This document shows positions 1 to 50,923 of a stretch of 50,923 nucleotides of DNA, piece after piece. Each line of letters starts with the position of its first letter. Position 1 is the first letter of the stretch. Below the pieces are notes generated by a model that was given only the letters and a program-made list of their open reading frames with translations, searched no databases and was not told where the DNA came from. The position numbers and the translations under genes were made by a program. Location: positions 1-50,923 of the forward strand of contig NZ_FZON01000037.1 in NCBI RefSeq assembly GCF_900188425.1, in the 5' to 3' direction. The DNA comes from Antarctobacter heliothermus. Its GTDB lineage: Bacteria > Pseudomonadota > Alphaproteobacteria > Rhodobacterales > Rhodobacteraceae.

Positions 1-281
1 CTGAAGTCGGGCACCGCCCAGTCGAGGCCGACCAGGCTCAGTAGGCTTTCAACGAACCCGGTCGTCTGCCGGAGCGCCATGCCGAAAAGGACTTTCATCG
101 TCAGGCATGCCTGGATCGCGGCGTCGCTATAGAGCGGCTGCCGGCCTCGCTTGCCGGTCGGCGGTGGCACCCAGACCATGTCCGGGTCGAACCAGATCGT
201 CAGGGAGCCGCGCTGCTTCAGCGCTTCGTTGTAGGCCGGCCAGTTCTTGGTCTTGTAGCTCGGCGGGATCGGTCTGCTCAT
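1..281 (-). CDS. IS5-family transposase, N-terminal part
   Basis: The frame from ATG at 281 reads MSRPIPPSYKTKNWPAYNEA and continues through a segment containing WFDPDMVW and GKRGRQPLYSDAAI to the window edge, about 93 residues. This is the start of the DDE transposase found in IS903-group IS5 elements of Rhodobacteraceae and relatives; the 'GRQP.YSD.AI..CL..K..F...LRQT.GF' segment is typical. The catalytic DDE residues would lie further on, outside the window. Nothing suggests inactivation in the visible part. Only this N-terminal part can be judged, so the intactness of the gene is unknown. Confidence 0.85.
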   Translation of the reverse strand, partial: MSRPIPPSYKTKNWPAYNEALKQRGSLTIWFDPDMVWVPPPTGKRGRQPLYSDAAIQACLTMKVLFGMALRQTTGFVESLLSLVGLDWAVPDF

Positions 282-346
282 GCAGGACAGCTACCACGCT
301 GGATTCACGAGATGAATCCCTCAACCAGCCTTTGCGCAACAAAGCC
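1..346 (-). mobile_element. IS5-family insertion sequence, one end, cut by window edge
   Basis: Read on the minus strand, the element begins at 346 with GGCTTTGTTGCGCAAAGGC. This matches the GGCTTTGTTG terminal repeat of the IS903 group of the IS5 family. A 7-bp inverted repeat (GGATTCA, 5-nt spacer, TGAATCC, 301-319) lies between this end and the transposase start at 281. The rest of the element, including its other terminal repeat and the target duplication, lies outside the window. It sits inside an acyltransferase gene whose reading frame runs into it. Family assignment rests on the repeat and on the transposase N-terminus; both agree. Confidence 0.85.
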
Positions 347-664
347 GGTTGCGACTATTGATCTGCCGACCTCTTGTCGCTCTGCGTCGAACAGGAGCAA
401 GTGGGATAGAAAGAAGGTTGCAATCAGAACGGCCGCAAGGGCGGGCAGTATTCTAAGGATGCGTCGTTTGTAAAACTTGAGAAGGGAATAATTTCCAGTC
501 TCCACCTCATTCAGGAGAATTCCGGTAATCAGAAATCCGCTGATGACGAAGAACACGTCAACGCCAACATATCCGCCAGGAATCAAGGGGCTGCCCAGGT
601 GGTATATCAAAACAGGCAGGACCGCGACGCTGCGCAATCCATCAATATGCGGTTGGTATTTCAT
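347..664 (-). pseudogene. Acyltransferase-3 family membrane protein, truncated by IS5 insertion
   Basis: From ATG 664 the frame starts MKYQPHIDGLRSVAVLPVLI and contains GGYVGVDVFFVISGFLI. This is the N-terminus of the acyltransferase-3 family (OafA/YrhL-like O-acetyltransferases of surface polysaccharides), including the conserved R...H pair (Arg11, His22) and the first membrane segments. Host coding ends at residue 106 (base 347). The next codon is the first triplet of the IS5 terminal repeat, and the frame then runs 13 residues into the IS to a stop. Family members are usually about 350-650 aa, so most of the enzyme is missing here. The rest may survive on the far side of the IS. Confidence 0.85.
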
Positions 665-989
665 TCAATTCGTCCGGGGAAAATTTCAAGAATTTGAGAT
701 TCAGGTGCTTATCCAATGGAGAGTGACGCGTTTCAAGGTTCGGCCTCGGCCTTTCACGGAGGGGTGGTGCACGATTGTCGCAAGCAGCCAACGCCTCTGT
801 GTGCCGAACAAGGCCTCAAATCAAGGGATTTGGACGGTTTTTGAACGCATCGACAACGGTGGCACGAAAATGCGCAGTACCCGCCAAGGTTTTAGGCCGT
901 CCCTGCCACATGGATACGGTCAATCGTGCGGGCCGGTTGCGTGCCAGCCGTGTGACGTGACCTCCACCCAAGGCCCATTGGGTCTGATC
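665..989. other. Intergenic region, no gene seen
   Basis: About 325 bp between the start of the broken acyltransferase gene and the end of the SLC13 permease gene. The first 60 bases are relatively A/T-rich and probably hold the acyltransferase promoter. Reading frames here are short or are shadows of flanking genes and show no family features. No RNA gene or clear terminator hairpin was seen. Confidence 0.5.
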
Positions 990-2765
990 CTAAAGCGGCC
1001 AGACTACAAGAAGGACAGGCACAGCCACTGCAAGCACAAGCACCTCGAGCGGCAGCCCCATGCGCCAGTAATCCGAAAAGCGATAGCCGCCCGGACCTAG
1101 GATGATCGTGTTGTTCTTGTGTCCGATCGGCGTGAGGAACGCGCAGGATGCCGCCACGGCGACGCCCATCAAATAGGTGTCTGCGTTGGTCCCGGTCGCA
1201 GCTGCGATCGACAGGGCAATCGGTGCCGCGATCAGTGTTGTCGCAACATTGTTCAGGAAATCCGACATCGTCATCGTAACGACCATCAGAGCGGCCAGTG
1301 TGACCCAAGCGGGAAATCCCTGTGTCAGATTGGTGATCTGGTTGGCCAAAAGCTCTGCGCCGCCGGTGCGCTCAAACGCTTCGGCCAGCGGTATGAGGCT
1401 GGCCAGAAGAACGATCACCTTCCATTCGATAGAGGTGTATACCTCTCGTCCGTTCACCAGCCCCAAAAGAACGTAGGCGATCACGGCCGCCCCCAGGGCA
1501 ACGGTCAACGACATCAGCCCCGCAACAGCCAGACCGACTGCGGCGAAGAAGATGCCAATGGACAATCCGGCCTTGGTCCTCTGGATCACCTCTGTCCGCC
1601 GACCCTCGATGGGCAGGACACCCAGCCAGTCTGTTGCCGCCAAAAGCCGTTGCGGCGTGCCCAGCAGCAGCAGAACATCGCCCGCCCGGATTGTCAGCAG
1701 GCGCACACGGTCGCGAAACCGCTGCCCTTCGCGCGCGACCCCAAGCAGCGTTACCGAGTGCCGGTTGAGCAATTGCAGGCCGCGCGCGGTCCTGCCCTCG
1801 ATGCGGGCACCGTCGGGTACGATGGCTTCGGTCAGGGCCAGACCGGGGGCGGTGACGCCGCCTTCGTGTTTTTCGGAACCGGCAAATTCAAGCCCGGATT
1901 GCCCGGTAAAGGATTCGATGGCCTTGGGATCCCCCTCGACAACAAGGAAATCCCCCGCGCGCAATGTCTCATGCATGCTCAGGCCCGGCCGCCGCTTGCC
2001 GTTGCGAATGAGACCAAGGAGATGGACGTCGGCGGCGTCTGCCTTGGGATACAGATCCCGGACGATGAATTCGTCGCTGGACGACTGCTCACCGACCCGA
2101 AGTTCAGCCACATAGCGGCCTTGGCGGATGTCCTTTTCGAACTCTGCAATCGACCCGTGCGATGGCAGCAGACGCCAGCCAATGATGGAGACAAAGGAAA
2201 TCCCGACAATGGCAACCGCCAGACCGACGGGAGCAAAGTCGAACATCGCAAACGGCGCGCCAACGGTGTCGTGCCGATAGGCAGAGATCACGATGTTCGG
2301 CGGTGTGCCGATCAGCGTGATCATCCCGCCTAGAATGGTGGCAAAGGACAGCGGCATCAGGCTTTGGCTTGGCGGGCGTTTTGCCTTGTTCGCGGCCTCG
2401 ATGTCCAACGGCATCAAAAGGGCCAGCGCGGCGACGTTGTTGATGATTGCGGACAGGCCCGCGCCCATCGCGGCGATGATGGCGATATGCAAGGGCAGGG
2501 GGCGTTCGGGATCGACAAGTTTTGATGCAACCAGTTCCACCGCGCCCGACGAGGACAGTCCGCGGCTGACAATCAGGACCAGTGCAATGATCGCAACCGC
2601 CGAATGGCCAAAGCCTGAAAACACCTCCTCTGTCGGGATCAACCCAAGGGAGGCCGCTACGATCAGCGCGCCGAACGCCACGAGATCGTAGCGAAACCGC
2701 CCCCAGACAAGCAGGACGACGACGGATACGAGAAGGATGAAAATCTGAGTCTGATCACTTGGCAT
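990..2765 (-). CDS. SLC13-type permease with two internal TrkA-C domains
   Basis: A 591-residue inner-membrane transporter of the SLC13/DASS (CitMHS-like) superfamily, which moves dicarboxylates, sulfate or similar anions. Two hydrophobic halves flank a soluble middle (about residues 205-390) holding two TrkA-C-type domains, with turns such as 'MHETLRAGDFLVVEGDP' and 'LTIRAGDVLLLLGTP'. The family loops are visible: INNVAALALLMP in the first half and SDFLNNVATTLIAAP in the second, with GTPPNIV after the first loop and TPIGHKNN near the C-terminus. The soluble domains probably regulate transport by binding a nucleotide. The start is ATG 2765. The gene stands alone, so the substrate cannot be named; sulfate or a carboxylate are the usual options. 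Confidence 0.85.
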   Translation of the reverse strand: MPSDQTQIFILLVSVVVLLVWGRFRYDLVAFGALIVAASLGLIPTEEVFSGFGHSAVAIIALVLIVSRGLSSSGAVELVASKLVDPERPLPLHIAIIAAMGAGLSAIINNVAALALLMPLDIEAANKAKRPPSQSLMPLSFATILGGMITLIGTPPNIVISAYRHDTVGAPFAMFDFAPVGLAVAIVGISFVSIIGWRLLPSHGSIAEFEKDIRQGRYVAELRVGEQSSSDEFIVRDLYPKADAADVHLLGLIRNGKRRPGLSMHETLRAGDFLVVEGDPKAIESFTGQSGLEFAGSEKHEGGVTAPGLALTEAIVPDGARIEGRTARGLQLLNRHSVTLLGVAREGQRFRDRVRLLTIRAGDVLLLLGTPQRLLAATDWLGVLPIEGRRTEVIQRTKAGLSIGIFFAAVGLAVAGLMSLTVALGAAVIAYVLLGLVNGREVYTSIEWKVIVLLASLIPLAEAFERTGGAELLANQITNLTQGFPAWVTLAALMVVTMTMSDFLNNVATTLIAAPIALSIAAATGTNADTYLMGVAVAASCAFLTPIGHKNNTIILGPGGYRFSDYWRMGLPLEVLVLAVAVPVLLVVWPL

Positions 2766-3110
2766 GAGGGTGAGCCTAGCACAAAGAAAAGGGCGTCGGC
2801 ATCAAGTGTCACGCGCGGATCAGGAATGTCCATGGATCTCGAAACAGGGGGCCGCGTTTCGGGCATTGCCGCAGGACTGCGCCTGTCCATATGGCACGGT
2901 CCACCCGGGGGCCAAAGCCTGTTTGGTCAGGCAAACTGGCGGCGACAGGCCCGAGGGTGGCCTTGAATTGATGCCCAAAGGGGGGCAAGAAAGGGAGCCC
3001 GATCACGTCTCTTGGGTCTGCGACGGCAATGAGCGGCGGCGATGTGATCAGCATCGGGTCCGCGCAACGCCTTTGGATTTTGGTCAACCCTTACAGAAAG
3101 TGCGCCTCCC
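2766..3110. other. Divergent intergenic region upstream of permease and fbp
   Basis: About 345 bp between two divergent genes, expected to carry both promoters. Overlapping short frames exist on both strands, but none shows a recognisable domain or a good ribosome site. No strong hairpin, repeat or operator was found by eye. Confidence 0.45.
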
Positions 3111-4127
3111 TTGGATGACAAAGCCCTTACACTCCGCGAGACCTTGCTGAACGCCTGTCGTTCCGACGGTCTGGACCCTGATCTTCTTCCGCTGCTCGAA
3201 GACATCGCCACCTCCTGCCGGGTGGTGTCGCATCTGGTGCAAAGCGGGGCGTTCACCGGCACCCTTGGCGGGGCCGGATCGACAAATGTGCAGGGCGAGG
3301 CACAGCAACAGCTGGACGTTCTGTCGAACGATGTCTTTGTGCGTCACTGCTCCAGCAGCGACCGCGTCGCTGCGCTGGTGTCCGAAGAGGTGGAAGAGGT
3401 CTATTGGCTCAAGGACAATCCGGGTCCGGGCGATTACATCGTCTATTTCGATCCGCTCGACGGGTCGTCGAACCTGGCGGTCAACATGTGCGTTGGGTCG
3501 ATCTTTTCCGTGGTGCGTCTGGATCGTGAGATCGACGCCAGCGATGACAGGTCGGTGTTGTTGCCCGGTTCCAGCCAGATCTGCGCCGGGTATTCGGTCT
3601 ACGGACCATCGACATCCTTTGTCCTGACCACGGGCAACGGGGTTACGGGGTTCACCCACCAGCCGGGCACCGGGGAATTCCGGGTGACGCACCCGGACAT
3701 GAAGATCGGCGACACCGCCACCGAATTTGCGGTCAACGCTTCGCGCTACGCACTGTGGGACGCCCCCCTGCGGCGCTATTTCGACGAATGTCTTGCAGGG
3801 GAAAGCGGACCGCGCGGCCAGCGTTACAACATGCGTTGGGTCGCCTCGATGGTGTCCGAAGTGCACCGCATCCTGACCCGCGGCGGCGCGTTCATCTACC
3901 CTTGCGACGATGGCAACCGCGAACAGGGCGGCAAGCTGCGCCTGATGTATGAGGCCAATCCGATGAGTTTCATCATCGAACAGGCGGGTGGCCGCGCCTC
4001 TACTGGGCTGGAACGTATTCTGGACGTTGTGCCCACCTCACACCATCAACGAGTCCCGGTTTTTCTGGGGTCGAAGTCCGAAGTTGATGTCTTGGATCAG
4101 TATCACCGAGAGGCGCAGCAGGGCTGA
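3111..4127 (+). CDS. fbp: Class 1 fructose-1,6-bisphosphatase
   Basis: Hydrolyses fructose 1,6-bisphosphate to fructose 6-phosphate in gluconeogenesis or the Calvin cycle. The 338-residue protein has the metal-binding motif DPLDGSSN (about residues 114-121), the SEEVEE acidic stretch before it, and the family signature KLRLMYEANPMSF (about 275-287). Length is normal for class 1 enzymes. The only usable start in frame is TTG at 3111; an ATG four bases later is out of frame. This suggests modest translation or a slightly different start. No Calvin-cycle genes accompany it, so a gluconeogenic role is more likely. It is convergent with the transaldolase gene and shares a hairpin with it. Confidence 0.93.
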   Translation: MDDKALTLRETLLNACRSDGLDPDLLPLLEDIATSCRVVSHLVQSGAFTGTLGGAGSTNVQGEAQQQLDVLSNDVFVRHCSSSDRVAALVSEEVEEVYWLKDNPGPGDYIVYFDPLDGSSNLAVNMCVGSIFSVVRLDREIDASDDRSVLLPGSSQICAGYSVYGPSTSFVLTTGNGVTGFTHQPGTGEFRVTHPDMKIGDTATEFAVNASRYALWDAPLRRYFDECLAGESGPRGQRYNMRWVASMVSEVHRILTRGGAFIYPCDDGNREQGGKLRLMYEANPMSFIIEQAGGRASTGLERILDVVPTSHHQRVPVFLGSKSEVDVLDQYHREAQQG

Positions 4128-4135
4128 CGCCGGGG

Positions 4136-4162
4136 CTGTGGTGGCGGGGGCCGCCACCACAG
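4136..4162. terminator. Bidirectional hairpin between fbp and tal
   Basis: A perfect 12-bp stem (CTGTGGTGGCGG / CCGCCACCACAG) with a 3-base loop lies between two convergent stop codons. There is no T-run, so it is not a textbook intrinsic terminator. Its position and symmetry still fit a two-way terminator or mRNA 3'-end stabiliser. Confidence 0.7.
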
Positions 4163-4185
4163 GGCTCTGACGTGTCTAGGTGACG

Positions 4186-5133
4186 TCAGGCCGTCATGCG
4201 ATCCGCGATCAACGAGATCAGCGTGTTGTGATCCTTGTCAAAGTTGCGGATGCCTTCGGCCAGTTTTTCGGTCGCCATGGCGTCGGCGTTCATGTCCCAA
4301 CGAAACTGCGCCTCGTCCATCTTGATCGGGGCCACGCCGTTGGCGGAGTCGGGGGACAGCGCGCGGGGCAGGTCTGATGTGTCGGCGGCCAGCGCGTCCA
4401 GCAGCTTGGGCGCGATGGTCAGGTTATCGCATCCCGCCAGCGCCTTGACCTGATCGGTGTTGCGGAACGACGCGCCCATCACGACGGTCTTGATGCCGTT
4501 GGATTTGTAGTAGTCATAGATGCCGCGCACGGATTTGACGCCGGGATCTTCGTCGGGGGCATAGCTGTCGCGGCCTTCGGCCTTTTTGTACCAATCGGTG
4601 ATCCGGCCCACAAAGGGCGAAATCAGAAAGGCCCCTGCGTCGGCACAGGCCACGGCCTGCGCCATCGAGAACAGCAGCGTCAGGTTGCAGTCGATGCCTT
4701 CGTTCTGAAGGATCTCGGCGGCGCGGATGCCCTCCCATGTCGAGGCCAGTTTGATCAGGATGCGGTCCTTGCCGATCCCACGCGCGGCATAATCTGCAAT
4801 GATCTCACGCGCGCGCGTCACCGAGGCCTGCGTGTCAAAGGACAGCCGCGCATCGACCTCTGTCGAGACACGTCCCGGCACCAGTTCGGTCAGCTTGGCG
4901 CCAATCGCCACCGTCAGGGTGTCGGCCACGGCCTTGGCATCCAGCCCCTTGTCGCGCCCGGCGGCGATCTCGGCCGAGACCAGCTCCTCGGAGGCCGGGT
5001 CTTTCATTGCCGCCAGCACCAGCGACGGGTTGGTCGTGCAGTCCACGGGTTGATATGTCTTGACCGCCGCAACCTCGCCGGTGTCGGCGACCACGGTGGT
5101 CATCTCGCGCAGTTGATCCAATACGGTTGTCAT
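4186..5133 (-). CDS. tal: Transaldolase (TalB type)
   Basis: Transfers a dihydroxyacetone unit between sugar phosphates in the non-oxidative pentose phosphate pathway. The 315-residue length matches the TalAB subfamily. Visible features are the N-terminal DCTTNPSL motif, the Schiff-base lysine in ILIKLAST (Lys128), NLTLLFS, and the SPFVGRI(T)DWY phosphate-site region. The start at ATG 5133 ([10 protein letters not shown]) is preferred over an upstream in-frame extension because the family begins this way and the extension reads as non-conserved. Convergent with fbp: both enzymes feed the fructose 6-phosphate pool, but they are transcribed separately. Confidence 0.95.
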
Positions 5134-5297
5134 GGTGTCTTGCCCCTTGCTGACCCGGGCGCTCTTTTGCGCCTGCGATGTTAGCGCCCTAAATGATACC
5201 GGATATAGGGTAAAGCGCGTTGCCGGTGCCGACAAGCGTCCGCGACCGGCCAGAGGCCGATCGCACCCCCCTCCAGACGGGGCCTTTGAGACCGTTC

Positions 5298-6044
5298 TCA
5301 GAGGATCTGGCTCAGAAATTCCTTGGTGCGCGGGTCCTTGGCATTGTCAAAGAAGGTCGTCGGCGGGCCATGTTCGACAATCACGCCCTTGTCGGTGAAA
5401 TAGATGTGATCGGCGACCTCGCGTGCAAATCCCATTTCGTGCGTGACAAGGATGCAGGTCATGCCTTCGGCGGCCAGATCCTTGATCGTCACCAGAACCT
5501 CTTTCACCGTCTCGGGGTCCAGCGCTGCCGTGACCTCATCGAACAGCATGACGTCCGGATTCATGGCAAGCGAGCGCGCGATGGCGACACGCTGTTGCTG
5601 TCCTCCGGACAGCTCTCCCGGATAGCTGTCTTCCTTGCCCTCCAGCCGGACCTTTTTCAGCAAGGAGCGGGCGCGCTCGGCCACTTTGGCCTTGTCCTCT
5701 TTCAGCACCTTGACGGGGGCCATCATGATGTTTTCCAGAGCGGTCTTGTGCGGAAACAGGTTGTACTGCTGAAACACCATGCCGACCTTTCGGCGCAGGG
5801 CCAGCTTGTCGAGTTTGTGGTCGTGCACCTCCTGGCCCTCAACAGTGATCGACCCGCCCTGAATGTCGTTCAAGGCGTTGATGCACCTGATGAGCGTGGA
5901 TTTCCCGGACCCGGAAGGACCGATGATGCAGATCACTTCGCCCTTCATCACGTCCATGGAAATACCCTTGAGAACCTTCAGGGTGCCAAAACTCTTTTCG
6001 ACGTCGCGAATGGAAACAATGGGGTGGTCGGGTGTCCAGGTCAT
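5298..6044 (-). CDS. Polar amino-acid ABC transporter, ATP-binding subunit
   Basis: A 248-residue ATPase of the HisP/GlnQ/AapP family that powers amino-acid import. Visible motifs are Walker [10 protein letters not shown], signature [15 protein letters not shown], Walker [13 protein letters not shown] and the switch His in [12 protein letters not shown] 6044 is chosen because a GAGG stretch stands 8 nt upstream; a GTG at 6056, immediately after the stop of the upstream permease gene, is the alternative. Last gene of the operon binding protein - permease - permease - ATPase, transcribed leftward. The exact amino acid cannot be told from sequence. Confidence 0.93.
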
Positions 6045-6056
6045 GTTCGGCCTCAC

Positions 6057-6950
6057 TCAGAGTTTCACGGCAAACCTGCGTTCCAGACGGACCGTCAGAC
6101 GGGCGATCGGATAGCAGTATGCAAAAAAGATCAGCAGCACGAACCCGTAGAACGGGATCAGCAGTTCGGGGCGGTTGTTTTCGGCCTCGATCGCCTGCCG
6201 GGTCAGGTTCAGGATCTCCTCAACCCCCAGGATCGACACGATGGGTGTGGCCATGGTCAGGATCGCGTACCAGTTCATCCAGGGCGGGATCATGCGTTTG
6301 ATGCACTGGGGCAGGATGATCTGATACAGGGTCTGACGGCGCGTGAATGCCAGGCTTTCGGACGCTTCCCATTGCGCCGACGGCACAGACCCGATGGCAC
6401 CCCGCACGATTTCAGAGATGTTGGCCATGACCGGCAAGGCCAGACCGATGACCGCCTTGGACCAGTCCGGCACCGGGATGGTCAGGCCGAACACCTCGAT
6501 CCTGAACGGAAAGCTCAGCATCACGATGAACAGCAGGACCAGCCAGGGCGAATTGCGAAAGATCTGGGTGATCCAGTAGGACACCGACCGGATCGCCCTG
6601 TTCGGGTTGACCTGACCAATCCCCAGTATGACCCCAAGGATGGTGCCCAACAGCATCGTCAGCACCGAAATCAGTACGGTGTAGACAAATCCCTTGGTCA
6701 CAAGGAACGGAATCCAGCGCAACAGGACGGTGAACGGGCTGTCCTTGGTCGTCGCGCCGTCCTGCGCCAGTGCAAGCGACGGCAACAGCATGGCCACCAG
6801 CACCAGCACAAAAGGTGCCCAGGGCGGGATCGATGCCAGCCAATGACTGAAATTCAATACGCCTGCGTGATGTCTTGGCGCAGGGGGCGGCAACAGCACG
6901 GGCAGATCGGTTTTCGCAGCAGCGGACAGCCCGGGAATATGGCGTTTCAT
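6057..6950 (-). CDS. Polar amino-acid ABC transporter, permease subunit 2
   Basis: Inner-membrane permease of the HisMQ family, about 297 residues with an N-terminal soluble stretch and a first hydrophobic segment before the core (FTVLLRWIPFLVTKGFVYTV onward). The cytoplasmic EAA-like loop, with 'GSVPSAQWEASESLAFTRRQ', contacts the ATPase. ATG 6950 is preferred because GGAG lies nine bases before it. ATG 6965 would overlap the upstream permease by 11 nt and is also possible. The extra N-terminal hydrophobic segment ending SLALAQDG is longer than in most family members and could be a signal-anchor. Confidence 0.88.
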   Translation of the reverse strand: MKRHIPGLSAAAKTDLPVLLPPPAPRHHAGVLNFSHWLASIPPWAPFVLVLVAMLLPSLALAQDGATTKDSPFTVLLRWIPFLVTKGFVYTVLISVLTMLLGTILGVILGIGQVNPNRAIRSVSYWITQIFRNSPWLVLLFIVMLSFPFRIEVFGLTIPVPDWSKAVIGLALPVMANISEIVRGAIGSVPSAQWEASESLAFTRRQTLYQIILPQCIKRMIPPWMNWYAILTMATPIVSILGVEEILNLTRQAIEAENNRPELLIPFYGFVLLIFFAYCYPIARLTVRLERRFAVKL

Positions 6951-6954
6951 GGCA

Positions 6955-7710
6955 TCACACTCCATAGCCGGGGATGCGCATGGATCGCTCCCAAGAGTTC
7001 ATGCCCATCACCAGAATGCCCACCAGCGACAGGTAGGCCACAAACAGAACCAGCATCATTGGGTTCTGCGCAGAGGGGAAATCGTTCCAGATGGTGATGG
7101 ATTCATACAGCAGTTCGGGGACCGCAATGACAAAGGCCTGCGTGGTCGTCTTGACCAGGTTGACCAGATTGTTGTTCAGCGACGGGATCGACACCCGCAG
7201 CGCCAGTGGCAGCACGATATAGCCAAAGGTCTGCATCCGGGTGAACCCCAGCGCCTCGCTGGCTTCCTGGGTCGATTCCGGCACTGCCTCGACGCCGGCG
7301 CGAAAGATCTCGACGTTGAAGGCACCGGCGAAGAACGACAGGGAAATGATCGCCCAGCCGACGTTCGAGATGATGGGGATCTCCAGCCAGCCATCCGGGC
7401 TGTAGGTGGGGGTAAAGCTGCCCAGCGCAAAGTAAAAGAACAGCAGCTGCACAAAGGGCGGCGTGTTCCGGAAGAACTGGATGTAGGCATTGACGATGCC
7501 GCGCACGACCCGGCTGTTGGACCCCTGCATCGCGGCCCCGACAATCCCGATGATCACGCTGAAGATCACGCAGACAACTGACAGTTTTATCGTCATCCAC
7601 AAGCCGCTGATGACCTGACCCCACTGGCGTTCTTCGTAGAAGAAGACAAAGTTCCATGCGGGATGGTCGGCAGCAAATGCGCGGAAGAAGTCCTGGAACG
7701 CGTCCAGCAT
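6955..7710 (-). CDS. Polar amino-acid ABC transporter, permease subunit 1
   Basis: A 251-residue HisMQ-family permease that forms a heterodimer with the following permease. The EAA loop is recognisable in 'EAVPESTQEASEALGFTRMQ' and is followed by IVLPLALRVSIPSLNNN, a typical family tail. Several hydrophobic segments are evident. The start ATG 7710 has a strong AGGAGG-type ribosome site just upstream. It lies 66 bp after the binding-protein gene and within a few bases of the next permease, so the genes are cotranscribed and probably translationally coupled. Confidence 0.92.
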   Translation of the reverse strand: MLDAFQDFFRAFAADHPAWNFVFFYEERQWGQVISGLWMTIKLSVVCVIFSVIIGIVGAAMQGSNSRVVRGIVNAYIQFFRNTPPFVQLLFFYFALGSFTPTYSPDGWLEIPIISNVGWAIISLSFFAGAFNVEIFRAGVEAVPESTQEASEALGFTRMQTFGYIVLPLALRVSIPSLNNNLVNLVKTTTQAFVIAVPELLYESITIWNDFPSAQNPMMLVLFVAYLSLVGILVMGMNSWERSMRIPGYGV

Positions 7711-7776
7711 GGAGGCCCCTCCTGATTGTGTGCCTGCCCCGGCGAACCAAGGCAGGCGAAAGCGTGTGGATCAGGA

Positions 7777-8610
7777 TCAGTCGGACAGCCAGTCCTTGAA
7801 CCGCTCATGCTGGCTGGCGGTATAGGCGGTGGACTGAATGCCCCACTTCTTCTCAAGCTCGACCAGGGTGCCGTCCTTGTGCCAGTTGTACTGCATGCCG
7901 GACATGAAGCGGCCAAAGACACAGTTCTCTTCTGCCTTCGGCACAGCGAGGCCCCAGGGGTTGTCGTCCTCGGTCGGCATCGGCATGCCGTAGTCTTCCC
8001 AATCACCCGACGCGAGATCGGCCATGATGGAACTGTCGTCATAGACAAAGCCCACGCATTTCTTGTCGCGCAGCGCCTGTTTGGCTTCGGCGTTGCCGAT
8101 AAAGGCGACAACTTCGGCGCCGTAACGCTCTTCGACAACCTGATTGTAGAACGCGCCCTGCTTGCCGCAGACCGGGCGGCCGCGCAGTTCTTCCCATTCG
8201 GTAAAGTTCAGCGCCTTGGGGGCCAGCATGTTGGTGCCAGAGGTGTAGTAGTTCGGGCCGACGATGCCGACGATTTCACGGCGGTCCGCGCGGTCGGACA
8301 TTGTCGCGATCATCAGGTCGATCTTGCCCTGCTCAAGGAACTGCATCCGGTTGGACGATTGCACCGCAACCAGTTCCAGATCGACGCCCATCGTGTCGGC
8401 GACGTCCTTGGCCATGTCGATTTCCATGCCGATCAGGTCGCCGTCGGTGTTGCGATAGCCCCAAGGCTTGTAGTCGGCCTTGACGCCAACGGTCAGCGTG
8501 CCGGACGACATGATGCGGTTCCATGCGTCGTTGGTGCATTCCTGTGCCGAAGCGGTGATGCCGGTCAGGCCGGTTGCCAGTGCTGTGGTCGCTGCAAGTA
8601 GTTTTTTCAT
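7777..8610 (-). CDS. Polar amino-acid ABC transporter, periplasmic binding protein
   Basis: Family 3 solute-binding protein, 277 residues, with a cleavable signal peptide (MKKLLAATTALATGLTGITA). The mature protein begins near ECTNDAWNRI. Characteristic segments are 'GTLTVGVKADYKPWGYRN', 'GMEIDMAKDVA', 'GKIDLMIATMSDRADRREIV' (the Arg that grips the amino-acid carboxylate lies here) and 'VGFVYDDSS'. ATG 8610 is chosen because GGAGGAC stands directly upstream; a longer frame to 8646 exists but has no signal-peptide logic. First gene of the operon. The substrate is not predictable. Confidence 0.92.
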   Translation of the reverse strand: MKKLLAATTALATGLTGITASAQECTNDAWNRIMSSGTLTVGVKADYKPWGYRNTDGDLIGMEIDMAKDVADTMGVDLELVAVQSSNRMQFLEQGKIDLMIATMSDRADRREIVGIVGPNYYTSGTNMLAPKALNFTEWEELRGRPVCGKQGAFYNQVVEERYGAEVVAFIGNAEAKQALRDKKCVGFVYDDSSIMADLASGDWEDYGMPMPTEDDNPWGLAVPKAEENCVFGRFMSGMQYNWHKDGTLVELEKKWGIQSTAYTASQHERFKDWLSD

Positions 8611-9364
8611 GTAGTCCTCCATGTTGGTATCTTTCGCCCCATTCATTGGCAGAGCGAAGGTTTGCGCCGGGTGTTCCCCCGACCGGGCTTCGATTATCCC
8701 GTCATGTCCGGCTTAGGACACGGCGGTCTCGAATTTCCTTGAAAATTCCGCATTGGCTTGCGGTTTTTTGCGCTTTTCAAGTGGTATGCCATAAATTCCG
8801 GCAGCGCGGTGGTCCTCTTTTGGCGTTAACCCAAGACATGTGGTTTCCGGGTACTTGCTCTGCCTGTTGTTGATCGACGGGCGGCGTGAGTATTCCATAG
8901 GCGCCTGCCCGATGTGGTGCCCTTCGGTTGGGTCTGGAAGGTGAGGCGAAACAATCCGGGTGTGCAAGACCGTTCTTCCGGGGAGGCGCGCGCCCCGAGG
9001 ACGAGGCTGTTCTGTCGTGGAACCGGGCGGACAGATACAGGTGTCGCTTGACACCTGCGGGGCAGGCGCGCCCGGACGGCCCGCCGCGCTGTCTGCCGCG
9101 TCAACCGGGGTGCAGGTGCCATCACTTCTGCCAGTCCGCAGCGACCCTAACGCATAAGTTGCGCATTTGTCCGGTCCAGCGCGGGGTTTGCGGTATTGAA
9201 CCAGATCGCCGTTGGACGCGTGTCAAAATTGAGGGGCAGGGGCGTCCTGTAAGGCTGCTCCGCGCGTGGCGGTCCGATGTAACGTGCGTGTGATAGTTCT
9301 TTACAGAACGCTGTTCCCAGCCGTAGGCTTTCAGGAGACAATATTTAGAGCAGGGGATATTCAC
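8611..9364. other. Long divergent intergenic region upstream of ABC operon and collar genes
   Basis: About 750 bp with no convincing gene. It must hold the promoters of the leftward amino-acid operon and the rightward collar operon. Two small symmetrical elements are visible. One is a hairpin with arms CAGGTGTC/GACACCTG and a 4-nt loop at 9038-9057. The other is an inverted repeat GTTCT-TTAC-AGAAC at 9296-9309, about 55 bp before the first collar start codon. Frames in this area overlap on both strands and lack family features. Confidence 0.5.
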
Positions 9365-9898
9365 ATGCCGGCAAACCCGTTTATAGCCCAAGTCATTCCT
9401 TTTGCGGGGAATTTCGCGCCACGCGGCTGGGCGTTTTGCGATGGGCAACTCTTGCCGATTAGCCAGAACACGGCGCTCTTTTCGCTGATTGGCACGATCT
9501 ATGGCGGCGACGGCCGCACCACCCTTGCGCTGCCGGACCTGCGCGGTCGTGCAGCCATACATCCGGGACGCGGCCCGGGCCTGTCGACCTATCGGCTGGG
9601 TGAGAAGGGCGGGCAGGAGCGTGTGACGCTGAATACACTCGAGATCCCGCAGCACAACCATAGCGTCAGGTCGCTTGCGGAATCGCGTGGCGGCAACCTG
9701 ACCGATCCGGGCGGCAACATGCTGGCTTCGGGGACGCCGATCTATCGCGCCAATACTCCAGCGGATGATGTGGATATGGACCCTTCGATGATCCGGCAGA
9801 ACAATGTCGGGGGCGGTCAGGCGCATGAGAACAGGCCGCCCTTTCAGGCGTTGAACTATATCATTGCGTTGGTCGGCGTCTTTCCGTCGCGCAGCTAG
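9365..9898 (+). CDS. Phage tail collar domain protein (microcystin-dependent protein type), copy 1
   Basis: A 177-residue protein built on the short collar domain. The N-terminal half carries 'IPFAGNFAPRGWAFCDGQLL', 'GTIYGGDGRTTLALPDLRGR' and 'KGGQERVTLNTLEIPQHNH'. This is the arrangement of the MdpB/short tail fibre collar family. It ends 'LNYIIALVGVFPSR', the conserved C-terminus of the group. No signal peptide is seen. Members occur both in phage tails and in stand-alone bacterial clusters of unknown function, and this locus is of the second kind. Start ATG 9365 has only a weak ribosome site (AGCAGGGG). Two paralogues follow at once. Confidence 0.85.
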   Translation: MPANPFIAQVIPFAGNFAPRGWAFCDGQLLPISQNTALFSLIGTIYGGDGRTTLALPDLRGRAAIHPGRGPGLSTYRLGEKGGQERVTLNTLEIPQHNHSVRSLAESRGGNLTDPGGNMLASGTPIYRANTPADDVDMDPSMIRQNNVGGGQAHENRPPFQALNYIIALVGVFPSRS

Positions 9899-9982
9899 GT
9901 CCGCCCGGACCGTCAGCCGCGCGTACCTAGGCCGCCGGGTCAACGACCCAAGAGAGCCATTCCAGATACAGAAAGTTCCACC

Positions 9983-10522
9983 ATGTCCGAACCATTCCTT
10001 GCCGAAATCTCGATGTTCGGGGGCAATTTTGCCCCCCGCGGATGGGCCTTTTGCGACGGTCAGATCCTGCCGATCAACCAAAATCAATCGCTTTATTCGC
10101 TGTTGGGGACGACCTATGGCGGAGATGGGCGCACATCGTTCGCGCTGCCTGATCTGCGCGGACGTATCCCGGTGCACTCGGGAAACGGATCGACCGGGCC
10201 CGGCCTGTCGCCCTATGTGCTGGGGCAAAAGGGCGGCGTGGAGACGGTGACGTTGATCGTGAATGAGTTGCCTGCCCACAATCACGGTGTTGCGGTGCGC
10301 GCGGAATCCCGTGGCGGCAACCTCGCCGATCCGGGCGGCAACATGCTGGCGGCGGGGTCTTCGGTCTTTCGCGCCAATACGCCAGCGGATGACGTCGACA
10401 TGGATGCGGCGATGATCCAGCAGTTCAACGTCGGCGGTGGTCAGGCGCACTACAACATGCCGCCGTTTCAGGTGGTCAACTACATCATCGCCCTTCAGGG
10501 CCTGTTTCCGTCGCGCAACTGA
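9983..10522 (+). CDS. Phage tail collar domain protein, copy 2
   Basis: A 179-residue paralogue of the preceding gene with the same signature blocks: 'MFGGNFAPRGWAFCDGQILP', 'TTYGGDGRTSFALPDLRGRI', 'LPAHNHGV' and the C-terminal 'VVNYIIALQGLFPSRN'. The differences lie mostly between residues 60 and 90 and in the last third. The separation of 84 bp from copy 1, with no strong terminator, suggests cotranscription. As in the other copies, the N-terminus lacks a signal peptide, so any export would need a special route or a partner. Confidence 0.85.
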   Translation: MSEPFLAEISMFGGNFAPRGWAFCDGQILPINQNQSLYSLLGTTYGGDGRTSFALPDLRGRIPVHSGNGSTGPGLSPYVLGQKGGVETVTLIVNELPAHNHGVAVRAESRGGNLADPGGNMLAAGSSVFRANTPADDVDMDAAMIQQFNVGGGQAHYNMPPFQVVNYIIALQGLFPSRN

Positions 10523-10611
10523 CGGAACGCGGGGGCCGGTTGCGGCGCGGCAGGATGGCCGCTCAGCCCGATTCCCGCAGGATCGCACATATATAAAAAG
10601 GGAATTGCAAG

Positions 10612-11142
10612 ATGTCTGAACCGTATGTCGCCCAAATCACGATGTTCGCGGGCAACTTTGCGCCACGCGGCTGGGCTTTCTGTGACGGTCAATTGCTGGC
10701 GGTCTCGCAGAACGATGCCCTGTTCTCGTTGCTGGGAACGATCTATGGCGGGGACGGGCGCACGACGTTTGGTCTGCCGGATCTGCGCGGACGCGCTGCC
10801 ATGCATGCCGGCAGCGGACCGGGCCTGTCGACCTATCGCATTGGCCAAAAGGGTGGGCAAGAGCGGGTGACGCTGACCACGAACCAGATGCCCTCGCACA
10901 ACCACGGCGTCACCATGCGCGCGGAATCGCGTGGCGGCAATCTGACCGATCCGGGCGGCAACATGCTGGCGGCGGGGTCGTCGATCTTTCGCACCAATAC
11001 TCCAGCAGACGACGTGGGCATGGATGCCGCGATGATCCGGCAAAACAACGTCGGCGGAAGCCAGTCTCACAACAACTTGCCGCCCTTTTTGGCCGTGAAC
11101 TACATCATCGCCCTGGTCGGCATTTACCCGTCGCGCAATTGA
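10612..11142 (+). CDS. Phage tail collar domain protein, copy 3
   Basis: A 176-residue third paralogue, with 'MFAGNFAPRGWAFCDGQLLA', 'GTIYGGDGRTTFGLPDLRGR', 'MPSHNHGVTMRAESRGGN' and C-terminal 'VNYIIALVGIYPSRN'. By eye it is closest to copy 1 (the GPGLSTYR and KGGQERVTL blocks are shared). The 'RAESRGGNL.DPGGNMLAAGSS' block is shared with copy 2, which may reflect gene conversion within the array. The gap of 89 bp to copy 2 and 29 bp to the next gene supports an operon. Confidence 0.85.
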   Translation: MSEPYVAQITMFAGNFAPRGWAFCDGQLLAVSQNDALFSLLGTIYGGDGRTTFGLPDLRGRAAMHAGSGPGLSTYRIGQKGGQERVTLTTNQMPSHNHGVTMRAESRGGNLTDPGGNMLAAGSSIFRTNTPADDVGMDAAMIRQNNVGGSQSHNNLPPFLAVNYIIALVGIYPSRN

Positions 11143-11171
11143 TGCAACCCATTGACACAAAGGAGAGCGCC

Positions 11172-11642
11172 ATGGGTGTTCTGAACAGTCTTTCACGGCG
11201 CGCCGTTCTGGCGGGCCAGGCGGCCTTGGCGGGCCTCACCGCGCTGCCAGGTGTCGCAATGGCGCGCACCGGGCCGGTCACACAAGCGCCCGAAGGGGCG
11301 GCCCCGATTGTCGCCCGCGCACCGCGCTGGCACGATGCCACCGCAGAGGAACTGGCCAGCCTGGTCGGAGAACGGTTCCGCGTCTCGACCAAGGCGCATG
11401 GGGACGTAGTCCTGAAGCTGGTGGCGCTGGAACCGGGCGCATCCGGCCCTGCGCGACCCGGCGATCTTGCCCGGCGCGAAAGCGTCACGGCATTGTTCGA
11501 CAGCCCGGATGCCGGGCCGCTGGTGGCGGATGGTGACGGGCTGCACCGGGTCTGGCACCCGCGTATGGGCGCGGCGGATCTGTACATGACGGCAGTGCCG
11601 CGCCGGCATGGCGGTGCCGATATTGCCATCGTCCTGAACTGA
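11172..11642 (+). CDS. Tat-secreted DUF6916-like protein
   Basis: A 156-residue protein with a twin-arginine signal: MGVLNSLSRRAVLAGQAAL followed by a hydrophobic run and VAMA, so export of a folded protein is expected. The mature part has the DUF6916-like pattern: 'LVGERFRVST' near its start, a central 'SVTALFDSPDAGPLVADGDGL' segment, 'MGAADLYMTAVPRR' and a C-terminal 'ADIAIVLN'. DUF6916-type proteins are recurrently encoded beside collar proteins, as I recall. The gene is 29 bp after collar copy 3 with GGAGAG before ATG 11172. A structural or chaperone-like partner for the collar proteins is inferred, not shown. Confidence 0.7.
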   Translation: MGVLNSLSRRAVLAGQAALAGLTALPGVAMARTGPVTQAPEGAAPIVARAPRWHDATAEELASLVGERFRVSTKAHGDVVLKLVALEPGASGPARPGDLARRESVTALFDSPDAGPLVADGDGLHRVWHPRMGAADLYMTAVPRRHGGADIAIVLN

Positions 11643-11652
11643 GCCCGATTTC

Positions 11653-12132
11653 GTGAGCCTGATCTTGCGCCCGGTCCGTGCCGCGGACCGGGCGTTTCTA
11701 TTGCAGCTGTTCATCCAGGTGCGTCCCGATCTTGCCGCGTTGCCATTGCCGGTCGAGGCGCGGCAGCACATGATCGACATGCAGTTTGACGCACAGGATC
11801 GCGGTTATGCGGACGGCTTCCCCCATGCCAGCCACGACATCGTGGTGGCCGGAGGGCAGGACGTGGGCCAAATGCGCGTCGACCGGGGCGCAAAGGCAAT
11901 TCACCTGATTGATGTGTCCGTGCTGGTGGCGGCGCAGGGGCGGGGTCTTGGCACCAGCCTTCTCCACCAACTGCGGGACGAGGCGACCCGTGCCGGACTG
12001 CCGATCAGGCTGAGCGTTCAACATGGCAACCGTGCCGTGGATCTGTATCGGCGTTCGGGGTTCATGGTGACCGGGGACAGCGGCGTTCATCTGGTGATGG
12101 AATGGCGCCCCGCCGGTCTCGCGCCTAGTTGA
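11653..12132 (+). CDS. GNAT-family N-acetyltransferase
   Basis: A 159-residue acetyl-CoA-dependent acetyltransferase. The acetyl-CoA pyrophosphate loop is visible as QGRGLGTSLL (about residues 95-104), preceded by the beta-4 strand IDVSVLVAA and followed by 'VQHGNRAVDLYRRSGFMVTG', which is typical of GNAT motif B. The start is GTG 11653, 10 bp after the DUF6916-like gene, so it is the last gene of the rightward collar operon. Its stop overlaps the convergent small DUF6916-like gene by 8 bp. A substrate in this locus, such as a collar protein or a sugar amine, is possible but not shown. Confidence 0.85.
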   Translation: MSLILRPVRAADRAFLLQLFIQVRPDLAALPLPVEARQHMIDMQFDAQDRGYADGFPHASHDIVVAGGQDVGQMRVDRGAKAIHLIDVSVLVAAQGRGLGTSLLHQLRDEATRAGLPIRLSVQHGNRAVDLYRRSGFMVTGDSGVHLVMEWRPAGLAPS

Positions 12133-12427
12133 AGATGATCTCGTAGCGGGTGGCGGTGTCGGTCTGGTCAAAGGGCGACAGAAACAGCGCGGCCGCGCCG
12201 AGGCCGGGCAGGGTGATCTCCCATGCGCCCTGTTCCAGCATGGGAGACTGCGGCCCACTGAGGGTCACGGTGAATCCTCCGCGCACTGCCGCGTCGGGGC
12301 GGCTGTCGCCGGAATGGGGCGCAACCGAATCGACTGTCAGCGCCAAGGCACCCTGAGACGTGGCGACCGAAACGGGCTGGCCGATCAGGGGTTCAACCTG
12401 TTCGGCGGTCAGTGTGGCAACGTCCAT
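12125..12427 (-). CDS. Leaderless DUF6916-like protein
   Basis: A 100-residue protein, MDVATLTAEQVEPLIGQPVS..., with central 'GGFTVTLSGPQSPMLEQGAW', then 'LGAAALFLSPF' and C-terminal 'RYEIIFN'. The layout matches the Tat-secreted protein at 11172 but is the more typical form of DUF6916 (short, no signal peptide). ATG 12427 is chosen because the longer frame upstream has no conservation logic and would enter the promoter area. The gene lies on the opposite strand to its neighbours, overlaps the GNAT stop by 8 bp and is divergent from the Hint-protein gene. Confidence 0.7.
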   Translation of the reverse strand: MDVATLTAEQVEPLIGQPVSVATSQGALALTVDSVAPHSGDSRPDAAVRGGFTVTLSGPQSPMLEQGAWEITLPGLGAAALFLSPFDQTDTATRYEIIFN

Positions 12428-12573
12428 GGTCGATCTCCGTGCATCAGGCGACTTGGCTGGCCATCTTGCAACCTTATGAGGGCTTTTCAAGTTCCTGTTT
12501 GCAGCTTATTACTCGCATAACAGAGTTACTGTTAGTCTTTATTGACATAAGCACGGCGCAAAGGGTGGGCACC
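12428..12573. promoter_or_regulatory. Divergent promoter region with inverted repeat
   Basis: A 146-bp A/T-rich gap between the divergent small DUF6916-like gene and the Hint-protein gene, clearly lower in G/C than its surroundings. It holds a perfect inverted repeat TAACAG-AGTTA-CTGTTA at 12518-12534, about 40 bp before the Hint start codon. An operator for a shared regulator is a reasonable reading. No regulator gene lies in the cluster itself. Confidence 0.5.
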
Positions 12574-13602
12574 ATGGCAACATTTGATTTCAATGATGGA
12601 GGCGTGGTGGTCAATGCCTCTTCGGTGGCGTTCAACGACACCGGCGTCAATTTTACAATCAGCACCGTGGCCAACCCGGGTGGCAACCAGATTTCCTACA
12701 GCCCGACAATCGCCCCGGACGGCTCTTTTACCATGTCCGACTTCGGCACACTCGGCGCGTTCACCTTTGACGTCGCAGGAACCGAACCGAGCCAGTTTTT
12801 TCAGGGCAACGGCCTGCAACTGGAGATCGGCACGATTTATTCTGGCAACTGGAACGTGACGTTTGTGTCCACCGCTGGCGACAACGTCACCAACAACGTC
12901 ACTGTCGTCAATGTCACCAGCAACCAGATCATCGATCTGGGCGCCAGCTCCAAGGTGTTCTCGGAAATCCGCTTTACCCCTACCTCTGCGGGCGGCATGA
13001 CCGTTGACAGCCTGAACGCCACGCTGCTGTGCTTCCTCGAGGGCACGATGATCGCCACCCCGGACGGGGAAAAGGCGGTTGAGGCGTTGCAGGCAGGCGA
13101 CGTGGTCATGACCGCGACCGGCGGCACCACCACCGTTGCATGGCTGGGCGAACAGCCGGTGGCGACGGCAACGACAAACCCCGCCAAGGTCAACCCGATC
13201 CGCATTCGCGCCGGTGCGCTGGGCGACATGATCCCCGCGCGTGATCTGCTTGTGTCCCCCGACCACGCTATCGGCATCGACGGGTATCTGGTCAACGCCA
13301 GCGCCCTAATCAATGGCAGCACGATCACCCGTGAGGGCCAGATGCCCGGCGCGGGCTTTACCTACTTCCACGTCGAGACCGGCACACATGAGTTGCTGCT
13401 GGCCGAGGGCTGCCCGGCAGAAACCTATGTCGATTTCATCGGCCGCGACGGCTTTGTGAACTGGGCAGAGCGTACGGACGCACCGGCGATCGCTGAAATG
13501 GCCGCACCGCGCATCAGCGCCGCGCGTCACCTGCCGGCACCGATCCGCGCCCGTCTGGAAGGCCGCGCAGAGGCGTTGGGATTGAACACCCGCGCCGCCT
13601 GA
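12574..13602 (+). CDS. Hint (Hedgehog/intein) domain protein
   Basis: A 342-residue protein. The N-terminal 150 residues are Gly/Thr/Asn/Val-rich beta-type sequence with no classical signal peptide. A Hint_2-type module starts at LLCFLEGTMIATPDGEKAVE: Cys153 is the expected nucleophile. Further features are 'LQAGDVVMTA', the block-B region DLLVSPDHAI with His231, and 'ETGTHELLLAEGCPAETY'. Hint modules self-cleave or splice by an N-S acyl shift. The many short Hint_2 proteins of Rhodobacteraceae and acetic acid bacteria are, as far as I know, uncharacterised. ATG 12574 has AAAGGGTGGGC upstream. The C-terminal 60 residues are Ala/Arg-rich. It lies immediately before the TPR-sulfotransferase gene. 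Confidence 0.82.
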   Translation: MATFDFNDGGVVVNASSVAFNDTGVNFTISTVANPGGNQISYSPTIAPDGSFTMSDFGTLGAFTFDVAGTEPSQFFQGNGLQLEIGTIYSGNWNVTFVSTAGDNVTNNVTVVNVTSNQIIDLGASSKVFSEIRFTPTSAGGMTVDSLNATLLCFLEGTMIATPDGEKAVEALQAGDVVMTATGGTTTVAWLGEQPVATATTNPAKVNPIRIRAGALGDMIPARDLLVSPDHAIGIDGYLVNASALINGSTITREGQMPGAGFTYFHVETGTHELLLAEGCPAETYVDFIGRDGFVNWAERTDAPAIAEMAAPRISAARHLPAPIRARLEGRAEALGLNTRAA

Positions 13603-13629
13603 CAGCGACTATTTCAACGTGACATGCGC

Positions 13630-13660
13630 CGCGCCCGGGGGATTGACTTCGCCGGGCGCG
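13630..13660 (+). terminator. Hairpin after the Hint gene
   Basis: Stem CGCGCCCGG / CCGGGCGCG (9 bp) with a 13-base loop, 27 bp after the Hint stop codon, followed by the pyrimidine-rich CTTGCCTTTCTCC. A weak intrinsic terminator or attenuator before the sulfotransferase gene. Confidence 0.6.
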
Positions 13661-13697
13661 CTTGCCTTTCTCCGGGTGCCGAATGGGAGACCCCGAC

Positions 13698-15536
13698 ATG
13701 ACCAGCCCCGCCGCGCCGACCGATGCTGCCGCCGTCGAAACCGTCAACGCCGAATTGGCCCGCATTGCCCGTCACCAGAACGCTGGGCGTTTCGCCGAGG
13801 CCGGTGCCGCTCTGGACCGCTTGCTGGAACAGTACCCCGGACACCCCCGGTTGGTGCATCTTCAGGGGCTGAACCTCGTCCACCTTGGGCAGACCGAGGC
13901 GGGCATGGCACTGCTGGATGAGGTGGTGGCGCATAATCCTGAGGATGTGACCGCGCTGGTCGATATCGGCACGCTTCTGGCGCAGCAGGGCAAGATGGAT
14001 GACGCCCGAGAAAAGTTCCAGACCGCGGTTGAGGTGGCACCGAATTACGCGCTGGCCCATGCCAACCTGGGGGCGGCCCTGGTCGTGGCCAGGGACTATG
14101 TGCGCGCCATCCCGCATCTGGACCGCGCCATCGCGTTGGACCCGGGTGTTCTGGACGTGCATCTGAACCTTGCACAGGCCTGCCTGCGGACCGGGCATTT
14201 TCAGCGCGCAGTCGATGCTCTGTTCAGGGCACTGGCCATTGATCCGCAGTCGGCCGCGGTGCACGTCAATCTGGCGCAGGCGCTGTTCCGGCGCGAACGG
14301 CACGAGGCGGCGGAACACCACGCCCGCCGCGCCATCGAACTGGCACCGCAGGCCGGTGAGGCCTGGCTGCATCTGGGCAATACGCTGGCCGCCTCGGGAC
14401 GGATGGACGAGGCCGCGCAGGCCTTTCTAAAGGCGGCAACGCTGCCAGGCATGGCGCTGACGGGCTTTTCGCGGCTTGCGAATTTGCGCAAGACCACGCC
14501 CGACAGTCCCGAATGGCAGGGGTTGCAGTTGCTGGCGGAGAAGGCTGATCAATTGCCCGATGAGCCGCGCGTGACGTTGGAATTCTCTCTTGGCAAGGCG
14601 CGCGATGATCTGGGCGATCACGATGCCGCCTTTGCCCATTACGCCGAAGGCAATCGCCTGACCCGCACCCTGTATCCCTATGACCGCGCCGTGAATGTCG
14701 CCCGCGCCGAACGGATACGCGCGCTGGTCACGCCTGCGCTGCTGACGCGGCACGCCAAAGCCGGGCTGCGTGGTGTCGCGCCGATCTTTGTCTGCGGGCT
14801 GCCGCGTTCTGGCACCACCTTGATGGAGCAGATGCTGTCGCGCCATCCGGACGTGCAGGCCGGGGGAGAGTTGCCAGCGGTGCAGCGTGCCTTTCAGGCC
14901 AATGCGCCGCTGCGCGCGGTGATGGAGGAACGCAGCCCCGATGACGCCCTGACCGATGATGACCTGACCCGACTGGGCGAAGACTATCAGGCCTATCTGC
15001 ATGGCGAAGGGCTGCGCAGCCTCCATATCACCGACAAGATGCCGGGAAATCAGCTATACGCCGGTCTGCTGGCGCTTGCGCTGCCAGAGGCCAAATTCCT
15101 CATCATGCGGCGGCATCCGCTGGACGGTCTGGTGTCGAATTACCTGCAAAACTTTGGTCAGAACCAGCCGGTCTCGACCGATCTGGAGGATCTTGCGGAA
15201 TCCTGGCGCCAGTTCGATCAGAACGCAAAACACTGGGCGGCGCTGTTGCCGGACCGCGTGCATGAGGTGTCCTATGAGGCGCTGGTTGCCGACCCGGAGG
15301 GGCAGGCCCGCGACGTGCTGGAATTCCTCGGACTGGACTGGCATGCCGACGTGCTGGACCACACCGCGTCCTCGCGGCAGGTCAATACCGCCTCCGTGGC
15401 GCAGGTGCGTGCGCCGATCTACGGCACCTCGGTCGCCCGCTGGCGGCGCTACGGTGCGCATCTGGCCCCGCTGGCGGCGGCGCTGGGGGACGCGCTGACC
15501 GAAGAAGAACGTATCGCGTGCGGGCTGGACGCCTGA
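13698..15536 (+). CDS. TPR-repeat sulfotransferase
   Basis: A 612-residue cytoplasmic-type protein. Residues about 20-330 are TPR repeats (for example 'LAHANLGAALVVARDYVRAI', 'EAWLHLGNTLAASGRMDEAA'). Residues about 360-600 are a PAPS-dependent sulfotransferase domain. The 5'-phosphosulfate loop is FVCGLPRSGTTLMEQML and the 3'-phosphate region is KFLIMRRHPLDGLVSNYLQ. The 'VHEVSYEALVADPEGQARDV' helix is also typical. It would transfer sulfate from PAPS to a hydroxyl of a sugar, protein or small molecule, with TPRs recruiting the acceptor. Start ATG 13698 has GGGAGA upstream. It is nearly joined to the next gene (3 bp between stop and start), so both are one transcription unit. Confidence 0.88.
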   Translation: MTSPAAPTDAAAVETVNAELARIARHQNAGRFAEAGAALDRLLEQYPGHPRLVHLQGLNLVHLGQTEAGMALLDEVVAHNPEDVTALVDIGTLLAQQGKMDDAREKFQTAVEVAPNYALAHANLGAALVVARDYVRAIPHLDRAIALDPGVLDVHLNLAQACLRTGHFQRAVDALFRALAIDPQSAAVHVNLAQALFRRERHEAAEHHARRAIELAPQAGEAWLHLGNTLAASGRMDEAAQAFLKAATLPGMALTGFSRLANLRKTTPDSPEWQGLQLLAEKADQLPDEPRVTLEFSLGKARDDLGDHDAAFAHYAEGNRLTRTLYPYDRAVNVARAERIRALVTPALLTRHAKAGLRGVAPIFVCGLPRSGTTLMEQMLSRHPDVQAGGELPAVQRAFQANAPLRAVMEERSPDDALTDDDLTRLGEDYQAYLHGEGLRSLHITDKMPGNQLYAGLLALALPEAKFLIMRRHPLDGLVSNYLQNFGQNQPVSTDLEDLAESWRQFDQNAKHWAALLPDRVHEVSYEALVADPEGQARDVLEFLGLDWHADVLDHTASSRQVNTASVAQVRAPIYGTSVARWRRYGAHLAPLAAALGDALTEEERIACGLDA

Positions 15537-15539
15537 CCC

Positions 15540-18371
15540 TTGAACGCAAAGAGCATCCCTGAACTTCTGGCCCAGGCACGGACGCTACATACCGGCGGCG
15601 ACCCTGACGGCGCGGACCAGTTGTATGATCAGGTTCTGACTCTGCGGCCCGCTCACGCCGGGGCCTGGCTGGAACGGATAGAACTGGCGTTGGGGCGTGG
15701 CCTGGCCGGTCAGGTGCTGGACCTGTGCGATAGGGCGGCGCCGCTCTGCCCCGATCATCGGGTGGCGCTGCAATCCAAGCGCGCCCGCGCGTTGGAGGCA
15801 CAAGGCGCGCGTGAGGCGGCGTTGGCCTTGTTGTCCGATCTGCGCAGCGATGCGCCAGAGGATCTGCCGCTGGCCGCTGTCACCGCAGGGATGTGGCACC
15901 GGGCGGGTGAATTGGAACAGGCCGAACAGGTCTATCGAGACGTGCTGACCCTGCGGCCCGATCACGCGGGGGCGTGGCTGACCGTGGTCGAGATTGCTCT
16001 GGTCCGTGGCAACGCCGAACAGGCGCTGGCCCTGTCCACGGAGGCAGAGAAACATTGTCCCGCGCATGTGGTTCCGTTGCAGATAAAGCGGGTGCGCGCG
16101 CTAGAGGCGGTGGGGCAGGCGGATGCCGCCCTGGCGCTGACCGTGTCACTGCGCGCCACCGCTCCGGAGAATGCCCAACTTGCGCTGATAGAGGCGCGGA
16201 TCCGGCGCAAGTCCGGCGATCTGGTTGCAGCGGATGCCGCCTATCGTGATGTCTTGCAGCGGCAACCTGATCACTTCGGGGCCTGGCTGGGCCGGATCGA
16301 CATTGCCCAGACCGAAGGTGATCCCGATCGCGCATTTGCCCTGGTGGTCGAGGTACAAGCGATCCGGCCCGGTGATCCCGCCCTGATCGCCCGACAGGCC
16401 GGGTTGTTGTTGCACATGGGGCGGCCAGAGGCCGCCATTGACCGTCTGACCGCCGCCTTGGTCGAGGTGCCGCAAGAGGCGCGCCTGCATCTGGAACTGG
16501 CCCGCGCAATGATGCAGGCAGGCCGAACCGAAGAGGCCGAAAAACGCTTTGCCGATTGCCTGACCGCCGCCCCGGACAACGCTGACGTGCGGCTGGAACT
16601 GGCGCAGGCACAGGCGGCGCGCGGGGCACCAGAGGCGGCGTTGGCCACATTGGAGGGGCATGCCGACGGCAGTCTGGCGCTGGATCTCAAGACCGCCGAG
16701 CTTTTGGCGCTTGCAGGGCAGGGCAGCCGCCTCGCCGCGCTGCTGGATCGTCTGGCGGCTGCGGTCCCCCGGATGAGCGAGGCAGAGCTGTTGCGGCTGT
16801 TCAAGCTGGGGGAGCAATCCGATCATTCCGCCGCTGCGGTGGCCGTGGTGGGCAATGTCGCCGCCCGCACCGCGCTTTCGCCGCTGATCGCGCGGTTTCT
16901 GCTGACCCGGGCGCGGGTGATCCTGCCGCCCGAGACGGTGACAGGGGTGCAGGATGCGCTTGAATCCCGACTGCCCGCGTCACGTTTGCCAGAGTTTCGC
17001 GCCTTTGCCACCGGGTTGCTGTTTGGCCCCGAGGCAGCGCTGACACGCGCCCGCGCCGATCTGCCCGCCCGCCGTGACACGCAGGGCGCCGTGCTGTTGG
17101 GCGAACGTCTGCTGGACGCCGGTGAGCGGCAGATAGCGTTTCGATATCTGCGCGCCTGCGTCCGGCGTTGGCCTGGTGCGCCGCGTCTGCGCCGTCAGTT
17201 CCTGCGCGCGGCCATCGAGACCGGACACCTTGAGGCAGGGCACGCCTGGCTGGACGCGCTTGAGGCGCGCTTTGCCGGGCTGGACCTGGGGTTGGACCGC
17301 ATGCATCTGATGGTGCAGGAGGGGCGGTTGACGGAAACCCGCGATCTGGCAGAGACCCGCGCCCGCGCCGGTCTGGCCACGCCGCCGCCGCGCCAGTTTC
17401 TGGATGTGGCGCTGGCGCTTGGCGATGTTGAGGCCTCTGCCGATCTGGTCCGACAGGTGCAGAGCGACCCCGAGGCCGGGCGGCAAAGCGCGGCGCATTT
17501 CTCGACCACGCTGCACGGTGCGCAGTTCAATGAATTGCGCCTGTTCTGCGACGCGCGGGATCAGGCAGAGGCCACGGGCGAGGCGCCTGAACAGGCGCGC
17601 GCCCGTTTGGCGCAGGATTTCTTCTTTCCTGCCGCGCAGATCGTTGCCGGGCATGTCGGGCGGCTGGGGCCACGGCCCGGGTCATCAACGGTGCCGCGAA
17701 GGATCTTTCAGTACTGGAACACGCCCAAGGTGCCCGAAGAGGTCGCCAGCCTGATGCAAAGCTGGCAGGGCGCGGCGGGGTTCGATCATCAGCTTTATGA
17801 CCGGTCCCGGGCGATGGTCTTCTTGCGCGAACACTTTGGCCCGCGCCATGCCCGCGCCTTTCAACTGGCGAACTCCCCGGCGGAGGAATGCGATTTCCTT
17901 CGGTTGTGTCTGCTGTACCGCCATGGCGGGATCTATGCCGACGCGGATGACAAGCTGGCCGGAAACCTGGAGGCGCTGATCTCCGAAGGGCCGGGGATGA
18001 TCGTGACGCGTGAGCTGTGGGGCGCTGTCGCCAACAACGTGATTTGCGCGCCCGAAGGTCATCCGCTTGTGCTCTGGGCGTTGCAGTCGGCAGGGCGGTC
18101 CTTGTTGGCGCGGGAAAACGATGGCACCTGGTTCAAGACCGGACCGGGGCTGATGACCCGCGCGGTGGCCAACTGGCTGGGGCAGGCCACCCCGGCAGAG
18201 GCAGAGGCGGGTCTGACAATCCTGACGCAGGCGCAACTGGCGGCCCACGTCCAGCCTCATGTGCGCCTCAGCTACAAGACCTCAGGCCAATACTGGAACG
18301 CGCGGGACCGCCACGCGCCGCAGGCGTTGGTTGCCGCCTTTGGCAGGTTGGCGGACTCGACCCGCGCGTAG
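15540..18371 (+). CDS. Large TPR protein with C-terminal OCH1/DXD-type glycosyltransferase domain
   Basis: A 943-residue protein. Residues 1 to about 640 are tandem TPR-like repeats with near-identical openings ('DQVLTLRPAHAGAWLERIEL', 'RDVLTLRPDHAGAWLTVVEI', 'RDVLQRQPDHFGAWLGRIDI'), evidence of internal duplication. From about residue 715 a Gly_transf_sug domain begins with 'PRRIFQYWNTPKVPEEVASL' and continues with 'SPAEECDFLRLCLLYRHGGI' and 'YADADDKL', the DXD metal/nucleotide-sugar site near residue 800. It resembles OCH1-like sugar transferases that act on nucleotide sugars. The start is TTG 15540, 3 bp after the sulfotransferase stop, which implies translational coupling. Acceptor unknown; a shared acceptor with the sulfotransferase is inferred. 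Confidence 0.82.
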   Translation: MNAKSIPELLAQARTLHTGGDPDGADQLYDQVLTLRPAHAGAWLERIELALGRGLAGQVLDLCDRAAPLCPDHRVALQSKRARALEAQGAREAALALLSDLRSDAPEDLPLAAVTAGMWHRAGELEQAEQVYRDVLTLRPDHAGAWLTVVEIALVRGNAEQALALSTEAEKHCPAHVVPLQIKRVRALEAVGQADAALALTVSLRATAPENAQLALIEARIRRKSGDLVAADAAYRDVLQRQPDHFGAWLGRIDIAQTEGDPDRAFALVVEVQAIRPGDPALIARQAGLLLHMGRPEAAIDRLTAALVEVPQEARLHLELARAMMQAGRTEEAEKRFADCLTAAPDNADVRLELAQAQAARGAPEAALATLEGHADGSLALDLKTAELLALAGQGSRLAALLDRLAAAVPRMSEAELLRLFKLGEQSDHSAAAVAVVGNVAARTALSPLIARFLLTRARVILPPETVTGVQDALESRLPASRLPEFRAFATGLLFGPEAALTRARADLPARRDTQGAVLLGERLLDAGERQIAFRYLRACVRRWPGAPRLRRQFLRAAIETGHLEAGHAWLDALEARFAGLDLGLDRMHLMVQEGRLTETRDLAETRARAGLATPPPRQFLDVALALGDVEASADLVRQVQSDPEAGRQSAAHFSTTLHGAQFNELRLFCDARDQAEATGEAPEQARARLAQDFFFPAAQIVAGHVGRLGPRPGSSTVPRRIFQYWNTPKVPEEVASLMQSWQGAAGFDHQLYDRSRAMVFLREHFGPRHARAFQLANSPAEECDFLRLCLLYRHGGIYADADDKLAGNLEALISEGPGMIVTRELWGAVANNVICAPEGHPLVLWALQSAGRSLLARENDGTWFKTGPGLMTRAVANWLGQATPAEAEAGLTILTQAQLAAHVQPHVRLSYKTSGQYWNARDRHAPQALVAAFGRLADSTRA

Positions 18372-18392
18372 CGGTCCGACGCGCCTGACCCG

Positions 18393-19763
18393 CTATCCGA
18401 GATCCAGCAGCGCCGCGCGTTTCCAATCCCCCCGGATCAACCGCAGGTGAAAGGCGGGAAACTTCACCAGCTCCTCCAGCAGCAGAACCGCCAGAACCCA
18501 AAAGGCAGGTACGTCGAAATACAGGATCAGGATAGCTGTTGCCGGGACGCGGAACAGCCATTGCGACCAGACAAAGACGTGCATGACATAGACCGTCTCA
18601 CCCGCCGCGCGCAGCGTGTTGCCACAGATCGCATTCGATCCCTTGGGAAAGGGCAACAACAACAGGATCGGCCAGTAGCCAACAAATGTGGCCAGCGTTT
18701 CCGCGTGCAGATCTGGATAGATCCACGGCGAGAGCGCGCAGATTGTCATGTAGAACAGGGCCACCAACCCTGCTGCCACAACCGCCGCGCGCCATGCCCC
18801 GGCAAGGAAGGCGTCGAGTGCGTCCCCGGAGACGTTGCGCCCCAGCATTTGCGCGACGTAGATGCCGGTCGCCTGCGCCCAGGACATGCCGAATGTTCCG
18901 GCGACCATGATCCAGGGCATGATCAGCGTCATGGCCGCAAATTCATTCACGCCCAGACGGGCATACAGCAACATGCAGACGTTGCTGGCCACCGTCGCGC
19001 TGATAAAGGTCGCAGCAATAGGCGCGGCAAAGCCGAGGTGGCGTTTGACAGAGGCGGCGAAAGTGCCGTTGCGCCAGCCGATGACATGCCGGTAGGCGCC
19101 GGTGCGGCGCAAAACGCTGTAGGTCAGGAACCCCGCCTGCAGCAGCGCGCCAGTGGCGCTGCCGATTGCCGCGCCAACCACGCCCATCGCCGGGACACCC
19201 AGCCAGCCGTTGATAAAGATCAGGCTGACCACGACGTTGACCGGCACACCGATCATGTAACCAAACAGCGGAATGCGGGTGTTTCCGGTGCCGTTGAAAT
19301 AGCTCGACAGGCATTGCCCCACCGCCTCGGCGGCGATGACGATCGCAAAGACCGTCAGATAGCGCCGCGCCTCTTGCGCGATCCAGGGATCATGGGCCAG
19401 AGCGTCCAGCAGATGGCCACCGCCCGCCCCCAGCGCCAGCAAGCCAACGGCACAGATGGAAAGGCTGATGGCCATCCCGGAATAGAGCGCGGATTTCAGG
19501 AACACCGGGTCACCGCCGCCATAGGCCTGTGCAATCCGGATCTGGGTTGCATTGGCAAAGGACAGCAGCACTCCCAGCAACAGGCCCGCCACGGCGCCTG
19601 CCAGTCCCAGCGCCGCCAGCGCCGGTTCGCCCAGGGGCGACACAAGGTAGGCGTCGATCACGACAATACCGTGCAACATGATCGCTTTGAGGGTCATCGG
19701 CCAGGCAAGGCCAAAGACGTCCCAGGTTGTGGGGACCGCCACAGCGGACGTGGAAGCGCGCAT
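18393..19763 (-). CDS. MATE-family efflux transporter
   Basis: A 456-residue polytopic inner-membrane protein of the NorM/DinF-type MATE family, with about 12 hydrophobic segments arranged in two similar halves. Typical places are 'FGLAWPMTLKAIMLHGIVVI' near the N-terminus, 'EPALAALGLAGAVAGLLLGV' and the 'GNTRIPLFGYMIGVPVNVVV' region. It exports cationic drugs, dyes or metabolites using Na+ or H+. The length is normal. It is convergent with the TPR-glycosyltransferase gene (21-bp gap) and lies in front of the GntR/alginate locus. No regulator or specific substrate is indicated. Confidence 0.9.
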   Translation of the reverse strand: MRASTSAVAVPTTWDVFGLAWPMTLKAIMLHGIVVIDAYLVSPLGEPALAALGLAGAVAGLLLGVLLSFANATQIRIAQAYGGGDPVFLKSALYSGMAISLSICAVGLLALGAGGGHLLDALAHDPWIAQEARRYLTVFAIVIAAEAVGQCLSSYFNGTGNTRIPLFGYMIGVPVNVVVSLIFINGWLGVPAMGVVGAAIGSATGALLQAGFLTYSVLRRTGAYRHVIGWRNGTFAASVKRHLGFAAPIAATFISATVASNVCMLLYARLGVNEFAAMTLIMPWIMVAGTFGMSWAQATGIYVAQMLGRNVSGDALDAFLAGAWRAAVVAAGLVALFYMTICALSPWIYPDLHAETLATFVGYWPILLLLPFPKGSNAICGNTLRAAGETVYVMHVFVWSQWLFRVPATAILILYFDVPAFWVLAVLLLEELVKFPAFHLRLIRGDWKRAALLDLG

Positions 19764-19852
19764 AGGGTGTAAACCAATCAGATACAGCGCACGCCACAGC
19801 GCGGGGGCGGGCCGCGCATCAGCGCCGCACCATCCCTGCGCCTATGGCGGAC

Positions 19853-20545
19853 TCAGGCGGTTTCGGAATCGAAATAGTTGGCGTTGGTGGACGAAATCCG
19901 CTCGATCGTATCGTCCAGTCGGGACAGGTGCAGCATGCCCGCCGCGATGGCGCGATCCGGGTCATGCGCCTTGACGGCTGTTGCGATCTCTCGGTGATCC
20001 TCGACCAGTTGCGGCATGCGGTCCTCTTTCGACAGACCCAGTGTACACAGGCGGTCGACCTTGACCTTTTCGCTCTGGATCACGTCAAAGGCGAACTCTG
20101 CCTTGGCGATCTGGCACAGCGCCTGGTGGAATTCGTAGTCGAGTGCGCCGAACGCGCCGAAATCCCGCGCCTCGATTGCCTCGGTCTGGCGAGCAAGGCA
20201 GGCGTCCAGCAGCGCCGCGTCGGATACGTCGCAGAACTCTGCGGCGCGACTCAGCACCTCTTTTTCGATGGCCGCCCGGACAAAGCGCGATTTTTCGATC
20301 TCACGAGAGGAAAAGCGTTTCACCTCTGTCGCGCGTTGCGGGCGGATCAGCAAAAGGTCAAGGTTTGCCAGCCGGTTGAAGGCGTCGCGCACGGGTTGCC
20401 GCGACACGCCGAACCGGGCGGCAATGTCGGCCTCCGAGATCTTGTCGCCGGGGCGCAGCCGCAGCGAAAGGATCTCGTCATGGAGATAGTCGAAAATATC
20501 GTCGACCGCCGTCCGGCGATCCCGAATGTTGTTCACCTGAGCCAT
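19853..20545 (-). CDS. GntR-family regulator with FCD domain
   Basis: A 230-residue transcription factor. The N-terminal winged helix is visible as 'DDIFDYLHDEILSLRLRPGD', 'ISEADIAARFGVSRQPVRDA' and 'FNRLANLDLLLIRPQRATEV'. The rest is an all-helical FCD ligand-binding domain with the metal-ligand pattern D..FH (ALDYEFHQALC) and later His residues (VEDHREI, AAGMLHLSRL). This subfamily includes ExuR/UxuR, which sense uronates. ATG 20545 is chosen because GGAGGACGA stands upstream. It follows the glucarate-dehydratase-type gene by 82 bp in the same direction. The likely targets are the paired operators at 21934-21969, with a uronate or KDG-like effector; this is inference. Confidence 0.9.
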   Translation of the reverse strand: MAQVNNIRDRRTAVDDIFDYLHDEILSLRLRPGDKISEADIAARFGVSRQPVRDAFNRLANLDLLLIRPQRATEVKRFSSREIEKSRFVRAAIEKEVLSRAAEFCDVSDAALLDACLARQTEAIEARDFGAFGALDYEFHQALCQIAKAEFAFDVIQSEKVKVDRLCTLGLSKEDRMPQLVEDHREIATAVKAHDPDRAIAAGMLHLSRLDDTIERISSTNANYFDSETA

Positions 20546-20627
20546 TGCTCGTCCTCCATGACGTTGTCCCAATAACGATGTTCTTGCAGATTTGCCAGTT
20601 CAAGCAGCGGCCGGGGCGTGTCGTGAC

Positions 20628-21878
20628 CTACCATCGCGGCACTTTTCGCACATAATCGGGCACATACTTTAACATCTCGTCGGTGTCGTCGCGGTCCCGC
20701 ACCATGGCCTGGTTGTAGAGGTCATGCAGCTCTGCGACCGCCTCATGGTCCAGGTCGACACCCAGTCCCGGCCGCTCGGGGACGCGCAGCGTACCGTTCT
20801 CGAACACAGGCCGCCCGGACGTGACGATTTCCTTGGTCGACCACGGGTAATGCGTGTCGCAATCATAGGTCAGGTTCGGCGTGGCCGCCGCGACGTGGCA
20901 CATGGCGGCCAGCGAAATCCCGAGATGAGAGTTGGAGTGCATCGACACCCCCAGACCCGCCGCGCGGCAGACCTCTCCCAGATGGATCGCGCCGGTCGGG
21001 CCGCGCCAGTAGTGGTGGTCTGACAGGATGATCTGCACGGCGTCCTTGCGTACGGCCTCAAAGATCTGCTCGAACTCGACAACCACAAGGTTGGTGGCCA
21101 GCGGCATGTCGATCTGCGCTGACAGTTCCGCCATGGCATCCATGCCGCGACAGGGGTCCTCAAGGTATTCCAGCACCCCGTCCAACTGGTCGACGATCTT
21201 TTTCGCGGTGGGCACCGTCCATGCGCCCATCGGGTCAATGCGCAGCGCATGATCGGGAAAGACCTCGCGCAGTTTCAGCATGGTCTCGACCTCGGCGTCC
21301 GGCTCCAGCACGCCGCCCTTCAGCTTGAGCGACCGGAACCCGTAAGCGCCGACAAATTCACGCGCCTGCGCCACCATCGCGTCGGGCGTCATGACCTCGC
21401 CCATGATGTCGGGGCCAAAGGTCAGATCCTGCTTGGCGAACTTGAAAAAGAGATATCCGCCAAAGCCGATCTGTTTGCGCACCGCGCCGCCCAGCAGGTC
21501 GTAGAGCGGACGACCGACCTCCTTGCCGCGCAGGTCGAGGCAAGCCAGCTCAAACGCGCTGTAGACCACGTCGACCAATTGGTGATCGGCCAGCGCTGTG
21601 GGCGCATTGATGCCACCGGCATCGGGCAGGGCGGTTTCGATGCGACGCCGCAGATCGTGCAGATCGTAGGGATCCAGCCCCTCAAGCGCCAAGGCCGCCT
21701 TGCGTAATCCGTCCAGCGTTCGTTTGGCGCCATAGGACTCGGACAGTCCGACCAGCCCTGTTTCTGTCCGCATCTCGATGACAGAGCGCAGAAAGACCGA
21801 CTGGTGCACCCCCTTGGTATTGGCAAGCGGTACATCGGGGACCGCGATGGGGGTGATGGTGATTTCCGTGATCCGCAT
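20628..21878 (-). CDS. Enolase-superfamily sugar-acid dehydratase, glucarate dehydratase subgroup
   Basis: A 416-residue enzyme of the MR/GlucD branch that dehydrates an aldarate or aldonate to a 2-keto-3-deoxy acid. Visible catalytic set: K-x-K in LKLKGG (Lys185/187), metal ligands Asp215 (RIDPMGAW), Glu240 (LEYLEDPC) and Asn263 (ATNLVVV), and the Asp287 (LSDHHYW) / His314 (SMHSNSH) dyad. In glucarate dehydratases the DPNG asparagine is usual; here it is Met217, so the substrate may differ. The start ATG 21878 is divergent from the oligouronate import operon, with the paired operators between. It probably yields a keto-deoxy acid that joins the KDG kinase route. Confidence 0.85.
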   Translation of the reverse strand: MRITEITITPIAVPDVPLANTKGVHQSVFLRSVIEMRTETGLVGLSESYGAKRTLDGLRKAALALEGLDPYDLHDLRRRIETALPDAGGINAPTALADHQLVDVVYSAFELACLDLRGKEVGRPLYDLLGGAVRKQIGFGGYLFFKFAKQDLTFGPDIMGEVMTPDAMVAQAREFVGAYGFRSLKLKGGVLEPDAEVETMLKLREVFPDHALRIDPMGAWTVPTAKKIVDQLDGVLEYLEDPCRGMDAMAELSAQIDMPLATNLVVVEFEQIFEAVRKDAVQIILSDHHYWRGPTGAIHLGEVCRAAGLGVSMHSNSHLGISLAAMCHVAAATPNLTYDCDTHYPWSTKEIVTSGRPVFENGTLRVPERPGLGVDLDHEAVAELHDLYNQAMVRDRDDTDEMLKYVPDYVRKVPRW

Positions 21879-21933
21879 ACTTCGCCTTTCGTGCCTGTGG
21901 CCTGGCAGGATTCGCCGTGCCGCCGTTCATTTC

Positions 21934-21969
21934 AATACTAGTATTCCAGATTTATTACTAGTATACCAG
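21934..21969. promoter_or_regulatory. Two tandem operator-like sites in the divergent promoter
   Basis: TACTAGTATTCCAG at 21936-21949 and TACTAGTATACCAG at 21956-21969 are direct repeats 20 bp apart, that is two helical turns on the same DNA face. The first is embedded in a perfect 12-bp palindrome AATACTAGTATT (21934-21945); the second has a near-palindromic TTACTAGTAT. Read on the minus strand they contain CTGG(T/A)ATACTAG, which resembles half of the TGGTATACCA sites of UxuR/ExuR-type GntR regulators. They sit between the dehydratase gene and the algS-like gene in an A/T-rich stretch and are the natural target of the GntR regulator encoded at 19853. Confidence 0.75.
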
Positions 21970-22056
21970 TTGAAATTTCCAGCCGAATCGCCAGGCCGAT
22001 CGGCGCGGGAATTGAACGGGATCAGGCCTGCCACTGGCAGGAGAAGGGGAGGAGGA

Positions 22057-23160
22057 ATGGCTGGTGTTCAGCTCAATGGTATCGTCAAGGCGTACGGTGC
22101 CGTGCAGGTCGTCCATGGGATTGATCTGGAAGTGAACGAACAGGAATTCGTTGTGCTTGTCGGCCCGTCAGGATGCGGCAAATCCACGACTCTGCGCATG
22201 ATTGCAGGGCTGGAAGAGATTTCCGACGGCGATCTGACAATCGACGGCCGGCGCGTCAACCGCGTCGCCCCCAAGGATCGCGACGTGGCGATGGTGTTTC
22301 AGAACTACGCGCTCTATCCGCACCTGAACGTCGCCGAAAACATCGCCTTTGGCCTGCGCATCCGCAAGGAAAGCAAAGAGGTGATCGCCTCTTCGGTCGA
22401 AGAGGTGGGCAACATCCTTGGCCTGACGCCCTATCTGGAGCGTCGCCCCGCCGACCTGTCGGGTGGTCAGCGCCAGCGCGTTGCCATGGGCCGCGCCATC
22501 GTGCGCCGCCCCAAGGTGTTCCTGTTCGATGAACCGCTGTCCAACCTCGACGCCAAGCTGCGCACGCAGATGCGCGCCGAGATCAAGCGCCTGCACAAGC
22601 GTTTGGGCGTGACCAGCATCTACGTCACCCACGACCAGGTCGAGGCGATGACGCTGGCGGACCGGATTGTCGTCATGAACGACGGCAAGATCGAACAGGT
22701 CGGCTCTCCGATGGACCTGTTCCTGAACCCGGCCAATACCTTTGTCGCGGGCTTTCTTGGCTCGCCGCCGATGAACATGGTTGCGGCGCAGATCACGTCG
22801 GGCGGCGATGCGCCGGTGGCAGAGTTTGGCGGTCAGCGGCTGACGCTGGCACCGCTGCCCTCGCTGCAAAACGCCGTGGGCAAGAACGTGATCCTGGGCA
22901 TCAGGCCGGAATTTGTCCGGATCGCCGACGACAGCGCGGCGGACAGCGTCAAGGTGGAGGTCGATCTGACCGAAACCCTGGGCTCCGAGGCGTTGATCCA
23001 CGCCAGCCTGAACGGCGAACCCTTTGTCATCCGCACCGAAACCGTGGGCCAGATGAACGTTCTGGACGGGATTTCGGGCTTTACCATCGCGCCGAACCTG
23101 ATCCGCGTCTTTGACGCAGAAACCGGGGTCGCGCTGCCGGGACAGGTGACAGAACAATGA
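22057..23160 (+). CDS. algS: Oligoalginate ABC importer, ATP-binding subunit (AlgS-like)
   Basis: A 367-residue MalK/UgpC-type ATPase. Walker A GPSGCGKST, Q-loop FQNYALYPHL, signature LSGGQRQRVAMGRA, Walker B VFLFDEPLSNLD and switch YVTHDQVEAMT are followed by a TOBE-type regulatory domain from about residue 240. This is the normal build of CUT1 sugar importers. The start ATG 22057 has GGGGAGGAGGA in front; a much longer in-frame extension upstream would run through the operators and is rejected. Its stop overlaps the first permease start in ATGA. The specificity (alginate oligosaccharides) is inferred from the AlgQ-like and PL15-like genes downstream. Confidence 0.88.
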   Translation: MAGVQLNGIVKAYGAVQVVHGIDLEVNEQEFVVLVGPSGCGKSTTLRMIAGLEEISDGDLTIDGRRVNRVAPKDRDVAMVFQNYALYPHLNVAENIAFGLRIRKESKEVIASSVEEVGNILGLTPYLERRPADLSGGQRQRVAMGRAIVRRPKVFLFDEPLSNLDAKLRTQMRAEIKRLHKRLGVTSIYVTHDQVEAMTLADRIVVMNDGKIEQVGSPMDLFLNPANTFVAGFLGSPPMNMVAAQITSGGDAPVAEFGGQRLTLAPLPSLQNAVGKNVILGIRPEFVRIADDSAADSVKVEVDLTETLGSEALIHASLNGEPFVIRTETVGQMNVLDGISGFTIAPNLIRVFDAETGVALPGQVTEQ

Positions 23161-24152
23161 GCAGCGATCCCGATTTCACCGGCCCCAAGACCGAGGAATT
23201 GGTCATCGAGGCCCGCGAGGCGCAGCGAGAGCGCAAACCCAGCAGAATGAACCGTGTCGGGGACCACCTGAAACGCGAATGGCAGCTCTATGCCATGTTG
23301 ATCCCGACCATCCTGTGGCTGCTGATCTTCCTCTACAAGCCGATGTACGGCCTGCAGATTGCCTTCAAGGACTATTCGATCTTCCGCGGTGTCGCGGGCA
23401 GTCCCTGGATCGGGTTCGAACACTTCGACGCCCTGTTCAACAACGATCAGTTCCTGCGCGCGTTGCGCAACACCATCATCATCAGCATGTACGGCCTGCT
23501 CTTTGGCTTTCCCATGCCGATCCTGCTGGCGCTGATGTTCAACGAAGTGCTGCACAAGGCGTTCAAGAACACCGCGCAGACCATCGTCTACCTGCCGCAC
23601 TTCATCTCTTCGGTGATCATCGCGGGGATTGTCATAACGGCCTTCTCTCCATCTGCGGGTATCGTGAACACGATCCTTGGATGGTTCGGGATGGACTCGA
23701 TCTACTTTCTGACCAAACCGGAATGGTTCAGGCCGATCTTTGTCGGTACGGGCATCTGGCAAGAGGCGGGTTTCCAGTCGATCGTCTACCTGGCCGCTAT
23801 CGCCGGTGTCTCCCCCACGCTGTACGAAAGCGCGGTCGTGGATGGCGCCAGCCGCTGGCAGATGATGTGGAAGATCACGATCCCGTCGATCATGCCGACC
23901 ATCATCATCATGTTGATCATCCGCATCGGCAACATGCTCGAAGTCAGCTTTGAGATGATCATCCTGCTGTACCAGCCCGCAACCTTCGAGACCGCGGATG
24001 TGGTGAACACCTTCATCTATCGCCAGGGCATCCAGGGCGGTCAGTACGACCTTGCCGCGGCTGCGGGCCTGTTCAACGCGGTGGTCGCCTTTGTTCTGGT
24101 GATGACGGCCAACACGATCTCAAAGCGCTATTCGCGCACGTCGCTGTGGTGA
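23157..24152 (+). CDS. algM1: Oligoalginate ABC importer, permease 1 (AlgM1/LplB type)
   Basis: A 331-residue permease of the LplB/YteP group, with an N-terminal cytoplasmic extension of about 40 residues, then 'YAMLIPTILWLLIFLYKPMY' as the first membrane segment. The EAA loop reads 'YESAVVDGASRWQMMWKITI'. This permease class serves importers for polyuronate and other lyase-released oligosaccharides, including AlgM1 of Sphingomonas A1. It starts inside the ATPase stop codon (ATGA overlap) and is followed after 13 bp by the second permease, so coupling is expected. Confidence 0.88.
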   Translation: MSSDPDFTGPKTEELVIEAREAQRERKPSRMNRVGDHLKREWQLYAMLIPTILWLLIFLYKPMYGLQIAFKDYSIFRGVAGSPWIGFEHFDALFNNDQFLRALRNTIIISMYGLLFGFPMPILLALMFNEVLHKAFKNTAQTIVYLPHFISSVIIAGIVITAFSPSAGIVNTILGWFGMDSIYFLTKPEWFRPIFVGTGIWQEAGFQSIVYLAAIAGVSPTLYESAVVDGASRWQMMWKITIPSIMPTIIIMLIIRIGNMLEVSFEMIILLYQPATFETADVVNTFIYRQGIQGGQYDLAAAAGLFNAVVAFVLVMTANTISKRYSRTSLW

Positions 24153-24165
24153 GGGAGCAAGCAAC

Positions 24166-25047
24166 ATGGCCAACATGAACCTCTATTCGCGCGGTGACAA
24201 ACTCTTCGTCATCATCAACATGGTCCTGATCGCACTGTTCACGATCTCAACCCTCTACCCGTTCATCTACATCGCGTCGCTGTCGCTCAGCACTGGCTTT
24301 GAGGCCCGCGCCGGCAACGTGATCCTGACGCCGGTGGGCTTTACCCTGGAGGCCTACAAGCAGGTCCTCAGCGAGCCGATGTTCTGGACCAGCTACAAGA
24401 ACACGTTCATCTACACGATCGGCGGCACGCTGATGAGCCTGCTGTTCATCATTCCGGGGGCCTACGCCCTGTCGCGTCCGCAACTCTACGGTCGGCGGTT
24501 CTGGAACCTGATGGTCGCCTTTACCATGTGGTTCCACGCCGGGATGATCCCCTTTTTCCTGAACATGCGGGATCTGGGACTGCTGGACAGCTATTTCGGC
24601 ATCATCATCGGCTTTGCGGTCAACGGCTTCAACATCATCCTGCTGCGCAACTTCTTCGAGGGCATTCCGCAATCGTTCGAAGAGGCGGCGCGGATGGACG
24701 GCGCCAACGAATTCCAGGTGCTGTGGAAGGTCTTTGTCCCGCTGTCGAAACCGGCCATCGCCACGGTCGCATTGTTCTGCATCGTGTCACGCTGGAACGG
24801 GTTCTTCTGGGCGATGGTCCTCTTGCAGGACGACGAAAAGATCCCGCTGCAGGTCTACCTGCGCCACGTCATCGTCGAACTGTCCGACGATGAGGAATTC
24901 GCCAGCACCCTGATCAACGCCACCTACTCGTTCGAGACGGTCAGCGCCGCGATCATCGTCTGCTCGATCATCCCGATCCTGATGATCTACCCCTTCCTTC
25001 AGAAGTACTTCAGCAAGGGTATCCTGCTGGGTGGGGTCAAAGAGTAA
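24166..25047 (+). CDS. algM2: Oligoalginate ABC importer, permease 2 (AlgM2/YtcP type)
   Basis: A 293-residue partner permease of the YtcP/AraQ type; AlgM2 of Sphingomonas A1 has, as I recall, the same length. The first membrane segment is 'LFVIINMVLIALFTISTLYP'. The EAA loop is 'FEEAARMDGANEFQVLWKVF' and it ends 'YPFLQKYFSKGILLGGVKE', the standard tail of this class. ATG 24166 has GAGGGAGC upstream. Together with permease 1 it forms the heterodimeric channel that accepts oligosaccharides from the binding protein encoded next. Confidence 0.9.
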   Translation: MANMNLYSRGDKLFVIINMVLIALFTISTLYPFIYIASLSLSTGFEARAGNVILTPVGFTLEAYKQVLSEPMFWTSYKNTFIYTIGGTLMSLLFIIPGAYALSRPQLYGRRFWNLMVAFTMWFHAGMIPFFLNMRDLGLLDSYFGIIIGFAVNGFNIILLRNFFEGIPQSFEEAARMDGANEFQVLWKVFVPLSKPAIATVALFCIVSRWNGFFWAMVLLQDDEKIPLQVYLRHVIVELSDDEEFASTLINATYSFETVSAAIIVCSIIPILMIYPFLQKYFSKGILLGGVKE

Positions 25048-25081
25048 CCGACTAAACTGTTGTCGCAACTGGGAGGAAACC

Positions 25082-26644
25082 ATGCGAAAACTATCCTTGG
25101 CCTTGACCATTCTGGGCACCACGTCCCTGACTGTTCCCGCCTACGCAGAAAGCCATCTGCAAGTCGTGGATAAGCCGGTCGAACTGACGATCCACATGCA
25201 CTGGCCACGCGCGCAGGGCTATATGGTGCCGAAGTCCGGTGAGCCCTATCCGGTCGAACTGGAAGCTCGCAAGCTGACCGGTGTCTCGTTGATCGACGCC
25301 ACAGCCGGACGCAACTCCACCGACAGCAACGAGGCGATGAACCTGCTGATCGCTCAGGGCAAGATGCCCGACATCGTCGGCGGTCACCTGATCCAGCAGC
25401 CGGTCAACGAATACGGCCCGCAGGGCGCCTTTGTGCCGCTCAACGAACTGGTTGAAGAGCATGCGCCCAACATCGCGAAGTTCTGGGAGGACCATCCGGG
25501 CCTGAAAGAGGCGATCTCGGCCTTTGACGGCAACTACTACTACATTCCCTACCTGCCCGACGGCAAATATGGCCGGGCATGGTTCATCCGTCAGGACTGG
25601 CTGGACGCACTTGGGCTGGAACAGCCGCAGGACGTGGATGAGCTGTATGACGTGATGGTGGCGTTCCGCGATCAGGACCCGAACGGCAACGGTCTGAAGG
25701 ACGAAATTCCCTACTTCGCCCGCCAGTGGGAAGAAGTGAACCGCCTGCTCACCCTGTGGGATGCGCGGTCGTCCGGGTCGGACACCTACCATGACTTTTA
25801 CGTCAATGACGAAGGCAAGCTGGTGCATCCCTACGCCCAGGTCGCTTATCGTGACGCGCTGGCCAATGTCGCCAAATGGTACGCCGAAGGCCTGATCGAC
25901 CCCGAGATCTTTACCCGTGGTTCGTCGTCGCGTGACTACCTGCTGTCCGAAAACCTCGGTGGCATGACCCATGACTGGTTCGCTTCGACTTCGGGCTACA
26001 ACGACGCCCTTGGCGACAAGATCGACGGCTTCAACTTCATCCCGTTCCTGCCGCCCGCGTCTGCCGGTGGCGTGCGGATGGAAGAGCACCGCCGCATCCC
26101 GATCAAGCCGGATGGCTGGGCGATCAGCCACCAGGCCAAAGACCCGGTCACGGTCATCAAGTACTTTGACTTCTGGTTTACCGAAGAGGGCCGCCTGCTG
26201 TCCAACTTCGGCGTCGAAGGCAAGACATGGGACATGGTCGACGGAGAGCCGGTCTACAAACCCGAAGTGCTGAACAGTGACAGCCCGGTCAACAGCCAGA
26301 TGTATCTGGAAGGCGCACAGATCCAGCGCGGCTACTGGCAGGACTACCGCTACGAATGGCAGTGGACGTCCGAGGCCGCCCGCAAGGGGATCGAGCTGTA
26401 TGACACCCACGATCTGCTGATCGACCAGTTCCTTGGCGTTGCGCTGAACAAGAAGGAACAGGCTGTCTTTGACCGTTACTGGCCGTCCCTGCGTACCTAC
26501 ATGCTGGAGCGCCAGCAGGCCTGGATCCTCGGATCGGGCGACGTTCAGGCAGATTGGGACGACTACACCAAGACGCTGGACAAGATGGGCTATGCGGACG
26601 TCATCGAGGTCCTGAACACCGCCTACGAGCGTCAGTACAACTGA
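25082..26644 (+). CDS. algQ: Alginate-oligosaccharide periplasmic binding protein (AlgQ1/AlgQ2-like)
   Basis: A 520-residue secreted solute-binding protein with signal peptide MRKLSLALTILGTTSLTVPA (cleavage near AYA-ES). It matches my memory of the Sphingomonas A1 AlgQ proteins at many places: 'DKPVELTIHMHW', 'GGHLIQQPVNEYGPQGAFVP', 'ARSSGSDTYHDFYV', 'LGGMTHDWFAST' and 'GYWQDYRYEWQWT'. The calcium site DPNGNGLKDE (about residues 199-208) is retained. It would bind unsaturated or saturated alginate oligomers in the periplasm and deliver them to AlgM1M2S. The start has GGGAGGAAACC upstream. No lipobox is visible, so it is a soluble periplasmic protein. Confidence 0.9.
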   Translation: MRKLSLALTILGTTSLTVPAYAESHLQVVDKPVELTIHMHWPRAQGYMVPKSGEPYPVELEARKLTGVSLIDATAGRNSTDSNEAMNLLIAQGKMPDIVGGHLIQQPVNEYGPQGAFVPLNELVEEHAPNIAKFWEDHPGLKEAISAFDGNYYYIPYLPDGKYGRAWFIRQDWLDALGLEQPQDVDELYDVMVAFRDQDPNGNGLKDEIPYFARQWEEVNRLLTLWDARSSGSDTYHDFYVNDEGKLVHPYAQVAYRDALANVAKWYAEGLIDPEIFTRGSSSRDYLLSENLGGMTHDWFASTSGYNDALGDKIDGFNFIPFLPPASAGGVRMEEHRRIPIKPDGWAISHQAKDPVTVIKYFDFWFTEEGRLLSNFGVEGKTWDMVDGEPVYKPEVLNSDSPVNSQMYLEGAQIQRGYWQDYRYEWQWTSEAARKGIELYDTHDLLIDQFLGVALNKKEQAVFDRYWPSLRTYMLERQQAWILGSGDVQADWDDYTKTLDKMGYADVIEVLNTAYERQYN

Positions 26645-26728
26645 TCCCGTCCAGACCCTTGAAAACACCAAGTGCGGCCGATCCAGGCCGCGCTTTCCCC
26701 GACCGCCAACAACAGGAACACCGGACCG

Positions 26729-29050
26729 ATGCCAGGCCAATCCGCCCCCATGCTCGACGAACCCAAGACAGGCCGCCTGACGATCCAGTATGGACCGGAC
26801 GTCAGTACCGACATCGTCGAGAACCCGCCGCGTTTCACCTGGTTGCCGGTGATCGAGGAAGAGGCGCAATACGTCCTGCGCGTCTCGACCGATCCTGCCT
26901 ATCCCAGCAGCGGCACGCATTATTTCACCCGCATCCCGCTGAATTTCTTCACGCCGAACATGACGCTGGAGCCGGGCGCGTATCACTGGTCCTACGCCGT
27001 CTGCGATCCCGACACCGGCAAACCCGCCACCAACTGGAGCGTGACCCGCAGCTTTACCATCACCGAGGGGTTGCCGGACTCGCCGCTGCCCTCGCGCAAA
27101 TCCCGGTTTTGCAACTCCGAACGCGCCCATCCGCGCCTCTGGCTGACCCCCGACCGGCTGACAGAGTTCCGCGCCGCGGTAGAGGCGGACCCGACCCATT
27201 GCACTTGGGAGACGTTCTACCGCGAATCCGTCCTGCCGTGGATGGACCGCGAGGTCATGTCCGAACCCGCAGGCTATCCCGATCACAAGCGCGTCGCCCC
27301 GGTGTGGCGGCAGACCTACATCGACCTTCAGGAACTGATGTACGCGATCCGCCACCTGGCCATCGGCGGTCAGGTCACCAATGACGCCGCGATGCTGGAC
27401 CGCGCCAAGGATTGGTTGCTGGAAGCCGCGTCATGGGACCCGATGGGCATCACCTCGCGCGCCTACACCGACGAATGGGCCTACCGCGTGTGCAACGCGC
27501 TGGCCTGGGGCTATGACTGGCTGTACGACCAGATGACCGACGAGGAACGCGCCAAGGTGCGCGCCGCCCTGTTGGAACGCACCCGCGACATCGCCGAACA
27601 CGCGATCCTCAACGCCAAGATCCACCTGTTTCCCTACGACAGCCACGCGGTACGGTCGGTCTCTCTGACGCTGGTCCCGGCCTGCATCGCCCTGCTGGGC
27701 GATGATGAGGGGGACGAGGCCCGCGACTGGCTGAATTACTGCATCGAGTTTCTGGCCGGTGTCTATTCCCCCTGGGGGGACAGCGATGGCGGCTGGGCCG
27801 AGGGCACAAACTACTGGATGATGGGCATGGCCTATCTGATCGAGGCCGCCAACCGGCTGAAATCCTTCACCGGCATCGACCTCTACAAACGGCCCTTCTT
27901 TCGCAACACCGGGGATTTCCCGCTGTTCTGCAAGGCGCCCAACACCCGCCGCGCCACCTTTGGCGACGACAGCACACAGGGCGATCTGCCGTGTATCAAG
28001 ACCGGCATCAACCTGCGCCAATACGCGGGCGTCACCGGCAATGGCGCATATCAGTGGTATCATGAGGAACTGGCCCGCCTGAACCCCGGCACCGAAGGCG
28101 CGTTCTATAACTGGGGCTGGTGGGACACCAACTTTGACGAACTCACCTACCTGACCGACTTCCCGCAGGTCGAGGCGACGGACCCACCGTCGGGCATGCG
28201 CCATTTCAAGGGCATCGGCTGGGTTGGCGTCCAGCACGAGATGGCCGACCCGGATCAGCACATTCAGTTCGTGATGAAATCCTCTCCCTTCGGGTCGATC
28301 AGCCACAGCCACGGCGACCAGAACGCATTCTGCATGGCCGCCTACGGCGAGGATCTGGCGATCCAGTCCGGCTATTACGTTGCCTTCAACTCGACCATGC
28401 ACCGGCTCTGGCGGCGCCAGACCGTGTCCAAGAACGCCATCCTGATCAACGGCAAGGGCCAGTACGCCGACAAGGACAAGGCCAAGGCCATGGCCGCCGC
28501 GGGCAAGATCCTTGCCGCCGAAGAGCATGAGGATCACATCTACATCAAGGGCGACGCCACCGCCGCCTATCAAAGCCTGTCGCCCGAGGTGACACTGGCC
28601 GAGCGTGAGGTCTATTTCGTGCGCGGCAGCTATTTCGTCATCGTCGACAAGGTCGATGCCGAAACCCCTGTCACCCTCGACTGGCTGCTGCACGCCAACG
28701 CGCCCTATGACCTTGGGAAAACCACCTTTCGCTACACCGGCGAACGGGCCGGGTTCTACGGGCAGGTGGTCTGGTCAGAGGCGGGCAAGCCGGTCCTGAC
28801 CCAGGAAACCGGGTTTCCGGGCGTCGATCCGGCGGATTACGAGGGCCTGCCCGTCAGCACCTGCCTGCACGCGCAATACCCCGCCGCCACCCGCCACCGG
28901 ATTGCCACCCTTCTGGTACCCTACCGTCTGGCAGAGCCGAAACGGATCTTCAACTTCATGGATGATCAGGGGTATGACGCCGATCTCTACTTCACCGACA
29001 CCGATGAAAACACCTTCAAGGTGGTGATGAAGAAGCTGGCGAACACCTGA
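26729..29050 (+). CDS. PL15-type exolytic oligoalginate lyase (heparinase II/III-like)
   Basis: A 773-residue cytoplasmic enzyme (no signal peptide) with an N-terminal beta domain starting 'LDEPKTGRLTIQYGPD', an (alpha/alpha) barrel and a C-terminal heparinase II/III-like beta sheet. The layout and length match the exotype alginate lyase Atu3025 of Agrobacterium. The residues I recall as catalytic there (His311, Tyr365, His531) correspond to His306 in FPYDSHAVRS, Tyr362 in WAEGTNYWM and a His in SHSHGDQN (526/528). It removes terminal unsaturated uronates from imported oligomers. ATG 26729 is chosen; GTG 26672 would only add 19 non-conserved residues. Confidence 0.88.
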   Translation: MPGQSAPMLDEPKTGRLTIQYGPDVSTDIVENPPRFTWLPVIEEEAQYVLRVSTDPAYPSSGTHYFTRIPLNFFTPNMTLEPGAYHWSYAVCDPDTGKPATNWSVTRSFTITEGLPDSPLPSRKSRFCNSERAHPRLWLTPDRLTEFRAAVEADPTHCTWETFYRESVLPWMDREVMSEPAGYPDHKRVAPVWRQTYIDLQELMYAIRHLAIGGQVTNDAAMLDRAKDWLLEAASWDPMGITSRAYTDEWAYRVCNALAWGYDWLYDQMTDEERAKVRAALLERTRDIAEHAILNAKIHLFPYDSHAVRSVSLTLVPACIALLGDDEGDEARDWLNYCIEFLAGVYSPWGDSDGGWAEGTNYWMMGMAYLIEAANRLKSFTGIDLYKRPFFRNTGDFPLFCKAPNTRRATFGDDSTQGDLPCIKTGINLRQYAGVTGNGAYQWYHEELARLNPGTEGAFYNWGWWDTNFDELTYLTDFPQVEATDPPSGMRHFKGIGWVGVQHEMADPDQHIQFVMKSSPFGSISHSHGDQNAFCMAAYGEDLAIQSGYYVAFNSTMHRLWRRQTVSKNAILINGKGQYADKDKAKAMAAAGKILAAEEHEDHIYIKGDATAAYQSLSPEVTLAEREVYFVRGSYFVIVDKVDAETPVTLDWLLHANAPYDLGKTTFRYTGERAGFYGQVVWSEAGKPVLTQETGFPGVDPADYEGLPVSTCLHAQYPAATRHRIATLLVPYRLAEPKRIFNFMDDQGYDADLYFTDTDENTFKVVMKKLANT

Positions 29051-29065
29051 CCTGTCGCGATCAGC

Positions 29066-29090
29066 GGCACCGGGCCATTCGTCCGGTGCC
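29066..29090 (+). other. Intra-operon hairpin before the kdgF-like gene
   Basis: Perfect 8-bp stem GGCACCGG / CCGGTGCC with a 9-base loop in the 70-bp gap between the lyase and cupin genes. There is no T-run. It may stabilise or partly terminate the upstream transcript. Confidence 0.5.
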
Positions 29091-29120
29091 AGACCGAACT
29101 TTACTGCGTGGATATGTGAA

Positions 29121-29453
29121 ATGACTGTGAAAAACTTCTTTCCCGGCAACGAAAACAGGCTGTTCGACGCGGGGGGCGGGCTGACCAGAAAGGTTGCCGC
29201 GCACAATGACAACGTGATGTGTGTCGAGGTGCATTTTGAAACCGGCACCGTGGCGGCCCGTCACCACCATCCGCATGAGCAGGTCACCTACGTCATCTCG
29301 GGCAAGTTCGAATTTACCGTCGGCGATGACACCTATGTCATCGGCGCGGGCGACTCGCTGTACAAACAGCCCAACATCGAACACGGCGCGACCTGCCTGG
29401 AGGCCGGCACGCTGTTGGATATCTTCACGCCGCACCGCGAAGATTTTCTCTGA
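29121..29453 (+). CDS. kdgF: KdgF-like cupin, unsaturated-uronate linearising enzyme
   Basis: A 110-residue single-domain cupin. The metal ligands are visible in 'ARHHHPHEQVTYVISGKFEF' (two His plus Glu/Gln) and in 'QPNIEHGA' (third His). KdgF family members have this size and convert the ring form of 4,5-unsaturated monouronates to the open-chain keto acid DEH. Placement directly after the oligoalginate lyase and before two DEH-reductase candidates fits exactly. No signal peptide, so it acts in the cytoplasm. The general cupin fold alone is weak evidence; the context raises confidence. Confidence 0.8.
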   Translation: MTVKNFFPGNENRLFDAGGGLTRKVAAHNDNVMCVEVHFETGTVAARHHHPHEQVTYVISGKFEFTVGDDTYVIGAGDSLYKQPNIEHGATCLEAGTLLDIFTPHREDFL

Positions 29454-29492
29454 ATCAACAAACATCATAAAAAAATCAAGGGAGTACACGGC

Positions 29493-30374
29493 ATGACCAA
29501 ACCCGTCATCGGATTCATCGGCCTCGGCCTCATGGGCGGCAACATGGTTGAAAACCTGCAAAAGCGGGGGTTTGAACTGGTCGTGATGGACCTCAACAAG
29601 GATGCCGTGAAGGCAGTGATCGACCGTGGCAACGCGCGTGAGGCGACCTCGCCCAAGGAACTGGCAGCGGCCAGCGACATCGTGATGCTGTGCCTGACCA
29701 CCTCTGACGTGGTGGAAAAGCTGGTTTACGGCGACAACGGCATTCTGGCCGGCATCAAAGAGGGCGCCGTGCTGATCGACTTCGGCACCTCCATCCCGGC
29801 CTCGACCCGCAAGATCGGTGCCGATCTGGCCGCCAAGGGCGCAGCCATGCTGGACGCGCCGCTGGGCCGGACCCCGGCGCATGCCACGGACGGGTTGCTG
29901 AACATCATGGTGGGTGGCGACAAGGCGACCTTTGAAAAGGTCAAGCCGGTGCTCGAAGAGCAGGGCGAAAACATCTTTTACCTCGGCGCGCTGGGCAACG
30001 GTCATGTGACCAAGCTGGTCAACAACTTCATGGGCATGACCACCGTCTGCACCATGAGCCAGGCCTTTGCCGTGGCCGACCGCGCCGGTGTCGATCGTCA
30101 GCAGTTGTTTGACATCATGTCCACGGGTCCGTCCAACTCGCCCTTCATGGGATTCTGCAAGAACTACGCCGTCGACGGGGTCAGCGATCTGGGGTTTTCG
30201 CTGAATAATGCCAACAAGGATCTGGGGTATTTCCTCAAGATGGCAGAGGATCTGGGCACCCGGGCCGAGATTGCCGAAGGCACCTCGCATAACCTTCAGG
30301 CCGCTGTGGATGCGGGCATGGGGAATGGCAACGTCCCGGAAATATTCGACTATTTCCTGAAGTTGGCCAAGTGA
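29493..30374 (+). CDS. Beta-hydroxyacid dehydrogenase, candidate DEH reductase
   Basis: A 293-residue NAD(P)-dependent enzyme of the 3-hydroxyisobutyrate dehydrogenase/GarR family. The Rossmann motif GFIGLGLMGGNM opens the protein. The substrate loop reads DAPLGRTPAHATDG instead of the usual DAPVSGG, a variant related to that of sulfolactaldehyde reductase. The catalytic Lys is Lys174 in TKLVNNFMG. Members of this family reduce DEH to KDG in Vibrio alginate pathways, as I recall. ATG 29493 has AAGGGAG upstream. Since an SDR reductase follows, one of the two may serve another keto acid or a different cofactor. Confidence 0.82.
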   Translation: MTKPVIGFIGLGLMGGNMVENLQKRGFELVVMDLNKDAVKAVIDRGNAREATSPKELAAASDIVMLCLTTSDVVEKLVYGDNGILAGIKEGAVLIDFGTSIPASTRKIGADLAAKGAAMLDAPLGRTPAHATDGLLNIMVGGDKATFEKVKPVLEEQGENIFYLGALGNGHVTKLVNNFMGMTTVCTMSQAFAVADRAGVDRQQLFDIMSTGPSNSPFMGFCKNYAVDGVSDLGFSLNNANKDLGYFLKMAEDLGTRAEIAEGTSHNLQAAVDAGMGNGNVPEIFDYFLKLAK

Positions 30375-30420
30375 CCCACGCGACGATTGTCTAGCTGGAG
30401 ACAATTCAGCAGACCACACG

Positions 30421-30446
30421 CTGACCCGCTGCACGCAGCGGGTCAG
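30421..30446 (+). other. Intra-operon hairpin before the SDR gene
   Basis: Stem CTGACCCGCTG / CAGCGGGTCAG (11 bp) with loop CACG, about 25 bp upstream of the SDR start codon and 47 bp after the previous stop. There is no T-run. It could be a leaky terminator or an RNase processing/stability element that separates the KDG-forming SDR and kinase from the upstream genes. Confidence 0.6.
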
Positions 30447-30470
30447 TCCATAGGGCAGGAAGGAAAGACC

Positions 30471-31214
30471 ATGAAACTCAACGGAAAAACCGCCATTGTC
30501 ACCGGCGGGGGCCGGGACATCGGCGGCGCATGTGCCAAACGTCTGGCCGCCGAAGGCGCACATGTCGCAATCAACTATTTCGCCAGCGATGCCGGGGCCA
30601 ACAAGGTTGTCGAAGAGATCACCGCCAGCGGCGGCACGGCCTTTGCCCTGCAGGGCGATCTGACAACACCAGAGGGCGTCTCGGCGCTGGTGGACCGGAC
30701 AGTCGCAGAGTTCGGCGGTGTCGATATCCTGGTGAACAACGCGGGCGGGCTGATTGCCCGCAAGACGATCTCTGAGATGTCGCTGCAGCATTGGCAGGCC
30801 GTGATGGACCTCAACCTGACCAGTACCTTTCTGATGATCAAGGCGTGTCTGCCGCACATGAAAACGGGCGCCATCGTCAACCTTGCCAGTCAGGCCGGAC
30901 GCGATGGCGGCGGCGGCGGGGCGGTTGCCTATGCCACGTCCAAGGGCGCGGTCATGACCCTGACCCGTGGTCTGGCCAAGGAACTGGGGCCAGACATCCG
31001 CGTCAACGCCGTCTGCCCGGGCATGATCGACACCGATTTCCACAACATCTTTACCAAGGACGAGGCGCGCCGCGCGCTGGAGGCCACGGCACCTGCCCGG
31101 CGCCAGGGCACCTCTGACGATGTGGCCGAACTGGTGTGTTTCCTGGCCAGCGATGCTGCCGGGTTCATTACCGGCACAAACGTCGACATCAACGGCGGCA
31201 CGCTGTTCAGCTGA
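30471..31214 (+). CDS. SDR-family oxidoreductase, candidate DEH reductase
   Basis: A 247-residue classical short-chain dehydrogenase. The cofactor motif is TGGGRDIGGA (residues 11-20), followed by NNAGG (89-93) and the catalytic Ser140, Tyr154 and Lys158 (YATSK). DEH reductases of Sphingomonas A1 and the Agrobacterium alginate cluster belong to this family and reduce DEH to 2-keto-3-deoxygluconate. The gene sits between the beta-hydroxyacid dehydrogenase and the KDG kinase, which supports the assignment. ATG 30471 has GGAAGGAAAG upstream. Many SDR enzymes look alike, so the substrate is inferred from context. Confidence 0.82.
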   Translation: MKLNGKTAIVTGGGRDIGGACAKRLAAEGAHVAINYFASDAGANKVVEEITASGGTAFALQGDLTTPEGVSALVDRTVAEFGGVDILVNNAGGLIARKTISEMSLQHWQAVMDLNLTSTFLMIKACLPHMKTGAIVNLASQAGRDGGGGGAVAYATSKGAVMTLTRGLAKELGPDIRVNAVCPGMIDTDFHNIFTKDEARRALEATAPARRQGTSDDVAELVCFLASDAAGFITGTNVDINGGTLFS

Positions 31215-31259
31215 CCGCTTTGCCCCGGCGCGGCGGCACAACTCTATATGTGAGGGATC

Positions 31260-32180
31260 ATGACCCAGAGCACCACACCCGCGCCTCTGCGGTTTCTTGC
31301 GATTGGCGAATGTATGGCCGAACTGGCCCCCGGCGAATCCGCTGACCAGCTACGGTTGGGGTTTGCGGGCGATACGTTCAACACCGCCTTCTATCTGCGT
31401 CAACTAGTGGCAGAGGCCGAGGTGCGGTATTTCACCCGCGTGGGGCAGGACAGCCTGTCGGATCGCATGGTGGCGATGATGCGCACCGCCGGGGTCGACA
31501 CGACCCATGTCGCCCGCGACCCGGAGCGGTCGGTGGGTATGTATCTCATCAGCCTCAAGGATGGTGAGCGCAGCTTTTCCTATTGGCGCGACAGTTCTGC
31601 CGCGCGGCTGCTGGCCTGCGACCGGGGGGCGCTGGACCGCGCCATGGCGGAAACGGGCCTGATCTATTTCTCGGGGATCACGCTGGCGATCCTTGACGCC
31701 GCAGGGCGGGCGACGCTGCTGGATGCTGTCGCACAAGCCCGCCGGGCGGGGCGCACAATTGCCTTTGATTCCAACCTGCGGCCCCGGCTCTGGGCCACGG
31801 CACCAGAGATGACGCAGACCATCATGGCCGCGGCGCAGGTCAGCGATATCGTGCTGCCGTCCTTCGACGATGAGGCCGTGCATTTCGGGGATGCCGATCC
31901 GGACGCCACGGCGGACCGCTATCTGCGCGCCGGGGCCGAAACGGTCATCGTCAAGAACGGCGCCGGGCCGGTTCACTATCGCAGCGGTGGTGGGCAGGGG
32001 GTGGTGACGCCGCCCGTCGCACAGGTGGTGGTCGATACGACCGCTGCGGGCGACAGTTTCAACGCCGGGTTTCTGGCCGGGCGCGCATCGGGTCTGCCAG
32101 TGGATCAGGCCATCCTGTCCGGCGCGCGGGTGGCGGCCAGGGTGATCGGCCACAAGGGGGCGCTGGTGCCGCTGACATAG
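31260..32180 (+). CDS. kdgK: 2-keto-3-deoxygluconate kinase (PfkB family)
   Basis: A 306-residue ribokinase/PfkB-family sugar kinase. The N-terminus 'FLAIGECMAELAPGE', then 'GFAGDTFNTAFYLRQL', is the usual opening of KDG kinases. The C-terminal PfkB signature DTTAAGDSFNAGFLAGR carries the catalytic Asp in the GD pair. It phosphorylates KDG to KDPG, which enters the Entner-Doudoroff aldolase step; no eda gene is in the window. ATG 31260 follows GAGGGATC. Last gene of the operon. Confidence 0.9.
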   Translation: MTQSTTPAPLRFLAIGECMAELAPGESADQLRLGFAGDTFNTAFYLRQLVAEAEVRYFTRVGQDSLSDRMVAMMRTAGVDTTHVARDPERSVGMYLISLKDGERSFSYWRDSSAARLLACDRGALDRAMAETGLIYFSGITLAILDAAGRATLLDAVAQARRAGRTIAFDSNLRPRLWATAPEMTQTIMAAAQVSDIVLPSFDDEAVHFGDADPDATADRYLRAGAETVIVKNGAGPVHYRSGGGQGVVTPPVAQVVVDTTAAGDSFNAGFLAGRASGLPVDQAILSGARVAARVIGHKGALVPLT

Positions 32181-32191
32181 CGGCAGCGGCG

Positions 32192-32896
32192 CTAGACCAT
32201 CTCGATCACACCCTTGTCGATGGCCAACATATAGCCGCGCCGGGCGATGTTCTTGACCAACAGTTCGCTGACCATCTGGTTGCCCAGCCCGTCGCGCAGC
32301 CGCTTGATCCGGGTGGCGCCTGCGGCCTCATCGCAGTCGGCCTCGGCCTTGCCGGAAATCATCGATTCGATCTGGCTGCCGGACAACATCTCATCGTCCA
32401 GCCGCGCCTCTGCCAGCACCGACAGCGTTTCCATCATCGCCTCGGTCAGCTTGAACCCCATGGTGTTGAGGTAAACCGTGTTTTCCTCACGCGAGATGAT
32501 CAGCGAACTGACCTCGATCCCGGACCGTTCGATCTGCGCCATGCGCCGGTTCAGCGACACCAGCATGACCAGAAAGACCAGCGCCGCCACCAGCAGGGCG
32601 GCGGCAAACACCAACAACAAATAGATCACCAACCGATAGCTGGCCAAAACGTCGGAAAACGCGGTGCCGGATTGGGCGAGGATCTCCAGCAGCGTCACCT
32701 CGGCCCGGCTGGTCAGGTTGTCGTTCTCGATAAAGATCCGCTCGACCCGCCCATTGAACGCGTTGGCGTCGGGCAGGGTAAAGATCAGCAGCACCCCGGC
32801 TATCGCCAGAATCGCCACGATGGCAATGATGCCCCCGGTTACGATCCGTGCGCCCGAGCGGCGGCTTTCGCTAGCGGTAATAGTGTGAGCCTGCAC
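32192..32896 (-). CDS. Membrane protein with C-terminal winged-helix domain (inverted ToxR layout)
   Basis: A 234-residue protein. Membrane segment 1 is about residues 17-40 (GGIIAIVAILAIAGVLLIF) and segment 2 about 86-113 (LVIYLLLVFAAALLVAALVF). The 45-residue part between them would be periplasmic. From about residue 160 the sequence has a winged-helix look: 'IKRLRDGLGNQMVSELLVKN' and 'IARRGYML', the recognition-helix and wing pattern of OmpR/ToxR-type domains. ToxR and CadC put this domain at the N-terminus with a single membrane segment; here it is at the C-terminus after two. Start GTG 32896 overlaps the preceding gene by 26 bp. It may sense the small secreted protein encoded by that gene. 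Function unproven. Confidence 0.65.
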   Translation of the reverse strand: MQAHTITASESRRSGARIVTGGIIAIVAILAIAGVLLIFTLPDANAFNGRVERIFIENDNLTSRAEVTLLEILAQSGTAFSDVLASYRLVIYLLLVFAAALLVAALVFLVMLVSLNRRMAQIERSGIEVSSLIISREENTVYLNTMGFKLTEAMMETLSVLAEARLDDEMLSGSQIESMISGKAEADCDEAAGATRIKRLRDGLGNQMVSELLVKNIARRGYMLAIDKGVIEMV

Positions 32897-33164
32897 TGCG
32901 TCTTTCCGATGAACTTGGAGAAGAGGTCGTTACCTTTACCACGTTCAATATGGTCCAGCCACCGGAGGAAATCCGGGACTGGACAAGCGCGCCGGGCGAC
33001 GACGGGCATCCCCCGGACACCCGAACGATTCCATAGTGCAAGCCGTATGGATTGGTGCGCTTGGCCTTGTAATGCACATAGCAGTCCGCAGCCGCGGCGC
33101 TGGGCAGCGCAAGTGTGACAAGCACCAAGGCCGCCAAAAGGCGGCGCAAGAGGGTTGAAGGCAT
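32871..33164 (-). CDS. Small secreted protein, unknown function
   Basis: A 97-residue protein with a clear signal peptide (MPSTLLRRLLAALVLVTLAL, cleavage near SAAA-ADC). The mature part of about 72 residues holds two cysteines that could pair and the segment 'YVHYKAKRTNPYGLHYGIVR', then a Ser/Thr-rich tail. ATG 33164 is chosen because the signal peptide starts there; a longer frame to 33209 weakens it. It is the first gene of a two-gene unit with the membrane winged-helix protein, overlapping its start by 26 bp. No family recognised. A periplasmic input to the regulator is an inference from the overlap. Confidence 0.65.
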   Translation of the reverse strand: MPSTLLRRLLAALVLVTLALPSAAAADCYVHYKAKRTNPYGLHYGIVRVSGGCPSSPGALVQSRISSGGWTILNVVKVTTSSPSSSERRSAGSHYYR

Positions 33165-33253
33165 GATGATGCGACCAATCTGGAACATTGTTTCAACCTG
33201 CCCTCTCAACCTGAGAAATTCAATAACCAGAAGGGGCTGGCACAGCGGTTATC

Positions 33254-33275
33254 CAATATCAGGGGCCTGATATTG
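33254..33275. promoter_or_regulatory. 22-bp palindrome in divergent intergenic region
   Basis: Arms CAATATCAGG and CCTGATATTG (10 bp each, perfect) flank a 2-bp centre GG, in the 198-bp gap between the divergent small secreted protein genes. The site is far more A/T-rich than its surroundings. A dimer-binding operator is likelier than a terminator, because both flanking genes point away. The winged-helix protein encoded at 32192 is the obvious candidate binder. Confidence 0.65.
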
Positions 33276-33362
33276 CCCAGCCGGACAGATCGGAGCGAGC
33301 GTGGGGTGCGGAGTTCCTGACTTGACGGATCTCCCATGCATTCAGTCGAAAGGAATTGACCC

Positions 33363-33683
33363 ATGTCTGCACGTTTCATCACCTCCCTGCTCGCCGCTGG
33401 CGCGCTCGTCATGTCGCTGGCCGCAGCCTCGCCGGTTGAGGCCGGACACAACAAGAACGCCAAACGCTTTGTCGGGGCCGCCATCGGACTCTACATCCTT
33501 GGTCAGGCGCTTGAAAACAACAATCGGGGCCGCGTCGTGCGTCAGCACAACACGCACCGCAAATACAACAACCACCGCAAGGTCTACCGCCACAACCACC
33601 GCAATGGCGGAAAATGGAACCAGCGGAACGGGCGTCGCGACAACTGCCGTCGGGGCAACGGTCGCCACAACCGCTGCTGGTAA
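33363..33683 (+). CDS. Small secreted His/Asn/Arg-rich protein
   Basis: A 106-residue protein with signal peptide MSARFITSLLAAGALVMSLA (cleavage near VEA-GH). A short hydrophobic segment follows (VGAAIGLYILGQAL, about residues 37-50). From residue 55 the sequence is dominated by Arg, Asn and His (NTHRKYNNHRKVYRHNHRNG) with two Cys near the end. It is strongly basic and could bind metal, polyanions or the cell surface. ATG 33363 has AAAGGAATTGACCC upstream. The gene shares the palindrome-bearing promoter region with the divergent regulator pair. No family recognised. Confidence 0.7.
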   Translation: MSARFITSLLAAGALVMSLAAASPVEAGHNKNAKRFVGAAIGLYILGQALENNNRGRVVRQHNTHRKYNNHRKVYRHNHRNGGKWNQRNGRRDNCRRGNGRHNRCW

Positions 33684-33728
33684 ACCCAGCCGACAGATTT
33701 CGAGCAGCCCCGCGCAAGGCGGGGGAAC

Positions 33729-33761
33729 GGCTCCGGGCGTCACCGTCCGGGGCCTTTGCTT
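33729..33761 (+). terminator. Intrinsic-type terminator after the His/Asn/Arg-rich gene
   Basis: Stem GGCTCCGG / CCGGGGCC (8 bp with one G-U pair), 10-base loop, followed by TTTGCTT. It lies 45 bp after the stop codon at 33683 and is the most terminator-like element on this strand in the region. Confidence 0.65.
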
Positions 33762-33951
33762 GTCGGATGCAGGGCCCCTTGATCCCTGATCAGGTGCCGA
33801 TCCGCTTTGGCATGGCGCAGCAGACACAGTTCGCAGCAGGCACAGTGCCATGTGCCGATACTGGCGCTTTGCGGTTATTCGACCGGCCGCAGCAGGTGAC
33901 GGCATGGCAGCCAGTGGACACGCCCGGTATCCGTGACTATCTAGACGGACC

Positions 33952-34428
33952 ATGGCCAAGAAACCCAAGTCCGACCCGAACTACAAGGTAATCGCCGAAA
34001 ACCGGCGCGCGCGTTACGATTACGCGATCGAGGACGATATCGAATGCGGTATCATCCTGACCGGATCAGAGGTGAAATCCCTGCGCGAGAACACCACCAA
34101 CATCGCCGAAAGCTATGCGGCGGTCGAGGATAGCGAACTGTGGCTGGTGAACGGGTACATCGCTCCGTACGAACGGGCCATGTTCAGCCATGAGGAACGG
34201 CGGCGGCGCAAGCTGCTGGTCTCCAAGAAAGAGCTGTCGCGGCTGTGGAACGCCACCCAGCGTGAGGGTATGACGCTGGTCCCGCTGGTCATGTACTTCA
34301 ACCACAAGGGCATCGCCAAGATGAAGATCGGCATCGCCAAGGGCAAGAAGAACCACGACAAGCGTGAGACAGAGGCCAAGCGCGACTGGGCCCGCCAGAA
34401 ACAACGCCTTTTGAAAGAGCGTCACTGA
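33952..34428 (+). CDS. smpB: SsrA-binding protein SmpB
   Basis: A 158-residue partner of tmRNA that rescues stalled ribosomes. The family landmarks are present: '[20 protein letters not shown]', [14 protein letters not shown], 'NGYIAPYE' and the lysine-rich C-terminal tail '[20 protein letters not shown]' that enters the ribosome. Length is normal. ATG 33952 directly begins the conserved MAKK N-terminus. No tmRNA gene was seen in the window. The gene is followed after 48 bp by a hydrolase gene in the same direction. Confidence 0.97.
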
Positions 34429-34476
34429 CTCTCCTTGACGTTGAGTGGCGTCAGGTGATTTCCTGTCGGTGAGCCG

Positions 34477-35784
34477 TTGGCACAGGTGCGAACGATTTGG
34501 GGCGCTTTGGCATTGAGACATTTCCTGTTTGTCCTTTTGACGCTTTTGGCCACGCCGGTGATGGCGCTGGATGAAACCACGGTCCTGGAAAAGACGGTGG
34601 CCTATCTTTCGCGGGATGCCGATTGCACGCAGGTCAGCACTGAACCGGCCACCACCCTGCCGGGTTGGGAACGGCGCGTTCTGACCATGCACCACGACGG
34701 CTATCGCCTGCGTTACAGCCGCTTTGGCTGTGCGCCGGGGGCCAAGGGCGCGCTGGTGATCGCGCCGGGCCGCAGCGAACCATCGTATGAATATGCCGAA
34801 ACCGCGATTGATTTCATCGCACGCGGTTTTGCCCCGGTCTATGTGATCGACCATCGCGGGCAGGGCCTGTCGCCGCGCCTGCTGGCGGATCCCGACAAGA
34901 GCCACGTCGAGGATTTTGACGACTACATTCTGGACTTTGCCCAGTTTGTCGCGGCGGTCGAGGCTGATTTGCTGGCGCTGGGCGCGGCGTCTGACCTGCC
35001 GTTGTTCCTGACCTCGAACTCCATGGGAGGGGCCATCGCCATCGGCTATTTGCAGCAGGTCGGCGGTGACACACCCTTTGACGCCGCTGCCCTCGTCAGT
35101 GCGATGATCCATGTGAACTACATCAGCTACACCGACAAACCGCCCCGATGGCTCAACCTGCGGATCTATTCCGAAACCGGCGTGGCGGTGCAGGGCTGGT
35201 GGCGCTGCGCGGTGGCCTGGCTGTGGAATGGCGCATTGTGCCGCGACTATGCCTCGGCCCGGACGTTTGGCGCCTATGAACCCGGCACCCGCCGTTTTGA
35301 GCCGGACGCAGAGGAAATGATGACCCGCAGCCGCGCCCGCTTTGCCCTGCGCACCCGAATGTGGGACAGCTTTGACTGGAGCGGAATTCGCGCGGAGGAA
35401 TACGCCGGTGAGAACTGGGACGGGCCGCAGATCGGCGGCACCACCAACAAATGGGCGCGCGGCTCTGTCCGGTTTCTGCGCGACATGCGCGCGCCCGAAA
35501 ACTTGGCGCGCATGGTCGATACCCCGATCCTGCTGCTGAGCGGCACGCGGGATCTGCGCGCCTACCGGCAATACCCCGGCGTGTTTGATGCGCCGCCGGA
35601 CCTGTCCCGCCACACCGGGTTCTGCGACGACCTGAACGCCGCCAGCCTTGCGGCGGACAAGGGCTATGCCTGCCAGTTCTCGGCCATCAACGGTGCCTTC
35701 CACGAGATCTACAAGGAACGCGACCGCGAACGGAATGCCGCGCTGGACATGGTCGAGGGCTTCTTTCTGCGCCACGGACGTTGA
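34477..35784 (+). CDS. Secreted alpha/beta hydrolase, lysophospholipase (PldB)-like
   Basis: A protein of up to 435 residues of the monoacylglycerol lipase/PldB group. A hydrophobic leader (LRHFLFVLLTLLATPVMA) indicates export. The oxyanion region is 'VIAPGRSEPSYEYAETAIDF', the helix 'VYVIDHRGQGLSPR' is typical, and the nucleophile elbow reads TSNSMGG with Ser182. The first Gly of the usual GxSxG motif is replaced by Ser. Asp in LSGTRDLRAY and His in NGAFHEIYKE complete the likely triad. Start choice is uncertain: TTG 34477, GTG 34486 or TTG 34513, none with a strong ribosome site. The natural substrate is probably a lysophospholipid or acylglycerol. Confidence 0.82.
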   Translation: MAQVRTIWGALALRHFLFVLLTLLATPVMALDETTVLEKTVAYLSRDADCTQVSTEPATTLPGWERRVLTMHHDGYRLRYSRFGCAPGAKGALVIAPGRSEPSYEYAETAIDFIARGFAPVYVIDHRGQGLSPRLLADPDKSHVEDFDDYILDFAQFVAAVEADLLALGAASDLPLFLTSNSMGGAIAIGYLQQVGGDTPFDAAALVSAMIHVNYISYTDKPPRWLNLRIYSETGVAVQGWWRCAVAWLWNGALCRDYASARTFGAYEPGTRRFEPDAEEMMTRSRARFALRTRMWDSFDWSGIRAEEYAGENWDGPQIGGTTNKWARGSVRFLRDMRAPENLARMVDTPILLLSGTRDLRAYRQYPGVFDAPPDLSRHTGFCDDLNAASLAADKGYACQFSAINGAFHEIYKERDRERNAALDMVEGFFLRHGR

Positions 35785-35889
35785 CGTGGGCCCGGTGCGG
35801 GGAAAGCGCAGTCTGCATTCCCGTGCCGTGCGATACCGCGTCGGGATAGGCATGCCGTATCCCACGGTGGGACAGCAGAGGGTATGGAT

Positions 35890-36180
35890 ATGGAACTGAT
35901 TATTGCACTGATCTCGGGCGCGGTGGGTGGCAACGTCGCAGGCGGAGTGGTCAAGAACATCAACCAGGGCACGCTGATCAACTCGATCTCGGGCATTGTC
36001 GGCGGTGGGCTGGGCGGCACGCTCCTGGGGATGCTGGGCGCACCCGATCTGGCCGGAGCGGCAGGCGGCGCGGGCGGTCTGGACATCGGCGCAATCATCG
36101 GTCAGGTCGCCGCCGGCGGTGCCGGGGGCGGCGTGGTGCTGGCGATTGTCAGCGCGCTGCGCGGCATGCTGAGCAAGTAA
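35890..36180 (+). CDS. Small glycine-rich membrane protein
   Basis: A 96-residue protein with two glycine-rich hydrophobic stretches: 'LIIALISGAVGGNVAGGVVK' at the N-terminus and, after 'INSISGIVGGGLGGTLLGML', a second one near the C-terminus. Similar short proteins occur widely in bacteria without known function. ATG 35890 is preferred over ATG 35884 because GAGGG is correctly spaced only for it. A strong hairpin follows 10 bp after the stop. A glycine-zipper type membrane insertion is plausible. Confidence 0.7.
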   Translation: MELIIALISGAVGGNVAGGVVKNINQGTLINSISGIVGGGLGGTLLGMLGAPDLAGAAGGAGGLDIGAIIGQVAAGGAGGGVVLAIVSALRGMLSK

Positions 36181-36189
36181 TGCCTGCCT

Positions 36190-36212
36190 CCGGGGCGGCA
36201 TTTCCGCCCCGG
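36190..36212 (+). terminator. Terminator hairpin after the glycine-rich membrane protein gene
   Basis: Perfect stem CCGGGGCGG / CCGCCCCGG (9 bp), loop CATTT, directly after the stop codon at 36180. There is no T-run, as is common for high-GC alphaproteobacteria. Position and stability support termination. Confidence 0.7.
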
Positions 36213-36292
36213 GGACCGGATGGCAGGCGCGACGCGCTTGCAAGCACCTGCCCTCTTGCCTAATCACATGGGTATCACGGTGAGGGAGACCC

Positions 36293-37153
36293 ATGTTCGT
36301 TGACGATCCCAAGACGCTTGTCTCGACCGAATGGCTGGCGCAACACTTGAACGACCCCGATCTGCGGGTGCTGGATGCCAGCTGGTATCTGCCTGCCATG
36401 AACCGGGACGCGCGTACAGACTATGCCGCCGGGCACATCCCCGGCGCGCGCTACTTTGACATTGATGATGTGTCCGATGCCCGGTCGGACCTGCCGCACA
36501 TGGCCCCGCCGCCGGAGAAATTCATGTCGCGCCTGCGCGCCATGGGCGTCGGTGACGGCCATCAGGTGGTGGTCTACGACGGTTTGGGGATGTTTTCCGC
36601 GCCCCGCGTCTGGTGGCTGTTCAAACTGATGGGCAAGGACGACATCGCCGTGCTGGACGGCGGCTTTGCCAAATGGCAGGCCGAGGGCCGCCCGGTCGAG
36701 GATATGGACCCGATCGTGCGCGACCGTCACATGACCGTCCGCCGACAAGCCCACCTTGTGCGCGACGTCACGCAGGTGTCCGCCGCAGCCAAGCTGAAAA
36801 ACACCGAGGTGATCGACGCCCGGTCCCCGGCGCGCTTTGCCGGGACGGCACCAGAGCCGCGTGAGGGCCTGCGCGCGGGCCATATCCCCGGATCGAAAAA
36901 CGTCTACTTCCAGGATTTGCTGGCGGACGACGGCACGCTCAAGAACAACGATGCCCTGCGCGCGGTCTTTGACGCCGCGGGCGTCGACCTGTCGAAACCG
37001 GCGATCACCACCTGCGGGTCGGGCGTGACGGCGGCAATCCTCAGCCTTGCGATGGAACGCATCGGCAAGACAGACCATTCACTTTATGACGGCTCGTGGG
37101 CAGAGTGGGGCGCATTCGCGACGCTGCCCGTCGCCACGGGGCCCGCCGACTGA
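36293..37153 (+). CDS. sseA: 3-mercaptopyruvate sulfurtransferase
   Basis: A 286-residue tandem rhodanese. The inactive N-terminal domain carries 'VSTEWLAQHLNDPDLRVLDA' and 'HIPGARYFDID'. The active C-terminal domain contains TTCGSGVTA with catalytic Cys241. The CGSGVT loop distinguishes mercaptopyruvate sulfurtransferases from thiosulfate sulfurtransferases (CRxGxx). It moves sulfur from 3-mercaptopyruvate to cyanide or thiols. The following aminotransferase gene starts 13 bp later, which makes sense: transamination of cysteine yields 3-mercaptopyruvate. ATG 36293 has GTGAGGGAGACCC upstream. Confidence 0.93.
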   Translation: MFVDDPKTLVSTEWLAQHLNDPDLRVLDASWYLPAMNRDARTDYAAGHIPGARYFDIDDVSDARSDLPHMAPPPEKFMSRLRAMGVGDGHQVVVYDGLGMFSAPRVWWLFKLMGKDDIAVLDGGFAKWQAEGRPVEDMDPIVRDRHMTVRRQAHLVRDVTQVSAAAKLKNTEVIDARSPARFAGTAPEPREGLRAGHIPGSKNVYFQDLLADDGTLKNNDALRAVFDAAGVDLSKPAITTCGSGVTAAILSLAMERIGKTDHSLYDGSWAEWGAFATLPVATGPAD

Positions 37154-37165
37154 CCGGAGAAAAAC

Positions 37166-38350
37166 ATGTTCGAGACGATCAAGGAACAACCCGCCGACAA
37201 GATCCTGATGCTGATGCAGGCGTTCCGCGAGGACCCGCGCGACGGCAAGATCGACCTTGGCGTCGGCGTCTACAAGGACGCAAGCGGCAACACACCGATC
37301 ATGCGCGCGATCAAAGCCGCCGAACAGCAGCTGTGGCAGGCGGAACAGACCAAGGCCTATACCGGGCTGGCGGGTGATCCCGGCTTTGCCGATGCGATGG
37401 TGGCGCTGGTGCTGGGCGATGCGGTGGCGCGCGACAACGTGGCGGCGGCGGCCACGCCGGGCGGCACCGGCGCGGTGCGTCAGGCCTTTGACATGGCCAA
37501 GATGGCCAACCCCGATGTGCGGGTGTTCGTCAGCGACCCGACATGGCCAAACCACCTGTCGATCCTCAAGCACATGGGGATCGAGACGGTGATGTACCGC
37601 TATTTCGACAATGACACCGGCGGCGTGAAATTCGACGGCATGATGGCGGATCTGGCGCAGGCGGGCAAAGGCGACATCGTGCTGCTGCACGGCTGCTGCC
37701 ACAACCCCACGGGCGCCAACCTGAACGTGACCCAATGGCAGGCGGTGATCGACCTGCTGAACCAGACCGGCGCCACGCCGATGGTGGACCTTGCCTATCA
37801 GGGCTTTGGTGACGGGCTGGAGGAAGACGCGCAGGCGGTGCGCATGGTGGCCTCGTCCGTGCCTGAATGCCTGATCGCGGCGTCGTGTTCGAAGAACTTT
37901 GGCATCTACCGCGAACGCACCGGCCTGCTGATGGCCGTGGCGCAGGACGGGGGCGCGAAAAAGCTGAATCAGGGCACGCTGAACTATCTCAACCGGCAGA
38001 ACTTTTCCTTTCCGCCGGACCACGGCGCGCGTCTGGTGACCATGGTGCTGACCGACGACGCGCTGCGCGCCGACTGGAAAGCGGAACTGGAAGAGATGCG
38101 CACCGGGATGCTGGCCCTGCGCGAAAAGCTGGCAGGCGAGTTGCAACGCCTGTCCGGGTCGGACCGGTTCGGCTTTCTTGCCCAGCACCGCGGCATGTTC
38201 TCACGTCTGGGCGCCAGCCCCGAGCAGGTCGAGACGCTGCGCGCGGACTCGGGCGTGTACATGGTGGGCGATTCGCGCATGAACATCGCCGGTCTGAACG
38301 CGCAGACCGTGCCATTGCTGGCCGAAGCAATCATCAAAGCGGGCGTCTGA
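37166..38350 (+). CDS. Aromatic/aspartate aminotransferase (class I PLP)
   Basis: A 394-residue fold-type I aminotransferase of the AspC/TyrB group. The N-terminus 'PADKILMLMQAFREDPRDGK' and 'DLGVGVYKDASGNTPIM' are characteristic. The Lys that holds PLP is in SCSKNFGIYRERTG (about residue 243), and the substrate Arg pair is expected in this motif and near the C-terminus. It transfers amino groups between aspartate, aromatic amino acids and 2-oxoglutarate, and often cysteine. The 13-bp gap after sseA indicates an operon and suggests cysteine-to-mercaptopyruvate conversion as one role. Confidence 0.9.
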   Translation: MFETIKEQPADKILMLMQAFREDPRDGKIDLGVGVYKDASGNTPIMRAIKAAEQQLWQAEQTKAYTGLAGDPGFADAMVALVLGDAVARDNVAAAATPGGTGAVRQAFDMAKMANPDVRVFVSDPTWPNHLSILKHMGIETVMYRYFDNDTGGVKFDGMMADLAQAGKGDIVLLHGCCHNPTGANLNVTQWQAVIDLLNQTGATPMVDLAYQGFGDGLEEDAQAVRMVASSVPECLIAASCSKNFGIYRERTGLLMAVAQDGGAKKLNQGTLNYLNRQNFSFPPDHGARLVTMVLTDDALRADWKAELEEMRTGMLALREKLAGELQRLSGSDRFGFLAQHRGMFSRLGASPEQVETLRADSGVYMVGDSRMNIAGLNAQTVPLLAEAIIKAGV

Positions 38351-38508
38351 TCCAAAGGGGCGGGGCCCTGCGGGGCCCGCGCTTGATATCTCGTTGGCGG
38401 CCTTTGGCCGCCTGCCTCGGGGTTTGCCTCCGGCGGGGATATTTTTGGACAGAAGAAACTGGGGTCTGACCCCGGGGCTGTGTGGTGATTTTTGGAGACT
38501 CGAAATGA

Positions 38509-38523
38509 GAACAAAACGGGAAT
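38509..38523 (+). promoter_or_regulatory. LexA box upstream of dnaE2
   Basis: GAAC-AAAACGG-GAAT, 13 bp before the dnaE2 start codon. Read on the other strand it is ATTC-N7-GTTC, one mismatch from the alphaproteobacterial SOS operator GTTC-N7-GTTC. Position over the transcription or translation start fits repression by LexA. Confidence 0.75.
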
Positions 38524-38535
38524 ATATGTCCTGTC

Positions 38536-41532
38536 ATGTTCGCCGAGCTTTGCATCACCTCGAATTTCACCTTCCTCACCGGGGCATCGCACCCGGAGGA
38601 ATATATGGAGCGGGCTGCCCTGATGGGGCTGTCCGCCATTGCCGTGGCGGATGTGAATTCGGTTGCGGGGATTGTGCGGGCGTTCAGCGCGGCGCGTGAG
38701 ATTGCGCGCCAGGTGGCCGAGTTGGAGCAGTTGGAGGCGGAGGGCGGGCTGATTGGTCCGCCGGCGCCGCCGGGTTTGCCTGCGCCGCCGCGTGCGCCGG
38801 TGCGCAATGTGCCACGGCTGATCCCTGCCGCGCGGTTGGTGTTTGAGGAAGGGGTCGAGATGACGGCGCTGGCGGCCACGCGCGCCGGGTGGACGTTGTT
38901 GTGCCGGATGTTGTCGGCGGGGCGTTTGCGGGCGGCTAAGGGCGATTGCCGGTTGCGGCTGTCGGATCTGCCCGAGGCGGCGGAGGGGATGGCGTTTGTT
39001 CTGCATGTGCCGGTTGTCCCGGAGGCGGGCTGGCGCGATCGGGTGGCGGGCTTGGTGCGGGTGCATCGCGGGCGGATGCATCTGGCGTTGGCCCCACGGT
39101 ATGACGGGGAGGATCGGGGGCGGTTTGACCTGTTGGTGCGGTTGGCCGAGGGGTTGGGTTTGCCGACCGTGGCAACAGCCGCGCCGGTCATGCACCACGG
39201 GCGCCGCCGCCGGATGGCCGATGTGTTGAGTGCGATTCGCACCGGCACGCGGGTAGAGCGGCTGGGCCGTGCCGCGCTGGCCAATGGCGAACAGCGGCTG
39301 CGCTCGGAGGCAGAGATGCGCCGCCTGTTGGGGGCGCATGAGGGGGCTGTGGACCGTGCCGGTGCGCTGGCTGCACGGTGTGGTTTTGACATCGGGTCGT
39401 TGCGCTATGAGTACCCGTCCGAGATCACCGGCGGCGAGACGGCGGGCGGGCGGTTGGCGCGTCTGGCCTATGAGGGGCTAAAGTGGCGCTATCCGCAGGG
39501 GGCGTCGGACAAGGTGCAGGCGCTGTTGCAGCATGAATTGGCCCTGATCGGCAAGCTGAACTACGAGCCCTATTTCCTGACCGTCCGTGACATCGTCGCC
39601 TTTGCCCGATCGCGCGGGATCTTGTGTCAGGGGCGCGGGAGTGCCGCCAATTCCGTGGTTTGTTATTGTCTTGGCGTCACCTCGGTCAGCCCCGAAATCG
39701 GCACCATGGTGTTTGAGCGTTTCGTATCAGAGGCGCGGGATGAGCCGCCCGACATCGACGTCGATTTCGAACATGAGCGGCGGGAGGAGGTGATCCAGCA
39801 CATCTATGAGACCTATGGCCGCCACCGCGCCGGCCTCTGCGCCACCGTCATCCATTACCGGGGCAAGCGCGCCATTCGCGAGGTCGGCACCGCCATGGGC
39901 CTGTCCCAGGACACCATCGGTGCGCTGTCCTCACAGCTCTGGGGGTTCTTTTCCACCAAGGGGCTGGAACGGCAGCGCATGGCCGAGATCGGCCTTGATC
40001 CGGATGACCGCCGCCTGCAACTGACCATGGAGCTGATCTATGAGATCATCGGCTTTCCCCGCCACCTGTCCCAACATGTCGGCGGCTTCATCATCACCGA
40101 GGGGCGGCTGGACGAACTTGTCCCGATCGAAAACGCCGCGATGGAGGGGCGCACCGTCATCTGTTGGGACAAGGATGACATCGACGCGCTGGGCATTCTC
40201 AAGGTCGATGTCCTCAGCCTTGGCATGCTCACCTGCATCCGCAAGGCGTTCGACCTGATCGCCACCCATCACGGGCCACGCCACACGCTTGCCACCCTGC
40301 CGCCCGAGGATCCCGCCGTTTACGACATGCTCTGCCGCGCGGACAGTGTCGGTGTCTTTCAGGTCGAATCCCGCGCGCAGATGAACTTTCTCCCCCGCAT
40401 GCGGCCGCGCAACTTCTACGATCTGGTGATCGAGGTCGCCATCATCCGCCCCGGCCCGATCCAAGGCGACATGGTCCACCCCTACATCCGCCGCCGCAAC
40501 GGTGAGGAGCGCGTCGAATTCCCCTCCGATGAGTTGGGAGAGGTGCTGGGCAAGACCCTCGGCGTTCCCCTCTTCCAAGAGCAAGCCATGCAGATCGCCA
40601 TTGTTGGCGCGGGCTTTACCCCCGAACAGGCCGACCGCCTGCGCCGCTCCCTTGCCACCTTCAAGAAGCACGGCAATGTCAGCGAATTTCGCAACCTCTT
40701 CCTGCGCGGCATGGCGCAAAAGGGCTATGACAGCGGCTTTGCCGAACGCTGTTTCAGCCAGATCGAGGGCTTTGGATCGTATGGCTTCCCCGAAAGCCAC
40801 GCCGCCAGCTTTGCCCTGCTGGTCTATGCCTCTGCCTGGCTCAAATGCCATCATCCGGGGATCTTTGCCTGCGCGTTGCTGAACTCGCAGCCGATGGGGT
40901 TTTACGCGCCCGCGCAGATCGTCCGCGACGCCCGCGAACATGGGGTGCGGGTGCGGCGCGTCTGCGTCAACCACAGCTATTGGAACAACGTGATGGAGCC
41001 GGACGGCAGCGGCGGCCTTGCCCTGCGCCTTGGGTTTCGCCAGATCAAGGGCCTGTCGGAGGAGGACGCCGCATGGATGACGTCGGCGCGCGGCAATGGC
41101 TACCGCTCGGTGCAGGACGTCTGGCGGCGCGCGGGGCTGCAACCCTCGGTGTTGGCGCGACTGGCAGAGGCGGATGTCTTCGCCGACCTGAACCTGACCC
41201 GCCGCGCCGCCCTGTGGGAGGCCAAAGCCCTGATAAAAGGCGGAGATCTGCCGCTGTTTTCCCGCGACATGGACGGTGAGGCGATCCCCGAGGTCGCCGC
41301 CCACCTGCCCGAAATGACCGAGGGCGAACAGGTGGTCGAGGATTACGTCGCCATGCGCCTGACCCTGCGCGCCCACCCCGTCGCCCTGCTGCGGCACATC
41401 CTGACGCCCGAAATGGGCAAGCCAGAGGTGACTGAGGCCGAACCCACCGCCGCCGAAGTTCGGGCAGACCTCGCCCGCAGCAGGCCGAGACACCCGAGGG
41501 ATTTGCCCAGCCCGTTGGACAGGGGGGAGTGA
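38536..41532 (+). CDS. dnaE2: Error-prone DNA polymerase III alpha-type subunit DnaE2, lacking the C-terminal OB domain
   Basis: A 998-residue C-family polymerase used in SOS mutagenesis. The PHP-like N-terminus reads 'FAELCITSNFTFLTGASHPE'. The palm acidic residues are in PDIDVDFEHERREEV (405 onward), with 'GRGSAANSVVCYCLGVTSVS' and 'FGSYGFPESHAASFALLVYA' also typical. Recognisable sequence ends at HPVALLRHILTPE (947-959). The usual OB-fold domain is absent and 39 low-complexity residues follow. A Pro/Ala-rich insert lies at about residues 70-100. imuA and imuB, normally adjacent, are not in the window. A LexA box stands before the start. Confidence 0.9.
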   Translation: MFAELCITSNFTFLTGASHPEEYMERAALMGLSAIAVADVNSVAGIVRAFSAAREIARQVAELEQLEAEGGLIGPPAPPGLPAPPRAPVRNVPRLIPAARLVFEEGVEMTALAATRAGWTLLCRMLSAGRLRAAKGDCRLRLSDLPEAAEGMAFVLHVPVVPEAGWRDRVAGLVRVHRGRMHLALAPRYDGEDRGRFDLLVRLAEGLGLPTVATAAPVMHHGRRRRMADVLSAIRTGTRVERLGRAALANGEQRLRSEAEMRRLLGAHEGAVDRAGALAARCGFDIGSLRYEYPSEITGGETAGGRLARLAYEGLKWRYPQGASDKVQALLQHELALIGKLNYEPYFLTVRDIVAFARSRGILCQGRGSAANSVVCYCLGVTSVSPEIGTMVFERFVSEARDEPPDIDVDFEHERREEVIQHIYETYGRHRAGLCATVIHYRGKRAIREVGTAMGLSQDTIGALSSQLWGFFSTKGLERQRMAEIGLDPDDRRLQLTMELIYEIIGFPRHLSQHVGGFIITEGRLDELVPIENAAMEGRTVICWDKDDIDALGILKVDVLSLGMLTCIRKAFDLIATHHGPRHTLATLPPEDPAVYDMLCRADSVGVFQVESRAQMNFLPRMRPRNFYDLVIEVAIIRPGPIQGDMVHPYIRRRNGEERVEFPSDELGEVLGKTLGVPLFQEQAMQIAIVGAGFTPEQADRLRRSLATFKKHGNVSEFRNLFLRGMAQKGYDSGFAERCFSQIEGFGSYGFPESHAASFALLVYASAWLKCHHPGIFACALLNSQPMGFYAPAQIVRDAREHGVRVRRVCVNHSYWNNVMEPDGSGGLALRLGFRQIKGLSEEDAAWMTSARGNGYRSVQDVWRRAGLQPSVLARLAEADVFADLNLTRRAALWEAKALIKGGDLPLFSRDMDGEAIPEVAAHLPEMTEGEQVVEDYVAMRLTLRAHPVALLRHILTPEMGKPEVTEAEPTAAEVRADLARSRPRHPRDLPSPLDRGE

Positions 41533-41845
41533 GGGGGAGACGCCGGAAGTGGGCGCGTTGGGCGGGAAACGGAAGTTCGCTGCGGCAGCGTAAGCTACAT
41601 CGCCGAATGGCTGAAGCCGACATTCAAATGACCTCGAAACTGGATATTTCGGCTCAAGAAAGATCTGTAACGTTTCCGGATCTCATCCGTCCTCATGAAA
41701 CGATGGAAAAAGAAGAGGCATCGCTGACAGTGGCGCGACATGTTTCAAAACCAATACTGCAATATCTGGTCAAAAGCCGTTGGCGCGCGCATCTGAACCC
41801 AAGGGGGCCAGCCCGGATGAAACACTTGCACTACAGGAGATCGGG
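41533..41845. other. Region of lower G/C and unclear content between dnaE2 and ynjF
   Basis: About 310 bp. The middle part (41600-41770) is clearly A/T-richer than neighbours and holds a frame from ATG 41608 (MAEADIQMTSKLDISAQERS..., about 80 aa) without a recognisable domain or strong ribosome site. It runs into the ynjF start region. The block around 41565-41625 reminds me of dispersed intergenic repeats of roseobacter genomes; this is only an impression. It may be debris from the event that removed the dnaE2 C-terminus. Confidence 0.4.
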
Positions 41846-42460
41846 GTGATCGACGCGGCACTTCTACCCGTCCAGCGGCATGTGCTGGCTCCGCCCGCCC
41901 GGTGGCTGACGGCTGGGGGTATCCACGCCGACCACCTGACATTTGCGGGATTTTCCGTGGGCGTACTTGCGGTCCCAGCCCTGGCCTTCGGTGCCTTTGG
42001 CCTGGCGCTGGCGCTTCTTGGCCTCAATCGTCTGGCTGATGGGCTGGACGGAGCCGTGGCGCGGATGACCAGCCCCACAGATCGCGGTGCTTTTCTGGAT
42101 ATAGCGCTCGATTTCGTCTTTTACGCACTGTTTCCGCTGGGCTTTGCTTTTGCCGACCCGGCGACGAATGGCCTGCCTGCCGCGGTGCTGATCGCGGCCT
42201 TTGTGGGAACGGGGTCATCATTCCTGGCGTTCGCAGCCATTGCGGCTAAGCGCGGGGAAAGCGCTGAGGCCTATCCAGCCAAGGGTATCTATTACCTTGG
42301 TGGCCTGACCGAAGGTTTTGAAACCATCGCCGTCTTTGTGGCGATGTGCCTGTTTCCGAGTGTCTTCCCGATGCTGGCCTATGGCTATGCCGTCGCCTGT
42401 GCGCTGACCACAGTGCTGCGCTGGCATCAGGGCTGGCGGGCGTTTTCCCTGCGAAATTGA
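41846..42460 (+). CDS. ynjF: CDP-alcohol phosphatidyltransferase (YnjF-like)
   Basis: A 204-residue inner-membrane enzyme. The CDP-alcohol signature is visible as DGAVAR followed by G...D...D (DGAVARMTSPTDRGAFLDI, then ALD), which binds two metal ions. The rest is hydrophobic with about five or six membrane segments. The family replaces CMP in a CDP-alcohol by a second alcohol in phospholipid synthesis; YnjF's own substrate is unknown to me. GTG 41846 is chosen because AGGAG lies six bases upstream; a TTG at 41780 would add 22 residues without support. E. coli also has this gene in its ynj cluster. Confidence 0.85.
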   Translation: MIDAALLPVQRHVLAPPARWLTAGGIHADHLTFAGFSVGVLAVPALAFGAFGLALALLGLNRLADGLDGAVARMTSPTDRGAFLDIALDFVFYALFPLGFAFADPATNGLPAAVLIAAFVGTGSSFLAFAAIAAKRGESAEAYPAKGIYYLGGLTEGFETIAVFVAMCLFPSVFPMLAYGYAVACALTTVLRWHQGWRAFSLRN

Positions 42461-42532
42461 TCGATAGGTTGTAACAGATTGCCAGTTGGGCAGTCTTTGA
42501 CCAAACACACTGTACCACATTCCGGTGACCTG

Positions 42533-43714
42533 ATGAAACTTTCCCTCGCTCTCGTCCTCTCATTGCTTGCACCTCCGGCCCTCGCCGATTGGCAACAGAC
42601 CCTGGATGCCGCCCGTGGCCAGACCGTCTATTGGAACGCCTGGGGTGGCGATGCGCGCACCAACGCCTTTATTGCCTGGGTTGGCGAGCAGACCGAGACG
42701 CACTACGGCGTCAGCGTGGTTCAGGTCAAGCTGAGCGACACCGCAGAGGCGGTAACCCGGGTGATTTCCGAAAAGGCCGCCGGTCAGGATGCGGGTGGCA
42801 GCGTTGATCTGATCTGGATCAACGGGCCGAATTTTCTGGCGATGAAGCAACAGGGGCTGCTGCACCGGCCATTCGTGGCCGACCTGCCCAATGCGCGATA
42901 TCTGAACCTTGGGCCGACATCGCCCGCCTCGGTCGATTTCACCGTGCCGGTGGACGGCATGGAAAGTCCATGGCGGCTGGCGCGGTTCGTCTTCACCTAC
43001 GATTCCGCCCGCGCGTCCGAGCCGCCACGCACAATGGCGGGTTTTGTAGATTGGGCAGCCGCTAATCCGGGGCGCGTCACCCACCCGGATCCGTCGAATT
43101 TCATGGGGGCGACCTTTCTCAAGCAGGCGCTGATCGAGCTGACACCCGATACGACCGCGCTGCAACAACCAGTCACGGATGCGGCTTTTGACGCGGCAAC
43201 CGCCCCGCTCTGGGCGTGGTACGATGCGCTGCGCCCGAACCTGTGGCGCGGCGGCGAAACCTATCCGGCGAACGAGTCCGTGCTCCAACAGTTGCTGAAC
43301 GACGGTGAGGTGGACATTGCGATGTCCTTCGATCCCGCCTCGACCGCCGCCGCCATTGCCGATGGCCTTCTGCCCGACACGACTCGAGTCTTTGTGCCCG
43401 TGGGGGGCAGCATCGGCAACATCAGCTTTGTCTCCATCCCTTACAACGCGGCGAATGTCGAAGGAGCGGAAGTTGTGGCGAACTTCCTGCTCGATCCGGC
43501 GACACAGGCGCATATGCAGAATATCGAAGTACTGGGGGCGTTCTCGGTGCTCGACCCGGCGCGTCTGGATGAGGCCGCCAGCAATGCCTTTGCCGCCCTG
43601 CCGACGGCTCCGGCGCTGCCAACCCTGGCCGACCTTGGCCCGACGCTGCTGGAGCCGCATGCCAGTTGGATGACCCGGCTGACCGAGGAGTGGGCGCGTC
43701 GCTACACGAAATGA
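42533..43714 (+). CDS. ynjB: ABC transporter substrate-binding protein (YnjB-like)
   Basis: A 393-residue periplasmic binding protein with signal peptide MKLSLALVLSLLAPPALA. The mature protein begins with DWQQTLDAARGQTVYWNAWG; 'GQTVYWNAWGGD...N.FI.W' followed by 'DLIWINGPNFLAMKQQGLL' is characteristic of YnjB. Related binding proteins (ThiB/PotD fold type) handle thiamine, polyamines or metals, but the YnjB ligand is not established to my knowledge. ATG 42533 follows GGTGACCTG. The stop overlaps the permease start (ATGA). Confidence 0.88.
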   Translation: MKLSLALVLSLLAPPALADWQQTLDAARGQTVYWNAWGGDARTNAFIAWVGEQTETHYGVSVVQVKLSDTAEAVTRVISEKAAGQDAGGSVDLIWINGPNFLAMKQQGLLHRPFVADLPNARYLNLGPTSPASVDFTVPVDGMESPWRLARFVFTYDSARASEPPRTMAGFVDWAAANPGRVTHPDPSNFMGATFLKQALIELTPDTTALQQPVTDAAFDAATAPLWAWYDALRPNLWRGGETYPANESVLQQLLNDGEVDIAMSFDPASTAAAIADGLLPDTTRVFVPVGGSIGNISFVSIPYNAANVEGAEVVANFLLDPATQAHMQNIEVLGAFSVLDPARLDEAASNAFAALPTAPALPTLADLGPTLLEPHASWMTRLTEEWARRYTK

Positions 43715-45417
43715 GCCATGAAGGCCGCCTGCTGCGCGCTGGCGTTCTGGCGGTGGTCGGGCTTGGCCTGATCACCCCCATCGCCATTGGCCTGTGGCAG
43801 ACCGGGCGCGCCGCATTGGGCATCCTGCCCGCCTTGGGGCGGAACGTGGCATCGCTGGACTCGTGGCACGAGTTGGTCGCTCTGCCGGGTTTTGCCACCA
43901 GCCTGCGCCTGACGCTTGTCACGGGTCTTGGATCAACCCTTCTGTCGGTGCTGCTGGCGACTGGGTTCTGCGCGGCGGTTCATGCCCGGATGACCTCTGC
44001 GTCAGGGGCGCGGATGCTGACGCCGTTTCTGGCCATTCCGCATGCGGCCATGGCGGTGGGGCTGGCCTTTGTCATGGCCCCATCGGGTTGGATCGCTCGG
44101 ATGATGGCACCCGTCGCCGGGTGGGATCGCCCGCCGGACTTCGCTACGGTCAACGATGGCTGGGGCCTTGCCCTGACGTTCGGGTTGATGGTCAAGGAGG
44201 TGCCGTTCCTCTTGCTGGTGATCCTGTCGGCGCTCAGCCAGATCCCCGTGGCACGCCAAATGGCGGCGGGACGCGCGCTGGGCTACGGGCGCGGGATCGT
44301 CTGGATCAAGATCATCATGCCACAGGTCTGGCCGCTGATCCGGTTGCCGGTCTGGGTGGTGCTGGCCTATGCCCTGTCGGTCGTGGACATGGCGATCATC
44401 CTTGGCCCGTCGAACCCACCAACGCTGGCAGTGGCGGTGACACGCTGGTTCACGGATGCCGATCCGACGATGATCCTGCCCGCGTCAGCCGGGGCCATCC
44501 TGCAAGCGATGATTGTCGGGCTCGCGGTGGCCCTGTTGCTGATCGCAGAGAAAGTGGGCAAGAGGCTGGGTCGCTGGTGGATCAGGCGCGGTGGGCGCGG
44601 GTTGTCGGCAGAGCCGGGGCTCTGGGCGGCCAGCGCGGTGGTGATGGCGATGATGGCGGTCGGTCTGCTGGCGATGCTGTCGCTGGTGGTCTGGTCGCTG
44701 GCCTGGCGGTGGTCGTTTCCGCAAGTCCTGCCGGAAAGCTGGTCGCTGAAACCGTGGACCAACGCGCAGGGGGGCTGGATGCGGGCGTTGTCGACGACGC
44801 TGCTGTTGGCCGGGGCGACGGCGGGGCTGTCGCTGGCGCTGGCGATTGCCTGGCTCGAAGGCGAGGACAGAGCCCGCCGGAGCCGCGCCCCCTGGGCCGA
44901 GGCGCTGATCTATCTGCCGCTACTGATCCCGCAGATCGGTTTTCTCTACGGGTTGAATGTGGGCTTCCTGCAAATCGGCCTGTCGGGCGGCATCACGGCG
45001 GTGATCTGGGCGCAGGTGCTGTTCGTCTTTCCTTACGTGATGATCGCGCTGTCGGACCCCTGGAGGGCGCTGGACCCGCGCATGATCCACGCCGCCGCGG
45101 CGCTTGGCTCGGGGCGGGGGCGCAGGCTCTGGGCGGTCAAGCTGCCGGTGCTGATACGACCGATCCTGACCGCGACCGCCATCGGCGTGGCGGTATCGGT
45201 GGCGCAATACCTGCCGACGCTGTTCATGGGCGCGGGCCGCGTCGCGACGCTGACCACCGAGGCGGTGACCCTGTCCTCGGGGTCCGACCGCCGGGTCACC
45301 GGCGTCTACGCGACGCTGCAGGCCGGACTGCCCTTTGCCGCCTACCTTGCCGCTTTATTGATCCCTGCGATCCTGCACCGCAACCGCCGCGCCCTGTCCG
45401 GAGCCTCCGCCACATGA
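43711..45417 (+). CDS. ynjC: ABC transporter fused permease (YnjC-like)
   Basis: A 568-residue permease consisting of two BPD_transp_1-type halves in one chain, about twelve membrane segments, like ThiP and FbpB. EAA loops occur in both halves ('ARQMAAGRALGYGRGIVWIK', 'DPRMIHAAAALGSGRGRRLW'). ATG 43711 sits inside the ynjB stop codon, and the gene ends by overlap with ynjD, so all three are coupled. The build fits the E. coli YnjC permease. Substrate unknown. Confidence 0.9.
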   Translation: MSHEGRLLRAGVLAVVGLGLITPIAIGLWQTGRAALGILPALGRNVASLDSWHELVALPGFATSLRLTLVTGLGSTLLSVLLATGFCAAVHARMTSASGARMLTPFLAIPHAAMAVGLAFVMAPSGWIARMMAPVAGWDRPPDFATVNDGWGLALTFGLMVKEVPFLLLVILSALSQIPVARQMAAGRALGYGRGIVWIKIIMPQVWPLIRLPVWVVLAYALSVVDMAIILGPSNPPTLAVAVTRWFTDADPTMILPASAGAILQAMIVGLAVALLLIAEKVGKRLGRWWIRRGGRGLSAEPGLWAASAVVMAMMAVGLLAMLSLVVWSLAWRWSFPQVLPESWSLKPWTNAQGGWMRALSTTLLLAGATAGLSLALAIAWLEGEDRARRSRAPWAEALIYLPLLIPQIGFLYGLNVGFLQIGLSGGITAVIWAQVLFVFPYVMIALSDPWRALDPRMIHAAAALGSGRGRRLWAVKLPVLIRPILTATAIGVAVSVAQYLPTLFMGAGRVATLTTEAVTLSSGSDRRVTGVYATLQAGLPFAAYLAALLIPAILHRNRRALSGASAT

Positions 45418-46064
45418 GCCTTGATCTTGACGCACTTTCCATCCGGTCGGCCCATGGCGGCGCGCTGTTTTCGCCGCTGAGCCTGCAAGTTCCGGCGGGC
45501 CATGTGGTCACGGTGATGGGGCCGTCGGGCGTGGGGAAATCGACGCTGCTCGACGCCATCGGCGGGCATCTGGCGCATGGGTTTCACCTGACGGGCACCG
45601 TGCGCCTGAACGGGTGCGACGTGACGGGCCTGCCCGCCGAGGCGCGGCGGATCGGCTTGATGTTTCAGGACGCGCTGCTTTTTCCGCATCTGTCGATCGG
45701 GGACAATTTGGCCTTTGGTCTGCCACCCAGCCTGCGCGGGCGCGCACACCGGCGTGCAGCGGTAGAGGCTGCGCTGTCTCAGGGAGGTCTGGCCGGACTT
45801 TATGAACGCGACCCGGCCACATTATCGGGCGGTCAACGCGCCCGAGCGGCATTGATGCGCACCCTGCTGGCCGAGCCTGCGGCCCTGCTTCTGGACGAGC
45901 CGTTCTCGAAACTCGACGCTGGGTTGCGCGGCGAGATGCGCCGATTCACTTTCGATCATGTAAAATCTCGGGCTGTTCCGACGCTGATGGTCACCCACGA
46001 CCCCGACGATGCCGCAGCCGCTGGAGGGCCCGTCATTGCCCTGAAAGGACTCATATCGCCATGA
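45414..46064 (+). CDS. ynjD: ABC transporter ATP-binding protein (YnjD-like)
   Basis: A 216-residue ATPase: Walker A GPSGVGKST, Q-loop MFQDALLFPHLSIGDNLAF, signature LSGGQRARAALMR, Walker B ALLLDEPFSKLD and switch MVTHDPDDA. It is short, with no C-terminal regulatory domain, like YnjD. ATG 45414 overlaps the permease stop. An apparently huge frame that joins this gene to upstream sequence is a shadow of ynjC. The last bases overlap the next start (ATGA), adding a fifth gene to the unit. Confidence 0.92.
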   Translation: MSLDLDALSIRSAHGGALFSPLSLQVPAGHVVTVMGPSGVGKSTLLDAIGGHLAHGFHLTGTVRLNGCDVTGLPAEARRIGLMFQDALLFPHLSIGDNLAFGLPPSLRGRAHRRAAVEAALSQGGLAGLYERDPATLSGGQRARAALMRTLLAEPAALLLDEPFSKLDAGLRGEMRRFTFDHVKSRAVPTLMVTHDPDDAAAAGGPVIALKGLISP

Positions 46065-46432
46065 ATGCTGAACTCGCAACCGCCTTGATCATCGCCGCCA
46101 TCCTGATTGCGGGCAGCGCGTTTGGGCTGCCCGAAGCCTTGGGCGCGCATCCGTTCTGGGCGGTCAAAACCGGAGCAATCGGCAGCGTAGCGGGTCTGCT
46201 AGCGTATGGCGGCTTGCGATGGGCCGGAATGCGGTCCGGTCGCATGGCGGCTCTGGGTGGGCTCACGCTGATCCTGGCAATGGTGGCAGTGACACAGGGC
46301 AAGAGCATTTTCGCTGCATCCTATGCCGAAAATGCTGTTGCCGGGCTGGTCTGGTTTTTCGGTTGGTTTGTCGTCATGGCCGCGCTCTGCATGACGCTTT
46401 GCGCGCTGGCGGCCCGCGTTCTACGCCGCTGA
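46061..46432 (+). CDS. Four-segment small membrane protein coupled to ynjD
   Basis: A 123-residue protein with about four hydrophobic segments: 'ALIIAAILIAGSAFGLPEAL', 'WAVKTGAIGSVAGLLAYGGL', 'ALGGLTLILAMVAVTQ' and 'GLVWFFGWFVVMAALCMTLC'. No family recognised; E. coli ynj genes have no such neighbour that I recall. ATG 46061 overlaps the ynjD stop, so it is translated with the transporter and could be an accessory subunit. Its end overlaps the convergent YiiX-like gene by 12 bp. Confidence 0.7.
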   Translation: MNAELATALIIAAILIAGSAFGLPEALGAHPFWAVKTGAIGSVAGLLAYGGLRWAGMRSGRMAALGGLTLILAMVAVTQGKSIFAASYAENAVAGLVWFFGWFVVMAALCMTLCALAARVLRR

Positions 46433-47242
46433 AATATCCACCTGCTCTGGTTCCGGCGCAGGTTGTGCAGACCACTCCAGCAGATGAGGGTCGAAGCCCT
46501 CGGCCAGATGCGGCTTCACGATCTGGAAATAGGGTGACAGATCGAAATCGCGTGGCGCAAACAGGGAGTGGTGGCGAATGTGCAGAATTTCCCGACGCGC
46601 ATACCTGGAACCGCTGCGCGCTTTCACCACACGCATATCGGGCAGGATCGGATAGCGGACTGACTGAAATGCCTGCGCGATCAATGACGAACAGATGGCC
46701 CGCGTCGGGTCGCCTGATCCGAAGGCCAGCATGCGCCTGCGCCAGCGCACCGGCACCGGCGGCGTCGGAAAAAAGTAGCGCAACAGATCAAAGACGTTGC
46801 GCAGATCGTATTTCAGGCCAATGCGCGCGGTCATGAAACCGGTCACAGCCCGGCGTTCGTCGGGCGTCAGACCGATTGGACGGCAGATCCGTGTGTTGAA
46901 AAGCGCGTATTTCGACAACGGCGCCGAGACGCAGCCTTCGCCCAGATTGACCTCAATCAGGCGATGAGGCTCGGCGGTACCAGGTGCAACAGGAAGGCTG
47001 TCCCCCACGTACATCGCGGCATGTGACCATGTGGATTGGGTCAGGTACTTGATGGCGTTGGAAACCCGTTCCTGACCCTCGACCAAAAGCACATCGCCGG
47101 AGCGTAGCGTGCGACACAGCGTGTCAAAATCAGAGGGCGTAAAAGGCGTATAGCCAACACTCGGACGGTTCAGGTAACCGGCCAGACGTTGACCAACCCC
47201 GCTCAGAAACGAATTGCAACTGTCTCTTACCGTGGCGGACAT
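46421..47242 (-). CDS. YiiX/YebB-like permuted papain-fold cysteine hydrolase
   Basis: A 273-residue protein of the NlpC/P60-related YiiX group. In this permuted fold the His precedes the Cys: His74 in STWSHAAMYVG and Cys184 in RAICSSLIAQAF. The domain opens with 'LRSGDVLLVEGQERVSNAIK', where the GD-(V/I)-L entry is typical. Likely activity is cleavage of a peptide or acyl amide bond; targets are unknown. No signal peptide is seen, so the protein is probably cytoplasmic. ATG 47242. It lies 59 bp downstream of the YeeE-like gene in the same direction and overlaps a convergent gene by 12 bp. Confidence 0.8.
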   Translation of the reverse strand: MSATVRDSCNSFLSGVGQRLAGYLNRPSVGYTPFTPSDFDTLCRTLRSGDVLLVEGQERVSNAIKYLTQSTWSHAAMYVGDSLPVAPGTAEPHRLIEVNLGEGCVSAPLSKYALFNTRICRPIGLTPDERRAVTGFMTARIGLKYDLRNVFDLLRYFFPTPPVPVRWRRRMLAFGSGDPTRAICSSLIAQAFQSVRYPILPDMRVVKARSGSRYARREILHIRHHSLFAPRDFDLSPYFQIVKPHLAEGFDPHLLEWSAQPAPEPEQVDISAA

Positions 47243-47301
47243 CCAAACCTGCCTTTCATGGGCCGTGGCCGTGCGAAGGAGACTCCGCTTGTGATGAAAT
47301 G

Positions 47302-48291
47302 TTACAATCTGGCGCAGCAGATATCACCTTCGCAAAAGATGACCGGGATCGGCCGACCAGCCAAGCGCCTCAGGATGAGGGCTAGTGCGACACCGGCAAT
47401 GATCGCCAGCCAGCTTGACAGCGCATGAGGCGCCAGAGCGGGCAGGCCGAACAGGATCAGGCCGTCATTGCCTCCGGGGATCAGGGCTGCACCCGCGCCC
47501 ATGACGACCCCGGCCAAGCCGTGGCGCAAAGCGGCCTTGATGCGAATGCGGCGCAACTGGTACGATCCGCGCAGGACGGCAGAGCCGATCATCCCCAGGA
47601 CCGCCGCCCCCGAGACCAGCCACAAGGACGTGCCTTGTGCGCAGCCGGACAAGGGCGCGGCCTGCACCGTGCAGAGCATTGTCGACGTGAACGACCAGGT
47701 TGATCCGGAAGCGAGAATCGCGAAATTCGCCATCGCGATCAAGGTCACGGACAAGGACAGGGGCCACTGCGCAGCACGCAATTGCGCCCATCCTTCGTCG
47801 CGCAGACGCCGCAGGATGTGCAGGCCCTGCCACACCATCCAAGGACCGATGGCGACCAGAAACCAGACCGGGGCGCCGGGCGCCTGGACTGGCGGCTGGT
47901 GCAGCGCAGGCCATAACAGATGCACGCCGAGCATCCCAAGCGGCCAGCCCGCCAGCGTGAACAGCATGACGAAATGACCATCGGCCAAGCGCACGAACGT
48001 CGAAAAGCTACACGCCCCGTTTGCTCCGGCTCCGAGACCGAAGATCAGGCCACCCAGCACAGCAGTCGCGCTCATTGGCCAATGCCGCAGCGCTATGCCG
48101 TCAGTAAGCGTGTTCGCAACCGCGGCGAAACCGAAGACCCACATTGAGGCCTTTAGAAACGACCACAGAATCCAGCCGCGGCCCGAGGTCATCACCTCCG
48201 CCACCGCCTTGACGGCGCATAGCCCGGCCCGATGCGCCGAGACCCCGAGGATCACGCCCATGAGCAGGGACAAGAGCAAGATTGATGTCAT
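47302..48291 (-). CDS. YeeE/YedE-family (TsuA-like) sulfur-compound transporter
   Basis: A 329-residue integral membrane protein of the family that includes the thiosulfate importer TsuA. The relay cysteines expected for thiosulfate passage are seen at Cys25 (HRAGLCAVKA), Cys94 (GANGACSFST) and Cys207 (STMLCTVQA), with Cys217 close by. About nine or ten membrane segments are evident. The C-terminus ends with an extra cluster, IFCEGDICCARL (Cys320, 325, 326), which could receive sulfur on the cytoplasmic side. It lies 31 bp after the cytochrome P460-like gene, same direction. Confidence 0.85.
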   Translation of the reverse strand: MTSILLLSLLMGVILGVSAHRAGLCAVKAVAEVMTSGRGWILWSFLKASMWVFGFAAVANTLTDGIALRHWPMSATAVLGGLIFGLGAGANGACSFSTFVRLADGHFVMLFTLAGWPLGMLGVHLLWPALHQPPVQAPGAPVWFLVAIGPWMVWQGLHILRRLRDEGWAQLRAAQWPLSLSVTLIAMANFAILASGSTWSFTSTMLCTVQAAPLSGCAQGTSLWLVSGAAVLGMIGSAVLRGSYQLRRIRIKAALRHGLAGVVMGAGAALIPGGNDGLILFGLPALAPHALSSWLAIIAGVALALILRRLAGRPIPVIFCEGDICCARL

Positions 48292-48322
48292 GAGATCCCG
48301 GTGCGGGTTGGCTCACTCTGGC

Positions 48323-48865
48323 TTAGTTCGCCAAGTGGTCAGAGGTGAACACCATGTCGTCACCCGCCCCCTGATGGCAGGCGATGCAACCCTCATCCAT
48401 GCCCTTGGCCACTTGTCCGGCCATTGCCATGCCATCGGGCGTCTGGTCCAGAGATCCGTCTGGCAGGTATTTCACCCAGAACCAGTCCCCGTTTTCGGGA
48501 TCATAGCCCGCCTCGCGGCGAAACATGATGGTATGGGCGGCGAGATGGGTATCCGGGTCGCGCAACACCTCATCCTCGGTCACGCCGACTGGACCGAAGT
48601 TGCGTTTTACGATCAGGTCACCTTCGCGCCCGTTGATCGTCGCCGTGGTGTAGAACGTTTCCAGCATCATGCCATGCGGGTCGGTTCCCTCATAAGGAGA
48701 GGTCCGGATCATGTTCGGCCCGGCCAGTTTGCTGTCCTGCATGTAGGTCCAGATCTCTGCGGCATAGTCACGGTCCGCATCGGAGCCAAAGGCCATGTCC
48801 TGCGCCAGACCCGCTGTACCACCCAGCGAAAACGCCAATGCGGCCGAAATTAATGAATGTTTCAT
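48323..48865 (-). CDS. Cytochrome P460-family c-type haem protein
   Basis: A 180-residue periplasmic protein with signal peptide (MKHSLISAALAFSLGGTAGL, cleavage near AQD). The haem-binding motif CIACH is at residues 160-164 near the C-terminus, as in cytochrome P460. Also present are 'GDLIVKRNFG' with Lys87 as a candidate for the Lys-haem cross-link, 'HTIMFRREAGYDPENGDWFW' and 'VKYLPDGSL'. True P460 enzymes oxidise hydroxylamine; the related cytochrome c'-beta binds NO. Which of these applies depends on the cross-link, which sequence alone cannot decide. First gene of a unit with the YeeE-like transporter. Confidence 0.85.
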   Translation of the reverse strand: MKHSLISAALAFSLGGTAGLAQDMAFGSDADRDYAAEIWTYMQDSKLAGPNMIRTSPYEGTDPHGMMLETFYTTATINGREGDLIVKRNFGPVGVTEDEVLRDPDTHLAAHTIMFRREAGYDPENGDWFWVKYLPDGSLDQTPDGMAMAGQVAKGMDEGCIACHQGAGDDMVFTSDHLAN

Positions 48866-49260
48866 TTGATATCCTCCCGTTTGTCATAGTTCGGTGACGA
48901 CCGGGAACGCCGAATGTTACACTGAAGGGCAACACAGGTTCGTGAGGTCGCTGGCCTTTGGAGAAACCGTTTCAATCTCGCTCACATTGCCAGGAATACG
49001 GGGGCTTGTTCTTTACTTCCCATAGCGAATGGACACTGAATGCAGATTGGGAGGATCTCCATGAAGCATTTCATTCCATGCCCGGTTCCTGTGGAACTTT
49101 CGCATTTTGCGTCGGTCACGCCTGAATTCTGCACAGGCATCGCCGCCTCGGGCAGGGAACCTTTCGCCGATGGTCACCCTGTAAGGCTTTGCCATGGACC
49201 GTGATCCAAAAGGCAATCCGGACGTGATCGACGCGCCTTGCCTTCGCATTTCGGGCCCGC
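48866..49260. other. Divergent intergenic region
   Basis: About 395 bp between the cytochrome gene and the frameshifted membrane-protein gene. One short frame (ATG 49062, 47 aa, preceded by GGGAGGATCTCC) has a good ribosome site but no recognisable content. No clear hairpin or repeat was found. Confidence 0.4.
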
Positions 49261-49934
49261 ATGGGTGATTTCCCCGACAGGCCACAGGACTCGGCGATTG
49301 CCCGCGTATTCCGGGTCGTCCGGCGACTGACCCTTTTGCTGATCCTCGCTTACGGCGTCCATCTGTTGATCGGCTGGTTTTCCGCGCGGTCTTCGGACAT
49401 CCATCCCGGTGCACAGCTTGGCATGTTGATTGCGCTGCTGCTCGCCTATGCGCTTCTTCTGGCCATTCCCTTTGCGCCAGGGATCGAAATCGGTTTGATG
49501 CTGCTTGCCGTCGAGGGGGCGTGGATCGCTCCGTGGATCTATCTTGCCACAATTGTAGGCCTGTTGCTTGCCTACGCGGCCGGTGAATGGGTGCCCTATG
49601 TGCGCCTGCATCGGATATTGGCCGATTTGCGCATGCGCCGTGCCTGCGCCTTGCTTGAGAACATACACCCGCTCAGCCGAGAGGAACGGGTCATGCTGCT
49701 GCGCGACCACGCACCAAAATGGCTGCGCCCCGTGATCTCACGGTATCGCTATCTGGTTCTGCGACTATCGTCAATCTGCCGGGGAATGCGGTGATCGGCG
49801 GTGGCGGCGGCATCCTGTTCCTGACCGGGTTGAGCCGTCTCTTCAAACCCGCGGCAGTGGCCTTGACTGTTGCGTTGGCGGTCATGCCGGTGCCGCTGGC
49901 GGTCTGGGTCTTCGGTATCGACATACTCCCGTGA
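49261..49934 (+). pseudogene. Membrane protein gene with a -1 frameshift
   Basis: Frame 1 from ATG 49261 encodes about 165 sensible residues with hydrophobic segments ('LTLLLILAYGVHLLIGWF', 'MLIALLLAYALLLAIPFAPG', 'GLLLAYAAGEWVPYV') up to 'ISRYRYLVL'. It then turns into non-sense and stops at 49794. From the same point another frame continues 'ATIVNLPGNAVIGGGGGILF' to the stop at 49934. One extra G at about 49761 (CTG-G-CG) would join the two into one protein of about 224 residues. The gene is close to an IS21 insertion, so true decay is plausible; a sequencing error is the other option. Confidence 0.75.
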
Positions 49935-49964
49935 TCAAAGGCCCGCACGTCCATTGCGTCGCGG

Positions 49965-50574
49965 CTACCCCTGATGTTGCGGCCCGATCCCCTGAAACAT
50001 CCGGCGCAGATCCACGGTGCTACGTGTGCCGATATCGGCATGGTTCCGGTCCAGCCAGGACGCGGCCGTCTCACGCCCCAGATCGCGCAGGTGGGTCAGA
50101 AACGCCCACTCGGCATTCATTTTTGACGACGCCCCCATCTTCATCAGCGCCGTTTCATTCTCGATGATGTGGATACGCTCCAGACGATAACGGGACTCGT
50201 CCAGCTTGCCATCTTCTATCAGCCGCGCCACGAAATCGATTGCCCGCAATTCCTTGAGAAGGCTTGAGTTGAAGCTGATCTCGTTGACGCGGTTCTGAAT
50301 CTCCTGAGCTGTTCGCGGCACACCCTTGCGTTCGATCGGATTGATCTGCACGACGACGATGTCGCCGGTGTCGGAACCGGCATGAAACGGAAACAGGGCC
50401 GGGTTGCCGATATATCCGCCGTCCCAGTAGGGCACACCGTCGATGATCACCGATTTGAAGATATTGGGCAGACAGGCCGAGGCCATGACCATATCTGCCG
50501 TCAGCAAGCGGCTGTCGAAAACCTGAACCTTGCCGGTTTCCACATTGGTGGCCGAAATATAAAGCTGGATGCTG
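49965..50574 (-). pseudogene. Patatin-like phospholipase, C-terminal part, 5' end removed by IS21
   Basis: About 202 residues of a patatin-like serine lipase remain, open at the IS21 junction. The fragment begins IQLYISATNVETGKVQVFD and includes 'MASACLPNIFKSVIIDGVPY' and the DGG motif (YWDGGYIGN) with the catalytic Asp. It also has 'GDIVVVQINPIERKGVPRTA'. The N-terminal part with the oxyanion hole and the GxSxG serine is missing. A GTG at 50543 could start a shortened product but would lack the nucleophile. The remainder may lie on the far side of the IS. Confidence 0.88.
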
Positions 50575-50580
50575 TGTCAA

Positions 50581-50628
50581 TCGGCACGCAATCCTGACCC
50601 CCTATCGGCGCCCAAAAATGACCCCCTT
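50581..50628. repeat. Two tandem 24-bp IS21 terminal repeats
   Basis: Copies at 50581-50604 and 50605-50628 share 18 of 24 positions, including the TCGGC start and the TGACCCCCT end. IS21 elements have such repeated transposase-binding sites at their ends. Confidence 0.75.
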
Positions 50629-50644
50629 ATTTTGCGCAGGGGTA

Positions 50645-50695
50645 GCTGGCCCGATGCGGTGTAGCCATCACACAGCGCAGCCGCGTCGGGCCAGC
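50645..50695. terminator. Long hairpin downstream of istB
   Basis: Stem arms GCTGGCCCGATGCGG (50645-50659) and CCGCGTCGGGCCAGC (50681-50695) pair over 15 positions with one G-U, around a 21-base loop. It is 11 bp past the istB stop codon. It likely ends istB transcription or blocks read-through across the IS end. Confidence 0.65.
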
Positions 50696-50705
50696 GGGGC
50701 CTGGG

Positions 50706-50923
50706 TTACTCCCTGGTCTTGAAGCGCCAGCTCTCGTTGCCGGTTTCGACGATGTCGCAGTGGTGGGTAAGGCGATCAAGTAGCGCTGTCGTCATCTTGG
50801 CGTCTCCGAAGACCGATGGCCATTCACCGAAGTCGAGGTTGGTCGTCACGATGATGGACGTGCGCTCGTAGAGACGACTGACGAGGTGGAACAGCAGCTG
50901 GCCGCCGGTCTGAGCAAACGGGA
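50706..50923 (-). CDS. istB: IS21-family helper ATPase IstB, C-terminal part
   Basis: About 71 residues from the window edge to the stop at 50706: '[20 protein letters not shown]' leading to '[20 protein letters not shown]', '[20 protein letters not shown]' and FKTRE. These are the AAA+ sensor-1 (TTNL) and sensor-2/lid (LLDRLTHH) parts of IstB, which assists the IstA transposase in target choice. The Walker A and B parts are outside the window. The visible part appears intact. Confidence 0.93.

Follow-up and report, generated by a model that had tools for sequence, protein, structure and literature searches.

The collar, DUF6916 and Hint genes of a Rhodobacterales bacterium, together with those of two TPR-containing transferases, form one cluster that is a composite of two parts. 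The window, the whole stretch of 50,923 nucleotides that was analysed, contains this nine-gene set at positions 9365-18371, encoding in order three collar proteins (C1, C2 and C3), a DUF6916 protein (D1), a GNAT acetyltransferase, a second DUF6916 protein (D2), a Hint protein, a sulfotransferase (ST) and a glycosyltransferase (GT). With a probability of roughly 0.4, this conserved cluster, itself put together from the two parts, is proposed to make a binding structure that is modified and either borne on the surface or secreted, and the evidence suggests a decorated cell-surface or secreted structure made by an undescribed route. Among the literature matches listed, no title or abstract start concerned this cluster.

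The gene set, tight spacing (intergenic gaps of 84, 89, 29, 10, -8, 146, 95 and 3 bp) and domains described in an earlier note on this DNA are borne out by Pfam analysis and the coordinates. As the D2 gene lies on the opposite strand, the nine genes are not a single operon but comprise at least two plus-strand units, one extending from the collars to GNAT and the other from Hint to GT. The cluster is flanked by genes for an amino-acid ABC transporter, a MATE transporter and a GntR regulator. A promoter scan found nothing, and 12 terminator-like sites were counted against 7.5 expected, a result given no weight here. Profile matches in the draft genome number 3 for collar (all in the cluster), 19 for Hint_2 and 7 for Sulfotransfer_3, and given the latter two counts an adjoining Hint or ST gene would be unconvincing without comparison.

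Sulfotransferase, glycosyltransferase and Hint protein

The ST (612 aa; 13698..15536, plus strand) combines TPRs with a Sulfotransfer_3 domain (PF13469, 2e-44), which includes a PRSGTT loop. The best solved-structure relatives of this domain are TPST1 and TPST2 (E 3e-13 to 3e-12), with heparan sulfotransferases ranking below them (5e-4, versus 3e-13 for TPST1). Residues R370, E391 and K447, invariant in five orthologues, align with the catalytic R, E and K of TPST1/2. Unlike TPST1 and TPST2, the ST of the window has its own TPR arm, and no membrane anchor or signal was seen in it. RaxST is a bacterial protein-tyrosine sulfotransferase. Relatives of the ST on plasmids (151 records) all fall below 60 % identity, with approximately 30-33 % among the ten matches listed. 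The GT (943 aa; 15540..18371, plus strand) likewise contains TPRs, with a Gly_transf_sug domain (PF04488, 4e-8) and a DXD motif (YADADD, 799-804), and is poorly conserved, at 28-36 % identity among its aligned relatives. The TPR part of the ST matches OGT in sequence, and the joining of a TPR superhelix to a transferase is an architecture shared with OGT and SPINDLY; the catalytic domains in the window, however, are a sulfotransferase and a PF04488-type domain with DXD, and not of the OGT type.

The Hint protein (342 aa; 12574..13602, plus strand; Hint_2 8e-40) consists of an N-terminal beta-sandwich (residues 1-152), a Hint_2 domain from Cys153 and a conserved C-terminal tail. Cys153, S228, H231 and H272 are invariant in thirteen sequences, and the domain contains the N-terminal nucleophile Cys and [ST]xxH block (C153; S228, H231) of Hint/Hedgehog-type proteins. 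The protein is probably self-cleaving. The Hint_2 domain, first Cys and SxxH block are shared with Hedgehog/intein-type Hint proteins, to which the window protein adds the beta-sandwich and the C-terminal tail, and there is a weak match (0.003) to the solved structure of a bacterial intein-like domain (2lwy). Splicing is not expected, since the C-terminal Asn-nucleophile end of inteins was not seen by eye. As the structure model is unreliable in its Hint half (mean pLDDT 57), the N-domain alone was used, as a lead; in Foldseek it matched carbohydrate-binding modules and tailspikes, though weakly. Relatives of the Hint protein occur in 215 plasmid records, of which two cover 80 % of the query.

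None of the collar, Hint, GNAT and DUF6916 proteins of the window contains a tyrosine with at least three acidic neighbours within five residues, so that nothing among them looks like the target that a TPST normally uses. Tyrosines in such a context are confined to the ST and GT themselves, and sulfation of the cluster's own tyrosines was dropped as a candidate on this ground. The ST and GT could instead modify a surface polysaccharide or glycan, and not proteins of the cluster, with the collars or the Hint N-domain binding the product. The lack of acidic tyrosines would fit this, as would the weak resemblance of the Hint N-domain to carbohydrate-binding modules and, in locus L161, a 2009-aa protein close to the cluster that combines glycosyltransferase domains of three kinds. 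The substrates of sulfotransferases with this fold are also diverse. However, the solved structures nearest to the ST are those of TPSTs, ahead of carbohydrate sulfotransferases, and the TPR part of the ST matches the O-GlcNAc transferase, a protein-modifying enzyme. A glycan target is regarded as somewhat unlikely.

Collar proteins and the collar-GNAT-DUF6916 module

Three leaderless collar proteins are encoded in tandem on the plus strand: C1 (177 aa; 9365..9898; PF07484, 1.2e-28), with an HNH metal-site-like motif and the C-terminus FPSRS, C2 (179 aa; 9983..10522; Pfam Collar, 3.5e-29), starting MSEPF, and C3 (176 aa; 10612..11142; Pfam Collar, 1.4e-28), starting MSEPY. They share 69-75 % pairwise identity, and all clear the PF07484 gathering score (99-101 bits versus a cut-off of 24). 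Profile comparison matched them to T4 gp12 (1ocy, 0.003) and a phage long tail fibre (8kec, 3e-11), and in an alignment of seventeen sequences the HxH at positions 97/99 is invariant and the terminal G-x-[FY]-P-S-R is shared. They are of the short-tail-fibre tip type and probably form metal-binding trimers. The Collar domain and profile matches are common to stand-alone phage tail collar proteins such as the T4 gp12 tip. In contrast to the latter, the window collars are small, tandem, without a shaft and accompanied by GNAT and DUF6916, and no phage genes were seen nearby.

D1 (156 aa; 11172..11642, plus strand; PF21880, 2e-10) carries a Tat signal (N-terminal SRRAVLAG), and a twin-arginine signal was present in 9/9 D1-type proteins seen. 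GNAT (159 aa; 11653..12132, plus strand) belongs to a subfamily found beside leaderless collars, with RimI as its nearest NCBIfam model at a score under the cut-off of that model. D2 (100 aa; 12125..12427, minus strand; PF21880, 1e-20) lacks a signal and is convergent with GNAT. Its AlphaFold model is good (pLDDT 86) and yet has no Foldseek match at E <=0.001 in the PDB or viral models, and the assignment of a DUF6916 function from its fold was dropped. The weak matches of this model are to PilZ-like and tail-protein-like barrels only. No paper on DUF6916 was found in the literature search.

Collar, GNAT and convergent DUF6916 genes constitute a module across the Pseudomonadota, to which the window cluster, with its leaderless collars, conforms. 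By hand count, a collar gene lies within 6 kb of the DUF6916 gene in 36/38 Pseudomonadota genomes with DUF6916, the window's genome included. Twenty of the 36 loci were opened, picked for collar-DUF6916 closeness with GNAT playing no part in the choice, and GNAT was found in 20/20 of these and in 0/22 loci of distant ST relatives. A second set consisted of twenty collar genomes outside the DUF6916 list. Among 74 loci with a profile collar, which leaves aside L056, L286, L294 and nine GTDB loci, leaderless collars occur with GNAT/DUF6916 in 35 and without in 14, and signal-peptide collars with them in 0 and without in 25 (p 4e-10, indicative only as the species are related; 34, 14, 0 and 24 when two repeated genomes are removed). 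Signal-peptide calls rest on a simple rule combining a hydrophobic stretch, positive charge and small residues, and not on a dedicated program, and the DUF6916 profile missed L258, L273 and L276, where Pfam matched DUF6916. An open frame of at least 1200 aa lies near the module in 15/20 opened loci outside the window, and 7/8 of those scanned contain Ig, cadherin, DUF4347, autotransporter or propeller domains; that of L269 is 1583 aa long. These frames were taken stop to stop, with <11 % Arg, from stretches of unequal length, and a few may be spurious. No such frame lies near the Rhodobacteraceae GNAT/DUF6916 loci without ST (L038 and L275), and the window contains no giant surface-type gene, its longest called gene encoding 998 aa.

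The absence of visible export signals from the window collars, Hint protein, ST and GT, with D1 alone having one, and the leaderless state of the collars beside GNAT/DUF6916 in all 35 loci would also suit a wholly cytoplasmic complex of collars, DUF6916 proteins, Hint protein and transferases that serves regulation or defence. Such a complex is considered improbable: D1-type proteins carry twin-arginine signals, the collars of the second architecture have Sec-type signals, the neighbours of the parent module are of surface type, and PADLOC matched 0/9 cluster proteins, by which a known anti-phage defence system was rejected.

That the cluster is what remains of the tail tip of a prophage, tailocin or gene transfer agent, together with passenger genes, is judged very unlikely. 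In favour of this reading, the collars match phage tail families, alone among the nine cluster proteins by PHROGs, and have relatives in 370 phage records. None of these relatives reaches 60 % identity, 262 of them match over 80 % or more of the query, and the ten matches listed are minor tail or collar proteins. The Rhodobacteraceae collar loci L054 and L151 also appear prophage-like by eye. Against it, neither capsid, terminase, portal or tail genes nor tube or sheath genes were found among the 29/48 called window genes scanned with Pfam/PHROGs, and ten other window proteins matched only transporter-like or unnamed PHROGs families, none structural by name. Elsewhere GNAT, DUF6916, Hint and giant frames recur as partners, in loci where tail genes were not systematically sought, and many collar relatives, including those in Rhodobacteraceae, carry Sec-type signal peptides, which phage tails do not. 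A collar protein of Ruegeria pomeroyi is reported in an exoproteome (PMC4949626).

Linkage of the two parts across genomes

Orthologues of the ST (48-76 % identity) were located in 22 loci, of which thirteen contain a collar gene and twelve both collar and Hint, versus a collar in 0/22 distant ST loci (Fisher p 2e-5, species not being independent). Seen from the ST, the two halves thus belong together, and the refuting condition of the earlier note, that they are rarely neighbours in other genomes, does not hold. Across thirteen loci the distances of ST correlate with those of Hint and collar, and the latter two with each other (Mantel r 0.75-0.86). Gene order varies in L045, L055, L170 and L173 with the gene set kept, L173 having GT and all the other parts. 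The shared part behaves like a unit in that each genus has other genes around it; the close pairs L155/L157 and L163/L164 share some flanking genes. The linkage is not absolute. Neither collar nor Hint occurs in 7/22 ST orthologue loci, two of which (L162 and L172) have both on other contigs of the same genome, and GT is absent from the examined stretch in 14/22; the stretches of L159, L160, L168 and L172 are ended by the contig end.

Within the Rhodobacteraceae, collar genes occur in 23/150 genomes, and the collar loci of all 23 were opened. The full set of collar, Hint, ST and GT is uncommon from the collar side, being linked in three of these (the window's own, G066 and G090), with collar and Hint linked in two more (G113 and G032). 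An ST orthologue is present in 6/150 genomes, one as a contig-edge fragment, and all six also have a collar and a Hint relative of at least 204 bits that includes the N-domain, the next scoring 169 (hypergeometric p 5e-5 with the window's genome left out, indicative only for related species). The family and GTDB samples overlap in four genomes (L045=L166, L055=L171, L140=L162 and L143=L172).

That two unrelated clusters have become chance neighbours, as the strand interruption by D2, the abundance of Hint_2 genes in the genome and the 18/23 Rhodobacteraceae collar genomes without a linked Hint orthologue might imply, is hardly credible against the persistence of the set in shuffled orders, the correlated divergence and the comparison of 22 with 22 ST loci, on which chance adjacency was rejected. 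The earlier note had proposed a secreted or surface fibre-like structure with modified or released parts; its union of the two halves stands, while a simple version of the proposal is opposed by the collars, Hint protein and transferases, on which no export signal was seen, and by the lack of acidic-context tyrosines in the collar, Hint, GNAT and DUF6916 proteins.

Proposed route and significance

The route by which a modified binding structure could be made is put together from the computed gene set, conservation, two architectures, domain relationships and active-site residues; from these we infer secretion, substrates, chemistry, the replacement of a giant partner and the joining of the products in one structure. 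The first part would correspond to the Pseudomonadota module of one to three leaderless collars, one GNAT subfamily and a convergent DUF6916 gene, which outside the Rhodobacteraceae usually lies beside a giant Ig/cadherin/autotransporter-type protein. It may prepare the collars for work with a large surface partner, with GNAT perhaps acetylating the exposed MSEP start of the collars N-terminally. The second part (Hint, ST and often GT) may replace the giant partner, although this idea is weak as frames of at least 1200 aa lie near 3/20 Rhodobacteraceae collar stretches only. In the cytoplasm, a protein or the glycan on it would be recognised by the TPR arms of the ST and GT and receive sulfate and sugar, and the Hint protein may cut itself before Cys153, its N-terminal domain thereby being released or attached. 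A more specific form of this proposal, which must be considered a long shot, has phage-tail-type knobs joined to a Hedgehog-like Hint protein whose self-cleavage would hand a carbohydrate-binding domain to a partner sulfated and glycosylated by the TPR-guided cytoplasmic enzymes, with GNAT and DUF6916 as the maturation and Tat-escort factors dedicated to the leaderless collars.

Collar, DUF6916 and Hint_2 genes are found often but lack a good explanation, and the comparison supplies them with partners. Across the Pseudomonadota, GNAT and DUF6916 partner leaderless and not signal-peptide collars, often with a giant surface protein alongside, and in the Rhodobacteraceae the partners are a Hint protein and two OGT-like enzymes. 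Three unexplained families become one testable system, which may include a bacterial route in roseobacters for the sulfation of proteins or glycans.

A nine-gene cluster and its conservation

The cluster at 9365-18371, on contig 74 of a draft genome that totals 5.17 Mb, encodes three collar proteins (C1-C3), a DUF6916 protein with a Tat signal (D1), a GNAT protein, a second DUF6916 protein on the opposite strand (D2), a Hint protein, a TPR-sulfotransferase (ST) and a TPR-glycosyltransferase (GT). All nine genes of the earlier note are present, the tight spacing it described is borne out by the short intergenic gaps, and its observation that phage genes are absent agrees with the ten other window proteins, none of which belongs by name to a structural phage family. 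An amino-acid ABC transporter flanks the cluster on the left, and a MATE transporter and a GntR regulator on the right. Searches of the window yielded neither a tRNA nor an Rfam family reaching the gathering score. Directly past D1, where the GNAT coding sequence begins, a hairpin of 13 base pairs followed by a T-rich tail (11667-11695) could serve in transcription attenuation or be coding sequence only. Elsewhere in the window, MalK-type ABC transporter genes adjoin that of a heparinase II/III-like protein with DUF4962 (22057-29050), while a 998-aa DNA polymerase III alpha-type protein, which we take to be possibly of the error-prone DnaE2/ImuC kind, is encoded at 38536-41532.

A scan of the genome contig collection with an alignment of five ST orthologues gave 44 loci, which fall into two groups of 22, one with identities of 48-76 % (L155-L176) and the other with 24-34 % (L177-L198, with L198 a short TPR match only). 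The record titles of the former name Rhodobacterales genera, including Mameliella (M. alba is currently Antarctobacter albus, Roseobacteraceae, in NCBI), Roseovarius, Tateyamaria and Maritimibacter. Collar genes occur in 13/22 orthologous loci (L155-158, L161, L166-171, L173 and L175), whereas none of collar, Hint, GNAT or DUF6916 was found in any of the 22 distant loci, and the genes which the earlier note had read as one locus are thus unlikely to be unrelated neighbours. Twelve of the thirteen also encode a Hint orthologue, the exception being L168, where the contig terminates inside the collar gene. GNAT with DUF6916 is present in eight of the 22 orthologous loci, and a GT likewise in eight of the 22. 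A Hint gene lies at the contig end in L160 and Hint genes accompany a broken ST in L174, while neither collar nor Hint was found within the stretch examined in L159, L162-165, L172 and L176, the ST match beginning 244 (L159) and 265 (L172) bases into the stretch. Three distant loci in Gammaproteobacteria assemblies (L177, L178 and L183) carry three TPR-sulfotransferase genes in tandem.

Among 150 family genomes, ST orthologues were found in five (at least 574 bits; next 268), with an edge fragment in a sixth. All six are among the 23 genomes with a collar and encode a Hint relative of at least 204 bits that includes the N-domain, while GT relatives occur in seven genomes, six with collars. The linkage is not absolute, since in two genomes (G113 and G032) collar and Hint share one contig with the ST on another. 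We consider it very probable that these genes constitute a genuine, conserved cluster.

Two architectures could be distinguished. Architecture A (window, L155-158, L161, L166, L170 and L173) comprises, on one strand except for the convergent D2, leaderless collar(s) followed by D1 (not found in L161), GNAT, D2, Hint and ST, with the GT downstream, upstream or, in the three Mameliella, missing from the stretch. In architecture B (L167-L169, L171 and L175) the collar has a Sec-type signal peptide, Hint is present where the contig reaches, the ST is divergent and both GNAT and DUF6916 are absent. One Hint/ST family therefore pairs with either collar export type. L161, from an uncultured Tateyamaria, encodes three genes downstream of the ST (14297-20326) a protein of 2009 aa in which glycosyltransferase domains of three kinds are combined.

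A wider module and its giant neighbours

The combination of leaderless collar, GNAT and convergent DUF6916 recurs as a module throughout the Pseudomonadota (L257-L276) and is broader than the window cluster. Among 299 Pseudomonadota genomes, DUF6916 occurs in 38 and Collar in 82, with a collar at most 6 kb from DUF6916 in 36/38 by hand count, the window's own included; in the two exceptions the collar is 45 kb away (G200) or absent (G220). A GNAT of the same subfamily is found in 20/20 opened collar-DUF6916 loci, and their commonest order, collar-collar-collar-GNAT with DUF6916 convergent, matches the window. Over all collar loci compared here, leaderless collars occur with GNAT/DUF6916 in 35 cases and without in 14, and signal-peptide collars in 0 and 25, respectively.

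Open stop-to-stop frames of at least 1200 residues, counted in stretches of unequal length, occur in 15/20 opened collar-GNAT-DUF6916 loci, 6/20 collar loci of genomes that are not on the DUF6916 list, 5/22 distant ST loci, 3/20 collar stretches within the window's family and 1/22 ST orthologue loci (L161, with glycosyltransferase domains). Outside the DUF6916 list, GNAT is present in 4/18 loci with a collar found by profile, with a giant frame at all four. A domain scan covering eight of the fifteen giants identified Ig repeats with an autotransporter barrel (L262), DUF4347 with cadherin or Ig domains (L272, L273 and L276), Ig-type domains (L264 and L267) and a propeller repeat (L268), and was empty for L257. 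The usual neighbour of the module is a giant gene of the Ig, cadherin, DUF4347 or autotransporter type. A takeover of this partner's place by Hint, ST and GT is only an idea, because the two loci of the window's family with GNAT/DUF6916 and no ST (L038 and L275) have no giant frame.

Protein features and the likely product

Seventeen aligned collars share HxH at 97/99 and a C-terminal G-x-[FY]-P-S-R, and among solved structures their profile matches T4 gp12 and the long tail fibre of a phage. A collar protein, perhaps of another cluster type, is reported from the exoproteome of Ruegeria pomeroyi with Synechococcus (PMC4949626). In three family genomes (L046, L052 and L057) the neighbours of the collar genes are small proteins whose tails resemble PEP-CTERM, as Pfam confirmed for one of them and as was judged by eye for two. 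In L043, L053 and L141 the collar gene(s) occupy the same site, flanked by metG and an MFS transporter, and only one of the three has a Hint gene there.

In the 342-aa Hint protein Cys153, the first residue of the Hint_2 domain, and S228, H231 and H272 are invariant in 13 sequences, while the N-domain model weakly resembles carbohydrate-binding modules and tailspikes (best E 9e-4). The DUF6916 model comprises a helix and six strands, for which structure search yielded no fold assignment. Twin arginines occur in 9/9 D1-type proteins (window, L155-158, L166, L170, L173 and L275). Outside the window's family, a second Tat-signal-like DUF6916 protein (L268:8634-9080) lies next to a signal-less one, and the exported/unexported pair recurs there.

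The GT carries a YADADD motif, with D801, D803 and D804 invariant in seven sequences. The best solved relatives of the ST catalytic domain are TPST1/TPST2, with which R370, E391 and K447, invariant in five orthologues, are aligned. A target for tyrosine sulfation is not visible among the cluster's collar, Hint, GNAT and DUF6916 proteins, and the main rival on the chemistry, which we regard as rather unlikely, is sulfation of a glycan. The best reading, held tentatively at a probability of roughly 0.4, is that the cluster gives rise to a single modified structure, either on the surface or secreted. It is based on the giant surface genes beside the parent module in other families, on the Sec-type signals of architecture B and on the types of enzyme encoded.
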